From: Hydractinia symbiolongicarpus
Taxonomy: Eukaryota; Cnidaria; Hydrozoa; Anthoathecata; Hydractiniidae
Direction: 5' to 3'
Assembly: GCF_029227915.1 (NCBI RefSeq)
Contig: NC_079876.1
Coordinates: 25,200,328-25,264,327, forward strand
DNA length: 64,000 bases
The notes under the pieces were generated by a model. It did no database searches. It was given only the letters and a program-made list of their open reading frames with translations, and was not told the origin of the DNA. Numbering within the stretch: the first letter of the stretch is position 1; each line of letters opens with the position of its first letter. This document shows, piece by piece, positions 1 through 64,000 of the stretch. Both the position numbers and the translations under genes were made by a program.

Positions 1-557
1 TCACACAAAATGTATTAACAAAATACAGCAAAGAACTTTGCAAATACTTGTGTTTAGCAGAAACACAACTTTATTATTGTGGTTGTATTGAATATTATTT
101 GCCTAAAACTGTATCGGAAAATGAAACATGCACGTCCGAAAGTCAGCGGTTGTGCACAGCCAAGCCTCATGAAAATTTTACGATTGCCAATGCTGAGTGC
201 ATAACAAAGTGCACTCCGCCATGTAACGAAATTTCTTACAGCACACAAATTTCCATGCAAAAATACCCAAACCTTAAATACGAAGAAGTGGACAGTAATA
301 AACTATTTTCTGTTCAAAAAGGAGACATTGATTATTTAAAAGTTACTTTCTACTATGAAACTATGGAAACTGAAGTTTGGGAAGATGAAGAGGTTTATGG
401 TATTGTGAATCTTCTTGCAGACATTGGTGGTCAATTGGGATTATTTTCAGGTTATTCAGTTTTCACCATGATTGAATTTCTTTTCTTCTTTTTTTATATC
501 GGAGCCCATACAGTTTATTTCATCATCCCTCGAAGACGAATAGCTTATCAAGGCTAA
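1..557 (+). CDS. DEG/ENaC channel, copy 1 (A type), 5'-truncated by window edge
   Basis: C-terminal third of a degenerin/epithelial sodium channel subunit, a two-membrane-span trimeric cation channel of the plasma membrane. The reading frame is open from base 3 (the true start lies before the window) to the TAA at 555-557. Visible are the extracellular cysteine-rich end (YYCGCIEYYLP, then KCTPPC), the pre-TM2 stretch, the selectivity-filter region GLFSGYS and the second membrane span with FFFFY, followed by a very short basic cytoplasmic tail (IPRRRIAYQG). It differs from copies 2 and 4 at shared positions with copy 3 (for example SESQRLC and AKPHENF), so it is an A-type copy. Function by family: hydrozoan relatives (HyNaC) are neuropeptide-gated; ligand here unknown. 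Confidence 0.93.
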   Translation, partial: TQNVLTKYSKELCKYLCLAETQLYYCGCIEYYLPKTVSENETCTSESQRLCTAKPHENFTIANAECITKCTPPCNEISYSTQISMQKYPNLKYEEVDSNKLFSVQKGDIDYLKVTFYYETMETEVWEDEEVYGIVNLLADIGGQLGLFSGYSVFTMIEFLFFFFYIGAHTVYFIIPRRRIAYQG

Positions 558-3500
558 ATTCGCAATTACTTAATCAATCTTAACAGCCACTAATACCAAT
601 TATTGGTTTGATTAATCAAAGGTAGGTTCTGCATGAAGAGAGGGGTGAAGAGACAAAAAACACACAGTATAATTAAGCAAGTGCAAAAAACCATAAAAAC
701 GATTAGATTTTGTACGGGAATCTTTTTCTATGATTTGTAGTTGCAGTCATTTAATATTCACATAAAAAAATGTGTAATAGTTGTTTTACTTGAATGATCT
801 TAGTCTTTTGCTTCCTTGTAAGTATTGTCTACGTTACATTGTCAATGTAGACGAAATAGCATAATTCAAAAAGTGGAACAGAACACCCTAAAAATACAAT
901 CAGTTTTTTTTTTAATAAGCACATCCTTAGACACGTGTACTGTAATGGGATGAAGTGATTGAAGACCTATACACAGACATTGACAAAGTAATTTAAAAAG
1001 GTGACGCGTTTTATACTGTAGAGACCATCTCAAAATTTCGATCTATCGTCAGAAAGATTAAGAATGATAAAAATCATATTCTCCTTGTAAAAGCTGATAA
1101 AAAAGAACTTACACTATGTAAAAAACATCAGTAAAAAACAAATTAGAACGATTTCTTTAGATTTAACCTTAACCTGATAATGCAGGCCTTTTTATGTGTA
1201 TTTGGGAGAATATCATCAAAATTAAAAAGTTAAACTAAAGTCTTCAGACTGAGCGAAGGTTTTCAAGGGTTTTGAAGCAGTGACGATAGTAACGATTAAA
1301 ACTGAAAAAGCAAAATTTTGTATTAAGAGTTTTCTCATTAATTATTCACATCAGATTCTTGCGTTTACAGTTATATCAGATGAGAAGGCGTGCTATTGCC
1401 AGAATTCGTAATAGCTGTTTTACTGAAAAGAAAAAAGTAACAATTTGGATTCTAATTTGTCGCAAATTCGGATAATAGTCTTTGCTTTCTCATCCCTGTC
1501 TTTGTACACAGGACTTTTTACATTTCATACAGCTTCCTCCACTTTAAAAGTTCAATAAAAATTCATTTTTTTGACATTTTTTGATTTCATCAAAGATGTT
1601 TCTTTTCTCTTGTGATTTCGAAATCATACGGATTTCCAAATCATTAATATTTAATGAAACTTTTACTTCGTTGGTTAATTCTCTTCAGACACAATGTAAA
1701 GAGTTGAAATTTTTCAACTTTTCACATTGTCTTGACAAACTTGACGACAAAAAGGCTTCCATTTTTTCTGTTTACACTATCAAATTTTGTTGAATTAGGT
1801 AAATCTGTCAGACAAAATATGATAATGTAATCGCTGCTTTCGTATTTTGTCCTACTTTAGCAGCTCTAAAACCGTGTATTTTCGCACATTAAAAGCGCTG
1901 CAGCGTTTTATAAATAATTCTGCTTATTATTATTTCTTTCATTTTTATTCGATATTCTTTACTTCAAAGCCTTATTTTTCCTTTTTCTTTTTTTTTTTGA
2001 AATAGAAAAGGTTTATAAACAACCTGCATAGCGCGAACTGGTTGAGCAGCACGTGGTGTACAACCGAAATGAAAAATTCCTCATGGTAAATACCAGGTTT
2101 TTTCAACAAACCCTTTTTTACTTTATTTGTGACTTGTGCTCACATGTACCATGAAAAAAACAGTAACAGTTTCTTTAAAGAAATGCGTTTAAAGCATGTC
2201 CACGGCGTTAAAAACAAATTGCTTAACAAACACAGCTGACAAAGTAGCGCAGTTGAAATGTTTTGAAGACAGAAAGATTCAGGGGAGATTGCTAAAAAAA
2301 TGAAAAACTCGACACAAGCGTACTTCTTGAGGTAAAACTGTATAATCGTATCATATTGCGGTGTATTCATATGCTTGCTCTCAAAGCTCATAAACATGTG
2401 AATAACATTGCATTTGGTATAAAATTTCATTTCAGGCGCTGAACGACCTTTTTTAGATGACAGTTCGTTTTCTGATCAATGCTTGCGATTTTGTTGTTTT
2501 TACCTCTACCATTTTTAAAGTGACATTTAACTTCACATAATTATAAGGAATAACGAAATTATACAGGAAAATTTAAAAATTCAAAATTGGCTTCTATTAA
2601 CTGCCGAAAATTGAAATTAGGGTCTACCTAACTTTTTTTTCTTCCCTCACTGAAAAACTGCAGAAAAAGAAGTATAAGAAAAAAAGTCAAGTAGGACGGG
2701 CTAGAAATTTCATGCCAAGATAGCCAAGCACGTGAAAAGTATGAGGTTTTTGATTGGTTGAGAGCAAAGTCTGGTGCTAAGGCGCGAAAGGTGCGAAAAT
2801 TAAAAAGGCGACAGGTTAGGAAATTCATATTAATAGGGGGAAACTGCCGGCTAGGTGGAAAATGTTGATTTGCGAGACAAAGATCTTGATAAAAGAGGGC
2901 AAAAAAAACTACTATCCTATATATTAGTATTTTCAAGATGATGAAAAAACTATCAAAAAATAAATAGGCAATTGTAATAATGTTTGACTATTTTTCTTTA
3001 CCATACAGCAATCTGTCAAAAAACAGTCACTGTTTTTGTATTGAAAGAGTTTTAAACTTTTAAATAATTGACAACTTGAGTATAATTTTGTTTCAAAAAG
3101 TTGTATCTTAGGAACAAAGATAAATAACAATTCTATTGAGTGTGTAAGCAGTTATTAAAATTTATTAGGGATGTCTCCAAATATTTGTTTTTCATACCAA
3201 CATAATGAACATGTATAAACAAAGAGATACACCTGAACTTTATATCTATTGGTTGCTTAAATACGTAAAAAACAAAACAAAACAAAGTTAGAAGAATAAG
3301 ATCAGGAGAAAATACTTAAAAATTCTTATACACAGAACTGTAGGTTTTTAATGAATTATTAAAATCTAATGGTTGCCTAAATCCATAAAAAAACACAAAG
3401 TTAGAAGAATAACGTCATGACAAAATACCTGAAAACACTTACATATAGGATAGCAGTTTTTTTAATGAATTATTAAATGTGTACTTCCACACTCTTTAAA

Positions 3501-3704
3501 TGCATTCTCTTTATTTTGAATATACACATAAATTCTTAGATACATAATCTGTATTTGTTTTGCTGTCAAAAAGATACAACTTCGAACATTTAGGCATTCA
3601 AGTATTTAACCTATTGAAACTCATTCAAACAGTGAAACACTATTGGGAAGACGAAACAAATAGTTTACTTCGTAAGATTTGCCCAACACAAAATTTGTTA
3701 CACA
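558..3704. other. Spacer between channel copies 1 and 2
   Basis: About 3.1 kb of AT-rich sequence with no convincing gene. It is repeated almost base for base at 5,310-8,516 and 10,102-14,412. Short open frames in it are present in every unit only because the DNA itself is duplicated; they show no domain, codon-level constraint or splice structure. The last 200 bp before the start codon are equally conserved and presumably hold the 5' leader and promoter, but I cannot identify a specific control site. Confidence 0.8.
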
Positions 3705-5309
3705 ATGAAAGAAGAGAACAAGAAAATGGAAGGGAAAGAAAATAATAAAGTTGAATTATCATACACAACGGAAGATGATGAAGATGAAATAAACTACCAA
3801 CAACTGTTTGCAAATTTTGCGTCGAATACTACAGCACATGGATTTGGTCAAATAACACTGACACAAAATATACCAATAAAGGTGTTTTGGATTTTAACCT
3901 TGCTCGCATGTCATATAGGGTTATACTTCCAAATAACACCGCTAGTGGAACAGTATTCAAGAAAACCAACAAGCACAAAGATCTATCTTCAGGATGAAGC
4001 ATCCACTTATTTCCCTGTTATTGTCCTCTGTAATGAAAATGCAATAAAATTGAAAAAACTGGGGAGTCTAGAGGCATTGCTAAATAATAAAACAGTAAAT
4101 AGCAAGTCAGCCAACTCTACTCAAATCGTTGTACAAAATCGTACACAATATTCCTACAGAATATACGATGATTATGGAAATTTCACAGAACATTATTACT
4201 ATGTAAACGAATCCCTAACAGTAGAGGATGAATTTTTTACACAAACTGAATTTAAGAAGAAGTACAAATCATCCATTGATGCACTTGTACTTCTTGATAA
4301 AGACGAGTTGTTTGAATATGGTACAAGTTTGGACGAAATGGTTGTATTTTGTCGGTGGAAATTTAAAGAGTGTTTATCAAATGAGGCTGGAGCATTTTGG
4401 CACAAGTTCTGGCATTGGAAATATGGCACTTGCCATGTGTTTAACTCTGGTCTGTCACAAAATGGTACAGAAGAAGATATCTTAACTGTCAGCAGCTCGG
4501 GTCCTGATAATGCATTGAGTTTAACTCTTTTTATAAATCAATCCCAGTATAATCCCAATGTCACTGATGCCGCTGGCATTCGATTTTATATAGGAGATCA
4601 AGGAAAACTGTACTCCCCTTATGCTCAAGGACACAGCTTGTCACCAGGATCCTCGTATTTTGTAGGGTTAAAAAAGAGAAACATAATACGTGTGGACCCT
4701 TTCAAAAATGAAAGTTGCAAAAAGCACCATAAGACTAATCTACAAAATCCAGTCACACAAAACGTATTAACAAAATACAGCAAAGAACTTTGCAAATATT
4801 TGTGTTTAGCGGAAACACAACTTTATTATTGTGGTTGTATTGAATACTATTTGCCTAAAACTGTATCGGAAAACAAAACATGCACGTCCGAAAGGGAGCG
4901 ATTGTGCACAACCGAACCTCACATAAATTTTGCGACTGCCAATGCTGAGTGCATAACTAAGTGCACTCCTCCGTGTAGCGAAATTTCTTATAGCACACAA
5001 ATTTCCATGCAAAAATACCGAAATCTTAAATACGAAGAAAAGGACAGCAATAAACTATTTTCTGATCAAAAAGGAGACATTGATTATTTAAAAGTTACTT
5101 TTTACTATGAAACTATGGAAACTGAAGTTTGGGAAGATGAAGAGGTCTATGGTATCGTGAATCTTCTTGCTGACATTGGTGGTCAATTGGGATTATTTTC
5201 AGGTTATTCAGTTTTCACCATGATTGAATTTCTTTTCTTCTTTTTTTACATCGGAGCACATACACTTTATTTCCTCATCCCGCGAAGACGAATGGCTTAT
5301 CAAGGCTAA
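3705..5309 (+). CDS. DEG/ENaC channel, copy 2 (B type), intact
   Basis: Single-exon gene of 534 codons for a degenerin/epithelial sodium channel subunit. Domain order: cytoplasmic N-terminus with the family's His-Gly gating motif (TAHGFGQ, residues 43-49); TM1 about 60-80; the post-TM1 signature FPVIVLCN (103-110); a large extracellular loop with many N-glycosylation sequons; the cysteine-rich region (CKYLCLAETQLYYCGC, then KCTPPC); TM2 about 487-525 with the GxS selectivity filter G500-Y501-S502; and a short basic tail. The ATG at 3,705 was chosen because it opens the full-length frame and is conserved in the other units. Length is normal for the family. It is nearly identical to copy 4. Hydrozoan relatives assemble as RFamide-gated heterotrimers; that role is inference here. 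Confidence 0.96.
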   Translation: MKEENKKMEGKENNKVELSYTTEDDEDEINYQQLFANFASNTTAHGFGQITLTQNIPIKVFWILTLLACHIGLYFQITPLVEQYSRKPTSTKIYLQDEASTYFPVIVLCNENAIKLKKLGSLEALLNNKTVNSKSANSTQIVVQNRTQYSYRIYDDYGNFTEHYYYVNESLTVEDEFFTQTEFKKKYKSSIDALVLLDKDELFEYGTSLDEMVVFCRWKFKECLSNEAGAFWHKFWHWKYGTCHVFNSGLSQNGTEEDILTVSSSGPDNALSLTLFINQSQYNPNVTDAAGIRFYIGDQGKLYSPYAQGHSLSPGSSYFVGLKKRNIIRVDPFKNESCKKHHKTNLQNPVTQNVLTKYSKELCKYLCLAETQLYYCGCIEYYLPKTVSENKTCTSERERLCTTEPHINFATANAECITKCTPPCSEISYSTQISMQKYRNLKYEEKDSNKLFSDQKGDIDYLKVTFYYETMETEVWEDEEVYGIVNLLADIGGQLGLFSGYSVFTMIEFLFFFFYIGAHTLYFLIPRRRMAYQG

Positions 5310-8300
5310 ATTCGCTTTTATTTAATCAATTTTAACAGCCACTAATACCAATTATATGCTTCATTAATCAAAGGTTTTGCATGAAGAAAGAAGTGAACAC
5401 ACAAAAAACAGACAGCATAATTAAGCATGTGAAAAAAACAACAACATAAAAACGATTAGATTTTGTACGGGAATCTTTTTCTATGATTTGCAGTTGCATT
5501 CATTTAATATTCACATAAAAAAATGTGTAATAGTTGTTTTACTTGAATGATCTTAGTCTTTTGCTTCCTTGTAAGTATTGTCTATGTTACATTGTCAATG
5601 TAGACGAAATAGCATCATTCAAAAAGTGGAACACAATACCCTGAAAATACAATCAGGTTTTTTAAGAAAATGTCCAGAATGTAGATAGCTTTACATGCTT
5701 TTCGCATGTATATAACAATAAGCACATTCTTAGACACGTGTATTGTAAGGGAATGAAGTGATTGGAGACCTATACACAGAGATTGACAAAGCAATTTAAA
5801 AAGGTGACGCGTTTCATTCTGATTATCTTAGGGACCATCTCAAAATTTCGATCTATCGTCAGAAAGATTAAGAATGATAAAAATCATATTCTCCTTGTAA
5901 AAGCTGATAAAAAAGAACTTACACTATATAAAAAACATCAGTAAAAAACAAATTAGAACGATTTCTTTAGATTTAACCTTAACCTGATAATGCAGGCCTT
6001 TTTATGTGTATTTGGGAGAATATCATCAAAATTAAAAAGTTAAACTAAAATCTTCAGACTGAGCGAAGGTTTTCAAGGGTTTTGAAGCAGTGACGATAGT
6101 AACGATTAAAACTGAAAAAGCAAAATTTTGTATTAAGAGTTTTCTCATTAATTATTCACATCAGATTCTTGCGTTTACAGTTATATCAGATGAGAAGGCG
6201 TGCTATTGCCAGAATTCGTAATAGCTGTTTTACTGAAAAGAAAAAAGTAACAATTTGGATTCTAATTTGTCGCAAATTCGGATAATAGTCTTTGCTTTCT
6301 CATCCCTGTCTTTGTACACAGGACTTTTTACATTTCATACAGCTTCCTCCACTTTAAAAGTTCAATAAAAATTCATTTTTTTGACATTTTTTGATTTCAT
6401 CAAAGATGTTTCTTTTCTCTTGTGATTTCGAAATCATACGGATTTCCAAATCATTAATATTTAATGAAACTTTTACTTCGTTGGTTAATTCTCTTCAGAC
6501 ACAATGTAAAGAGTTGAAATTTTTCAACTTTTCACATTGTCTTGACAAACTTGACGACAAAAAGGCTTCCATTTTTTCTGTTTACACTATCAAATTTTGT
6601 TGAATTAGGTAAATCTGTCAGACAAAATATGATAATGTAATCGCTGCTTTCGTATTTTGTCCTACTTTAGCAGCTCTAAAACCGTGTATTTTCGCACATT
6701 AAAAGCGCTGCAGCGTTTTATAAATAATTCTGCTTATTATTATTTCTTTCATTTTTATTCGATATTCTTTACTTCAAAGCCTTATTTTTCCTTTTTCTTT
6801 TTTTTTTTGAAATAGAAAAGGTTTATAAACAACCTGCATAGCGCGAACTGGTTGAGCAGCACGTGGTGTACAACCGAAATGAAAAATTCCTCATGGTAAA
6901 TACCAGGTTTTTTCAACAAACCCTTTTTTACTTTATTTGTGACTTGTGCTCACATGTACCATGAAAAAAACAGTAACAGTTTCTTTAAAGAAATGCGTTT
7001 AAAGAATGTCCACGGCGTTAAAAACAAATTGCTTAACAAACACAGCTGACAAAGTAGCGCAGTTGAAAATGTTTTGAAGACAGAAAGATTCAGAGGAGAT
7101 TGCTAAAAAAAATGAAAAACTCGACACAAGCGCACTTCTTGAGGTAAAACTGTATAATCGTATCATATTGCGGTGTATTCATATGCTTGCTCTCAAAGCT
7201 CATAAACATGTGAATAACATTGCATTTGGTATAAAATTTCATTTCAGGCGCTGAACGACCTTTTTTAGATGACAGTTCGTTTTCTGATCAATGCTTGCGA
7301 TTTTGTTGTTTTTACCTCTACCATTTTTAAAGTGACATTTAACTTCACATAATTATAAGGAATAACGAAATTATGCAGGAAAATTTAAAAATTCAAAATT
7401 GGCTTCTATTAACTGCCGAAAATTGAAATTAGGGTCTACCTAACTTTTTTTTCTTCCCTCACTGAAAAACTGCAGAAAAAGAAGTATAAGAAAAAAAGTC
7501 AAGTAGGACGGGCTAGTAATCTCATGCCAAGATAGCTAAGCACGTGAAAAGTATGAGGTTTTTGATTGGTTGAGAGCAAAGTCTGGTGCTAAGGCGCGAA
7601 AGGTGCGAAAATTAAAAAGGCGACAGGTTAGGAAATTCATATTAATAGGGGGAAAATGCCGGCTAGGTGGAAAATGTTGATTTGCGAGACAAAGATCTTG
7701 ATAAAAGAGGGCAAAAAAAACTACTATCCTATATATTAGTATTTTCAAGATGATGAAAAAACTATCAAAAAATAAATAGGCAATTGTAATAATGTTTGAC
7801 CATTTTTCTTTACCATACAGCAATCTGTCAAAAAACAGTCACTGTTTTTGTATTGAAAGAGTTTTAAACTTTTAAATAATTGACAACTTGAGTATAATTT
7901 TGTTTCAAAAAGTTGTATCTTAGGAACAAAGATAAATAACAATTCTATTGAGTGTGTAAGCAGTTATTAAAATTTATTAGGGATGTCTCCAAATATTTGT
8001 TTTTCATACCAACATAATGAACATGTATAAACAAAGAGACACACCTGAACTTTATATCTATTGGTTGCTTAAATACGTAAAAAACAAAACAAAACAAAGT
8101 TAGAAGAATAAGATCAGGAGAAAATACTTAAAAATTCTTATACACAGAACTGTAGGTTTTTAATGAATTATTAAAATCTAATGGTTGCCTAAATCCATAA
8201 AAAAACACAAAGTTAGAAGAATAACGTCATGACAAAATACCTGAAAACACTTACATATAGGATAGCAGTTTTTTTAATGAATTATTAAATGTGTACTTCC

Positions 8301-8516
8301 ACACTCTTTAAATGCATTCTCTTTATTTCGAATATACACATAAATTCTTAGATACATAATCTGTATTTGTTTTGCTGTCAAAAAGATACAACTTCGAACA
8401 TTTAGGCATTCAAGTATTTAACCTATTGAAACTCATTCAAACAGTGAAACACTATTGGGAAGACGAAACAAATAGTTTACTTCGTAAGATTTGCCCAACA
8501 CAAAATTTGTTACACA
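5310..8516. other. Spacer between channel copies 2 and 3
   Basis: Near-identical to the other spacers but with the B-type 3' flank just after the stop. It carries a short segment near 5,660-5,735 (ending TATATAACAATAAGC) that is absent from the A-type flank downstream of copy 1. No gene seen. Confidence 0.8.
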
Positions 8517-10101
8517 ATGAAAGAAGAGAACAAGAAAATGGAAGGGAAAGAGAATAATAACGGAAGATGATGAAGATGAAATAAACTACCAACAACTGTT
8601 TGCAAATTTTGCGTCGAATACTACAGCACATGGATTTGGTCAAATAACACTGACACAAAATATACCAATAAAGGTGTTTTGGATTTTAACCTTGCTCGCA
8701 TGTCATATAGGGTTATACTTCCAAATAACACCGCTAGTGGAACAGTATTCAAGAAAACCAACAAGCACAAAGATCTATCTTCAGGATGAAACATCCACTT
8801 ATTTCCCTGTTATTGTCCTCTGTAATGAAAATGCAATAAAATTGGAAAAACTGGGGAGTCTAGAGGCATTGCTAAATAATAAAACAGTAAATAGCAAGTC
8901 AGCCAACTCTACTCAAATCGTTGTACAAAATCGTACACAATATTCCTACAGAATATACGATGATTATGGAAATTTCACAGAACATTATTACTATGTAAAT
9001 GAATCCCTAACAGTAGAGGATGAATTTTTTACACAAACTGAATTTAAGAAGAAGTACACTTCATCCATTGATGCACTTGTACTTCTTGATAAAGACGAGT
9101 TGTTTGAATATGGTACAAGTTTGGACGAAATGGTTGTGTCTTGTCAATGGAAATTTAAAGAGTGTTTATCAAATGAGGCTGGAGCTTTTTGGCACAAGTT
9201 CTGGCATTGGAAGTATGGCACTTGCCATGTGTTTAACTCTGGTCTGTCACAAAATGGCACAGAAGAAGATATCTTAAGTGTCAGCAGCCCGGGTCCTGAT
9301 AATGCATTGAGTTTAACTCTTTTTATAAATCAATCCCAGTATAATCCCAATGTCACTGATGCTGCTGGCATTCGGTTTTATATTGGAGATCAAGGAAAAC
9401 TCTACTCCCCTTATGCTCAAGGACACAGCTTATCGCCAGGATCCTCGTATTTTGTAGGAGTAAGAAAGAGAAACATAATACGTGTGGACCCTTTTCAAAA
9501 TGAAAGTTGCAAAAAGCACCATAAAACTAATTTACAAAATCCAGTCACACAAAATGTATTAACAAAATACAGCAAAGAACTTTGCAAATACCTGTGTTTA
9601 GCGGAAACACAACTTTATTATTGTGGTTGTATTGAATATTATTTGCCTAAAACTGTATCGGAAAATGAAACATGCACGTCCGAAAGTCAGCGGTTGTGCA
9701 CAGCCAAGCCTCATGAAAATTTTATGATTGCCAATGCTGAGTGCATAACAAAGTGCACTCCGCCATGTAACGAAATTTTTTACAGCACACAAATTTCCAT
9801 GCAAAAATACCCAAACCTCAAATACGAAGAAGTGGACAGTGATAAACTATTTTCTGTTCAAAAAGGAGACATTGATTATTTAAAAGTTACTTTCTACTAT
9901 GAAACTATGGAAACTGAAGTTTGGGAAGATGAAGAGGTTTATGGTATTGTGAATCTTCTTGCAGACATTGGTGGTCAATTGGGATTATTTTCAGGTTATT
10001 CAGTTTTCACCATGATTGAATTTCTTTTCTTCTTTTTTTATATCGGAGCCCATACAGTTTATTTCATCATCCCTCGAAGACGAATAGCTTATCAAGGCTA
10101 A
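8517..10101 (+). pseudogene. DEG/ENaC channel, copy 3 (A type), 5' frameshift
   Basis: Same gene as its neighbours, but a 20-bp deletion around 8,557 (relative to copies 2 and 4) shifts the frame: the conserved ATG at 8,517 now reaches a TGA after 17 codons. The downstream frame, from the linker before TM1 through the GxS filter to the TAA at 10,099-10,101, is entirely open and fully channel-like (475 codons from 8,674), so the break is recent or the transcript starts elsewhere. I see no in-frame ATG before TM1; only a GTG at 8,674. The His-Gly motif is still encoded but lies upstream of any in-frame start. Most likely an inactivated copy; an upstream exon or alternative start could rescue it. 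Coding variants match copy 1. Confidence 0.85.
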
Positions 10102-13100
10102 ATTCGCAATTACTTAATCAATCTTAACAGCCACTAATACCAATTATTGGTTTGATTAATCAAAGGTAGGTTCTGCATGAAGAGAGGAGTGAAGAGACAA
10201 AAAACACACAGTATAATTAAGCAAGTGCAAAAAACCATAAAAACGATTAGATTTTGTACGGGAATCTTTTTCTATGATTTGTAGTTGCAGTCATTTAATA
10301 TTCACATAAAAAAATGTGTAATAGTTGTTTTACTTGAATGATCTTAGTCTTTTGCTTCCTTGTAAGTATTGTCTACGTTACATTGTCAATGTAGACGAAA
10401 TAGCATAATTCAAAAAGTGGAACAGAACACCCTAAAAATACAATCAGGTTTTTTTTTAATAAGCACATCCTTAGACACGTGCACTGTAATGGGATGAAGT
10501 GATTGAAGACCTATACACAGACATTGACAAAGTAATTTAAAAAGGTGACGCGTTTTATACTGTAGAGACCATCTCAAAATTTCGATCTATCGTCAGAAAG
10601 ATTAAGAATGTTAAAAATCATATTCTCCTTGTAAAAGCTGATAAAAAAGAACGAATTTACACTATATAAAAAAAAACAAACAAATTAGAACGGTTACTTC
10701 AGATTTAACCTTAACCTGATAATGCAGGCCTTTTTATATATATTTGGGAAAATATCACCAAAATTAAAATTTAAACCAAAGTCTTCAGACTGAGCGAAGG
10801 TTTTGAGGGGTTTTGAAACAGTGACGATAGTAACAATGAAAACTGAAAAAGCAAAATTTTGTATTAAGAGGTTGGGAAATTCATATTAATAGGGGGAGGG
10901 GGGAATGCCGGCTAGGTGGAAAATGTTGATTTGCGAGACAAAGATCTTGATAAAAGAGGGCAAAAAAAACTACTATCCTATATATTAGTATTTTCAAGAT
11001 GATGAAAAAACTATCAAAAAATAAATAGGCAATTGTAATTAATGTTTGACCATTTTTCTTTACCATACAGCAATCTGTCAAAAAACAGTCACTGTTTTTG
11101 TATTGAAAGAGTTTTAAACTTTTAAATAATTGACAACTTGAGTATAATTTTGTTTCAAAAAGTTGTATCTTAGGAACAAAGATAAATAATAATTCTATTG
11201 AGTGTGTAAGCAGTTATTAAAATTTATTAGGAATGTCTCCAAATATTTGTTTTTCATACCAACATAATGAACATGTATAAACAAAGAGATACACCTGAAC
11301 TTTATATCTATTGGTTGCTTAAATACGTAAAAAAAAAAAAAAAAAACAAAAAAAAGTTAGAAGAATAAGATCAGGAGAAAATACTTAAAAATTCTTATAC
11401 AAAGAACTGTAGGTTTTTAATGAATTGTTAAAATCTATTGGTTGCCTAAATCCATAAAAAAACACAAAGTTAGAAGAATAACGTCATGACATAAATACCT
11501 GACACTTACCCTAACACAATACCCTAAAAATACAATCAGATTTTTTTAAGAAAATGTCCAGAATGTAGATAGCTTTACATGCTTTTTGTTAGAACAATAA
11601 GAGAAGGCTAGAAATATTCTTAGCACATCCTTAGACACGTGTACTGTAATGGGATGAAGTGATTGAAGACCTATACACAGACATTGACAAAGTAATTTAA
11701 AAAGGTGACGCGTTTTATACTGTAGAGACCATCTCAAAATTTCGATCTATCGTCAGAAAGATTAAGAATGATAAAAATCATATTCTCCTTGTAAAAGCTG
11801 ATAAAAAAGAACGAATTTACATTATATAAAAAACATCAGTAAAAAACAAATTAGAACGGTTACTTTAGATTTAACCTTAACCTGATAATGCGGGCCTTTT
11901 TATGTGTATTTGGGAGAATATCATCAAAATTAAAAATTTAAACTAAAGTCTTCAGACTGACCGAAGGCTTTCAAGGGTTTTGAAGCAGTGACGATAGTAA
12001 CGATGAAAGCTGAAAAAGCAAAATTTTGTTTGAAGAGTTTTCTCATTAATTATTCACATCAGATTCTTGCGTTTACAGTTATATCAGATGAGAAGGCGTG
12101 CTGTTGTTAAAAATCGTAATAGCTGTTTTACTGAAAAGAAAAAAGTAACAATTTGGATTCTAATTTGTCGCAAATTCGGATAATAGTCTTTGCTTTCTCA
12201 TCTCTGTCTTTGTACAGAGGATTTTTTACATTTCATACAGCTTCCTCCACTTTAAAAGTTCAATAAAAATTCATTTTTTTGACATTTTTTGATTTCATCA
12301 AAGATGTTTCTTTTCTCTTGTGATTTCGAAATCATACGAATTTCCAAATCATTAATATTTAATGAAACTTTTACTTCGTTGGTTAATTCTCTTCAGACAC
12401 AATGTAAAGAGTTGAAATTTCTCAACTTTTCACATTGTCTTGACAAATTTGACGACAAAAAGGCTTCCATTTTTTCTGTTTACACTATCAAATTTTGTTG
12501 AATTAGGTAAATCTGTCAGACAAAATATGATAATGTAATCGCTGCTTTCGTATTTTGTCCTACTTTAGCAGCTCTAAAACCGTGTATTTTCGCACATTAA
12601 AAGCGCTGCAGCGTTTTATAAATAATTCTGCTTATTATTATTTCTTTCATTTTTATTCGATATTCTTTACTTCAAAGCCTTATTTTTCCTTTTTCTTTTT
12701 TTTTTTGAAATAGAAAAGGTTTATAAACAACCTGCATAGCGCGAACTGGTTGAGCAGCACGTGGTGTACAACCGAAATGAAAAATTTCTTATGGGAAATA
12801 ACAGGTTTTTTCCACAAACCTTTTTTTACTTTATTTGTGACTTGTGCTCACATGTACCATGAAAAAAACAGTAACAGTTTCTTTAAAGAAATGCGTTTAA
12901 AGCATGTCCACAGCGTTAAAAACAAATTGCTTAACAAACACAGCTGACAAAGTAGCGCAGTTGAAATGTTTTGAAGACAGAAAGATTCAGGGGAGATTGC
13001 TAAAAAAATGAAAAACTCGACACAAGCGTACTTCTTGAGGTAAAACTGTATAATCGTATCATATTGCGGTGTATTCATATGCTTGCTCTCAAAGCTCATA

Positions 13101-14412
13101 AACATGTGAATAACATTGCATTTGGTATAAAATTTCATTTCAGGCGCTGAACGACCTTTTTTAGATGACAGTTCGTTTTCTGATCAATGCTTGCGATTTT
13201 GTTGTTTTTACCTCTACCATTTTTAAAGTGACATTTAACTTCACATAATTATAAGGAATAACGAAATTATACAGGAAAATTTAAAAATTCAAAATTGGCT
13301 TCTATTAACTGCCGAAAATTGAAATTAGGGTCTACCTAACTTTTTTTTCTTCCCTCACTGAAAAACTGCAGAAAAAGAAGTATAAGAAAAAAAGTCAAGT
13401 AGGACGGGCTAGTAATCTCATGCCAAGATAGCCAAGCACGTGAAAAGTATGAGGTTTTTGATTGGTTGAGAGCAAAGTCTGGTGCTAAGGCGCGAAAGGT
13501 GCGAAAATTAAAAAGGCGACAGGTTAGGAAATTCATATTAATAGGGGGAAAATGCCGGCTAGGTGGAAAATGTTGATTTGCGAGACAAAGATCTTGATAA
13601 AAGAGGGCAAAAAAAACTACTATCCTATATATTAGTATTTTCAAGATGATGAAAAAACTATCAAAAAATAAATAGGCAATTGTAATAATGTTTGACCATT
13701 TTTCTTTACCATACAGCAATCTGTCAAAAAACAGTCACTGTTTTTGTATTGAAAGAGTTTTAAACTTTTAAATAATTGACAACTTGAGTATAATTTTGTT
13801 TCAAAAAGTTGTATCTTAGGAACAAAGATAAATAACAATTCTATTGAGTGTGTAAGCAGTTATTAAAATTTATTAGGAATGTCTCCAAATATTTGTTTTT
13901 CATACCAACATAATGAACATGTATAAACAAAGAGATACACCTGAACTTTATATCTATTGGTTGCTTAAATACGTAAAAAACAAAACAAAACAAAGTTAGA
14001 AGAATAAGATCAGGAGAAAATACTTAAAAATTCTTATACACAGAACTGTAGGTTTTTAATGAATTATTAAAATCTAATGGTTGCCTAAATCCATAAAAAA
14101 ACACAAAGTTAGAAGAATAACGTCATGACAAAATACCTGAAAACACTTACATATAGGATAGCAGTTTTTTTAATGAATTATTAAATGTGTACTTCCACAC
14201 TCTTTAAATGCATTCTCTTTATTTTGAATATACACATAAATTCTTAGATACATAATCTGTATTTGTTTTGCTGTCAAAAAGATACAACTTCGAACATTTA
14301 GGCATTCAAGTATTTAACCTATTGAAACTCATTCAAACAGTGAAACACTATTGGGAAGACGAAACAAATAGTTTACTTCGTAAGATTTGCCCAACACAAA
14401 ATTTGTTACACA
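10102..14412. other. Enlarged spacer between channel copies 3 and 4
   Basis: About 1.1 kb longer than the other spacers because it contains one complete spacer plus a rearranged extra unit (see 10,862-11,515). From about 11,516 onward it follows the ordinary order of the spacer up to copy 4. No intact gene. Confidence 0.85.
10862..11515 (+). repeat. Gene-less remnant unit in the array
   Basis: Sequence to about 10,868 matches the spacer up to about 1,330; it then jumps to the equivalent of 2,812, runs to the equivalent of about 3,448 (some 250 bp before the channel start codon), and at about 11,516 jumps to the equivalent of 5,632, downstream of the stop codon. Two deletion or unequal-exchange junctions thus removed about 1.5 kb of spacer and a whole channel gene. 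Homopolymer runs (A at 11,331-11,346, G near 10,895) lie close to the first junction and in the body. Confidence 0.85.
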
Positions 14413-16017
14413 ATGAAAGAAGAGAACAAGAAAATGGAAGGGAAAGAAAATAATAAAGTTGAATTATCATACACAACGGAAGATGATGAAGATGAAATAA
14501 ACTACCAACAACTGTTTGCAAATTTTGCGTCGAATACTACAGCACATGGATTTGGTCAAATAACACTGACACAAAATATACCAATAAAGGTGTTTTGGAT
14601 TTTAACCTTGCTCGCATGTCATATAGGGTTATACTTCCAAATAACACCGCTAGTGGAACAGTATTCAAGAAAACCAACAAGCACAAAGATCTATCTTCAG
14701 GATGAAACATCCACTTATTTCCCTGTTATTGTCCTCTGTAATGAAAATGCTATAAAATTGGAAAAACTGGGGAGTCTAGAGGCATTGCTAAATAATAAAA
14801 CAGTAAATAGCAAGTCAGCCAACTCTACTCAAATCGTTGTGCAAAATCGTACACAATATTCCTACAGAATATACGATGATTATGGAAATTTCACAGAACA
14901 TTATTACTATGTAAATGAATCCCTAACAGTAGAGGATGAATTTTTTACACAAACTGAATTTAAGAAGAAGTACAAATCATCCATTGATGCACTTGTACTT
15001 CTTGATAAAGACGAGTTGTTTGAATATGGTACAAGTTTGGACGAAATGGTTGTATTTTGTCGGTGGAAATTTAAAGAGTGTTTATCAAATGAGGCTGGAG
15101 CATTTTGGCACAAGTTCTGGCATTGGAAATATGGCACTTGCCATGTGTTTAACTCTGGTCTGTCACAAAATGGTACAGAAGAAGATATCTTAACTGTCAG
15201 CAGCTCGGGTCCTGATAATGCATTGAGTTTAACTCTTTTTATCAATCAATCCCAGTATAATCCCAATGTCACTGATGCCGCTGGCATTCGATTTTATATA
15301 GGAGATCAAGGAAAACTGTACTCCCCTTATGCTCAAGGACACAGCTTGTCACCAGGATCCTCGTATTTTGTAGGGTTAAAAAAGAGAAACATAATACGTG
15401 TGGACCCTTTCAAAAATGAAAGTTGCAAAAAGCACCATAAGACTAATCTACAAAATCCAGTCACACAAAACGTATTAACAAAATACAGCAAAGAACTTTG
15501 CAAATATTTGTGTTTAGCGGAAACACAACTTTATTATTGTGGTTGTATTGAATACTATTTGCCTAAAACTGTATCGGAAAACAAAACATGCACGTCCGAA
15601 AGGGAGCGATTGTGCACAACCGAACCTCACATAAATTTTGCGACTGCCAATGCTGAGTGCATAACTAAGTGCACTCCTCCGTGTAGCGAAATTTCTTATA
15701 GCACACAAATTTCCATGCAAAAATACCTAAATCTTAAATACGAAGAAAAGGACAGCAATAAACTATTTTCTGATCAAAAAGGAGACATTGATTATTTAAA
15801 AGTTACTTTTTACTATGAAACTATGGAAACTGAAGTTTGGGAAGATGAAGAAGTCTATGGTATTGTGAATCTTCTTGCAGACATTGGTGGTCAATTGGGA
15901 TTATTTTCAGGTTATTCAGTTTTCACCATGATTGAATTTCTTTTCTTCTTTTTTTATATCGGAGCCCATACAGTTTATTTCCTCATCCCGCGAAGACGAA
16001 TGGCTTATCAAGGCTAA
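14413..16017 (+). CDS. DEG/ENaC channel, copy 4 (B type), intact
   Basis: Single-exon, 534-codon channel subunit, nearly identical to copy 2: His-Gly motif near residue 45, TM1 about 60-80, FPVIVLCN, glycosylated extracellular loop with paired cysteines, TM2 with GYS filter at residues 500-502, basic C-terminus. It differs from copy 2 at a handful of residues (for example EKLGS instead of KKLGS, and TVYF instead of TLYF). Between about 15,864 and 15,973 it carries the A-type bases inside an otherwise B-type gene, which looks like gene conversion. It is the last unit before the array ends at 16,676. Confidence 0.96.
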   Translation: MKEENKKMEGKENNKVELSYTTEDDEDEINYQQLFANFASNTTAHGFGQITLTQNIPIKVFWILTLLACHIGLYFQITPLVEQYSRKPTSTKIYLQDETSTYFPVIVLCNENAIKLEKLGSLEALLNNKTVNSKSANSTQIVVQNRTQYSYRIYDDYGNFTEHYYYVNESLTVEDEFFTQTEFKKKYKSSIDALVLLDKDELFEYGTSLDEMVVFCRWKFKECLSNEAGAFWHKFWHWKYGTCHVFNSGLSQNGTEEDILTVSSSGPDNALSLTLFINQSQYNPNVTDAAGIRFYIGDQGKLYSPYAQGHSLSPGSSYFVGLKKRNIIRVDPFKNESCKKHHKTNLQNPVTQNVLTKYSKELCKYLCLAETQLYYCGCIEYYLPKTVSENKTCTSERERLCTTEPHINFATANAECITKCTPPCSEISYSTQISMQKYLNLKYEEKDSNKLFSDQKGDIDYLKVTFYYETMETEVWEDEEVYGIVNLLADIGGQLGLFSGYSVFTMIEFLFFFFYIGAHTVYFLIPRRRMAYQG

Positions 16018-16805
16018 ATTCGCTTTTATTTAATCAATTTTAACAGCCACTAATACCAATTATATGCTTCATTAATCAAAGGTTTTGCATGAAGAAAGAA
16101 GTGAACACACAAAAAACAGACAGCATAATTAAGCATGTGAAAAAAACAACAACATAAAAACGATTAGATTTTGTACGGGAATCTTTTTCTATGATTTGCA
16201 GTTGCATTCATTTAATATTCACATAAAAAAATGTGTAATAGTTGTTTTACTTGAATGATCTTAGTCTTTTGCTTCCTTGTAAGTATTGTCTATGTTACAT
16301 TGCCAATGTAGACGAAATAGCATCATTCAAAAAGTGGAACACAATACCCTGAAAATACAATCAGGTTTTTTAAGAAAATGTCCAGAATGTAGATAGCTTT
16401 ACATGCTTTTCGCATGTATATAACAATAAGCACATTCTCAGACACGTGTATTGTAAGGGAATGAAGTGATTGGAGACCTATACACAGAGATTGACAAAGC
16501 AATTTAAAAAGGTGACGCGTTTCATTCTGATTATCTTAGGGACCATCTCAAAATTTCGGTTTATAGTGAGAAAGATTAAGAATAATAAATATCATATTGT
16601 CCTTGTAAAAGCTGATAAAAAAGAACGAACTTACACTATACAAAAACATCAGTAAAAAACAAATTAGAACGATTTCAGAATGAATATCTGTTTTAATAGT
16701 TTAAGTTTATATTTTTTCTTGAAAGGGTTTGGAAAATGGATTTTTTTCACATCTTTGGTCGGTTCTAAATTTACTTTGCTAAATAAAAATGAAAAATTCA
16801 CTTAC
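16018..16805. other. Array end and junction to unique sequence
   Basis: To 16,676 this is the B-type 3' flank of the channel unit; at 16,677 similarity to the other units ends. The 129 bp from 16,677 to 16,805 lie immediately downstream (on the minus strand) of the last recognised RB1CC1 exon and begin with its splice donor. I searched them for a Claw-domain exon and found none. Confidence 0.8.
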
Positions 16806-19800
16806 TTCCGTAATGCCAATTTTTCTACAGGAAATAATTCTGAAGTTCTTTGTACCTGCAAGAAATTTCATTCCATGTTAAAAATCAATCTCATCACCTT
16901 CCCTTACTGTAAATTTCAAGCAGGTTTTTTACCACTGTATTAGTGAAAAAACAAAAATTTAAAAAAATTGTTACCCGCTGGCTTTTTGGGCTACTTGACG
17001 CACCTTAAAAGTAAATTTAATAAAAGCGATTATAAACAGTACATTAATACATATCTTATATTTACACATAAATTGACCTTTATAATGCTTATCTTTTCCA
17101 TGGAAAAATCAACTTGTAGATACTGAAAAATGAAACTAAATTAACTAAGCCAACCATTGCTTTTTTCATCAATCAATTTCATTCAAGTAGAAATACAATT
17201 GACAACAGTAGACAATAGATGCATGCTTAGAGAAACAAAGTTCATTAGCTACCTGTGATTTTGTTATAAAATTTATCAATTAAAAATACATACGAGAGAA
17301 CAAAGGCGAAGGTTTAGCAATTGTGATATATTACTATGGCTATTTTTGAAGGAGAACAACGGGTCTACTTTACCTGTTACAGATAATCACACACAGTTAC
17401 TGTATTATTATAAAAGACTAGTTGGTAGTCTGTGGAGAATCCACAGGGTCCTTTCTTTATATATCGCATTTCGTGTTTCCGTAACAGACAGACAAACAGA
17501 CAAACGACAGCTATTTTTATAGAGACAAATACTATAAAAAAGGCATCTGTTGTTTAACGACACAACACTGGAAAAACTTTAACACAAGCATAAAATCAAG
17601 ATCAATGTGTTTTTTTAAAAAAAAAAATCAAAAAAAAGACACAGACTTACTTTCGAATGAAGCTCTTTTTAATCTTGCGTTTTCTGCTTCCAATGTTTTT
17701 ACTTTATCTTGAAGTCTATCAATTTCCAGTTCATCTATTCCTTCTCTGCGAAAACAAAAATAAATAATGTTGCAGTAAACACTCTATAAGAATTTCTTTA
17801 CAAGAATTTTAATGATCCTTTTTCGAATAGAAAACATAAAGGTAGATTGAATATTAAAGATGTAACATTTATATCAAGGAGAAATGACAATGAAGAATTT
17901 CGACGTAAACTGACTATAAAAATAAAAGAACGAACAGAAATAACTTCTTTGACACTTACTCTATGGAAACAGTTGAAGATCGGATATCATGATCCGATTT
18001 TCCACATTCCTCTAAAGCAGATTTTTGAAGTTCAAAAGCTACAAGCAAGGAAGCTTTCTCTTTCTCTAACTCATTATCGTATTGTGTTTTTAATTCCTGC
18101 ATAACCCTTAACTTCTCTTTCTTCAACTCCTTAATATTTACATGTAGTTCTTTAACATTATTTTCTAATGCAAGTCTCTCTTTCTCTGTCTTCTCAACAC
18201 TCAATCGATTTTCATTTATTGATGTTGTTAATTTTTCCTGTAAGTTTGCATTTAAATCATTGACTTTTTTCAAGTCACTCTCGAGTTGTGTGTACGCTTC
18301 CTTATGCATGTTGATTTCAAGTATTAAATTTTCATTTCTATGTTTTAACGTTTGATTATCATTTTTTAAACTAAGTAACTTTAATTCTAAATCTTTGATT
18401 TGATTGTCCTTCTCCTTTTTGATCTTATTGAACACAGCGTTAAAGTTTGTTTGTTTTTGTGTTTCCAACGAGTCCTTCATTTGTAATGTTTGCCCAAGTT
18501 CTGCTTCTTTTTCAGCTAGTACTTTACGCAAGTTTTTAATTTGTACATTAACAGTAGACACATGCTCTAGATGTTCATCAATTGATTTTTGGGTGGATTC
18601 ATTCACTCTGTCCAATTCAGTTTTTAACGCATTTCGTTCGATAGTAATTTGATCTACATCTAACTTCATCAAAGTGCACTTACGTTGTTCATTTTCAAGT
18701 TTAACAACAATTTCATTATATGTAGCTGTCTTTTTATTTAACTCCTGCAATATGTCATCATTGACACCTTTTAAAGTCTTAATTTCCTTCTCTTTTTCTT
18801 CTAGCTCAAATTTAACACTGTCTAAATTTGTTTGCAAAATGTTATGCTCTTTATAAACGTTAGAGTTTTTTTCAACAGATTCCTGTAAGTTTCCCACTGT
18901 CCTTTTTAAAGACTCACATTCATCTCTCAAATCTTTACACTGTTTAGTTAGTTCCTCATGAATATTTTTAGAAGCTTTTTTCTCTGCTTCATGAATAACT
19001 TTGGTATATTTTAACTCTTCTTTAACAGTATCGTATTTCAATTTAAGAGAATCGTGTTCTGAACATAATACCTGTTTCCCCTTCACAACAGCATCTAACT
19101 CTGTGTTTACTTGCGCCAACTGCACACACACATCTAAGTAAGCCTGTACCTTCCCCATTACCATAGACAAAACATCTCTTTTGATGCTAGTAAATTCTTC
19201 AAACCATGACTGGTTTACTCCCTTGACTTCCTCCTTTATCACAGACAGTTGACAATTTAGCTGCTTGACATTACACTTCATATGCTTAAGAAGCTCTGCT
19301 GAATTGGACACATTTCTTGCAACTTCTGTAGATTTGATAGCATCAGATAAGGACCTGCTACTGTTGATAGAACTAGCCATATCTTGTGTAAAGTATGTCA
19401 AGTTAGTCATACTACCTTGATGTATGTTAGGTAATGAGAAAACATTCTCCTTTGGTGGGTGCAGTGTTTTGGGACTTAAACTGCGGCATTGGCTTTCTCG
19501 TGAGATTTTCCTGACACATCCCTTTATAGCTATCGGGGATGAACTAGATTTCCCAGACACAGGAGATAAATCATCATTAGACCGAGAGAAATCCAATTCT
19601 GCGGAATGGAATAGCATGTCACTGTCACTTGAAGTAATCAGTTTCTTATCTTCTGATAGCGACCGGAGTGACGCTGGCTCAAATTCAGATTCATCTGCAG
19701 TATTCTCATCATCTGCATTATCACTGGGAGATTCTGTTTCATAGTTGACATTCTCCAGCAATGGAAACTGCTCCACTGGATGTGATGACATTTCACGCTT

Positions 19801-22800
19801 CAGCACACTCATTGTTAGTTGATCATTTTCAACCAAAGCTTGCTCACGAAACTGTAATGTCTCTTCCAATGATTTGTTTTGTTTAGGGTCAATGAGTTTT
19901 GTTAAGTTACTTTGAGATAAACAATTACGAACCATAATACTTGTTTCCAATGAATCAGACAAACTTAATTCCGACATTAGGTCTGGTACATGATGTTGCA
20001 ACATTTTAATATCCTCCACAGTCACATCTGGTAGATCTACATCGCATGGCGTTGGTTGCTCCTCCTTAACAAAGAACAAGAAAAAATTCAATCACAGACC
20101 TTCCACAAAAAACATTGCAAACAACTGGACAACTAAAGTGATGTACAAAATTTTACAAATTTGGCTAGGGAGACGAACATTGAAAATACTAAAGATTTTA
20201 AAGATTGTGATGATATCAGTGAAGTCCTGTAAATTTCTCCTTTTCTATAAGATATGCGAAAATGACCATTTTCAGGAAATTTTCTCAATCTTCAAATGCT
20301 AATAACTTAAAAAGGAGAATTAATAGGGAGCTGAAGATATGACCTGAGATACTGTTAACACTGGCTGTGATAACCGAATAAGGTCTAAATGTTTTTGGAT
20401 AACATTGTGAATTTTGAAGTAAGTGTATTGACCTAGGTTTGGGAAATTTGAGCGATTTTGGTCCAAGGTAACACCTAGTTTCCAAGCAGGAGTTCTGGTC
20501 AGTTATATCCATCTGTTTTTAGGTTAATCAGCCTTAAAGTTATAAGTGCGATGCAATGGCTTTACAAAGGATAATAATTTCATTATTCATATTGAACTAA
20601 AGCTAAGTTCGCATCAATGCGAATAGCGTTACTATTATGCAATAAGAATTATGTCTTTTGCTGCACCTTTATTCACATGTTATGTTCTTTGTATGTTGTC
20701 GCTATAAATTACTTAAAAAATAGAGTGCAAATAAATATCGAAACTTTTTTATATTTTTTCACGCGAATAGCACGCAAATTCCGAACATGAGAGATACACT
20801 GCTTGATCTTTCTTGATCTCCGTCGTAAATGTATTATAACAAAGTTAAAAATTAAAAAATATATTTTATGACTTTTTCTTGGTTATGATTAAAGAAAACA
20901 AAGTATAAGGGAAAACAAAAATAAGAATTTTGAAAGAACTTCTATTGCATTTATGGGAGAGTGTTTTGGTTTAGTTGATTTTTCTCGGATGGTGTATTCA
21001 ATAAAATAGCAAGTTCCTTAGACAAAGTCCAGATGTAGACCAAAAATACTTGGCATGAGGTAATAAGGAAAGAATTGATGCAAAAGAATTTGAATTTAGA
21101 ACATCCGATTGGAAGGTCATTAATTTACCCTTTCTAAACCCTGCTAGTATGGAAATTAGATGTTAAGCCGGCAACAATAATGAGGACATCACAAGTACCA
21201 TCTACAATAAAAAAAAAACATTTTTTTTCAGTGGTAATGTATCCTTAACATATTGATGTCCTGTCTAATTTTCTTCAATGAGCTATTCAGACATACTTTT
21301 TCCCGCTGCATGAAAGGGAATAAACACATCCGCTTTGCCAGTTACAGACTTAGCTTGTTATTATATTTAAACATAAAAACTTACAGCAAAAGGTTGAGGC
21401 CACTCGTCAAGACCAGGGAACAAATTCTTAACAAAGTGGTTACCTATAAAAAAAGTTAATAAATAAAATAAAATAATAAACATTTGCGTATTTCTAATGG
21501 AGTACAAACTTTTTCCTACCAAAAACTTGTTTAAAGTTGTCTCGTTTGCTTAATTCTTCTGTCCGAGCAACAATGGAACTTTCAGAAACAGTTTTGGTCC
21601 ACTATAATGCCAAAGAAAATGCAAAAATTAATTCAAAGTCAATGATATCATAGCTATTCAAAAATCCATGATAAAATGGTTACTGAAATGCTGCGTAGAA
21701 GATTTTTATAAAAGATTTTACAGAAGAGCCAAAGAAATCCCCATCGTTTAAGAAATCATCTTTATACAGGACAATAGCAACACCAACTCTTACATTGTTA
21801 TATCTGTTTTCCCTGACAGTGGGGTGATTTCGTCTCAAGAATGCACAAAATATTACTGGTCAAAAAAGCACTAACATAGATTTTTATTGATTTTAATGGA
21901 TTTTTTACAGGCTAAGGTTACTGGTTACATTCTGCGATCATTTTAAGTCAAATCATTGAATGTATTGCACAAACCTCCGTAAATTGTAAAGAGAAATTTT
22001 TTCTTCTTAGAACTTCCAAAACAGCCAAAACATACATCTTCGGTGCTTCATAGACTTGTTCAAAAATATCCAGCCTATATAAATACAGAATAAAAGTTAT
22101 AGACAAACAATTTAGGTATTAATTTTTGTCAAAAAAGAATTTAAGTTTTACACATGTGGGTCACTGTTCTCATTTTAAAAAAACTGTCTGACAAGAAGCC
22201 ATAAAAAAGTAACCAAATTTCTTTGGTTTATCAAACATGGAAATGTATAATATATAAGAAGTCAATTGCGAGTTCCCTTTTTTTTTAGCAAACGAAAACA
22301 AATTTTACCTTTTCTTTATTCTTTTTAAACTTGTATGATACGCTAATAACTTTGAGTCGCAATCAAATATTAATTTTTCTAACCGCGTCACCCATCTAGA
22401 TTCAAAATAATTGCCAACTTCTTAATAAGGACAGCAGTTTTTCAGCATTGGCTAAACTCACTATTCAAGAAACATATCACAACTGACTACTGGATAAAAC
22501 AGTACCTTAATCTTGTATGCAAATTTGTTGATAATTCGTCTTTTGCTCGAGCACATAAATTGCGATTTTCCCTAAAATGAGAACATAAAAATTTGTAAAC
22601 AGCTTATGAAAATTTTAAGTGAATTGGATTTTTTAATAAGTGCATAGTCCATCTTTAAGAGCATGTTGGGTAGGAAAGAATTCATGTCCTAAATGAGTGC
22701 TGAGTAAATAGTGTATTACATGAAACGGGACCACTGTGTCTTAGTGGAAAAAGAGAAGTAGAGAAACGTAACAATAACAATAAAAATAACATACATAGAA

Positions 22801-25800
22801 TGAAATATTTTGGGTGCCTAGATGTTAGCAGTGCTACTGTATAGGTATATTTTAATAATAACTGAAATACTTCTGAAAATATCTTCTTTTTAAATTTAAG
22901 AAAGTATACCTGATCTGATGATGATTTTTTCGTAGAACAATAAGTTGTTTTTGATGACTTGCACAAAGATCAGGTAGAACAGAAGGATCACCAATGTGCT
23001 CTGCTCTCATCTGGTTTTGCAAAAACCCCTATGAAGGAGGGCACTGGTTTATTCATTTTTCAAGCAACAAAACATTATTTGTTCGTCAACTGGTGTATTA
23101 AGAAAATCGAAAATTGGGGGTCAAGGCAATTCACAGCATTTCGATCAATGAAAACGGATATAAATTTTTCTTTCTGGGCTATTACCCAGTATACGTTTTA
23201 GTTAGTATAAGTTAACTTTTTAGACATCCTCCAACTCTGTTTTAATAAAGGATATTTTTTTTTAGAATTTCAGAAAATTTAAGTAGCTGATCAGTTAGAG
23301 TGTATATACCACCAAAACTTTTTGAAATATTCTCTCAACTGTAGGGGATACCTGTACATGTCATTTTTAAGTAAACAACCAATGATTGATAACTAGTTGT
23401 GCTTAAAATGCTATTATAATGTGAATATAAACTGCGTTAATATATTTGTGAGCTTCATTTCTCAAGATATATAACGTCAACAGTCTTATGGTCACTGCCA
23501 TGACTGTGTTGATTATGGAACTTTCTTTTCGGTAAAATACTATCTTTTGTGACGTAAGTCCACGAGATGCAAACATACGCATTTTGAATGAGCGAAGCGA
23601 GAGAATGCTCCTGTGATTGTCTAAAAGTAAGTTTATTTACCATATTTTAAAATAAATGTCTTCCTCGGAATAAAATAATATTTTATGGTTATAAATAAAG
23701 TTGTGAGATTTCGACACAAGTTCTCACTTAAAAAAAATAAGTATTACGTGTACCCAACTTTATTATGAAATTTTTCTTGTGTTATTTTTGTATCAACACA
23801 TCTTGAAAGACAACAGGTGCTTTAAACTTGCTAGACTTGAAAACAAGACGTTAAGTGATTATGCACAATAAATTATACTGGAGGTGATTTTGAAAGAAAA
23901 CAAAAACAGTCTCAAAGCTTTTTTTTTTTTGTTTACCTACTTTAGTATGTTGTTAAATTGTTGAAAATAATTTTTTTTACGATTTTGTTGTTCTACTGGA
24001 ATTTAACTTGTCATCGTTCAAACCTAGCAATAAATTATTATCTCTGTTGGACCAAGAAGTGAGTGCATCCTGACAAGTCCTGGTTAAGCAATATATGTCG
24101 TCTGATGCCACAAACCAACAAAATATGTACGAACCAAGTTGGCTTTTGTTCAATTATAGCAATGACCGTTAATGTAGTAATGGCTTTTTGGGTATGAAAT
24201 TTGGACATAATAAAATGCAAAAACGTTTTATGCAATGTTGTTTTCCAAGAGCAGCTCACAATATTTGGATTTGATTTTTAAATTTCCAAAATTCCTGCAT
24301 ATGATACAATTTTCTTGCACCAAATCAGTGTAGTTTAAAAATGGGTAGATCTGCCTAATGTTCTCTTAAACCTAGATCCCCAGGACCATGATATATGAAA
24401 GTGTTAAAACAACACAGGTGCTTTTGTTTAGGTTTTAATTCCCTGTATTTTCTGGTGGTATGCTGAAGATTTTGCTGTAGCATCAGTTGTTGTCAAAGAA
24501 TAATGGCCAGACAAGGAAAAGTCCTAACAAGAATGGCTTGTTTCAAACTTTAAAATGTACAATATAAAATACAGTTACCTGGGCCATGTCTACTTGATCC
24601 TGAATAAGTTGTTTCATGATAGTGACTCGCCCTTCTAAACTTGCTAATCTCTCTGTTAGGCCTTTAATTTCTTTCATGTTAACATTATTAACAGAGTCTA
24701 AATTAGATTAAAACGTATGTGAGTGAAAATATTGTGAACAAGAAATAAATTATAAATGAAGCATGGTTAACACTGTTAAATACTACATTTTGTAGTTATT
24801 CAATGATATAAATATATTTTGTGACAAACCTAGGTGCTTCTTAATTGTTCAGGCCTTTTTATTCAAAATTATAGAGCTATAACTTTCTTTACTAAGCCTA
24901 AATAACTCACATAACACTACAAATAAAGACAATTTCATTTTTATAAAAATCAGATTACAAATATTCGTAGTCTATCTTATTGTGGATTCAAAGGCATTTT
25001 CCATAACTTATGCTTGTCATTGCAGAGGGATTTCCATTGCTTCACGAAGACTGCATACCAACGTCAATAAAAAGAAACAACTCTTAAACATGTTCTTGCA
25101 TTAACTTCAATTATTTTTCTTAATTAACAAGTAATAAAGGATTGTTTGTACAGTTTTAAGAAACTTAGTACAGGGCTATTTAAAACTTTAAAAAGAATTG
25201 TGAACCAGAAAAGAACTAATAATAATTTTTTAACAACATCTTCATAAAAGAAGAAAATAATTTTCGTAATTGATGAATTCCAATTCTTTAACTTTCTATA
25301 AATAGTACTTTAAAATATAAAAATTCCATTAACCTTATTCATGCTGGGAGTGGGGGAAGCTTTAAATTTTGTGACTTTTCCTAACTTTCATTTAGCTTTA
25401 TTTGCCCAAAAATGTTTTTTCGGAATTATGCAGTAATATTCTGAAAAAATTTTTTGACTAAAAAATGTTTTAACATGTTTTTAAAAACTTAATGTTACTT
25501 CTTAGTTTATATTGTTATAATATTTTGTTTTTCTATTATTATTGTTACTAAATCCCTCACAATTATATACCATTTAAAATCGTTAACATAATTCAAAGTT
25601 AGTGTTGTATTTTTCTATATGACCCTGTATTTGATGACTTCATCAACAAAAATGCTGACCTCACCAAATTGTTTATTGTAAAACATTTGTGGTAAGTCAG
25701 GTCCAACGGACAACAATTGTAGAAATTACTTATCTGCATTTACTAACAATGTGCTACCACCATACTGCAACTTATCTATATTTACTAAAAATATGCTACC

Positions 25801-28800
25801 ACCATGCTGCAACTTATCTGTATTTAATAACAATGTGCTACCACCATGCTGCAACTTATCTGTATTTAATAACAATGTGCTACCACCATGCTGCAACTTA
25901 TCTATATTTACTAAAAATATGCTACCACCATGCTGCAACTTATCTGCATTTACTAACAATGTGCTACAACCATCCTGCAACTTATCTATATTTACTAAAA
26001 ATATGCTACCACCATACTGCAACTTATCTATATTTACTAAAAATATGCTACCACCATGCTGCAACTTATCTGTATTTAATAACAATGTACTACCACCATG
26101 CTGCAACTTATCTGTATTTAATAACAATGTGCTACCACCATACTGCAACTTATCTGTATTTACTAACAATGTACTACCACCATACTGCAACTTATCTGCA
26201 TTTAATAACAATGTACTACCACCATACTGCAACTTATCTGCATTTAATAACAATGTTCTGCCATCATACTGCAACTTATCTGCATTCACTAACAATGTAC
26301 TACCATCATACTGCCACTCATTTGTATTTACTAACAATGTACTACCACCATACTGCAACTTATCTGCATTTAATAACAATGTGCTACCATCATACTGCAA
26401 CTTAGCTGCATTCACTAACAATGTACTACCATCATACTGCCACTTATTTGTATTTACTAACAATGTTCTACCACCATACTGCAACTTATCTGTATTTAAT
26501 AACAACGTGCTACCACCATGCTGAAACTTATCTGTATTTAATAACAATGTACTACCATCATACTGCCACTTATTTGTATTTACTAACAATGTTCTACAAC
26601 CATTCTGCAATTCATCTGTATTTACTAACAATGTCCCATCTGTATTTAATATGTGACAGTAAAAACAACCATACCTAAAATTTTTTGGGCTTCTAAAAAC
26701 ACAGATTCCACAGCATTTGTGTTGGACTGAAAGAAAAAATATCCCACTTGAATAAGTTATTTTCACTGAATTTCTAGATTTTATAAAACTAGCTGTTAGT
26801 CCATGGAAAACCCATTGGTGTTAAACTGACATGAAACCTTACAGGAAATCAATCACTACTTGCAGGTACCATATTTGGCTCACAGACAGACAAATAGCAT
26901 TATTATTAAAGACTAGTCATTAGGCTGTTGAAAAATCCATAGAGTTGCGTGTCAGCAAATTATCTACTCTGCAGGGGACCTGGAATGAAAAAGCGGCTAC
27001 CCATTTTGAACACACAAAATACGGCTATTATCAAATACATATCTGTATTTATGGGAAGCAGTAAAGGGACAATATATATGCACTGAGGGCTGTAACATTA
27101 TGTAGCTTGCTTGCAATAGCAGCATAATGAAGTGTTCAGTATTCTTCTTTCTCCAGGGTTTACCATGGTATCACTATAAAAAAAACTACTGTAGAATGTC
27201 TTTATGCATAGCATAAAAAACTATTTGAGCATCTACCTGTTTCATGAAATCTTCACATTGCTGCAGAAGATTTTGAATTGTTGACTGTTGATCCTACAAA
27301 ATTATGATGTTATTATAAACAGATGTTGTGTTCTAAAGACTTTTTTTAAATTTAGATGAAAAATATAATTTAACAACTAGTCATTATCACGATATAAAAC
27401 TGTCAATAAACTTGTATAAAGCCTGAAAACTACCATTAATTAACTTTGTGGTAGCAAAAGTATGACCATGTATTTGGTGTAAACATAAAATCAACCCGTT
27501 GTAGACAAGAAACAAAATAAAGTATGTAAAATATATATTTTAAGAAAATTCTTGGTGTACAGGAAAGTGTCTGCTTTAGAGGTTCCGAGTATTGTGCTCA
27601 AATTAAACAAATTATTATGGCTGCACATTATGCTAATTTGTTATACTATCTTGATGGGTTGAAAAAAGCCATATTAGATCCATGGATTTAAAAAAGGAAC
27701 ATCTTTCTTATCATACCAACTTGCATTATCACATGTAAAATAATTACAAAAACTGTTAATTTTTGATTTTCAAGTTTAAAATTAAAATACTTCTTGACGG
27801 TTCCAAACAAATCTAATATTAATTTGTTTTGTGTTTTGTCCACATTTTGCACTGTAACTACCAAGCTAGTAAAATAGAAAAAATCACAGGAGATTATAAA
27901 AAAATTCCTGCTTTTCCAAGTTGGTTGTAAACCAAGGGTGGATCTATACTTTACTTGCCATTAATATAGAGCTTTTTAACTCTTTTTTTAAGAACAAATC
28001 GCTTAATGCTTTATTATCAGCTCTCTTGTTTGACTAAATCCATCCCATAATGTACATGCACTGCTCTATATTTTACAAACCAAAAACACTAACATACATG
28101 ATTAGAAATCCATTCAAGCAAAGAAGGAGTTTCAGTTGCTCCTTTACACAAGCACGGCAACAATGGTAACTGCTGCAAAAGTGAAAACACATGTTGAAAT
28201 CTGCAAATAAAAAATAGGAAGATTTGTGTACATATTATGACAGCAAACAGTTTGTTAAAATACCAACGTTAAAAAGTAGTTGATGGGCGATATTATTTCA
28301 TATTTTAAAATCTATAGTAAAGACCCACTCTAATACAAACAACAATGATGGTAAAAACACATCAACAATAATACTTACGACTGTAGCATCTTTTTACACT
28401 GCACTTGAGCTATCAGAAAGTTTCGAAAAGATCCTTTGACAACATCAACATGAGTTTTAAATGCACTGAAAATTAAAAAAACAGAAGGAAGGAATATCCA
28501 ATTTGTAATCTATGCAAAATAGCTATACCAAATGACAACTATATTTACAGATTTTACAGATTTTTCTGGTGAAGTTAACTTTTATCCAAACAAATCTATT
28601 GTAATAATCATTGTCTGTGACATTTGATGATTCGCAAAATGACAAATTTTGACTTACTTATACAATTAAAAAAGAATATAAATCGCAGAATTTTCCATTT
28701 TCAGTTAATGCTGGGAAATTTCTGTCAATGCTAAAACTTAGTATGAAATCAATTTTTAGAAATTTGGTAAACGTAACAAATAGGTCTTCTTTCAAACAGA

Positions 28801-30225
28801 AGTAGTGAAATTAACTAACACTGACCTGCAATGAAACAGGTTATTAAAATCAATCCTACGTTTAAAAAATGAGTCAACATAGGTTGATTTAATCACTCTT
28901 ATTTGAGTTCAAATCTGGCTTTTCACACAATTGCCATTATTTCTAATTCTTTGTTTGATAAAGTAACATGACAAACCAATGTAAAGATTATTAAAATACA
29001 TATTTAAAACTGATTTCCACATTAATTTTGTTATTTATCCATACTCTGTAATATGATCCAAATTTGCAATTGCTGCAAGCCAGCCATTCTTCTGCAAGAT
29101 TTGATCATTTACCAAGTTTTCACAATTTTCACCAATTTCTGATGCACAACGTTGAAATTCCTAACAATGAAAATTGAAATGTTCTAAAATAGCAAATGAT
29201 AAATATATTCAAATTTTCGTGTATTACCAAAAGAAATAGTTTCAGTGCAAACTACAACTACAAATTTATATCAAAGCCCTTCAACGTGTTCTTTTCTAAA
29301 TGGTTAACATTATGGAAATAATTAGTTTATTTCCATTATGATATAAGTGTGTTGTAGTATAATATACCAGAGAATTATGATACTTTGGTCACAAACCCAA
29401 AGTATCATAATAACAGTCATAATAACAGTTAAATTATTGTTCAGTTTGGCAACATTAACAACAACTTTCAGAGCAACTTAAAAGCAAAGTGAATAAAGTA
29501 AATATTACTGCAGCAAGCTTCGCTCTTGCCACCAAGGTTTCATAACCAGGTTTCATCTTTAGACATTTCTCTACTTCTTCTTTAAGAGAAGCTTCTATAA
29601 AAAAATATAATTTACAAATCACTACTTTTGTCAATAAGGACAAACATTTGATTAAATGTGTTATGACAGGCATCAATTAATTAAAAAAGGCCAACGTTAC
29701 CTGAACCAAGATTAAAACTTGGTGATGGTGGCACTGGTGAGTCAATGGTTGTTCTGCTGAATAAGTAAAATGGCAAACTTTCCTAGATCAATAAGAAAGG
29801 GGAAATAATTAATTTTATTATACAACATGAACAACATGTACAGTTAAAAAAATTTTTAACGAAACAGATAATCTTACTGTTCCAGAACCAACATAACTAG
29901 CCACTCTGTTTGAAGGATTTAATGGTACACCATGAGCAGATAGCAAAACTTGCTTTTTTGTAGGTACAAATATTGTTTGCTGTATTGCTTCCATTAAATG
30001 ACCAACACTTATACAAAATAGAAGAAACATTACAAATTTTGATAATTACATTAAAGTAAACAAAGGCAGCTCTCTTTGTGATCCGAAAAAGTAGGAGTTA
30101 GAAATTAAGTGAAATAAAAACAAATATGGAAAAAAGATAATAACACAGAAAATATACCTATTTACAGCAAGTTCTGTATCAAATTTCAGCATAATGCCAA
30201 TATCCACCAAGAATACATGCAGCAT
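16806..30225 (-). CDS. RB1CC1: RB1CC1/FIP200 autophagy scaffold, 3' end not found
   Basis: Scaffold of the ULK1-ATG13-ATG101 autophagy-initiation complex. Assembled exons (minus order): 30225-30158, 30007-29878, 29782-29701, 29594-29509, 29160-29045, 28465-28379, 28200-28098, 27293-27237, 26726-26675, 24697-24579, 23028-22910, 22571-22506, 22395-22309, 22074-21975, 21601-21520, 21443-21385, 20064-17960, 17745-17651, 16855-16806. All have AG/GT borders, phases agree throughout, total 1,221 codons. The start MLHVFLVDIG and FDTELAV match the vertebrate ubiquitin-like N-terminus; KEIKGL, MYVLAVLEVLRRK, FPGLDEWP and DVDLPDV match the N-terminal scaffold; the 2.1-kb exon (from residue 472) holds a Ser/Asp-rich linker and a long coiled coil with the conserved QTNFNAV. 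The last exon ends RKIGITE, where the Claw domain should begin. The Claw itself (about 100 residues) is missing from the window. Confidence 0.95.
17416..17526 (-). mobile_element. Helitron-like short element, single copy
   Basis: Copy of the hairpin family also seen at 26,789, 55,250 and 59,467. Read on the minus strand it begins TCTC, and ends with a hairpin (CTGTGG/CCACAG, a compensated version of CCGTGG/CCACGG) followed by CTAG and a host T. Lies in the intron between the last two recognised RB1CC1 exons. Confidence 0.65.
20065..21384. other. RB1CC1 intron 16
   Basis: 1.3 kb intron between the exon ending at 21,385 and the large coiled-coil exon. AT-rich; I see no further exon, RNA gene or recognisable repeat. 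Short open frames here lack coding character. Confidence 0.7.
23029..24578. other. RB1CC1 intron 10
   Basis: 1.55 kb AT-rich intron with no recognisable gene or repeat. Confidence 0.7.
25726..26650. repeat. 42-bp minisatellite in RB1CC1 intron 9
   Basis: About 22 head-to-tail copies of a 42-bp unit (core on the + strand: CTACCACCATACTGCAACTT followed by an ATCTGTATTTA-type block). Because 42 is divisible by three and the unit lacks stops in several frames, long spurious open frames exist on both strands (346 codons minus, 257 and 238 codons plus), none in the frame of the adjoining exon. Variants of the unit (CCATGC, CCATAC, CATCATAC; TTAATAACAA or TTACTAACAA) alternate. It ends about 25 bp from the splice donor of exon 9 (26,675). 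Confidence 0.95.
26789..27035 (-). mobile_element. Two Helitron-like short elements, head to tail
   Basis: Two decayed copies of the CTAG/hairpin family; the first is 26,789-26,910, the second 26,911-27,035. The junction joins CTAG of one directly to the TCTT end of the next, as in the concatemer at 55,250. They lie in the intron between RB1CC1 exons 8 and 9. Confidence 0.6.
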
Positions 30226-30521
30226 TGTTTATTTGTATTACTTGTCTAAAACAGAATTGTTTGCACCATAGAGTTTATTTAGAGACTATACAGTCAAATC
30301 TGTTTAAAATGGACTTTCAGAGAATCAGGCCTGGTCAGGAGCAAAATCACCCATGTACGGTACATCACTCTCCCAAATTAGTAATGGCATGCAATGATGA
30401 TTACACGCCTAAGTTATGTTATAGCAAGATAAGCAAGCAACATAGCAAGAACTTTTTTCTCAAAAACTGATAAAAAAAGTTAGCGTACAAAAATTGAAAC
30501 GTTTTTTTCATGTAAAATTAC
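30226..30521. other. 5' flank of RB1CC1
   Basis: Sequence immediately upstream of the RB1CC1 start codon and downstream (minus strand) of the split zinc-finger exon. It must hold the RB1CC1 leader and promoter, but no specific element is recognisable. Confidence 0.5.
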
Positions 30522-30690
30522 CTGATGTTTTGTTACGACAGTGGCACCCTTAGTGAAGGCTTTCAGTGATGAAATAGGGGGCCCTTTCACAGTTGGAGTG
30601 CTCATCAAGACGTTCAAATATTTGGTGCAGAGCTTGCACCAAACTTGCGTAACGTACTCCTTGCCATTTTTTTCCACCTTCGACCCAATG
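30522..30690 (-). pseudogene. Zinc-finger exon cut in two by an LTR element
   Basis: Minus-strand open stretch ending at a GT donor (30,521-30,520). It reads VTQVWCKLCTKY and later AFTKGATVVTKHQ, the CxxC and post-finger pattern of the BED/TTF-type zinc fingers found in hAT-transposase-derived and ZNF862-like proteins. The missing first four bases and a good acceptor (TTTTTGTCATAG) lie at 40,501-40,510 on the other side of the LTR element, so the element landed inside this exon. I found no other exon of the gene in either direction; it may itself be a transposase relic. Family assignment rests on a short motif. Confidence 0.5.
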
Positions 30691-30694
30691 ATAT

Positions 30695-30835
30695 TGTTGC
30701 ACTATACCACTATTGCAGCTACCATTTTGATATATAATAGTTTGTTTATATATATGTCGGTCACGGCAATTCGGTAACACGTTTTTAGTACGAATTAAGA
30801 TGGTGTCTAGTTTCTCATCCTTCTAAGTTGTAACT
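30695..30835 (+). repeat. 5' LTR
   Basis: 141 bp, begins TGTTGCACTATACC and ends GTAACT; differs from the 3' LTR at three sites. Contains the short AT-rich stretch TTTGATATATAATAG, a possible promoter. Confidence 0.93.
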
Positions 30836-30848
30836 TGGTGTCAGAAGT
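30836..30848 (+). promoter_or_regulatory. tRNA primer-binding site
   Basis: TGGTGTCAGAAGT directly follows the LTR. It is complementary to a 3' end reading ACTTCTGACACCA, the pattern of tRNA-Leu. The tRNA identity is inferred. Confidence 0.75.
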
Positions 30849-31306
30849 AAAAATGAATACATCACATAAACGACCAGAATTGAAGTTAACTGGCAACATA
30901 TCTGAAAATTTCAAGAATTTTGAACTTAGATTCAATGACTATTGCATTCAGTCGAACTACAGAAATTTGGAGAAAGACTTACAAACTGAGCAAGCAGAAC
31001 ATTACAGATAGATAGATATTTTATTTATCAATAGCAGTTATATATATACAATTAAAATTAAAAGAAAATAAATATAAAGAAAAAGAAAATAAATATCATA
31101 ATTAGTCAGGGTAACAAAATTAAAATATATAATGCTATTGAAGGGAGACCATACCTAATAGCATAAAGCTAAGGCAAAGGGTATGGCCACCCTTGGACAA
31201 TTACAGTAAACGATACGAGACGCACAAAACAACACACACATAAAAGTGGGTCAATATAAACAACCATGCGGGAAACAAATGGCCAAGTCTGACAATTCAG
31301 GAAGGA

Positions 31307-34300
31307 TTAGTAAGAGGAAACAAAGTACTTTTTCAGATCACTTCTAAGATTAAAATAATCAAGGGAGACAAATTTTCTAGTCATTAAAGACTGCAATTTA
31401 TTCCAGGAATTAATGGCATTAAATCTAATTGAGTTTTTACCAAAAGAAATAGTATTAAAGGTAGGGAGATTGATCAAACCAATTTTCTCTGCCCGAGTGC
31501 CTTGAGCATGGGTGAAGTCAACCGCAAATGTATTAAGGATAGAAGCAGGCAATTTTTCATGAAATAGTTTATGTAAAAATAGAATATTGTGACATTTGAC
31601 AATATCAGAGAATTTGAGGAGCTCAAGATTACCATACAGGTGACTGGATGATGCTCTTCGAGATTCAAAAGACATGAGTCTAATAGCAAAATTTTGCAAA
31701 ACAGTAATACGATTAACATCAAGACTGTTTGGCTGACCCCAAATTTGATTACAATATTGCAAGTGTGAATGAAAAATGGCATAGTAAACTAGAATAAGAA
31801 CATTTAAAGGCACAAAGTGACGAAGTTTAGCTAAAGCTCCATTGGCCCTCTTGAGCTTGGCAACAGTATCATTGATCTGAGACTTCCAGCTTAAATCAGA
31901 ATCTAATAGAACACCAAGATATTTAATACAATTACTAGGTATAAGCCTTTTACCATTGATAAAAAGCCTAAAATCGTAATTAAGAGGTTTCCGTGTATGT
32001 TTAAAAACAATGTACTCAGTCTTACTAGCATTAAGAGAAATTTTATTGGCATTGAGCCAATGGCAAAGAAGCTTGAGGTCAAAATTCATTTGTTTGGCCA
32101 GTTGTTTCAAAGATTTACTGAAGTTTAAGAGATTGGTGTCATCAGCAAAGTGATGCACCAAAGAAAAATTAATTGAACAATGCAGGTCGTTAATATAAAT
32201 TAAAAATAAAAGAGGTCCTAAAACAGAGCCCTGAGGGACACCATGCCTGATAAGATTACTAGTTGATATATTTCCATTGATGGATACAAACTGTTGACGT
32301 CCTGTTAAGTAAGACTTAAATAGTGAGAGTGGGATACCACGAATTCCATAGTGAAAAAGCTTTTTAAGCAAAATTTCATGATCAACCGTATCAAAAGCCT
32401 TTTGAAGATCAATGAACACTCCACATGCATAATTTCCTTTATCAAGAGCATCCATAATTTTTTGAGAGATGTTCAGAAGTGTTTGAGAAGTCGAGTAATT
32501 TTTCCTAAAGCCAAATTGATGCTTGTAGAGGGCGTTGTTTGCTTCGAGAAAACCATACACTCGTTTGTATATGATTTTTTCATATATTTTATCAATATTT
32601 GAGAGTAAGGATATAGGTCGGTAATTTGTTAATTCTAATTTGGACCCTTTTTTATAAATAGGGATGGTCTTGGCAGTTTTTAGGTTTGTAGGAAAAATAC
32701 CAGTTGTGAAAGACAAATTAATAAGTTTTGAAAGTGGTATAGATAATTCAGATTTAACAAGAGTTAAAATATGGGCAGGAATACTGAATGGCCCAGAAGA
32801 TTTACCAGGGTCAAGGGAAGAAATGCAATGCAGAACTTCTAAATCATCAGTTGGTGAAAGAAACATCGAATTAGAAGTAGAATTTTTTAGAAAAGAGGAG
32901 AAATGTTTTCGAGTGAACGGGATATTCATTCTGATGTTATCTGCAATTGAAGCAAAGTAATCATTAAAAGAATTAGCAATTGTCACTGGATCAGTTACAA
33001 CAGAGTTATTAATGTTCATACAGGTGGGAGAAGCAGAAACAGAAGAACGAACAGAAATAATATTTTTAACCCCTTTCCAAATATTGCCAATATTTTTTTG
33101 GTTATTGCTAAAATATTTATTGAGGAAATTACTCTTACTCATTCTACATAGAGATACAATTTTGTTGCGGTACTTTTTAAAACTCTCTAGCAAGGAAGAC
33201 TTTAAAAGTGGATCTTTCTCTCTTAAAAAGCATTTATGCAGATGGTCTCTTTTGATTATTGAGGTAAGGATACCATTAGTAATCCAAGGATTGGATTTTT
33301 TTTTTCTTTTTTTGTTGCATGTTTTTTTTAGAGGAGCATGATTGACCAATAGACTGTTGATACAATTGTAAAAATTGTTAAACGATAAGTTGGGATCATC
33401 TACATTCAATTGTAGGATATCATCCCAATTTTTATTGTGAAGTTCGGTGAGAAAGTCATTGTGATGAAATTTCTTCCAATCATGAACAAATATATCATCA
33501 GAGGTGTGCAAAGGATTGATTGCAGACAAGTTTTTTAAGACTAAGAACTGAGGGAAATGGTCAGATATTGAACTTATAATATTACCAGACACAGTGTCCC
33601 ACTTGGCTGAACTAAAATAAATATTATCAATAATCGTGCTAGAAACTTCAGTAACTCTTGTGGGAAGAATTATATGCGGGAGTAAGTTAAATTGCGAAGT
33701 AATATCGATGTAATCGGACACTTCTTTGACTGTTTCAGACTTTAGAAGGTCAATATTAAAGTCTCCAAGGAGGAAGATAGACTTGTTATCTGAAGACGCT
33801 TTCTCAAGAAGAGGCAATAAAAAATGATTGTTGAACTCATCAACAGACATCGAGGGATGTCTGTAGATGCATCCAACAATCATGTTTCTATCTTTGGCCA
33901 GTATAATTTCAATGAATTTAGATTCAAGCTCCTTGCTTTTATATGCAAGAGTATCCAGGTCGGGACGTTCAATAAATTGCAAGTGATTAGGGATGTACAA
34001 AAGAGCACCACCCTTTTCACCTTCAGTAGGTGTGTGCGTGAAGGAATAACCCGATAGATCGCAGTTAATAGGTGGGATTTTAGTCTGGAATTTGGTCTCA
34101 GTGATACCAATAACACTGAAGTCATGCCCAAGTTGACCTAACAGAATCTTTAGTTCATCAATATGTTTAGACAGAGAGGCGATATTCATATGAAAAAGGG
34201 AGAATTTATCAGAATTAACTTGAAGGGCAGAGAATTCAATTGGATCGTAATATTTGCAGTTGACACCACCCATGGTTTCAGGATGGGGGACCTCGTTGAT

Positions 34301-34576
34301 TTCAATAGAGTTGAGCTGGGAGAGAAACCTTTTCATTTCCATAGAGGAAAGACTCTTGTCATAAACTAAGGGGGGAGTTGTTGAGCCAAAGGGGAGAATT
34401 TTGTTGATACATTTACAACAGAACCAAAGTTCATCAGAGTTTTGGAGAGATATATAATCATCAGCATTGAGACCATTGCATTTAATATGAATCCAGAATT
34501 TACAAATATCACACTGAATAGCCTTATGATTTGAATTAACAGACTTTCCACAGACACCACACGGAAAATTTATCAT
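31307..34576 (-). CDS. LINE ORF2: PHD finger, endonuclease, reverse transcriptase
   Basis: 1,089-codon intact protein. Residues about 6-56 form a PHD-type zinc finger (CGVCGK, CDICKFWIHIKC, WFCCKC). An apurinic-type endonuclease/exonuclease/phosphatase domain follows (HMNIASL near 130, ITETKF, LLGDFNID, and the SDHFP histidine motif). The reverse transcriptase occupies roughly 600-850 with PISLLSNIDKIYEK, FIDLQKAFDTVDH, GVPQGSVLGPLLF and the catalytic HHFADD. A C-terminal thumb region with a FxSHLQYCNQIWG-like motif ends the protein. It nicks target DNA and copies its own RNA there (target-primed reverse transcription). The N-terminal PHD finger could tether the protein to modified histones; that is inference. 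Confidence 0.95.
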   Translation of the reverse strand: MINFPCGVCGKSVNSNHKAIQCDICKFWIHIKCNGLNADDYISLQNSDELWFCCKCINKILPFGSTTPPLVYDKSLSSMEMKRFLSQLNSIEINEVPHPETMGGVNCKYYDPIEFSALQVNSDKFSLFHMNIASLSKHIDELKILLGQLGHDFSVIGITETKFQTKIPPINCDLSGYSFTHTPTEGEKGGALLYIPNHLQFIERPDLDTLAYKSKELESKFIEIILAKDRNMIVGCIYRHPSMSVDEFNNHFLLPLLEKASSDNKSIFLLGDFNIDLLKSETVKEVSDYIDITSQFNLLPHIILPTRVTEVSSTIIDNIYFSSAKWDTVSGNIISSISDHFPQFLVLKNLSAINPLHTSDDIFVHDWKKFHHNDFLTELHNKNWDDILQLNVDDPNLSFNNFYNCINSLLVNHAPLKKTCNKKRKKKSNPWITNGILTSIIKRDHLHKCFLREKDPLLKSSLLESFKKYRNKIVSLCRMSKSNFLNKYFSNNQKNIGNIWKGVKNIISVRSSVSASPTCMNINNSVVTDPVTIANSFNDYFASIADNIRMNIPFTRKHFSSFLKNSTSNSMFLSPTDDLEVLHCISSLDPGKSSGPFSIPAHILTLVKSELSIPLSKLINLSFTTGIFPTNLKTAKTIPIYKKGSKLELTNYRPISLLSNIDKIYEKIIYKRVYGFLEANNALYKHQFGFRKNYSTSQTLLNISQKIMDALDKGNYACGVFIDLQKAFDTVDHEILLKKLFHYGIRGIPLSLFKSYLTGRQQFVSINGNISTSNLIRHGVPQGSVLGPLLFLIYINDLHCSINFSLVHHFADDTNLLNFSKSLKQLAKQMNFDLKLLCHWLNANKISLNASKTEYIVFKHTRKPLNYDFRLFINGKRLIPSNCIKYLGVLLDSDLSWKSQINDTVAKLKRANGALAKLRHFVPLNVLILVYYAIFHSHLQYCNQIWGQPNSLDVNRITVLQNFAIRLMSFESRRASSSHLYGNLELLKFSDIVKCHNILFLHKLFHEKLPASILNTFAVDFTHAQGTRAEKIGLINLPTFNTISFGKNSIRFNAINSWNKLQSLMTRKFVSLDYFNLRSDLKKYFVSSY

Positions 34577-34841
34577 TTTTAAGTGAACACACAGAACATA
34601 AAAATATCACACAAAAATTATCAACAAGCCTATAGAAACAAGATAATCACGTATGAGAGCAGACGAAAACAAGCAGGAAATGACACAACACACAAAATGA
34701 CAATGGGATGTGTCAAAAGATGTGTTTAGTGTTTCAAAAGCTAGACAAGATGATAAACTACAGGGGAGTGAAAATTGATATTTATGACCGATTCAGCAAG
34801 CAAGCGCGCAAAAATAAATAAATAAATAAATTATTAAATCG

Positions 34842-34845
34842 AGTG

Positions 34846-34917
<72 letters not shown>
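34842..34917. repeat. About 70-base A-run between the two LINE ORFs
   Basis: A nearly pure run of A on the + strand, broken by a single G, equal to poly-T in the element's sense strand, followed by a short inverted pair CGCCTTTTTTTGGCGCG. It sits between ORF1 and ORF2, where no poly-A tail is expected. Confidence 0.9.
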
Positions 34918-34918
<1 letters not shown>

Positions 34919-34959
34919 GCCTTTTTTTGGCGCGAAAAAGACACGTTTAAAAATTTACC

Positions 34960-35733
34960 TTATTCCAAGGAAACATCGTCATAATAATAATCTAAGTCGC
35001 TTACGTGAAAAATTTTAAAAGGTTCATCTGTTATATTTGGTTTAATAAAAACATTACCCTTCCAAGACCAAGATGATGCAATTCTACCTTCGTGATATAA
35101 TTGACTGCTCATTCCCAACAGGGCTTTATAAGCTGGGCAAAGATTATCTGAAATAACAACTTTACGATGATTTACACTGTCTTTCAACTTTTTACGGTTT
35201 TCGAGCGCTTTTTCAGCCTTCTTCCTGTTGACGAACCTAACTATAGTGCGCTTTGGAAATTTCGAGTCTCTTTCCCTCTTTGACTTTGGTAGGCGATGAC
35301 AAGCCTCAATTTCGTTACAATCACAGTTAACACCGATTTCCTGAAGAATGCTTATTACCTTTGCTTCGAGATTTCGATCAGCGATATCATCTGATATGCC
35401 AATGATTTCCAGATTATTTCTTCTGGAGTATTGGTCCTGGGCGTTAATCTTCATTTCAAGGTTAATTTGAGATTCGTAAATTTCGTCGTTTTCCTTTTCA
35501 AGTAATCTAATTCTTTTTTTCATATTTTTGTTGTCGTCCAGAATTCGTTTAAGAACATTATTTTTGATTTCGTCTACGCTGTCTTTTATTTCTTTCAGCC
35601 CAACCTTTTCTTTCACTTCATCCTGAACTTTTATCAAAAATTGAACCAAATCTGGCTTTGTGAATTTATCAATTTGTGATTTAGATTTTCCCACAATGTC
35701 ACTTAAGTTGGCAAGTGTAAAAGACGAAGCCAT
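34960..35733 (-). CDS. LINE ORF1: coiled-coil nucleic-acid-binding protein
   Basis: 257-codon intact frame starting MASSFTLANL. Residues about 45-95 are a heptad-rich coiled coil (KNMKKRIRLLEKENDEIYES), followed by the DQYSRRNNLEIIGI motif that opens the RRM-like part of many LINE ORF1 proteins, then basic stretches (HRLPKSKRERDSKFPKR, NRKKAEKALENRKKLKD) and an acidic tyrosine-rich end. By family it trimerises and coats the element's RNA. It lies upstream of ORF2 with 383 bp between them. Confidence 0.88.
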   Translation of the reverse strand: MASSFTLANLSDIVGKSKSQIDKFTKPDLVQFLIKVQDEVKEKVGLKEIKDSVDEIKNNVLKRILDDNKNMKKRIRLLEKENDEIYESQINLEMKINAQDQYSRRNNLEIIGISDDIADRNLEAKVISILQEIGVNCDCNEIEACHRLPKSKRERDSKFPKRTIVRFVNRKKAEKALENRKKLKDSVNHRKVVISDNLCPAYKALLGMSSQLYHEGRIASSWSWKGNVFIKPNITDEPFKIFHVSDLDYYYDDVSLE

Positions 35734-36900
35734 TATATCTTTATTTGAAATTAACTATTTATTTATTTAAGTTTATTATTCTAATCACTCCCCGTTGTAG
35801 ATAGAGAAGTTTTACATCCGCTTATAGCTTATGAACACGTCCGTTCGCTACGATGTCTTGCTTGAACAAAAACATTTTAGTCAGAACATCTTAAACTCAG
35901 GGACCTAGAAATAGTGTGAGTTTTTTTATCTGAGCAACCTTTGTTGGAGATCTCTGCACTGAGATCTTCAATGCCAGATGAAGCTCTCCAGGTGATACGT
36001 TATACCATTGAGCCATCCATTCCAGTAGATGATAAGAAAAAAACCATGGATTTGGATGAATCGTCTACGCACACATTACACAGGAACAACAGGATCTACC
36101 CTAATGACTGATCGGTTCAAATTCTGGCATTCGTCCCAAAATCAAGATGAGACAGTCTAGGATTGGGAGGTCCGAATACGACAAGCCGGAAGCCTGTGTG
36201 AATATGGAGAAATTACAGACATTATGTGTCGTGATAAGTTTGTCTTTGGACTTTGTGAGGACACAGCACGAACTGAACTGTTAAAAACACATCTGAGAAC
36301 AGATGGCACACAGAAAACAATGTCAGATGTTGTCGCAGAGGCCAAGTCAATGGAATCTGCTCGAGTGACAAACAAACTCATCAGTGATGCATCAAAAGGG
36401 ACAGAAGAGAATGTTCACTGGACAAAAGCAACAATACCACCACAACAAAGGAAGAAACACAGAGACATGAAATTGAGACGTGAGCCAAATACTTGCCACT
36501 GGTGTGGAGACAATAAAGGACCACATCCTTGGGCAACTTGCCCAGCTAATGGACGTAAATGCACAAGGTGTGGTGGATTTGACCACTTTGCAGGAGTATG
36601 TCTAGAACAACAAAATGTCAGCCACCTTGGCAACAAGGGATACAACAGACCCAACTACAACAGAAGAAATAACCAACGTCCTCCACAACCAAACAGCAAT
36701 CCGCAGGGTATGCAAAAGTCGACCAACCACCTTCATGCAACATCAACATATTATCAACCAGATAGCAGAACAGAATCACCTGAGCAGCAACAACCAACAT
36801 ACTACACTGATGAACAACCACTGTATTACAGCACAGCGTACGCAACAGATCAACGGAATGGACAATCCCAATCAAATCAGGAAAAATTTATTCAAAGCTT

Positions 36901-39900
36901 TTGTGTTCATCAACAGGGAGAAACTTTGTAAACCTACAGTTCCAAATCGACTCCGCCGCTACATCCAACACCATATCGCACCAGGTCGTCCAGAAATACT
37001 TTCCTGATATCGAGCTTCAGAAATCGCGTTGTGTATTACTTCCTTATGGGAACAAAAGTGAGCCAATCAGACCCATCGGGAAAATCACCCTTTTGTGCGA
37101 AAAGTTCAAAAAGTATCATAGTCTAGTGTTCCAAGTCCTTGACTCGAAGGACATGATCGGAAAGCCAGCTCTCCTTTCCGGCAAAGACTGTGTAAACATA
37201 AACATCATGACCATCAACACAGGGGATATCTACTCTCTGCAACAGCAAGGCAACCTGAATCAGCCAACAACCACTAGCCAACCAAAAACACATGTTAACA
37301 AAACAAAGCCATTAGATACAACCCATCCGCTGACCAAGGAGTCATTAATTGAATGCTATAAAGATAGCTTTAACGGTGTTGGCTGTCTCCAAACACCAGT
37401 ATCATTCCGGGTAAAAAATGATGTTACACCAGTTCAAATGCCAATTCACCGAGTACCACTGAGCAAACGTGGGAAAGAAAAAGCAGCTATAGACAGATAT
37501 GTCAAAGAAGGAATACTGGAAAAAGTGACACAACCAACTCCATGGTGCTCAAACATACTTTGCAGAGAACAACCAAACAAATTTCGTGTATGCATAGACC
37601 CCAGCCAAACAATAAACAAAGCAATAGAACGACCTGTATACCAAATGCCAACACTGAATGAACATCTACACAAACTGAACAATGCAAAATGTTTCACATT
37701 AATTGATGTAAAGGATGGGTATTTTCACGTGCCGTTAGATGAAAAATCATCAGATATGACAACAATGCACACTACCTATGGACGTTATCGATGGAAAAGA
37801 CTTCCATTTGGCATCAACAGTGCTCCAGAGGAATTTCAAATGAGACTCATGACAGCGTTAGAAGGACTAGAAGGTATCGCACCCATAGCTGATGACATCC
37901 TAGTATATGGTTGTGGGGAAACAGCAGAAAGGGATCATGACAAAAATCTCATTGCACTAATGGAAAGAGCTAGAACCAAGAACATCAGATTCAACCCGGC
38001 AAAACTCAAATTCAAGCAGAAAGAACAGAAATTTGTAGGACACATTCTTACACAAAATGGCATCAAAGCTGATCCGGAGAAAACTGATGCCATCCTACAG
38101 ATGCCAAAACCACACGACAAAAAGAGCCTGCAACGCTTCATTGGAATGGTCAACTACTTATCACCTTACTGCCAGAACTTGAGCACTGTCATCCGGCCAT
38201 TGACTGAACTAACAAAAACAGACATGGCGTTCACATGGTCTTCAACACAACAAACTGCATTTTCAGATGCTAAATCACTTATAGCATCTACACCTGTCCT
38301 ACAATACTTTGATCCAGCTAAGAAGGTGATACTCCAGGTTGACGCAAGTGACAATGGTCTTGGAGGAACACTTCTACAAAACAACAATCAAGAACAGTTA
38401 CAACCAGTCGCATTCACATCTTGTACTCTCACTGAAACTGAGAGAAGATACTCTCAAATTGAGAAAGAGTGTTTAGCTATATGTAATGCATTCTCCAAGT
38501 TTGACCACTGGCTGTACGGACACAAAAACATTGAAGTACATAGCGACCACAAACCTCTGGAAATCATCATGAAGAAGCCACTCAACCGAGCACCGGCACG
38601 ACTCCAAAGAATGCTATCTAGACTACAGAGATACCAATTTATGGTAACGTACAAAAAAGGAACCACACTCTACATAGCAGATACCCTATCCAGAGCACCA
38701 CTCACCAAACCTTCTACAAACACAATAAATGCCTTTGAAGTATTCCGCGTTGAAACAGAGTCAGAGTATCCACAACACCACCATCAGCTCAAAAAAGACA
38801 CGGAAATGAACATCCTATCAGCTACGAAAAATGACCCAACCTTTCAACGGCTCTACACCCTGATACAAAGAGGATGGCCAGATGAACCACAACAACTTGA
38901 TCAGGATCTCAAACCATACTGGAACTTTAGAGACGAACTGTCCATCAACAATGGTTTTATATATAAAGGACACTGTACCATGATACCAAACGGAATGAGA
39001 AATGAAATGCTTCAGAAAATACATGCCAATCACATGGGTGCAGCTTCCAACACGAGAATGGCAAAAGAAGTACTTTTCTGGCCAAATATGGCAAGAGGTA
39101 TTACTAACATGTGTCATTGTCGATTTAAATTAGTTATTTAAATACTATTGTATCTATCGACGTTAAATAAAGAGAAAATCAAAAAAAATCAAAAAAAAAA
39201 AATCATGACTGCTCTGATTGTGCAAAATACCAAAGATCAGCATCTAAAGAACCGATGCGATCAATTCCTGTTCCGTCACTCCCTTGGCAAATTGTTAGCC
39301 AAGATCTGTTTGAATACGAGAATAAGGACTATCTGGTCACAGTATGCCACTTCTCTGACTGGATTGAAGTTGATCACTTACCAAACACCCTTGCTTCTAC
39401 TGTTGTAAGGCACACCACAGCACACTTTTCGCGTTATGGGATCCCTGAAATATGCCATACAGACAATGGACCACAGTTCATCAGCAACGAGTTCAAGAAT
39501 TTCGCCAAACAATATGGCTTTCACCATACTCGCTCTGCTCCATATTACCCAAAAGGGAATGGGCGTGCTGAAGCTGCAGTCAAAGTTGCAAAAAACATGC
39601 TCAAAAAGTCTCAAGACTTCCAAATAGCGCTTCTAAACTACAGAAATACTCCGCAACAGGGACACTTGAGTTCCCCTGCACAAAGAATGATGAACCGAAG
39701 AACCCGAACTATGCTACCAACCTCAAAGTCTGCACTTTTACCATCACCCATAGACGTAGCCAATACAACACAACAGATAATTGACAAACGAAGAACAGCC
39801 AAGGAAATATACGACCCTCATTCAGGACCAGTTCACGACAAACCAGACGTTGGCACATACGCATATGCTAAACCACCTCCACAAAAACGGGGACAACCAT

Positions 39901-40265
39901 GGACGTATGGACGAATAATCAGAAAAAATGACATGTCGTATACCTTGCAAACACCACAGAATACCATTATCACAAGAAACCGGGTTCACATCAAACCAGC
40001 GGCAGCACCATCCGGGCCACTGAGCATACATAAAACTGTCATCGTACAACCTCAACATACCACAGTCAAAACACGGTTGGATCAAATAACACCTGCACAC
40101 AATCAAGCACCTGTAACCCATGTAGCACGACCTCTTCCATCTGAACGACCACGTAGCAGTCCACAAGCAAAGCAAGCCTCAATCGAAGATTCGTCCATGA
40201 CACCAATAAGGCCACAGAGAACAACTAAATTACCAACTCGCTTGAAGGACTATGTCATGTCGTAA
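36901..40265 (+). pseudogene. pol: pol of the LTR element (PR-RT-RH-IN), broken in integrase
   Basis: Polyprotein in the -1 frame relative to gag. Protease: FQIDSAATSNTI (aspartate motif near residue 17, DSA instead of DTG or DSG). Reverse transcriptase: FTLIDVKDGYFHV, LPFGINSAPEEFQ and catalytic IADDILVYG. RNase H: LQVDASDNGLGG. Integrase: HHCC finger starting at IHANHMG, catalytic VTVCHFSDW, HTDNGPQF and YPKGNGRAEA. The frame is open from 36,901 to 39,117, then an 85-bp insert plus its 4-bp duplication splits the finger between its two cysteines and shifts the frame; the rest of integrase is open from 39,207 to 40,265. Apart from that insert no stop or shift is seen. Confidence 0.93.
39118..39202 (+). 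mobile_element. 85-bp A-tailed insertion in integrase
   Basis: Extra sequence between the codons of the MCH and DCSDC parts of the integrase zinc finger, flanked by TCAT on both sides (39,114-39,117 and 39,203-39,206). It ends in an A-rich, TCAAAAAAAA-type tail and contains AATAAA. It looks like a heavily 5'-truncated LINE or SINE copy. Confidence 0.75.
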
Positions 40266-40345
40266 AGAAAAATAGGACAGTACTTGATCAAAAGGCCATC
40301 GTTTTATTGACTCAGACTCACTTTTCTTTTGTTAATTTTTTTTTC

Positions 40346-40355
40346 GGTAGGGAGG
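40346..40355 (+). promoter_or_regulatory. Polypurine tract
   Basis: GGTAGGGAGG immediately before the 3' LTR, preceded by a T-rich stretch; the expected plus-strand primer of the element. Confidence 0.8.
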
Positions 40356-40496
40356 TGTTGCACTATACCACTATTGCGGCTACCATTTTGATATATAATA
40401 GTTTGTTTATATATATGTCGGTCACGGAAATTCGGTAACACGTTTTTAGTACGAATTAAGATGGCGTCTAGTTTCTCATCCTTCTAAGTTGTAACT
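40356..40496 (+). repeat. 3' LTR
   Basis: 141 bp, three mismatches to the 5' LTR; followed by the target duplication ATAT. Confidence 0.93.
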
Positions 40497-40504
40497 ATAT
40501 TTCC

Positions 40505-43088
40505 CTATGACAAAAATGTCCCTAACTCTTTCGTCTTTTTATTTATTAGACACCATTTTATAATAACTTCACATTTAATTTCACACAAAATTCTATACAA
40601 CAAGTCGAATGTCGCGTTCAATGATGAATTTCAGTTTTGCTGCAATAATTTTACTGGGTTTTCACTTTCTACCCACAACATGGAACGATTTTCTTATAAA
40701 CATGACTTGGGATTTCTTTTTTAGGTGAATGAATTAGCTTGTAGTTGTAACTTTTTCTGATAAAGTAATGCCAATTATGGATGTGCCTTTTACATTAGCA
40801 CTTTTTATATATAACACCCTATGACAGAGCTAAGACGAGTGATAGGTGGCACACCATAATTACCTCAGGCATGTGTGGAGGCGTGCGCGTGTGACCGCAC
40901 GCAATTCCTAGCCTGGAGACAAGGCCTAGCAAGAAAATAACCGTCTTGTTAGTTGACCATCTTATAAAAAATCTTTGTCTAACAGCGAAAGGCCACATCT
41001 TGTAATCATTGGCTGCATGGAGCAAAGAATTTCTTTTTCACAATATCAAAAAAAATTTCCTAGTATAATCAACTGATTAGGTGTAGCAACATTGAAAATC
41101 CGACTTTAGTAGGACTACAACCGTTTAAAGTTGTTTGTAAAAAAAGTTAATCTATATGGTGTTTTAATGACTTTACACAAACATTTGTGCTAGAAACTTT
41201 GCCATCACGTGAGCGAAAACACTACATTATGGGTCAGTGTGTACTGTTGTCGATGTTGTTATTGTTGTTACATAATATAAAAAAAAATGATTTTCAGAAT
41301 TTTTTGAAAATAGCTCTGGGTACTACAATGCTTATTCTGCAAAGTTTTTAAGCGCTTTGGCAAAATAATTGTTGAGTTAAAATGAGTGCCCAGAGTAAAA
41401 TAAAAAAAACAATTATGCAGGAACAATTATGCAGGAAAAATTATGCAGGAAAAACCTACGAAATTCCTCTGTTTTCTATAAATTTTTTTGGCAACAGTTG
41501 TTCAAACTTGCTGAAAAACGAAAGTGTTTATAATAGATTCACGATTTTGTTTACTGAACACAATTTTGTGTACGGAACAGAAGTGCTCCGCACCCTTCAC
41601 TTCCATTGTAAAAAAATCACACAAAGAAAGTTCGTTACAGTGAAAAAATAAATATTTAATAAAGGGGTATTATATAATAAAAAAATAATAATAAATATTT
41701 AAAGTGACTAGCCCAGAAAATCACAAAAACGGAACAGAAGTGCTCCGCACCCTTCACTTCCATTGTAAAAAAATCACACAAAGAAAGTTCGTTACAGTGA
41801 AAAAATAAATATTTCTCTTAAAATGTGGCAGGGTCACCCATAAACCCATCTTGCACTCTTGGGAAAAATCTATATTTGATTAGCCCCTAACTAAGTTTAA
41901 TAGAATATCATATCATAGCATCATACCCTAAAATCTGCAGTTATTCAGAAGTATATATTCGTATGCACTTTTGCAGTTCATCCGCTTATTCGTAAGAAGG
42001 GTTAGGGTAAGGGTGTGCAGCTATAGCTTAAAAGCAAATATATACCATAAAATATTTTTATCTAAAGTTTATGGTTTGCTAAGGTATCGCTAGCTGACTT
42101 AATATCATTAAGCACCCAGGATTGGTCTGGGAATTTACTTCAGGAGAATTGTTTCAAACGTACGTCCTTCGAACAGAACGGAAAAGAAGTTTATCGGAAG
42201 AAAAATAGAATGTTATTTTGAAGAAGAGAATTGTTACTGATAGGAAGAGAGCCATAGTGGCTGTCTTAAAACAAAGTCATTGCAATTCTACATTCATCAA
42301 CTGATTTCTAACATTACAACAACTGTGACTACCATTATTAATGCTGACCTCATCAACGGTTCAACGGTAAAAGCTACGCGTTTTTTTTCGCCTGTTGGAG
42401 GGTACACCTCCTTGTTGCCCCTTTTTTATCGCGCTTTTTCCGACAAAAATATAAATAGAACAGACAAAACGAGGAAACCAACGATTCTCGCGCACAGATT
42501 CTGTTAGAAAAGAAAAGACTGCACACCAGGGAGAGAAACATTTGATATTTCTCCAGCCTCGACAGTGTTGTTTTTTATATTCGTACCGAAAAGGATACAT
42601 GTCTCTCTTCCCTGCTTTCGCTATTGCCCTGCATTTTTTATGACAAGTTTAGTTCACTAGATTATATTCAAACGGGTTTTGCGATCTAACATTTAAAGAA
42701 GTTTTCCTTCTTCTGTCAAAGTTAGGTTCCATTTTTGCTCTTCCTTGCAATAGAATGTCCAAGGGTGGAATATTTCTTTTCGTAATTTGAACCAAAGGGG
42801 TATTATATAATAAAAAAATAATAATAAATGTTTAAAGTGACTAGCCCAGAAAATCACAAAAACCTATAGTTAATGGATTGTTTCCACTGGGGGCCACTAG
42901 AACAAAAAAAGAAACAAAAAATGATAAACCTTAGACTGCCTCAGCTCAATCAAACATAGTAACATTTGTAATCTTTGAAATTGAAAAGAAAAAGAATAAA
43001 AAACAAAAGTTAAAAGTTAAAAGTTTAAAAGTGATCTCCATTAGCATTATGCCAAATTCATTAGAGATGAAAGTCTTAAACAAAAGCA
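40505..43088. other. Intergenic stretch, no gene recognised
   Basis: AT-rich sequence with scattered short open frames, none with domain content or splice structure. Contains the direct repeats at 41,573-41,814 and 42,794-42,863. The first ten bases hold the acceptor and first bases of the split zinc-finger exon. Confidence 0.6.
41573..41814. repeat. Interleaved short direct repeats
   Basis: An 85-bp sequence (CGGAACAGAAGTGCTCCGCA...) occurs at 41,573-41,657 and 41,730-41,814 with no difference seen. A 70-bp sequence (AAAGGGGTATTATATAAT...) lies between them at 41,661-41,730 and again at 42,794-42,863 with one change. Confidence 0.9.
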
Positions 43089-43126
43089 GACCCCGGGACG
43101 GCAATTCGAATCGCCGTCCCGGGGTC
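43089..43126. repeat. GC-rich 38-bp palindrome
   Basis: GACCCCGGGACGGC pairs with GCCGTCCCGGGGTC around a core AATTCGAATC; the whole is palindromic with one mismatched pair. It stands out from AT-rich surroundings. Confidence 0.85.
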
Positions 43127-43356
43127 AGAAAAGATACAAGATGTCCTGGGGCGAGGTTGTTGATCTGGAAGTTTTTTCCACACTTTTGCAACTCTAAACG
43201 GGAAGCCTTTTTTTGCCAAATTCCGTGTTGACCAAGGGAAGTGTGAAACTGTTTTTTAAAACTCCTTTTTGTTTGATGATTATGACAGTTTTTTTTTCAA
43301 AAGGAATTTTTTATAGTGCATGTAATCAGGAGCAATGTGATTCATGGCTTTGAAAA

Positions 43357-43770
43357 CTAATATGGCATCGTTTTGATAAGTAAATTATTCATTGAATATT
43401 CCCTCTCTTTCCCAAGAAAGGTACGGACACATTTTAATCGTTTTTCTAGTTTTCCCAATCTACCTTGGGTGGCACAAGCCCATGCCGAGAAGCAGTAGTT
43501 GAAAGATGGCATGACAAGTGCATTAATTAAAAGTTTTTTTGCGTGAGGTGGTGTTAAACAGGATGCAATGGTTCTAATTTTAGAATATTTAATTAGTATT
43601 TTTCTATTTATGTCATTAATATGCTCTTCCCATTGCATTCTTTGATCAAATATTACCCCAAGATATTTAACTTTTTCGCTCTTCTTCAAAGGAATACCCA
43701 TATAGTTGATAGTTTTGTTCTCAACTTTTTTTAACAGGCTGTGGTTCTTGCTTGTTACTAAGAGCAGAAA
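43357..43770 (-). mobile_element. LINE reverse-transcriptase 3' fragment
   Basis: The minus strand encodes VKYLGVIFDQRMQWEEHIND and NALVMPSFNYCFSAWACA, the post-catalytic region of non-LTR reverse transcriptases. The open frame runs for at least 115 codons and extends in frame to about 43,770 (SKNHSLLKKVENKTINYMG). A truncated, different LINE family from the one at 31,003; related to the scrap at 47,571. Confidence 0.8.
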
Positions 43771-45106
43771 GACAATATGAATATGTTTGGATACTCTTTA
43801 ACCGATGTAGGGTGTGGCTCGCTTCTAAAAAGAGCTCCACGTTAGCCTAGACGCTTTTTAAGTTCATCGGAGTTCTTCTGGAAATTTACATTTCCTTTAT
43901 TTATCCTGGAAATGCATTATCAGTAAAAATCTCAATACACGAATCTTAACCTTCATAAAATCGTGTTTCTTGTATAACACGCGTCCCGACAAGAATAAGA
44001 TTAGGGCTCCATTAAAATCTTGGGGCAAGTTTTCACTAAAAATTTATCTCTCGGATTTTATTGAAATTTTTTAGACGTTGCTACTAAATCTCTCTTTCAG
44101 AAGCTGTGTCCCAAAAACATAAAACAGCGAATAGGGTCACAATTTGTTGCTAAACAACTTTGTTACCAGCGTGTGTTGTCATCTCCTCTGCGAACTTTTC
44201 CTTTTAGTCGATCGCTGTTGTTTTTAAAACTAAAAATTTTCTTGTAAGCTATGGGCAGTGAAGATATTTGCAGCAACCATGGAGGTATGCAATTGAGGTT
44301 ACAAAGATATTGGTACAGAGACATGAATTTAATTTGTCCTTATTTGCAACCCGCGAAAGCCACCCGCGAAATTTATTTTTCGTAAAAATCAAAAAATAAA
44401 CCTTGTTAAAGTCCTGGGGAGGGGGTTGCCATTCATGATCTGACTCGTTTGCGGAGCCTCCATGTAAACAAGCCTCTAAAAAACATGCAGTGGAGTAGTT
44501 ATTAATTTCTTAAATATTTTCACCTATTACAAAAATATACACCTAAATATCATATAAAAACAAACAGCTCATCTATCACTACAGTTAGTTTAGTAGTTCT
44601 GATATCAACCAGAGCCTACAATCACATGTCAAATAAATACAGTCGTGTAAAAACACCTTAACATAGGGTATATTTACACGTCACAAGCTTTTCTACTTAA
44701 AAGTTGAGTTACTACGAAATATTTTTATTCATGTATAAAGCCTGCGTTCCATGTAGCAAACATTCTGGTAATGGCGTTAATGTTATCCTTTCATTTTCAA
44801 AAAAGCGACTTTTTAAGAAGCAGCATCTCAGCACTCACCTGGATGTAAAACATGCCTTATGCACCACAAAATCTTCACCGAGAATCGACCATTCTCAAAA
44901 ACTCTTCAAACCCCACATGGAGATTTGGTCGTGTTATTAAATACCCATGAAATAAATATAAAAGTTAATAAATAATAAAAAATAATTTTTCACAAACTAA
45001 AAATACTCATTCAAATAAAAAATACTATTTTTCGCTTTAAAGCAAGCCGACTGGATTAAGGCCAGTACGAATCCATATTTCACTGGATAGGAATTTCACG
45101 TAAAAA
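43771..45106. other. Intergenic stretch, no gene recognised
   Basis: No supported gene. A short plus-strand ATG stretch at 44,250 (MGSEDICSNHG) is followed by a GT donor-like site, but no following exon was found. The end adjoins the BTBD19 3' untranslated region. Confidence 0.55.
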
Positions 45107-48100
45107 CTATCGATCTCTTTGTCTGGAACGTGTTCCCTTTCTTGGCGTCGTGTCGAGCGTAGAGTTCATTGGCGTTTTTAAAGCATGATGTTTCCACGCC
45201 ATGGAAATTTGTTCCACCTTAATACCAAAGAGAAAAGATTAAGCTGGCCTTAAACCGCGTTTAAATTTTTGCGCTGATATCTTAAGGTGTTGTTTTTCCC
45301 TTTGGCGGAAGGAGTGCTGGCGTTGTGTTCGTTTATGAATTCGACCGCCATAAAAGTGTAGGCGTTAGGTAGACACATAATATAAGGGGTGTGAAAATGT
45401 GCTTAACCAACGGAACAATGCGTTATTTTGTTTTAAGATAAACTTAGCAGTAACGAATTTTTTTTTCAAAACAGCGAACGAAAAATGTTTATCTTTAAAA
45501 GATTAAGGGACGTTACGTTAAGGGAAGAACAACGCCATAAGAGTTAACGTGAAAATGGTGGCAATGGTACGGAATATTAACAACAGTAAGTAAAACTGGT
45601 AATATTTTACACCCTAATATAAGAAAGTAAAATTAATAAATGTCAAATAACTCACCGAGATAAAATGTTCCTTCACGTTTTCTGTTTCAAGTTGTCCTAA
45701 CTCTTCCGGAGAAAGTAACGGTAGCCTTAAATTGCAAACAACAGTACGCGCTACCTCACATAGAGGACGACCCAATGCTACCTAAAATAGAAAAAATAAG
45801 GATAAACTACAGTTCTTAATGGGCGAATATACAATGAAACATCTCGTCAGCTAACTTAGGCATGGAACACTGTTGCATGTTAATGTTGCAAATACATCCT
45901 GCCATTTACGAATTTTGAGCCAACAGGTGTAAAAAATTAGGCCGGCTTTTCGCTTCTTGGACGTCTCTTATTGGCCGTTTCTTGCCTGGCTATTGTTCCG
46001 CGTCTTTTACCTGGCTATTATTGGGCGTCTCTTGCCTGGCTATTGTTGGGCGTCTTTTTAGCCTGGTTATTGTTGGAGGGAGGAAAGAGATTTCGATGTT
46101 TTGGAAAAGGAAAGAAATAATTAACAGCAACTTAAAAAAATGCCCAACACTTTAAAAACTCGTGATTATTACCGAGTTAACAACTGCCCAACTTTTTATT
46201 GCTTTCAGTAATTCATATTCGTCCATATTTAGCTCATCACTCTGCATGATATAAGCCAATGTAGTGTCGGACAATTCGTTGAAACCTTTGGTTTGGAAAA
46301 TCTCAGCAGTATGTTGCTCGAAAAACGGAAGCAGCATTCTCTTGAAGTTGTCAAGACCAAACGTCACAGCTGCCTAAAGAAAAAAAGTAAAACGAAATAT
46401 TAAATGGAGAATAACGCAAATAAAATAACGTGACGTATAATAACTAAAATATCTAACCCAGAAAATGACGTAATTTAAATTTTTTTATAAATTACAGAAA
46501 AAATAAAAATAAAAATCGATGTTAAACTTTGAACCCTGTAAGGTATATAGCGGCGAGAATGCGCACGAGGAATTTTTTTACCAGACTACAAAGCGAGAAG
46601 ACGGACATATAATTTTGGTTACACGGGTTTTTTTTATTGTAAGTAAGCTATTCCCAACATCTAACACTGGTCTTTGTAAAAAGGTCACACATTCCATAAA
46701 ATTAATCCCCTTTTTAAAGTTCCTTTTTGACAAATGGAAGTGTGAACACCTTTTTAGTAGCTTCTCTATTTTGGTGACTGCGGATGTTTTTTTTGTGAGA
46801 AAAAATTTTGAACGTATAAAAGTTTCATTCATGGCTTTTCACGCACCATAATTTATTACTACTATTATTATTACAGTTAACAGTAATTGAAACCTACAAG
46901 GGAAAATAGTTCGACTTAACGAATGTTGCAGTTAAACAAAGCTCCATTAAAGTCGAATGAGATTATAGTTCGAAAAAAGCGATTTTTCAAGTTACCCGTT
47001 AGAAGTGCAATCTAAGCAATGTAAATTAAACTTTCCTTGATAGACAACACTATCTATGCATATTACGTCAGAAGTTAATAAAAACTAAAAAAAATAGATT
47101 AAAATCTGACATTTATCTAGTCTTTGATTTCCTTTTGTCAAGTAAGAAGATTAAGCTAGAAATTAGCCCCAGGGGGGGGGGGACTAAAAAAGTTTACGAT
47201 GTTCGAGTTAACCAGAGTTTTTTAATAACAGAGTAATAACGAAAGTTAATGACAGTGTAACTGTGTTAGTATTAGTCACACAGGATAGCCTCTATCATAT
47301 TTCAATGAGGGTCCCTGCGAAAGGAATCTTAATGTATTTAAAACTCCCATTTGAGCTACGGAAAACGTGTGAGAACAACAGCTTCTCAACTAGACAACCG
47401 CCTATTCTTATGCTGAAAGTTTAACAGAAAGGATCGATTCACACTTTTATACTATCTGGCATGTGGCTGGGTTTGAAGGCAAAGATCACACTGGAGGCGA
47501 AAACTCTACCACAAAGCCACTAATCGGTATAATAGGTAGGAGATACATTCTAAAAAATTCTTGAAGTTATTCCAATTCATCTTCGGTAGCACAAGCCCAC
47601 GCAAAGGAGTGGTAGTTGAGACATGGCATGGCAAATGTATTAATAGATTTTTGTTGTGAAGTGTTAACCGATCTACTTTCAGAGCATTTTATTGATTTTT
47701 TACTTGCTCCTTCCATTATATTTCTAGTCAAATATTACATGAGGTTGTTAAAATTTTCACTCTTCTTTAAAGAGCAATTGGAAGTTCATGCTCAACTTTT
47801 TGAAGTTTTGTCAACAAATGTTCTTACTTGATTTATAAAAAAAGAGTCTCCAAGTTTGGGATAAAATTATTATTTAGTTTTGCGATCTATTCACGTATAC
47901 GTAGTTGATGTTAGCAACTTTTCAGTACAATTTCTTTATTAAAATTGACAAAATGTTATGATCGATAGTATCAAAAATCCATGTGGACAGCACAAACAAA
48001 GCTTTGCTTTGTCAAACTCAGTAAGAATACTTGTTTTTTCGTGTTTTATGTCAACCAACATAATTTTTTGCCAGCATAATTTACCGGATTTTTTAAACAC

Positions 48101-50399
48101 CAAAGTGATGTATATTTTGCGTAATTTAGCTTATCAAAGCAGGTATCGTACCAAAAGCCATTATCAGTTACAAGCACAGATAACAGCAACAACGACGAAT
48201 GCAAAGTTTACCTGCATAGCATCGCAAGCTGTCTCAATAGTCACTGATTCTCCAATGTACTTCTCGCAAATCTAAGTAAAGAAAGAACATTGTACAATAC
48301 AGTCTTCAACAAATTATGCAAGAATAACATTGACTATGACAAAAAACAATAGGATTCCCTGTCCCGAAATAAAGAAAAAAATTATGGATATTAAAGAGAA
48401 CTAAAAAGGAATTTTGCCATTTTTAAGGCGATTTTGTTGTGAACAAAAAATCTATGGTAAAAATGATAGAGAATTAAGGATGTTGTTAAAAAAAAAAAAG
48501 AATCAACTTTGTAAACACAGCTGTCATAAGTAGGATTAAGCCAACGAAAAGTAGTGTAATATTTCCGAATTCCGTATAACCCATAAACCCATTTGAGGTT
48601 CAGAATTCAACGATACAGAAAAGTAAATAATAAGCCAGGTTTTAAGAGGTTCGATAAAATTTTGATATTTCAAAAGTTTTGCAAGAATTTAAGGAGTTGT
48701 TAAGAGATTTTGTGGATTTTGAAGAGCAGTGGTTAAACTAAATAACGAAAACAACATACACACACGAGAACACAAACAAGATGCTATAAACAAAACAGCA
48801 ATACATACCTTCACAAGTTGATCCATGCCATACTCCATGGAGGCTGACAACACATTCATCACCTGAAAACAAAAACAACCCGAATATATACTACTATAGG
48901 TACCTTTTCTATTAATAATATAATAATATATGAATATAATGTCAAAAATAATATTTAATATCATATTATAATAAGAAGAACAAACTAACAATAAGCAAAT
49001 GGCGAAGATCAAACATACATTCTGACTGTTAATTTTGCAAGTATTGGTGTAGATAAATTGTAGAATTGACATAAACAGGTCTGGAGTCATATCAGCTAGT
49101 ACATAAGGTTCTTCATTTGACAGAGACTCTTTGAACATTGCTTTGAACACGTGGCATCTAGGTGGAAAACAATACAAATGATAACTTGATATAAAAACAA
49201 TTGTTAGCCCACCTGGTTCGGAAATCCCAATATCTCTTCAAATTTTATTAATAGGCAGTGCATGCACAATAAAGGCAACAGCTAAACGAATATACAAAAA
49301 AAGTGTTTTTGTGTATCAACATGTTATTTCTGATGTCATCAAAACTCAAATGACGGATCTTTTCTATTGTTATTTTTTCCATTTTTTTCTGCTTAAGTGG
49401 ATTTTCCCTTGCCCAATTCATCTAGTCAATATATTATGATATGTTTAATTTATAATTATAAAATATTGTCAGCAACAGATATGTATAATATGTATAAATT
49501 ACTCAATTCATATGTATAAACATAAAATTAAATTTCAATGTAATTAACTGAAACTAGTGAAAAATCATAAATACCTTGCAGCTAAAATACATTTATGCCC
49601 CCGAAAAATGACTTTTTCTGGACCAACCAAAAATTTAACATCACTAAAATAAACAAAATAGGTACCATAAAGCATATTTCATTATAACCAGGATGTTTGC
49701 TAGAAATTTCTTAAGGCCCTATTGGAAATTTTCTTGAGAGTTTACTATATTGTTGCATGCTTTAAATAGTAAAAAAAAATAAGTAAGATTTTAGGAAGGC
49801 GTGTGGCTCCTTTAAATAATTCTGCGCATACAGTGCCCTTAAATTCAAAGATGCAGAAGTAAGAACAGAACTCCTTTACCCCTAAACACCACACATGGGG
49901 CTACTGTTTTGACATGGCGAACATTATGAGTGAAGTCATTATTTAAAATTTGTAACTGGTTGTGTAGCAAACTATTTTTAATGTAAATTAAATTACAGAA
50001 AGTTAAACGACGGCTGATAAAGATATTTAACATTACAACGCTAACTATACGGACATTTAAAAATATTATGTTTATTACTTAAAATAATATTCCGATCAAT
50101 GATATCAAATCTTTGCTCGAAATTTTTAGCAAAATTGAAAAAAAAATCCTGTACAATACTGGACATGTCACTAAGATGCTAGAAAGCACTCAACTGAATT
50201 TTTGGCAAAATGAAAACAGTGTAGAATGCTGAATAAAAACAAAAAAGCAAGCAACATTTTAAAACTTCATTACCAGAAATTAACAGAAACATCATTACCT
50301 GAACTCTTTATTATTGATCAATTGCTTCATATCTCTAGCTAAAGCCAATGGGGAACCTTCCACACTTGTTTCTTTATTTACCTTCTCCATACTACTCAT
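45107..50399 (-). CDS. BTBD19: BTBD19-like BTB/BACK protein
   Basis: Eight phase-consistent exons (minus order): 50399-50299, 49643-49575, 49157-49019, 48862-48809, 48271-48212, 46373-46173, 45781-45656, 45217-45107; 286 residues with a TAG stop. Residues about 27-115 form a BTB/POZ domain (SDVKFLVG, RGHKCILAARCHVFKAMF, QFIYTN, MEYGMDQLVK); a BACK domain follows (AVTFGLDNFKR, TKGFNELS, SDELNMDEYELLKAIKSWA); the end has LPLLSPEELGQLE and SVEQISMAWKHHAL and a basic tail. Length and both terminal blocks match vertebrate BTBD19 rather than longer Kelch-type proteins. BTB proteins of this class usually dimerise and can act as Cullin-3 adaptors; BTBD19's own role is poorly known. Intron 5 holds LINE debris and intron 6 a tandem repeat. 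Confidence 0.93.
45956..46074. repeat. Short tandem repeat in BTBD19 intron 6
   Basis: About four imperfect copies of a 26-30 bp unit built on TTGCCTGGCTATTGTTGGGC and CGTCTTTT. Confidence 0.8.
47571..47990 (-). mobile_element. Degraded LINE reverse-transcriptase scrap
   Basis: The + strand parallels 43,451-43,690 (GGTAGCACAAGCCCACGC against GGTGGCACAAGCCCATGC and on), and at 47,940-47,985 the minus strand still reads IFDTIDHNILSILI, the RT palm motif. Many frameshifts. Lies in BTBD19 intron 5 (46,374-48,211). Confidence 0.7.
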
Positions 50400-50890
50400 T
50401 GTGACAACAAATATATGTCAATCCTTTATACTTAATTTTGTCTGTTAACAAGAAAAAAAAGAATCAATAAAATAAAATTACCTATTATAACTGTGAATTT
50501 GGCTTCACCTGAAGGTGTTCTCATTTTTGTCCACCAGTTCAGTTAGAAAATATTCTAATTTTGTTCTGATATTTTCGCATATTTGGTTTATGTTAGAGCA
50601 CATTATAAATATTTGCTGCAGTAAATTCGGAGATTGGCAAATATCTAAAGATGCAATATTATTTATATTAACAAATTATTTTTTTAAATATGTTTCAAGG
50701 TCCAATTACCTTGGAATTATGGGATAGAAAAATTGCGTAAAAAAGCATATAAGCAGGTTCATGATGATCGATCAAACAAAATGATTGCTCTTTAAAAAAC
50801 ATTAAAAATAATTATTTTGAACCATGACCAAATAGTTTTCGTCTTTTATTGGCATACGGCTGATACAGGGTTTAGGGTAACAATAATGAC
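50400..50890. other. 5' flank of BTBD19
   Basis: AT-rich sequence upstream of the BTBD19 start codon; promoter expected here but no specific site recognised. Confidence 0.5.
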
Positions 50891-51660
50891 TGTTACGGCA
50901 ACTTAGCGGTAGCGAGTAAGGGGCGGGTTTACTGACACGAAGTGGCTTTAATAACATTTATTCCACACTTTCGCGACGCTACAAACAAAAACAAAAAAAA
51001 CTAAGTTACAAACTACGTATAAAATAACAGAAATTAAACCTAACTACAAAATGCCTGATGCCGAACGGCCAATACAATATAAAGAAGAAATAACACATAC
51101 GAAAAAACATATACTTACTAAAACACAAAAATCCCAATACTTCACATATACAATAGCACACACACAGGCACAGATACTTCACACTAACGAACAAGAAACT
51201 TACGCACACAAATTACGACAAATACACTATACCCAAGAGACAAAACACAAGAAACGTTGCATACAATAAACAAAGGCGAAGCGAATACATAAAACATATA
51301 GCAAAACACTAAGAAGGAGAACCAAGTGTTCCTTCGTAGAGTTGGAGGCCTACTCGCGCTTAATGCAGGAACACCTGGCTCCCCTCAAGATATAAAAAAT
51401 ATCTTGACAAACAAAAATTGACTACTATCATATAAATTTCAGATACATAACGGATTCGGCTCCTCTGGCTCCTCTGGCTCCTTGTCGGGGATTCGACCTT
51501 TTACTTCCTTTCTAGAAGCAATACGATCTTTGAAACCGGACGCTCATATGCGTTTCGTGTTGACGTTTGAACAAAAACACTTCTCACTTGACCGTCGTCG
51601 TTTGAACGGACGTCTGTAATTCTCGCAAGACGCCATTCATCATCAATAGAGGGATACTAG
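50891..51660 (+). mobile_element. Probable LTR-element remnant with tRNA-like primer site
   Basis: A block of different composition starts TGTTACGGCAACTTAGC at 50,891. At 51,475-51,498 is a stretch opening TGGCTCCTTGTCGGGG whose complement reads like a tRNA T-loop (GGTCGAATCC), acceptor strand and CCA end. That fits an LTR followed by a primer-binding site, about 580 bp in. No protein frame remains, and no second LTR was found, so this is tentative. Confidence 0.35.
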
Positions 51661-52437
51661 ACAAAAATCTATTCAGACTTATTCTTCACTAAGTACTAAC
51701 ATAACATTTGATGCATAACTATATATTTTTAGCTGTACATCTCCAACATAAAAATATATTTAACTAAATCCTATCAACCATAAGCCATCATAGTGAAAAT
51801 ACGCTTGTTCCTATTACAAGTTTTTTTCTGGTAAGGGGATTGGGGGTAAATGACTTTTCTTCTCCGCATGATATTTCAAAAAATGTTAATGTTATAAAAC
51901 TCATTATTTATGGAAACAAAAGATTTTGCATGTGTGACTTAAATTTTCTTAAGCCTGTGTGACAAACATAAAAACAGCACTAAAAATCTTTGTATAATAA
52001 TAAAAAACCCTAGGATTTTGTAATCGAAAACACCAGTATAATTGCACCTATATAACTATGTAATAAGCAGCAAGGAAATTTCATTATATACATATGTGAA
52101 TGCACGAAATAGCAATGCAGGAAATATATATGATGGGCTATCCTCCATAGGTTAACAGCTAGTATAAAAATAATTTTACTGCTGTTTTTATTATTTTAAG
52201 TGGGACAACAATTTATCTAAATTGTGACACGTGACAATTGGTTATATTGGCAGGAAAAAATGAATCAACAACTTGTTCGTGGACATCACAATTATCTTCC
52301 AAAGCCATATAAGAGTTTCGACTCACTGGAAAACTTTGCAAACATAAAAAAGGACTTTTTGCCATTTTTGAAAAAACTCTTTTGTCAAACAAGCCTGCAC
52401 CATTTTACTTGCTTGGATTTTTTATGAAAAATGCATT
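51661..52437. other. Intergenic stretch, nothing recognised
   Basis: AT-rich, no gene, RNA or clear repeat visible. Confidence 0.5.
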
Positions 52438-52985
52438 GACTTTCACTCTAGATCAACTAGCGCCAAAATTTGAGAAGAAAATACGAGGAAAGCCTTGTCA
52501 GTGGCTGATGTGAAGCATGAAATAAATAGGAGAGATTCAATTTTACGAAAATCACTGAAAAAAAATTTTGAGGAAAATATAAGTCTGTACAAACAATTAC
52601 AAAATAGGTAAAACAACTTGGTCAAGAAGTGCAAATCAAGATTTCATAGAATTCTCTTGAATAATTCAAATGAACCAGATAAATTTTGGAATACAATTAA
52701 AAAGGCTTTTCCCAACAAAACCAATGGATGCTTCTCTACAACCTAAAATTTCATCGACTTTCTGTAAGTTTTTTTAGGAGTAGTGGCTAACCTGAAAAAA
52801 TATTTGTTTCATCTATATAACTCGACATAGGATTTTCATAAATCCAAAGAAAGAAAAACTTTTCAAATTTGAACTTTTTAGCTTCTTCGAAGTAAAGAAA
52901 CGTTTAAAACAATTAAAGCGTAAAAGGGTTTTGGAACACTTTTGTGGTTATTAAAAGACTGCAAAGATTATAGCAAAACCTTGTG
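52438..52985 (+). mobile_element. Degraded LINE fragment (linker and early RT)
   Basis: The + strand encodes, with stops and shifts, LDQLAPKFEKKIRGKPCQWL, KHEINRRDSILRKSLKKNF, NEPDKFWNTIKKAFPNKTNG and RLKQLKRKRVLEHF followed by LKDC-like sequence, the familiar order between LINE endonuclease and reverse transcriptase. Another LINE family again, on the opposite strand from the other scraps. Confidence 0.75.
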
Positions 52986-53299
52986 AATTTAATTAACTAC
53001 AGTACTGTGAAAAGGTTTTTTAACATCGTGGTTTGTGTTTATTTCATGTTCCACACGAACCACGATAGCCCACAATGCGTATTTTTTTAACAATCGTGGA
53101 CCTCACGATCATGCTTTGTGGACTACACGAACGAAAATTAAATATTACATCATGGCTTCCACGATAGATAACTTCTATTGTAAAACAACAAAGACCCTTA
53201 GTTTATCAATTAAATCAAAAACCGACGGCAAAAAAATAAATTAACACTTGTTGTTTTAATTCGTTGTCATAAAGCTATACATAATAGATTTTAATTGTT

Positions 53300-53960
53300 C
53301 GTGAATTTCATTTCTATCGCCGCTTTTTGTTTATAAACTTTTAAAATGCGATCTTAAAAAACATTTCTATCGCTGCTTTTCGTTTATAAACTTTTAATAT
53401 GTGATCTAAAAAAACATTTCTATCGCCGCTTTTCTTTTTTAAACTTTTAAAATGCGATTTAAAAAAACATTTAAGAAAAGTTTTAAAAACACATGTTAAA
53501 ATTTTATTTTTAATTTATAAAGTAGCACGAAGCTTTTCGTAACTGAGTTACATTTTCAAGTGATCATCACTTGAAAATGTAACTCACTTGAACACATCAC
53601 TTGAAAATGTAACTCAGTTACGAAAAGCTTCGTGCTACTTTATAAATTAAAAATAAAATTTTAACATGTGTTTTTAAAACTTTTCTTATTTATTTGTTGG
53701 CTGATTTATCATAATAAAAAACATTTCTATCGCTGTTTTTCATTTTTCTAATCTAAAAAAACATTTCTATCGCGGTTTTTCATTTTTAAACTTTTAAAAG
53801 GCGATCTAAAAAACATTTCTATCACTGCTTTTTGTTTTTAAACTTTTAAAAGACGATCTAAAAAACATTTCTATCGTCATTTTTTGTTTTTAAACTTCTA
53901 AAATGCGATCTAAAAAAGCTTTTCTATCAAAATTAAAGTTTCGATCTTTGTTAAAATATA
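53300..53960. repeat. About 55-bp tandem repeat split by an inverted repeat
   Basis: Roughly eight copies of a unit reading CATTTCTATCGCCGCTTTTT, then an AAACTTTTAAAATGCGATCT block. Three lie left of the inverted repeat at 53,473-53,687 and about five right of it. Each unit carries ATCGC and GCGAT about 35 bp apart in opposite orientation, so each can form a small stem. Confidence 0.85.
53473..53687. repeat. Perfect 92-bp inverted repeat with 31-bp loop
   Basis: 53,473-53,564 is the exact reverse complement of 53,596-53,687 as far as I can check by eye. The loop (53,565-53,595) repeats part of the arm (TCACTTGAAAATGTAACTCA). Confidence 0.92.
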
Positions 53961-54067
53961 ATAATTTCTATTGCTTAAAAGCTTTATTTAACCCGCGTAA
54001 CCAACAATGCCTTCTCGCTAGTTTATTTAGTTTCCACGCAAAACATTTATTATAAAACTATTAAACA

Positions 54068-54376
54068 ATGGCTCTTAGTGTCACATTGATAGAGTTAATA
54101 ACATTTGCAATTATGCTATTGGGAATAGTTATGTTAACACGCTTTAACAATAGTTACACGCAGTTTAATAAGCTATTTTTCTTCAATAATCTTTTGTTTA
54201 TTGCGTACAAGTTAATGACTTACAAGACTCGCAATATAATTGATAAGAACAAAAGACAAACAACTACGGTTTCCAAGAAAAAGGTGCGAAACTTGACCGT
54301 ATGCATACACTTACATCTGGACTGTACTGTAATTAGGATCGCAAATTCGCGTCCATATTGTATACTTGTTGTTTAG
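54068..54376 (+). CDS. Hypothetical small membrane protein, doubtful
   Basis: 102-codon frame with an ATG (ACAATGG context) and a strongly hydrophobic first 25 residues (LIELITFAIMLLGIVMLTRF), one likely membrane segment, then a basic stretch DKNKRQTTTVSKKK. The residues after this look noncoding and a GT follows the lysines, so it could be a first exon. No family recognised, no neighbour relation, and the surroundings are repeats. It may be chance. Confidence 0.2.
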   Translation: MALSVTLIELITFAIMLLGIVMLTRFNNSYTQFNKLFFFNNLLFIAYKLMTYKTRNIIDKNKRQTTTVSKKKVRNLTVCIHLHLDCTVIRIANSRPYCILVV

Positions 54377-54517
54377 ATTCTTACCAATGTTGCACCTAAC
54401 TCATTAAAATCTCAACAAAAACTTACGGTGAGTCAAAGAAATATTTACATTTATTTAAATTCCTGCGAAAATTAGGATAATTAGGATATCAAATAGCCTA
54501 AGGGGCCGTTGACAAAC

Positions 54518-54823
54518 AGTTTTCGTCTCCATTAACGACAAATTGGGCGTTAAGGGGGGGGGGGGTAAATCATCGTCCATTAAAAATATAAAAATGGAGA
54601 CGAATTTCACTTTCTCACCTTTTTTGTTGCTTTTAGGGAAAATGAAAAAAATTCAACAAATCAGAAAATGTTTCCACAGTAAAAATCCGCCATAATCTAG
54701 AGTTTGTTGTTAAAAAAATGTATCTCGTGTTCGCATAAGTCTCCACAAAGATTGTTCCGTAAAGCACAGAGGGGGGCAAACTTCTATTTAACAGCAAATT
54801 TGCCGTTAACGGAGACGAAAACT
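54518..54823. mobile_element. MITE with about 36-bp terminal inverted repeats
   Basis: The left end AGTTTTCGTCTCCATTAACG is matched in reverse complement at 54,787-54,823 (ending CGGAGACGAAAACT) with a few mismatches. About 306 bp, no coding capacity, contains a G-run near 54,553. Confidence 0.7.
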
Positions 54824-55249
54824 AACGTAGATTTTAATGTACAAAAAGGACGTCTTATGGTCAGATTTTGGTGAAATTTGCCTCACTTGGTTAACGTATA
54901 GCTAGCTAGCTACTGGGAGTACATTCCTGATATTTGCGAGACTAGGCATGTAAAATATGCACATCAATCTATCTATAGCTAGCTAGTTTAACTATATATA
55001 GCATAGCTAGCTGTAAAAAAGTAAATACCTTGTACTACATAGCATGCACGCCATCTTGAGATTCCCAGATTTTCCCCTGAACGACGACATGTAAGCAAAC
55101 CGAAACCCAGGGCCCCACGAGGGCATGTAATCGAACCCAAGGCCCTGCGATCACGGAACCCTCTAGAGATAACAAAGCGGGCATACCCGGGGGACACGGA
55201 ACCCTAGATAACAGGGATCAATTCGGAGGTCAATTTTTTAATATAAATT

Positions 55250-55830
55250 ACTAGTCGTTGGCCTTTAAACTTACCCGTGGCAACAAAAATATATCGCATT
55301 TGATATTCGTGTTTCCGTAAGATTATTTTCTAACTCAGCGGGGGTCCGCGCAGAGACAGACAGACGTCGGCTATTATTATAGAGACTAGTCGTTAACCCG
55401 TGGATTTTTCCACGGAGTCGGCCGTCTTTGATTTACACGCTTTTTCGTGTGCCCGTCGCACGACGCCATTCTCGCGGACAGACAGACAAAATACGGCTAT
55501 TATTAAAGAGACTAGTCGTTAGCCCGTGGAAAAATCCATGAGTTCGCCCGTCCTTTATATTTACCTGTTGCAACAAAGTGGATAAAAATATATCACATTT
55601 GATATTCGTGTTTCCGTAGCACGATTTTCTAACTCAGCTGGGGGTCCGCGCAGAGACAGACAAAATACGGCTATTATTAAAGAGACTAGTCGTTAGTCCG
55701 TGGAAAATCCACGGGTTCGCCCGTCCTTTTTATTTACCCGTCGCAACAAAGTGGATAAAAATATATCGCATTTGATATTTGTGTTTCCGCAACATCATTT
55801 TCTAATTCCGCCCCCCCCTTATTAAAGAGA
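55250..55830 (-). mobile_element. Four-copy head-to-tail Helitron-like concatemer
   Basis: Copies at about 55,250-55,384, 55,385-55,509, 55,510-55,683 and 55,684-55,830. On the minus strand each begins TCTCTTTAATAATAGCC and ends with a CCGTGG/CCACGG hairpin, GCTAACGA and CTAG. Adjacent copies join CTAG directly to TCTC with no host base between. The outer ends show A before TC (55,831 side) and T after CTAG (55,249 side), the A/T insertion preference of Helitrons. No protein is encoded; the copies are non-autonomous. Confidence 0.75.
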
Positions 55831-56452
55831 TTTAGCTTGCTTGTCAAAAAAACTCCATCGTTGTGATTTATACTTTCAAATAGTTCGTCAATGCTTTTTA
55901 TGAAGGGGATAACAAATAAAAAAGGATAATTTTTATTTCAGATTTCTTTTCTCCGTAACGCAACCGTAACAAAAATATATGTTTTTTGATTTAAAATTTA
56001 TTGGTGAAATATTTTCGCATTTTAGGTGAAACCACTACAAACATTTCGAGCATTCGGCCATGTCATTTCCGTTTTCTTCGTCGTAGGGCATGCGACAACT
56101 GCCGTACAATTCAATAGCTAAACTTATAGATCTGCTGAAAGATCTTGTTTTTCAGGAAAAGGAAGTCTTTTTTCCTAATGCAGGCAAAAAAGTAGATGCG
56201 GACGCAATCTTTTACGATCGTAAAGTTTAGTGGGATCACTATCCCCCACACTAGTTTTTTCTTTTCAGTGCTTTCTACACAAATCCAATGGAACGCACTA
56301 GTGTGTAGGATTTGTATAAAGGCTTATTTGACCCAATTAAATTATTACGTTAAGGGATACCAAAACACGTGTCGAAGAAGCCATCGAATTGGGGAAATTG
56401 TGCTGCAAGATGTTACTGCACCAAGTTGATAGATTCGTCAGTTAAAATCTCA
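55831..56452. other. Intergenic stretch, nothing recognised
   Basis: No supported gene; AT-rich with one short palindromic patch near 56,205-56,225 (TTTTACGATCGTAAA). Confidence 0.5.
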
Positions 56453-58083
56453 TTATTTATCATGCCATGTTTTTCGACTGAAGAAAACATTAACTTCCTC
56501 TTTTTCTTCGGAGGTGACTTTTGTTATCGTGACTTCTTCATCTGACGAATCTTTCGCTTTATTTTCTACCACGATCACGTTATCATTATTTTCACAGACA
56601 AAGACACAGTGAAATTGATGTATCTTTGTTGGAAGAAATGAGAATGCTATAGGTGGCATCCATCGACAAGAGGAGCTTTCTCTTCTATAACATTAGCCTC
56701 TTCCTTAAATTTTTGGTGTCACGACTATGTGAGAGAACAACCTTCTACTGTCAATTGTCCTCTTGACTCTACCTGTAAACAGAGACTTCTTGCTTTTTGG
56801 CGCATACAAGTTATCCAGACCAAGAGTTGTAACTTCAACAACTGTTTGTTTTTATTGTTTCCAAAAAGATATTATTCACATTTGGACATATTTTCTGTAG
56901 GCCTTTCAACGAACTTACTAGCTGATTGTGCAACACATCAAGAACATCAATGTCATAGACGTTACAAGTGAGGTTTTTAATTTCATTTAATAAACCCCCT
57001 GCATGCTGATGCCATTGTATTTTTCGGATGTTATTATTATTCCAAATATTTCTACAGGATATGGCCACTTCAGTGTTGAAAACACTGTTATCGATGTGGG
57101 TCCTGTGTTCAGGATGTATACATTAGGTATACACCGGCATTGCCTACCCAATTTCCCTAACCCGTGTTAACCCGTAGCTGCAGCGAAGACGCTTGCCACA
57201 CTGTGGATCGAACCACGGACCTTGTGGTTACGAAGAGAACTTCATAACCACTAGACCACGCGACACAAACCTTGTGGAAGGTATAGTCCGGTCTTTGTTC
57301 TATACTTCCGCCAGTTTTGACGCCATCGAAACTCTCCATCTCACTTTTCCTAGGATACCCAGCAACATACTGCAGAGAGTGAAATGATGAGTTGCAATAG
57401 GTTGGTGGAAAATCGTTGCAGGTTAAGATGCTTCTGCATATCTGCTAAAATATGGTTTGACAGTCGTTGAAATCTTTTTCAGTCAGTGCATACACAATAT
57501 AGTAACTTCTTGTTACTTTCAGGATTGTTAGTTAAGGAGGCTTCCATATTCTCACACACATAGTGAACCACCCATTTTGACCTGTTTTCAAACCACTCCG
57601 CTATAACATCAAATAATATCTTGGCATGAGTTCTATAAAAACAAGAATAATAATGATGTAGTAAACAAACCTTTTTAAATTTGTCTGACAAGAATTGTTT
57701 TGCAAGTACAGTTAACATTCCTCCACTCAACGAAGTGTCTTTAAATTGTTTTGTTTCGGGGGAATTTAAGTTATGAAAGTTAATAATAGAAAGCGTGTGC
57801 AAATTCCAAGCGAAAAAACTGAAGCAAAATAAAAACAAAGATAAATTTATACAGAATTTGACATCATCGTTGTCATCCTTATAACCACTTGATAGAATAC
57901 ATCTTTGTTATTAACAACTTCACCATACCCTCTAAAACAGAAGCTATCTTTGGGAGATTCTCTGCACCGTTCTACCACTGTCAATAGCAGATTTTTTTGC
58001 TCCATTTTTAATAATCTGCTTCTTACTGTCGCACTGTACACATGATTACGTATATTAATTACTTTTTGCTGTGGGTGAAACAC
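56453..58083 (-). pseudogene. Decayed multi-exon coding region, family unknown
   Basis: Several minus-strand stretches have coding-like composition: RLLKMEQKNLLLTVVERCRE (near 58,000), HAKILFDVIAEWFENRSKW and SLTNNPESNKKLLYC (57,479-57,700), RFQRLSNHILADMQKHLNLQ (57,400-57,480), GGLLNEIKNLTCNVYDIDVL (56,900-57,000), TTLGLDNLYAPKSKKSLFTG (56,750-56,830) and an acidic DSSDEEVTITKVTSEEKEEV (56,470-56,560). They are separated by stops, shifts and at least one intron-like gap (TTTTATTTTGCTTCAG near 57,810), and the middle is split by a tRNA-like SINE. I do not recognise the protein. It could be an old transposon-derived gene or a lineage-specific host gene; read as one decayed locus because strand and order are constant. 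Confidence 0.45.
57193..57270 (-). repeat. tRNA-derived SINE head
   Basis: On the minus strand GCGTGGTCTAGTGGTTATG contains an A box (57,248-57,258) and GTGGTTCGATCCACAG a B box (57,205-57,214), 30-odd bp apart as in tRNA genes. The acceptor and T stems do not pair well, so it is not a working tRNA; instead GTGGTTATGAAG and CTTCGTAACCAC form a 12-bp hairpin with one mismatch. Confidence 0.6.
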
Positions 58084-59230
58084 TGTAGTCTCTTAACAAT
58101 TCATTCTTGACATATATTTTGATGTTGCCTTTCAAAAGTTATTAGGAGTGGTTAAATTCATCTCCAGGCCGTCGGCATTATTACGAGTGTGTTTACGACA
58201 AACAGGCTACCTCTATAGTCCATTCTCGATTTGTTGGTTCGCCATTTTTAAGAGATTTTGTAAACAAAATACCTGGTTCTTCATTACTATAAAAGACTAA
58301 GTCACGTGACTGTATTGGTAATTATAATTGGTATGGTGAACTGCACCCGCAATAGTGAAATATTTAGTGGGTGAGAGAGGCCCAAGGCCTCAGCGCCTAA
58401 GTGACGTAATGTAGAGTTTGTAAGTGTCGAGCATCAAACAAGGCAGGCGAGAATATTGAAGAACGATGAAAGCTCTGGAAGCGAGGTTGTAGCGCAAATT
58501 AAAAAAACAGGTGAGTTGGACCTGAAACTTCCCGGGTTTATGTAACTTGCGAAGACGCATAAGGGAAGGTGGTCCTGGAACTTCCTGGGTTTTATTCTCG
58601 AATCCTGCGCTCTTTGAAATATCTCAAAAAGCTGTGAGGAAGAGAAAGCCCGGGGTCATATAATTAGCGAAGGCGCGTTATATTCCTATTTACTTTTTTT
58701 ATCTACAATTTTAATTTAAACTTCTCATTGTTTGTCAAACTTGATAAGTAACTTTGCATTTTGCTGTTCATTTGTTTGTATTCATTATGTAAATTCCCAG
58801 TGCAGCTGAGGATGGCGAATGTTAGTCGTTGTCTTATGTTTTTACGTTTTTCATTCGATCTTTATCTGAGTGGTTGATTCCTACAAAAAATAATTCACAG
58901 TAAGTATAAAAAATCGCGCTCGTTTCGGATGTAAACACAACATGAAGCAACCTCGTTCCCAGGGCATTTACTCCGTAATAACGGCTCAGGGGCCACAAGA
59001 ACCTGAGGACAAGGTTGAACATGACTCTCAATCCATTATAACTCCTGTAAGGAATCAGACATCCCAATTAGGCATAAATACTTTATCCATTTTTAGCGTC
59101 ATTTCATCACATTTGAAGAAACTTGTCATATTCTTCCTAAATTGGTATTTTTCCCTTCAAAAATTATACAAAGAAATAAGAATAGGGACCAATATGACCT
59201 ATTACTTTCTTATTATCCAAGGAAAAAAAT
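58084..59230. other. Intergenic stretch with GC-richer repeats
   Basis: No gene supported. From about 58,505 a loose tandem repeat occurs (CCTGAAACTTCCCGGGTTT, then CCTGGAACTTCCTGGGTTT, then a CCCGGGGTC version), each followed by a GCGAAG(A/G)CGC-type block in two cases. At 58,945-59,015 lies a CAACCTCGTTCCCAGGGC dispersed-repeat-like block. Confidence 0.5.
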
Positions 59231-59234
59231 TCTT

Positions 59235-59240
59235 TTTATT
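59235..59240 (-). terminator. Poly-A signal of the 59,296 gene
   Basis: AATAAA on the minus strand 56 bp beyond the TAA stop at 59,296. Confidence 0.5.
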
Positions 59241-59295
59241 TCTTTTTTAATAAACGTCATGCCTTTGTAAGTATTTGGCGAATTTACCTTTCAAA

Positions 59296-62200
59296 TTAGT
59301 CAAATAGTTCAAATCCCATGTCGTCGTCACTTGATTCTGTTTCATCGCCCCTCGCTTCAACCTTTCCTTCATTAACCAGATCATTCTCACTACAACAAAA
59401 ATACAAAAAAGTTATTAAAAAAACTCTTTAGTTTATTTCATGTAGTGCTACGATGAAACGTACTATACTAGTCGCGAGCATGTGGATAAATCCACGGTTT
59501 CGGCTGTCCTCTATTTACCGCATTTTACGTGTCTCGCTACTGCGCACAAAATTACAACTACTGACTAAATATTAAGTTAATTTCAAAATCAAGAAAAAAA
59601 AACTTTTTCATAGTTTACACAAAAAAGAAACTCTATTTGAAAAACACTCGTGGTTAATGTTTGTAGAACAATAAATCTAAATATTTCTTTGGAAATAAAT
59701 GGTAACTACTTTAAGGAAAAAATCGCGAAAAAAACTTTAACGATTTTCGCCTAAATCGTGAAAAGTCGAGTTAACAATTCTAAAAATACTTACTTTAAGA
59801 GCAGAAATTTTCACGAATTCTACTTCTGGAAGTAATTTTACAGAAAAGCTATCGCGAATTTTTTAAAATCTTCATTTTTGGGAACAAAAATTTTCGCAGA
59901 TGATAATAAATTTCAATGAAAAAAAAATATTGAAATAAGAAAACAATCCATTATTATATAGAAAAAATTCACCAAATTATTGTCTCACTCTTCTCTTCGT
60001 TTTTTATCTTGAAATTTGAATTTTCTGATACGAAGATATTCAAACACTTCCGTTTTTCGATTTTTACCTGATTTCCCCACATTGAGTCGGGCTTTGGAGC
60101 CATTTTTAGAGTTTTTTCATTGTGATTCTATTATTTCTAACCTTGTCCTCGGAGTTTTTCCGAGTTTCTTCGGATTTTAAAACTTAAAAAAAACTTTCGC
60201 GATTTTTAGAAAAAGTTGATTTTCGCGTATTTCAGGTTAAATTTCTTACCAGGCAGAAATTTTCGTGAAAAGGGGCAAAAATCGCGAAAATCGCGAAAAT
60301 TTCTGCCTTCGAAAATCTCTGCTCTTAAAGTATTGACTAAAGTTAATTCTTGCTATTACAATATACGTAAAAAAGTATTTAAAATATTTTAAAAGAACCT
60401 ACTCGAAAGGTCCTTTCGTCCATTCGTCTTCGCTCTCTTCTGAAACTTCATTCCCTCCGTCTTTCACCTTATCACTGTTGCTAGAAAAAATACAACAAAG
60501 TTAGTAAAAACACGCTTCACTGAATCATGTCTAGGTTTTAAATATATTCTATTATACATTAATGGGTTTAAAGTCTCTAAGAAGAGGGGAGGGTGTTTTT
60601 AGACTTCTGTTGAATGCAATGTTTGTTTTGTATAGGGCTCTTATCGAAGGCTATTATTCATTTTAATGCTACTATTGCCATGCGTAAACGGTGCAGTGCA
60701 TAACTTATTGCAATAACAGAGAAAATCTATTTTTAGGGAGTAAATGGGTAACTACTTTCAAGAAAATGAAGTCGCGAAAGTTTGACATTGGAGAAAGTTT
60801 AAAAAAATTGTTCAACTAGAAAGTTGATTCTGGCTGATTTCCTTTTATACTCTGTAATTTCTTTGAGGTGATGAAAATATTTCCTTTTATGTCACTTTCG
60901 TCTTTTTCGTTTAGGGTTTCCTGTAAGAATTGTCAACAAACTCTTTGAATCATTTCAAATCGTGATTTTTTATCGGTGCGGAAATTTTATAGTAACTTTA
61001 CGCACTCTTTCAAGATATAAGAATCAAGAAAAGTTAATCCTCCCAAAAAGTCATTACCAGAATTTAAAAATACTCTTTCTCAAAGTTGTTTTTCTTGGTT
61101 TGGAATTATTTATAATTTCGAAAATTTCTTTGATTAAAGTGGTGCAGGGAATGAGTTTAGTGCTAGCGAACTACCAAATTTGAATACTTGAATGAAAGTT
61201 GTTCTTGTTTCGTGATCCTTTTCCATTTACTGGTCCTTCATTGCATGAACCCAGCGGCTGGAAATATGTCAAGTTAAAGGTTGCCTATTCATATGTTAGC
61301 ACCAAAAATCACTCAGCTAATTTTTTACTTTAATAGCGGCATGTTATTGTGCGCAAAAAATAGCTTTAATTCGTGTTAACAAAGCAGCAATAGTCTCATA
61401 ATGTTTACATGTGGAATTTGATAGTAGTGTAGCTAAAATTTTGAGAATTTAACATCTTCATACATATGTAGACTGGGTAGTGACTAAAGATTCTTGAATT
61501 TAATGTATGTGTGAGCTCAAGAATAAATGAAATTAAAAAGCTTTTAAAAACGCTTTAAATCTTCAACGTTTATTTCGCTTGATATAAATTTGCCATTTTT
61601 ATCGACTAAGGTCCTTAAAAAATGTTAAGTTTCATAAAACGCAAGAACTTAGGAATAAGAAATTAAAAACAAAATTACGTACATTTTACCCACTTTCGCT
61701 GTTTTTTCGGCTGTGAGACCTTCCCAAGTTTCCAAATCATCTTCGTCATCTCTGTAATAAATGAGAGCAAATAATCAGAATTTTTGTTTTCACTAAGCTG
61801 CTTTCGACATGCTTTGATACGACATCAACGCTTAAAGCGGGAAAAAACTTCTAAATTAATAGCAAATAACAAATTTCTTTATGTTTTTAATTAGTATTAA
61901 TTAGTATACATACTCCGTTGGACAAAATTTTCGTCACTCCAGCAAAAACTTGGTTATTTTTCTCGATCAAGTATGACAAGCAGCTTTGGTCACAGACCGA
62001 AAAAATCTGTCTGTAGTATCGATATCAAGACGATATTTAATGCCATTTAAAAACAAAATATGAGTTTTAGGTCGAATCCCCAAAATTTTGCAGCAACGAC
62101 ACATATTTATTAAGGTGTAAAGACACCTTGGAAGGTTGCCTAATTTTCTTCATTTTTTCTATTAAATGCCCTAATAAACGCCCTGTCTTCAATCAATGCC

Positions 62201-64000
62201 CATCCCTAAATATTAAACGAGAGTATACTGTAGAACCTACACGTGAGTATAATGTATGTTAGACTCCTCTTTACCAACGATCGTCTCTGAAATTACTACA
62301 AAGTAATATGACGCATTTTCCTTCACGGTCGTAACTGTCCAACTTGATTGCTTTATTTTTACTGCCAAAGTTTCTGTCCGATCATTCTCCTCTGTCATCA
62401 AAACGGTGTATTCACAAAACTCATTTGTCCATGTTAACTTGCAGGAAGTTTCATTTATATATACACACTTTAAATCTTGGACTGGAACTGGTGGTTCATA
62501 TCTAAACATTGTAACGGAATGATCAAATGTCCAAGATGTTTTATAGAGGAGCTATAACTAGTCTTAGAATGGATATATCCTGCATCGATCATAAATAGAG
62601 CTTTAATTTGAGTTTATACATTGTCCTTAAAAGCAATTAATCCTAAATTAAATTTGGAAAATGCATTACCTCAATCTTGCAGGTATGACAATATTGGTAT
62701 TGCAGTACCTGTAATACCAATAACCCCTTTCCCTTACGCTAGATTGATGGTAAGCGTGCACTTTATTGATATACGAGTCAACATTAAAAACGTTGATAGT
62801 TTCAACGAGCAAAATAGAGTTTAAACTTTTACCTTCTGAGCATGGATAAGTTAAGCTTCATATTTTTGTTTCCATCCAAATTCTTCTGTAACTTAATCTT
62901 TTCCAAATATTCTTCATACAACGTACCATCATCTGAAGTATTAATCTTCAGTACTGTTCTGATACATGTATTTCTTGATTGGCGCGCTTCATGTTCACTT
63001 AAACTTTTGCTATAATCAGCAGCCCATTCCTTTCCATTCCATCCTTCAATTTGTTCTATGTACGGTGTTGATGTGTATTCATCAAGATATGTTTCCACCT
63101 TTATTGAATCAATCTTCTGTTCCATCTGTAAACGATGCAATGTGTTCTGCACTGTTCCCTCTACATTGTCCTCAACATCTTCAGTTGATTCATCAAGACA
63201 TATAAAAACAAGCCTTGATGTAGCTCTGCTGCTGTTTTCAACAACAACATGACGCAGCTCGTCGTTTCCGTCCACACAAACAATGACTTCCTCTGCTTCT
63301 AATCCCCTACAACCTTGATGGTTTGTAATCAGCGTGTAGTGGGACGGCAGAACACTGATTATCTTATTGTCATTGTCGACAATCTTCCAGTTAGTGTGCA
63401 AAGCGCAAGAAAGATAATTAATACTCAACACTCTCAGTGCCTTTTCGATAATGCTTTGATGGTATTCAGACTCTACTAAGATAAGTCGAACACAATCTTC
63501 TTTAAAACAGTAAGCTTTAAGTGCGAGTGATAAAACAGCAACACCCTCGTGGTATTCCTTAGAACTAAACTTGATGTTGATAGATAATGGCAACTGTCCA
63601 TCAATATTATGACCAATGATCTTGAAATTTCGATACACATACGATGTTTCAGTTTTAATATTACCGCTAAAATGTGACGTATCGATTTTAGAAGCAATAT
63701 AGTCGATTTCCATTGTTCTTTCGTACAGTATTTCTTTTTCCGTTGGCTTAGTTTCCGGTTCCTGTGTTTCCGTTACAGTTGAAGGTGGTTGAGGAATTGA
63801 CGGTCGCCCCACTGATTTTTTTTTCATTGCTCCTGGAACATTTTTTTCCGTTGTTTCTTTTGAATTAATTGCTGGTAATTCTTGGTGTTTAATTATTGAA
63901 ATTTTCTGACAGGCTTCTTCTTGGAAAACCTTTAAGATCTCGCATATGTTTCGCGTTATTCGCATACACTTTTTTAGCTCAAAAACTTTCATTCCAGTAA
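59296..64000 (-). CDS. Helicase-like, FN3 and ribosomal-stalk-tail protein, 5'-partial
   Basis: Exons (minus order): 64000-62833 (runs off the window), 62501-62241, 61751-61683, 60480-60403, 59389-59296 with TAA. All four introns are phase 2 and frames join cleanly. The first exon has a Pro-rich linker (VGRPSIPQPPSTVTETQEPE), a mixed alpha/beta region, and TNHQGCRGLEAEEVIV followed by ENSSRATSRLVFI, which resemble motifs V and VI of UvrD-type (superfamily 1) helicases. The next exon is a fibronectin-III domain (VPVQDLKCV, SCKLTW, YYFVVISETIVG). The last three encode about 80 mostly acidic residues ending SSDDDMGFELFD, almost the invariant C-terminus of ribosomal P1/P2/P0. No Walker A is in the part seen; it may lie upstream. 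Function unknown; a translation- or defence-related role is only a guess. Confidence 0.75.
59467..59571 (-). mobile_element. Helitron-like short element, degraded copy
   Basis: Contains CTAGTCGCGAGC, the hairpin GTGG...CCAC and the GGCTGTCCTCTATTTACC part of the family; host T follows CTAG on the minus strand. Lies in the last intron of the 59,296 gene. Confidence 0.5.
59790..60333. mobile_element. MITE rich in TCGCGA motifs
   Basis: Ends are inverted copies: TTTAAGAGCAGAAATTTTC at the left and, reversed, TTTAAGAGCAGAGATTTTCG at the right. The interior is full of TCGCGAAAA and TTTTCGCGA on both strands, so it can fold extensively. Lies in the last intron of the 59,296 gene. Confidence 0.6.

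What the first reader, a model, noticed from the sequence alone, without database searches (positions are those of the whole stretch)
59296..59389. A non-ribosomal protein that ends in the ribosomal P-stalk tail
Seen: the terminal exon, joined in frame to exons carrying an FN3 domain and a helicase-like region, ends SSDDDMGFELFD-stop. Established: P0, P1 and P2 of eukaryotic ribosomes end in (E/D)(S)DDDMGFGLFD, the mobile peptide that docks translational GTPases, contributes to GCN2 activation and is the handle used by ribosome-inactivating proteins. Inference: a multi-domain protein carrying this peptide could recruit elongation factors or act as a decoy or sensor for ribosome-targeting toxins. 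Only one residue (E for G) differs in the final ten.
Basis: partly seen in the sequence, partly recalled or inferred. Interest (0 to 1): 0.82.

Follow-up and report, generated by a model that had tools for sequence, protein, structure and literature searches.

The report
Hydroid protein with ribosomal stalk tail
A large non-ribosomal protein of a colonial hydroid ends in almost the same short tail that ribosomes use to grip their elongation factors, and although its job is unproven, a simple binding test could show what it does.

Summary
The last 555 residues of an existing 1359-aa gene model for this locus equal the exon chain read here and end ETESSDDDMGFELFD. An exact codon pattern for that end hits three places in the genome: this gene, P0 and P2. 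P1 has it too, split by an intron. All 26 PDB sequences matching the terminal exon at E <= 10 are P0, P1 or P2 C-termini, only the best below 0.001.

The protein belongs to a large family (79 matches, some partial): P-loop/helicase-like core, FN3, variable C-terminus. Of 10 loci with a clear FN3 exon, 6 have ankyrin repeats downstream and only this one the stalk tail. The core is under purifying selection.

Best reading: a P-stalk-like motif that docks translational GTPases or other stalk ligands (inferred). The toxin-decoy idea is weakened: Gly-to-Ala at the one differing position abolished binding of one stalk-binding toxin (PMC3280276). The nearest paralogue lacks the tail; no capture from native P genes is visible.

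The parts
62833..63998 (-). C-terminal part of the 905-codon P-loop/helicase-like exon (continues beyond the window end)
   Evidence: Open frame. The full 905-codon frame is at L009:7159-9873. Its 3' part is in gene model P0003. 79 matches in the genome, own one included.
62241..62501 (-). FN3 exon, phase 2 in and out
   Evidence: Pfam fn3 E 3.2e-5, 24.5 bits, just under the cut-off. A related exon was found in 9 of 11 other family loci fetched.
61683..61751 (-). small acidic exon VDDEDDLETWEGLTAEKTAKVGKI, phase 2-2
   Evidence: Junctions; same peptide in P0003.
60403..60480 (-). small acidic exon NSDKVKDGGNEVSEESEDEWTKGPF; the alternative acceptor at 60474 drops two residues
   Evidence: P0003 uses the 60480 acceptor.
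59296..59389 (-). terminal exon with the P-stalk-like tail ESSDDDMGFELFD and stop
   Evidence: The 26 PDB hits at E <= 10 are P0/P1/P2 C-termini. One of three exact matches to the tail pattern in the genome.
59235..59240 (-). AATAAA polyadenylation-type signal 56 nt after the stop
   Evidence: AT-rich DNA, so weak evidence alone.

Best explanation
This is a host gene of Hydractinia symbiolongicarpus encoding a member of a large expanded family: a P-loop NTPase/helicase-like core followed by FN3 and a variable C-terminus. In this member the C-terminus is an acidic, probably disordered linker ending in a working copy of the ribosomal P-stalk C-terminal motif. The proposed mechanism is that the tail docks on proteins that normally read P-stalk tails, first of all translational GTPases such as eEF1A, eEF2 or eIF5B. 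That would bring the NTPase module to translation machinery, or hold those factors near it. Shown: the exon chain, the tail, its rarity in this genome, the family architecture, and purifying selection on the core. Inferred: disorder, docking, and any effect on translation.
For: Gene model P0003 ends in the tail. All 26 PDB sequences matching the terminal exon at E <= 10 are P0/P1/P2, each aligned to its last residue; the best is human P1, E 1.6e-4 over 25 aa, the others 0.016-0.81. The two other acidic exons of the gene give no P-protein hit. 0 of 20000 whole-exon shuffles reach the score to any of four P tails. The exact genome-wide pattern hits only this gene, P0 and P2, with reversed control 0. 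The acidic run, the Ser before DDD, and MGF.LFD at the very C-terminus are kept. P-stalk literature assigns MGFGLFD to partner binding and the charged part to regulation (PMC11624264, passages). dN/dS of the core against the nearest paralogue is 0.16 (379 codons) and 0.11 (86 FN3 codons).
Against: Glu replaces the usual Gly; the five P-protein alignments shown have Gly or Ser there. The nearest paralogue appears to end in acidic exons without the motif, so conservation is not shown; selection was measured on the core, not the tail. With the last 11 residues held fixed, upstream similarity is unusual only for human P1 (1 of 20000 shuffles), not human P2 (618), wheat P2 (575) or wheat P1 (2012), and Hydractinia P1 lacks that KVEA stretch. 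The Ribosomal_60s family search of the genome at E <= 10 did not pick up this exon. A tail-region search among proteins of 385-1225 aa in the large protein database found no candidate sharing three words. No binding data exist.
Confidence: 0.42

Rival explanations
1. The tail is an acidic, aromatic C-terminal motif that converged on the P-stalk sequence for another use (CK2 substrate, acidic-hydrophobic docking peptide) and does not read out P-stalk ligands.
For: The two preceding exons carry acidic-plus-aromatic stretches, DDEDDLETWEGL and ESEDEWTKGPF. The nearest paralogue appears to have a generic acidic end EEKEETEKSDTTSRQLK (read by eye). None of the three native P genes shows a phase-2 terminal exon like this one; DNA identity over the last 72 nt (stop included) is 41 to P0 and 42 to P2, against 63 between P0 and P2.
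Against: Ten of the last eleven residues match the P tail, at the exact C-terminus. The three acidic exons are not alike beyond composition, so the tail is not simply a duplicated acidic exon.
Confidence: 0.35
2. The tail is a bait: an immune-type NTPase receptor has exchanged the ankyrin C-terminus of many relatives for a piece of the ribosomal stalk, so that parasite factors which grab the stalk are caught (like integrated decoys of plant NLRs).
For: Large expanded family, 44 of 79 matches on one contig. 6 of 10 loci with a clear FN3 exon carry an ankyrin frame downstream while this one carries the stalk tail. The integrated-decoy idea is established in plants (PMC4246468, PMC4759852; listing and abstract starts only).
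Against: No evidence that the family is immune; no known N-terminal signalling domain was found. Gly to Ala at the differing position abolished SLT-1 A1 binding. The ankyrin frame does not fit the FN3 donor phase directly, so its membership in the same gene is inferred.
Confidence: 0.13
3. Gene-model artefact: the acidic exons belong to another transcript, or the terminal exon is rarely used.
For: Small exons in AT-rich DNA with introns of 489, 1208 and 1013 nt after FN3, a weak-looking FN3 donor (GT|GTAGGT), and an AATAAA also in the first of these introns. No reads could be inspected.
Against: An existing 1359-aa model with the identical chain. In 10 of 10 family loci with a clear FN3 exon a phase-2 GT follows its end at or before the first in-frame stop, so the family plausibly continues past FN3. 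The nearest paralogue also has readable phase-2 acidic exons.
Confidence: 0.07

Closest known systems
Ribosomal P-stalk proteins P0 (uL10), P1, P2: conserved C-terminal tail SEESD(D/E)DMGFGLFD
   Same: Acidic stretch, Ser before the DDD run, MGF.LF and Asp as the last residue, ending exactly at the stop.
   Different: No P-protein family match; 1359-aa NTPase-FN3 protein; Glu for Gly; different exon structure and intron phase.
Neuronal surface P antigen (NSPA), a non-ribosomal protein with a ribosomal-P-like epitope
   Same: A non-ribosomal protein reported to present a P-epitope (PMC12465742, passages read).
   Different: Known through cross-reacting autoantibodies; its sequence was not examined here and no P-stalk function is implied.
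Integrated-decoy NLRs of plants
   Same: An expanded NTP-binding family with a variable C-terminal module, one of which copies a piece of another host protein.
   Different: Different NTPase type, no leucine-rich repeats found, no immune role shown.
Own family in Hydractinia (uncharacterized proteins LOC130630588, LOC130630219)
   Same: Same core; LOC130630588 isoform X2 also has the FN3 exon.
   Different: No stalk tail in these two models; 6 of 10 inspected loci have ankyrin repeats downstream of FN3.

Membership tests
Ribosomal P1/P2/P0 proteins (Ribosomal_60s, PF00428) | P-protein family domain (P1/P2 helical domain, uL10 body) | tested here: not met
   No such Pfam match in P0003 at E <= 1. 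The PF00428 scan of the genome found five places, assigned here to P0, P1 and P2, none at this gene.
Ribosomal P1/P2/P0 proteins (Ribosomal_60s, PF00428) | C-terminal (S)DDDMGFGLFD tail | tested here: met
   SSDDDMGFELFD-stop, one substitution in the last eleven residues.
Ribosomal P1/P2/P0 proteins (Ribosomal_60s, PF00428) | Tail binds translational GTPases | not testable with these tools
   Needs a binding assay.
SF1/SF2 helicases | Curated helicase profile above cut-off | tested here: not met
   DEAD 15.5 bits against cut-off 26. A profile of 14 family members finds no helicase in the PDB; its one hit at E <= 10 is a low-complexity match.
SF1/SF2 helicases | Walker A and B motifs | tested here: inconclusive
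   GNFGSGKT and HLIIDEFDGE seen by eye in P0003; not tested biochemically.
Fibronectin type III domain | Pfam fn3 match above cut-off | tested here: inconclusive
   24.5 bits against cut-off 25, 20.9 bits in the full protein; related exon in 9 of 11 other family loci.
Integrated-decoy NLR-like receptors | Signalling domain plus an integrated copy of a pathogen target | tested here: inconclusive
   P-tail copy present; no known signalling domain found by Pfam or PDB sequence search.

The most novel reading that the evidence does not exclude
An animal has built an integrated-decoy receptor: one member of an expanded NTPase-FN3 family has exchanged the ankyrin C-terminus of many relatives for a mimic of the ribosomal P-stalk tail, making the protein a soluble sensor for whatever binds the stalk (translational GTPases under stress, or parasite factors that attack ribosomes).
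Probability: 0.13. Interest if true: 0.85.

Novelty: new variant of a known kind. Interest (0 to 1): 0.56.

Why it matters
In the papers seen, the P-stalk tail is a ribosomal handle that elongation factors, GCN2 and some toxins recognise. A non-ribosomal protein carrying it would show that the handle can be borrowed to redirect or monitor translation factors, and gives a compact peptide test of what the tail alone can do. It would also be an example of C-terminal module exchange in an animal gene family.

Tried and rejected
Rejected: separate P1/P2 gene or retrocopy. Similarity stops at the exon start, and no P-protein family match lies in the gene or at this place in the genome scan.

Rejected: recent capture of a terminal exon from the native P genes. 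P0 and P2 last exons start 120 and 150 nt before the DDD codons, in phase 0, and P1's tail is split by an intron after MGFG. The KVEA match to human P1 is absent from Hydractinia P1, so it is coincidence or very old; I do not build on it.

Rejected: tail as a duplicate of the two preceding acidic exons. 1500, 1019 and 161 of 2000 shuffles reach the observed pair scores.

Led nowhere: the protein search with the 553-aa composite (none; this gene's own 1359-aa model falls outside its length range); the tail-region search of proteins 385-1225 aa (no candidate; the same 1359-aa model is outside its range too); PDB profile search of the core; NCBIfam (nothing over a cut-off); the viral contig scan for the tail pattern (0 stretches); literature on the family (nothing on it in the listings). 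A genome search for near-variants of the tail (2 mismatches) did not complete, so relaxed variants in paralogues remain untested beyond the regular-expression scan of the loci then in hand.

Rows left out: 11 other family loci were fetched with downstream DNA. Two of them, L024 (only a weak 23-aa FN3 hit, E 0.085) and L027 (none), were not in the 10-locus counts of donors and ankyrin frames. The length of downstream DNA held differs between loci, and L025 has about 2.4 kb of masked letters. The nearest paralogue's core exon is split into two overlapping frames and its model P0005 stops at 722 aa. It may be decaying, so its lack of the tail does not tell gain from loss.

Full report
What was checked. 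The finding says that a terminal exon at 59389-59296 (minus strand) ends in SSDDDMGFELFD and is joined to FN3 and helicase-like exons. I read the DNA, rebuilt the chain and found that the four internal junctions can be placed at GT-AG sites in phase 2: 63998-62833, 62501-62241, 61751-61683, 60474-60403 (or from 60480, an acceptor 6 nt upstream) and 59389-59296. The gene starts beyond the window. The window lies in a genome of 480.9 Mb in 76 contigs. Two named protein matches from a contig of the same length point to Hydractinia symbiolongicarpus.

Support for the chain. The large protein collection holds a 1359-aa protein, P0003, for this locus. Its source is hidden because the window encodes it; it stands for 4 member sequences. 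It ends with exactly my 555-residue chain when the 60480 acceptor is used. I could not see the evidence behind that model. In 10 of 10 family loci where the FN3 exon was clear, a phase-2 GT follows its end at or before the first in-frame stop, and the nearest paralogue can be read on into short acidic phase-2 exons (by eye). So the FN3 exon is probably not the last one in this family.

Is the tail more than chance? A codon pattern for [DE]3-MGF-x-L-F-[DE]-stop matches exactly three places in 481 Mb, with none for the reversed control: this gene; C6:20892302, which is P0; and C13:6794757, which is P2. The P-protein family search adds P1 at C6:9938296 and 9938811, whose tail is interrupted by an intron after MGFG; a fitting LFD-stop exon lies about 470 nt further on. 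That family search, run at E <= 10, did not list the present exon. Against the PDB, the 31-aa exon matches 26 sequences at E <= 10. All are P0, P1 or P2 (a few under older L10 names), each aligned to its last residue. The best is human P1 (E 1.6e-4); the rest lie between 0.016 and 0.81. The two preceding acidic exons, as a control, match no P protein, and the first 20 residues of the terminal exon alone match nothing. Whole-exon shuffles reach the score to none of four P tails (0 of 20000 each). With the last 11 residues held fixed, upstream similarity is unusual only for human P1: 1 of 20000, against 618, 575 and 2012 for human P2, wheat P2 and wheat P1. A scan of viral contigs for the same pattern found nothing.

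Origin. I looked for the source of the exon. Hydractinia P0 and P2 have last exons that begin 120 and 150 nt before the DDD codons in phase 0, and P1's tail is split by an intron. None resembles a phase-2 cassette starting at ENDLVNEG. DNA identity over the last 72 nt, stop included, is 41 (P0) and 42 (P2) of 72, while P0 and P2 share 63. Hydractinia P1 lacks the KVEA of human P1. I therefore see no trace of recent exon capture; convergence under selection or an old capture both remain open.

The family. The 389-aa exon piece has 79 matches in the genome at E <= 1e-3, its own included; 44 of the 79 lie on contig C2 (counted by hand). Some are fragments of one gene, so the gene number is lower; the tool also warns that counts of large families are lower bounds. 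The nearest, at C2:22.78 Mb, is 64% identical over this exon, the next 35%, and the rest 25-45%. An FN3-like exon follows the core in 9 of 11 other loci fetched with downstream DNA; L024 gave only a weak piece and L027 none. Of the 10 loci with a clear FN3 exon (own included), 6 (L018, L019, L022, L025, L026, L028) hold a same-strand downstream frame of 156-183 codons that Pfam identifies as ankyrin repeats. The other four (own, L012, L015, L023) showed no such frame among those printed. By eye the ankyrin exon begins in a phase that does not fit the FN3 donor directly, so an intermediate exon must exist that I did not resolve. The stalk tail was found only in the DNA of this gene among the window and loci L001-L028. 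A CAP-domain frame (Pfam E 3.7e-10) lies about 1.3 kb beyond FN3 in the nearest paralogue; whether it belongs to that gene is unknown.

Function of the rest. Pfam gives only a sub-threshold DEAD match (15.5 bits, cut-off 26) and borderline fn3. A 14-member profile finds no solved relative beyond one low-complexity hit at E 5.1, and the N-terminal 303 residues match nothing. GNFGSGKT and HLIIDEFDGE are P-loop-like motifs by eye. dN/dS against the nearest paralogue is 0.16 over 379 codons and 0.11 over 86 FN3 codons, with synonymous sites near saturation (dS 1.3 and 1.5). The core is under purifying selection; this says nothing directly about the tail.

Mechanism. In P proteins MGFGLFD is described as the partner-binding part and the charged stretch with CK2 serines as the regulatory part (PMC11624264, passages read). 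The tails bind and activate translational GTPases, and are needed with uL10 domain II for full GCN2 activation. Human P1/P2 alone do not activate GCN2, although the same paper cites a yeast study in which P1 and P2 were enough (PMC6421407, passages read). These sequence elements, except the Gly, are present here at the true C-terminus. I therefore rate docking to translational GTPases or another reader of the tail as the most likely single explanation (0.42), with convergence on a similar acidic-aromatic peptide close behind (0.35). A toxin-decoy role is less likely as stated: an alanine scan found that replacing the Gly of FGLF removed measurable binding to Shiga-like toxin 1 A1 (PMC3280276, section 12 read, other passages). 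Glu itself was not tested there, and other ligands may differ.

Novelty. In four literature searches on the tail I saw in the listings no report of a non-ribosomal protein ending in the P-stalk tail. One was a full-text search for MGFGLFD: 44 papers, 40 listed, of which I opened passages or sections of PMC3280276, PMC11624264, PMC6421407 and PMC12465742. The nearest is NSPA, said to present a P-epitope at the neuronal surface (PMC12465742, passages). Many subscription papers are not held, so this is not proof of absence. I file it as a new variant of a known kind: a known linear motif in a new protein context.

Limits. No reads, no related species, no structure prediction and no mismatch-tolerant genome search were available. 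The conclusion about function rests on motif identity and position.

The chain, the polyadenylation signal, the exon distances and the donors were recomputed.

Noticed in passing
L018, L019, L022, L025, L026, L028 (downstream of FN3): Six inspected family loci have an ankyrin-repeat frame after FN3, so the family seems to vary its C-terminal module.
   Followed up: partly
L012/L014 (C2:22.78 Mb): The nearest paralogue has its core exon split in two overlapping frames, a long TA repeat beside its acidic exon, and a CAP-domain frame about 1.3 kb past FN3 on the same strand.
   Followed up: partly
window 3-557, 3636-5309, 8521-10101, 14344-16017: Three tandem, very similar frames of 526-557 codons and a partial fourth (184) that look like DEG/ENaC-type sodium channels (by eye).
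   Followed up: no
window 31307-34606 and 36161-40265: Frames that look like a non-LTR retrotransposon and an LTR-type polyprotein (by eye).
   Followed up: no
window 25659-26820: A repetitive array open in several frames, minisatellite-like (by eye).
   Followed up: no
L035 (C6:9938811): In Hydractinia P1 an intron splits the conserved tail after MGFG, unlike P0 and P2; a fitting LFD-stop exon lies at L035:2053-2068.
   Followed up: partly
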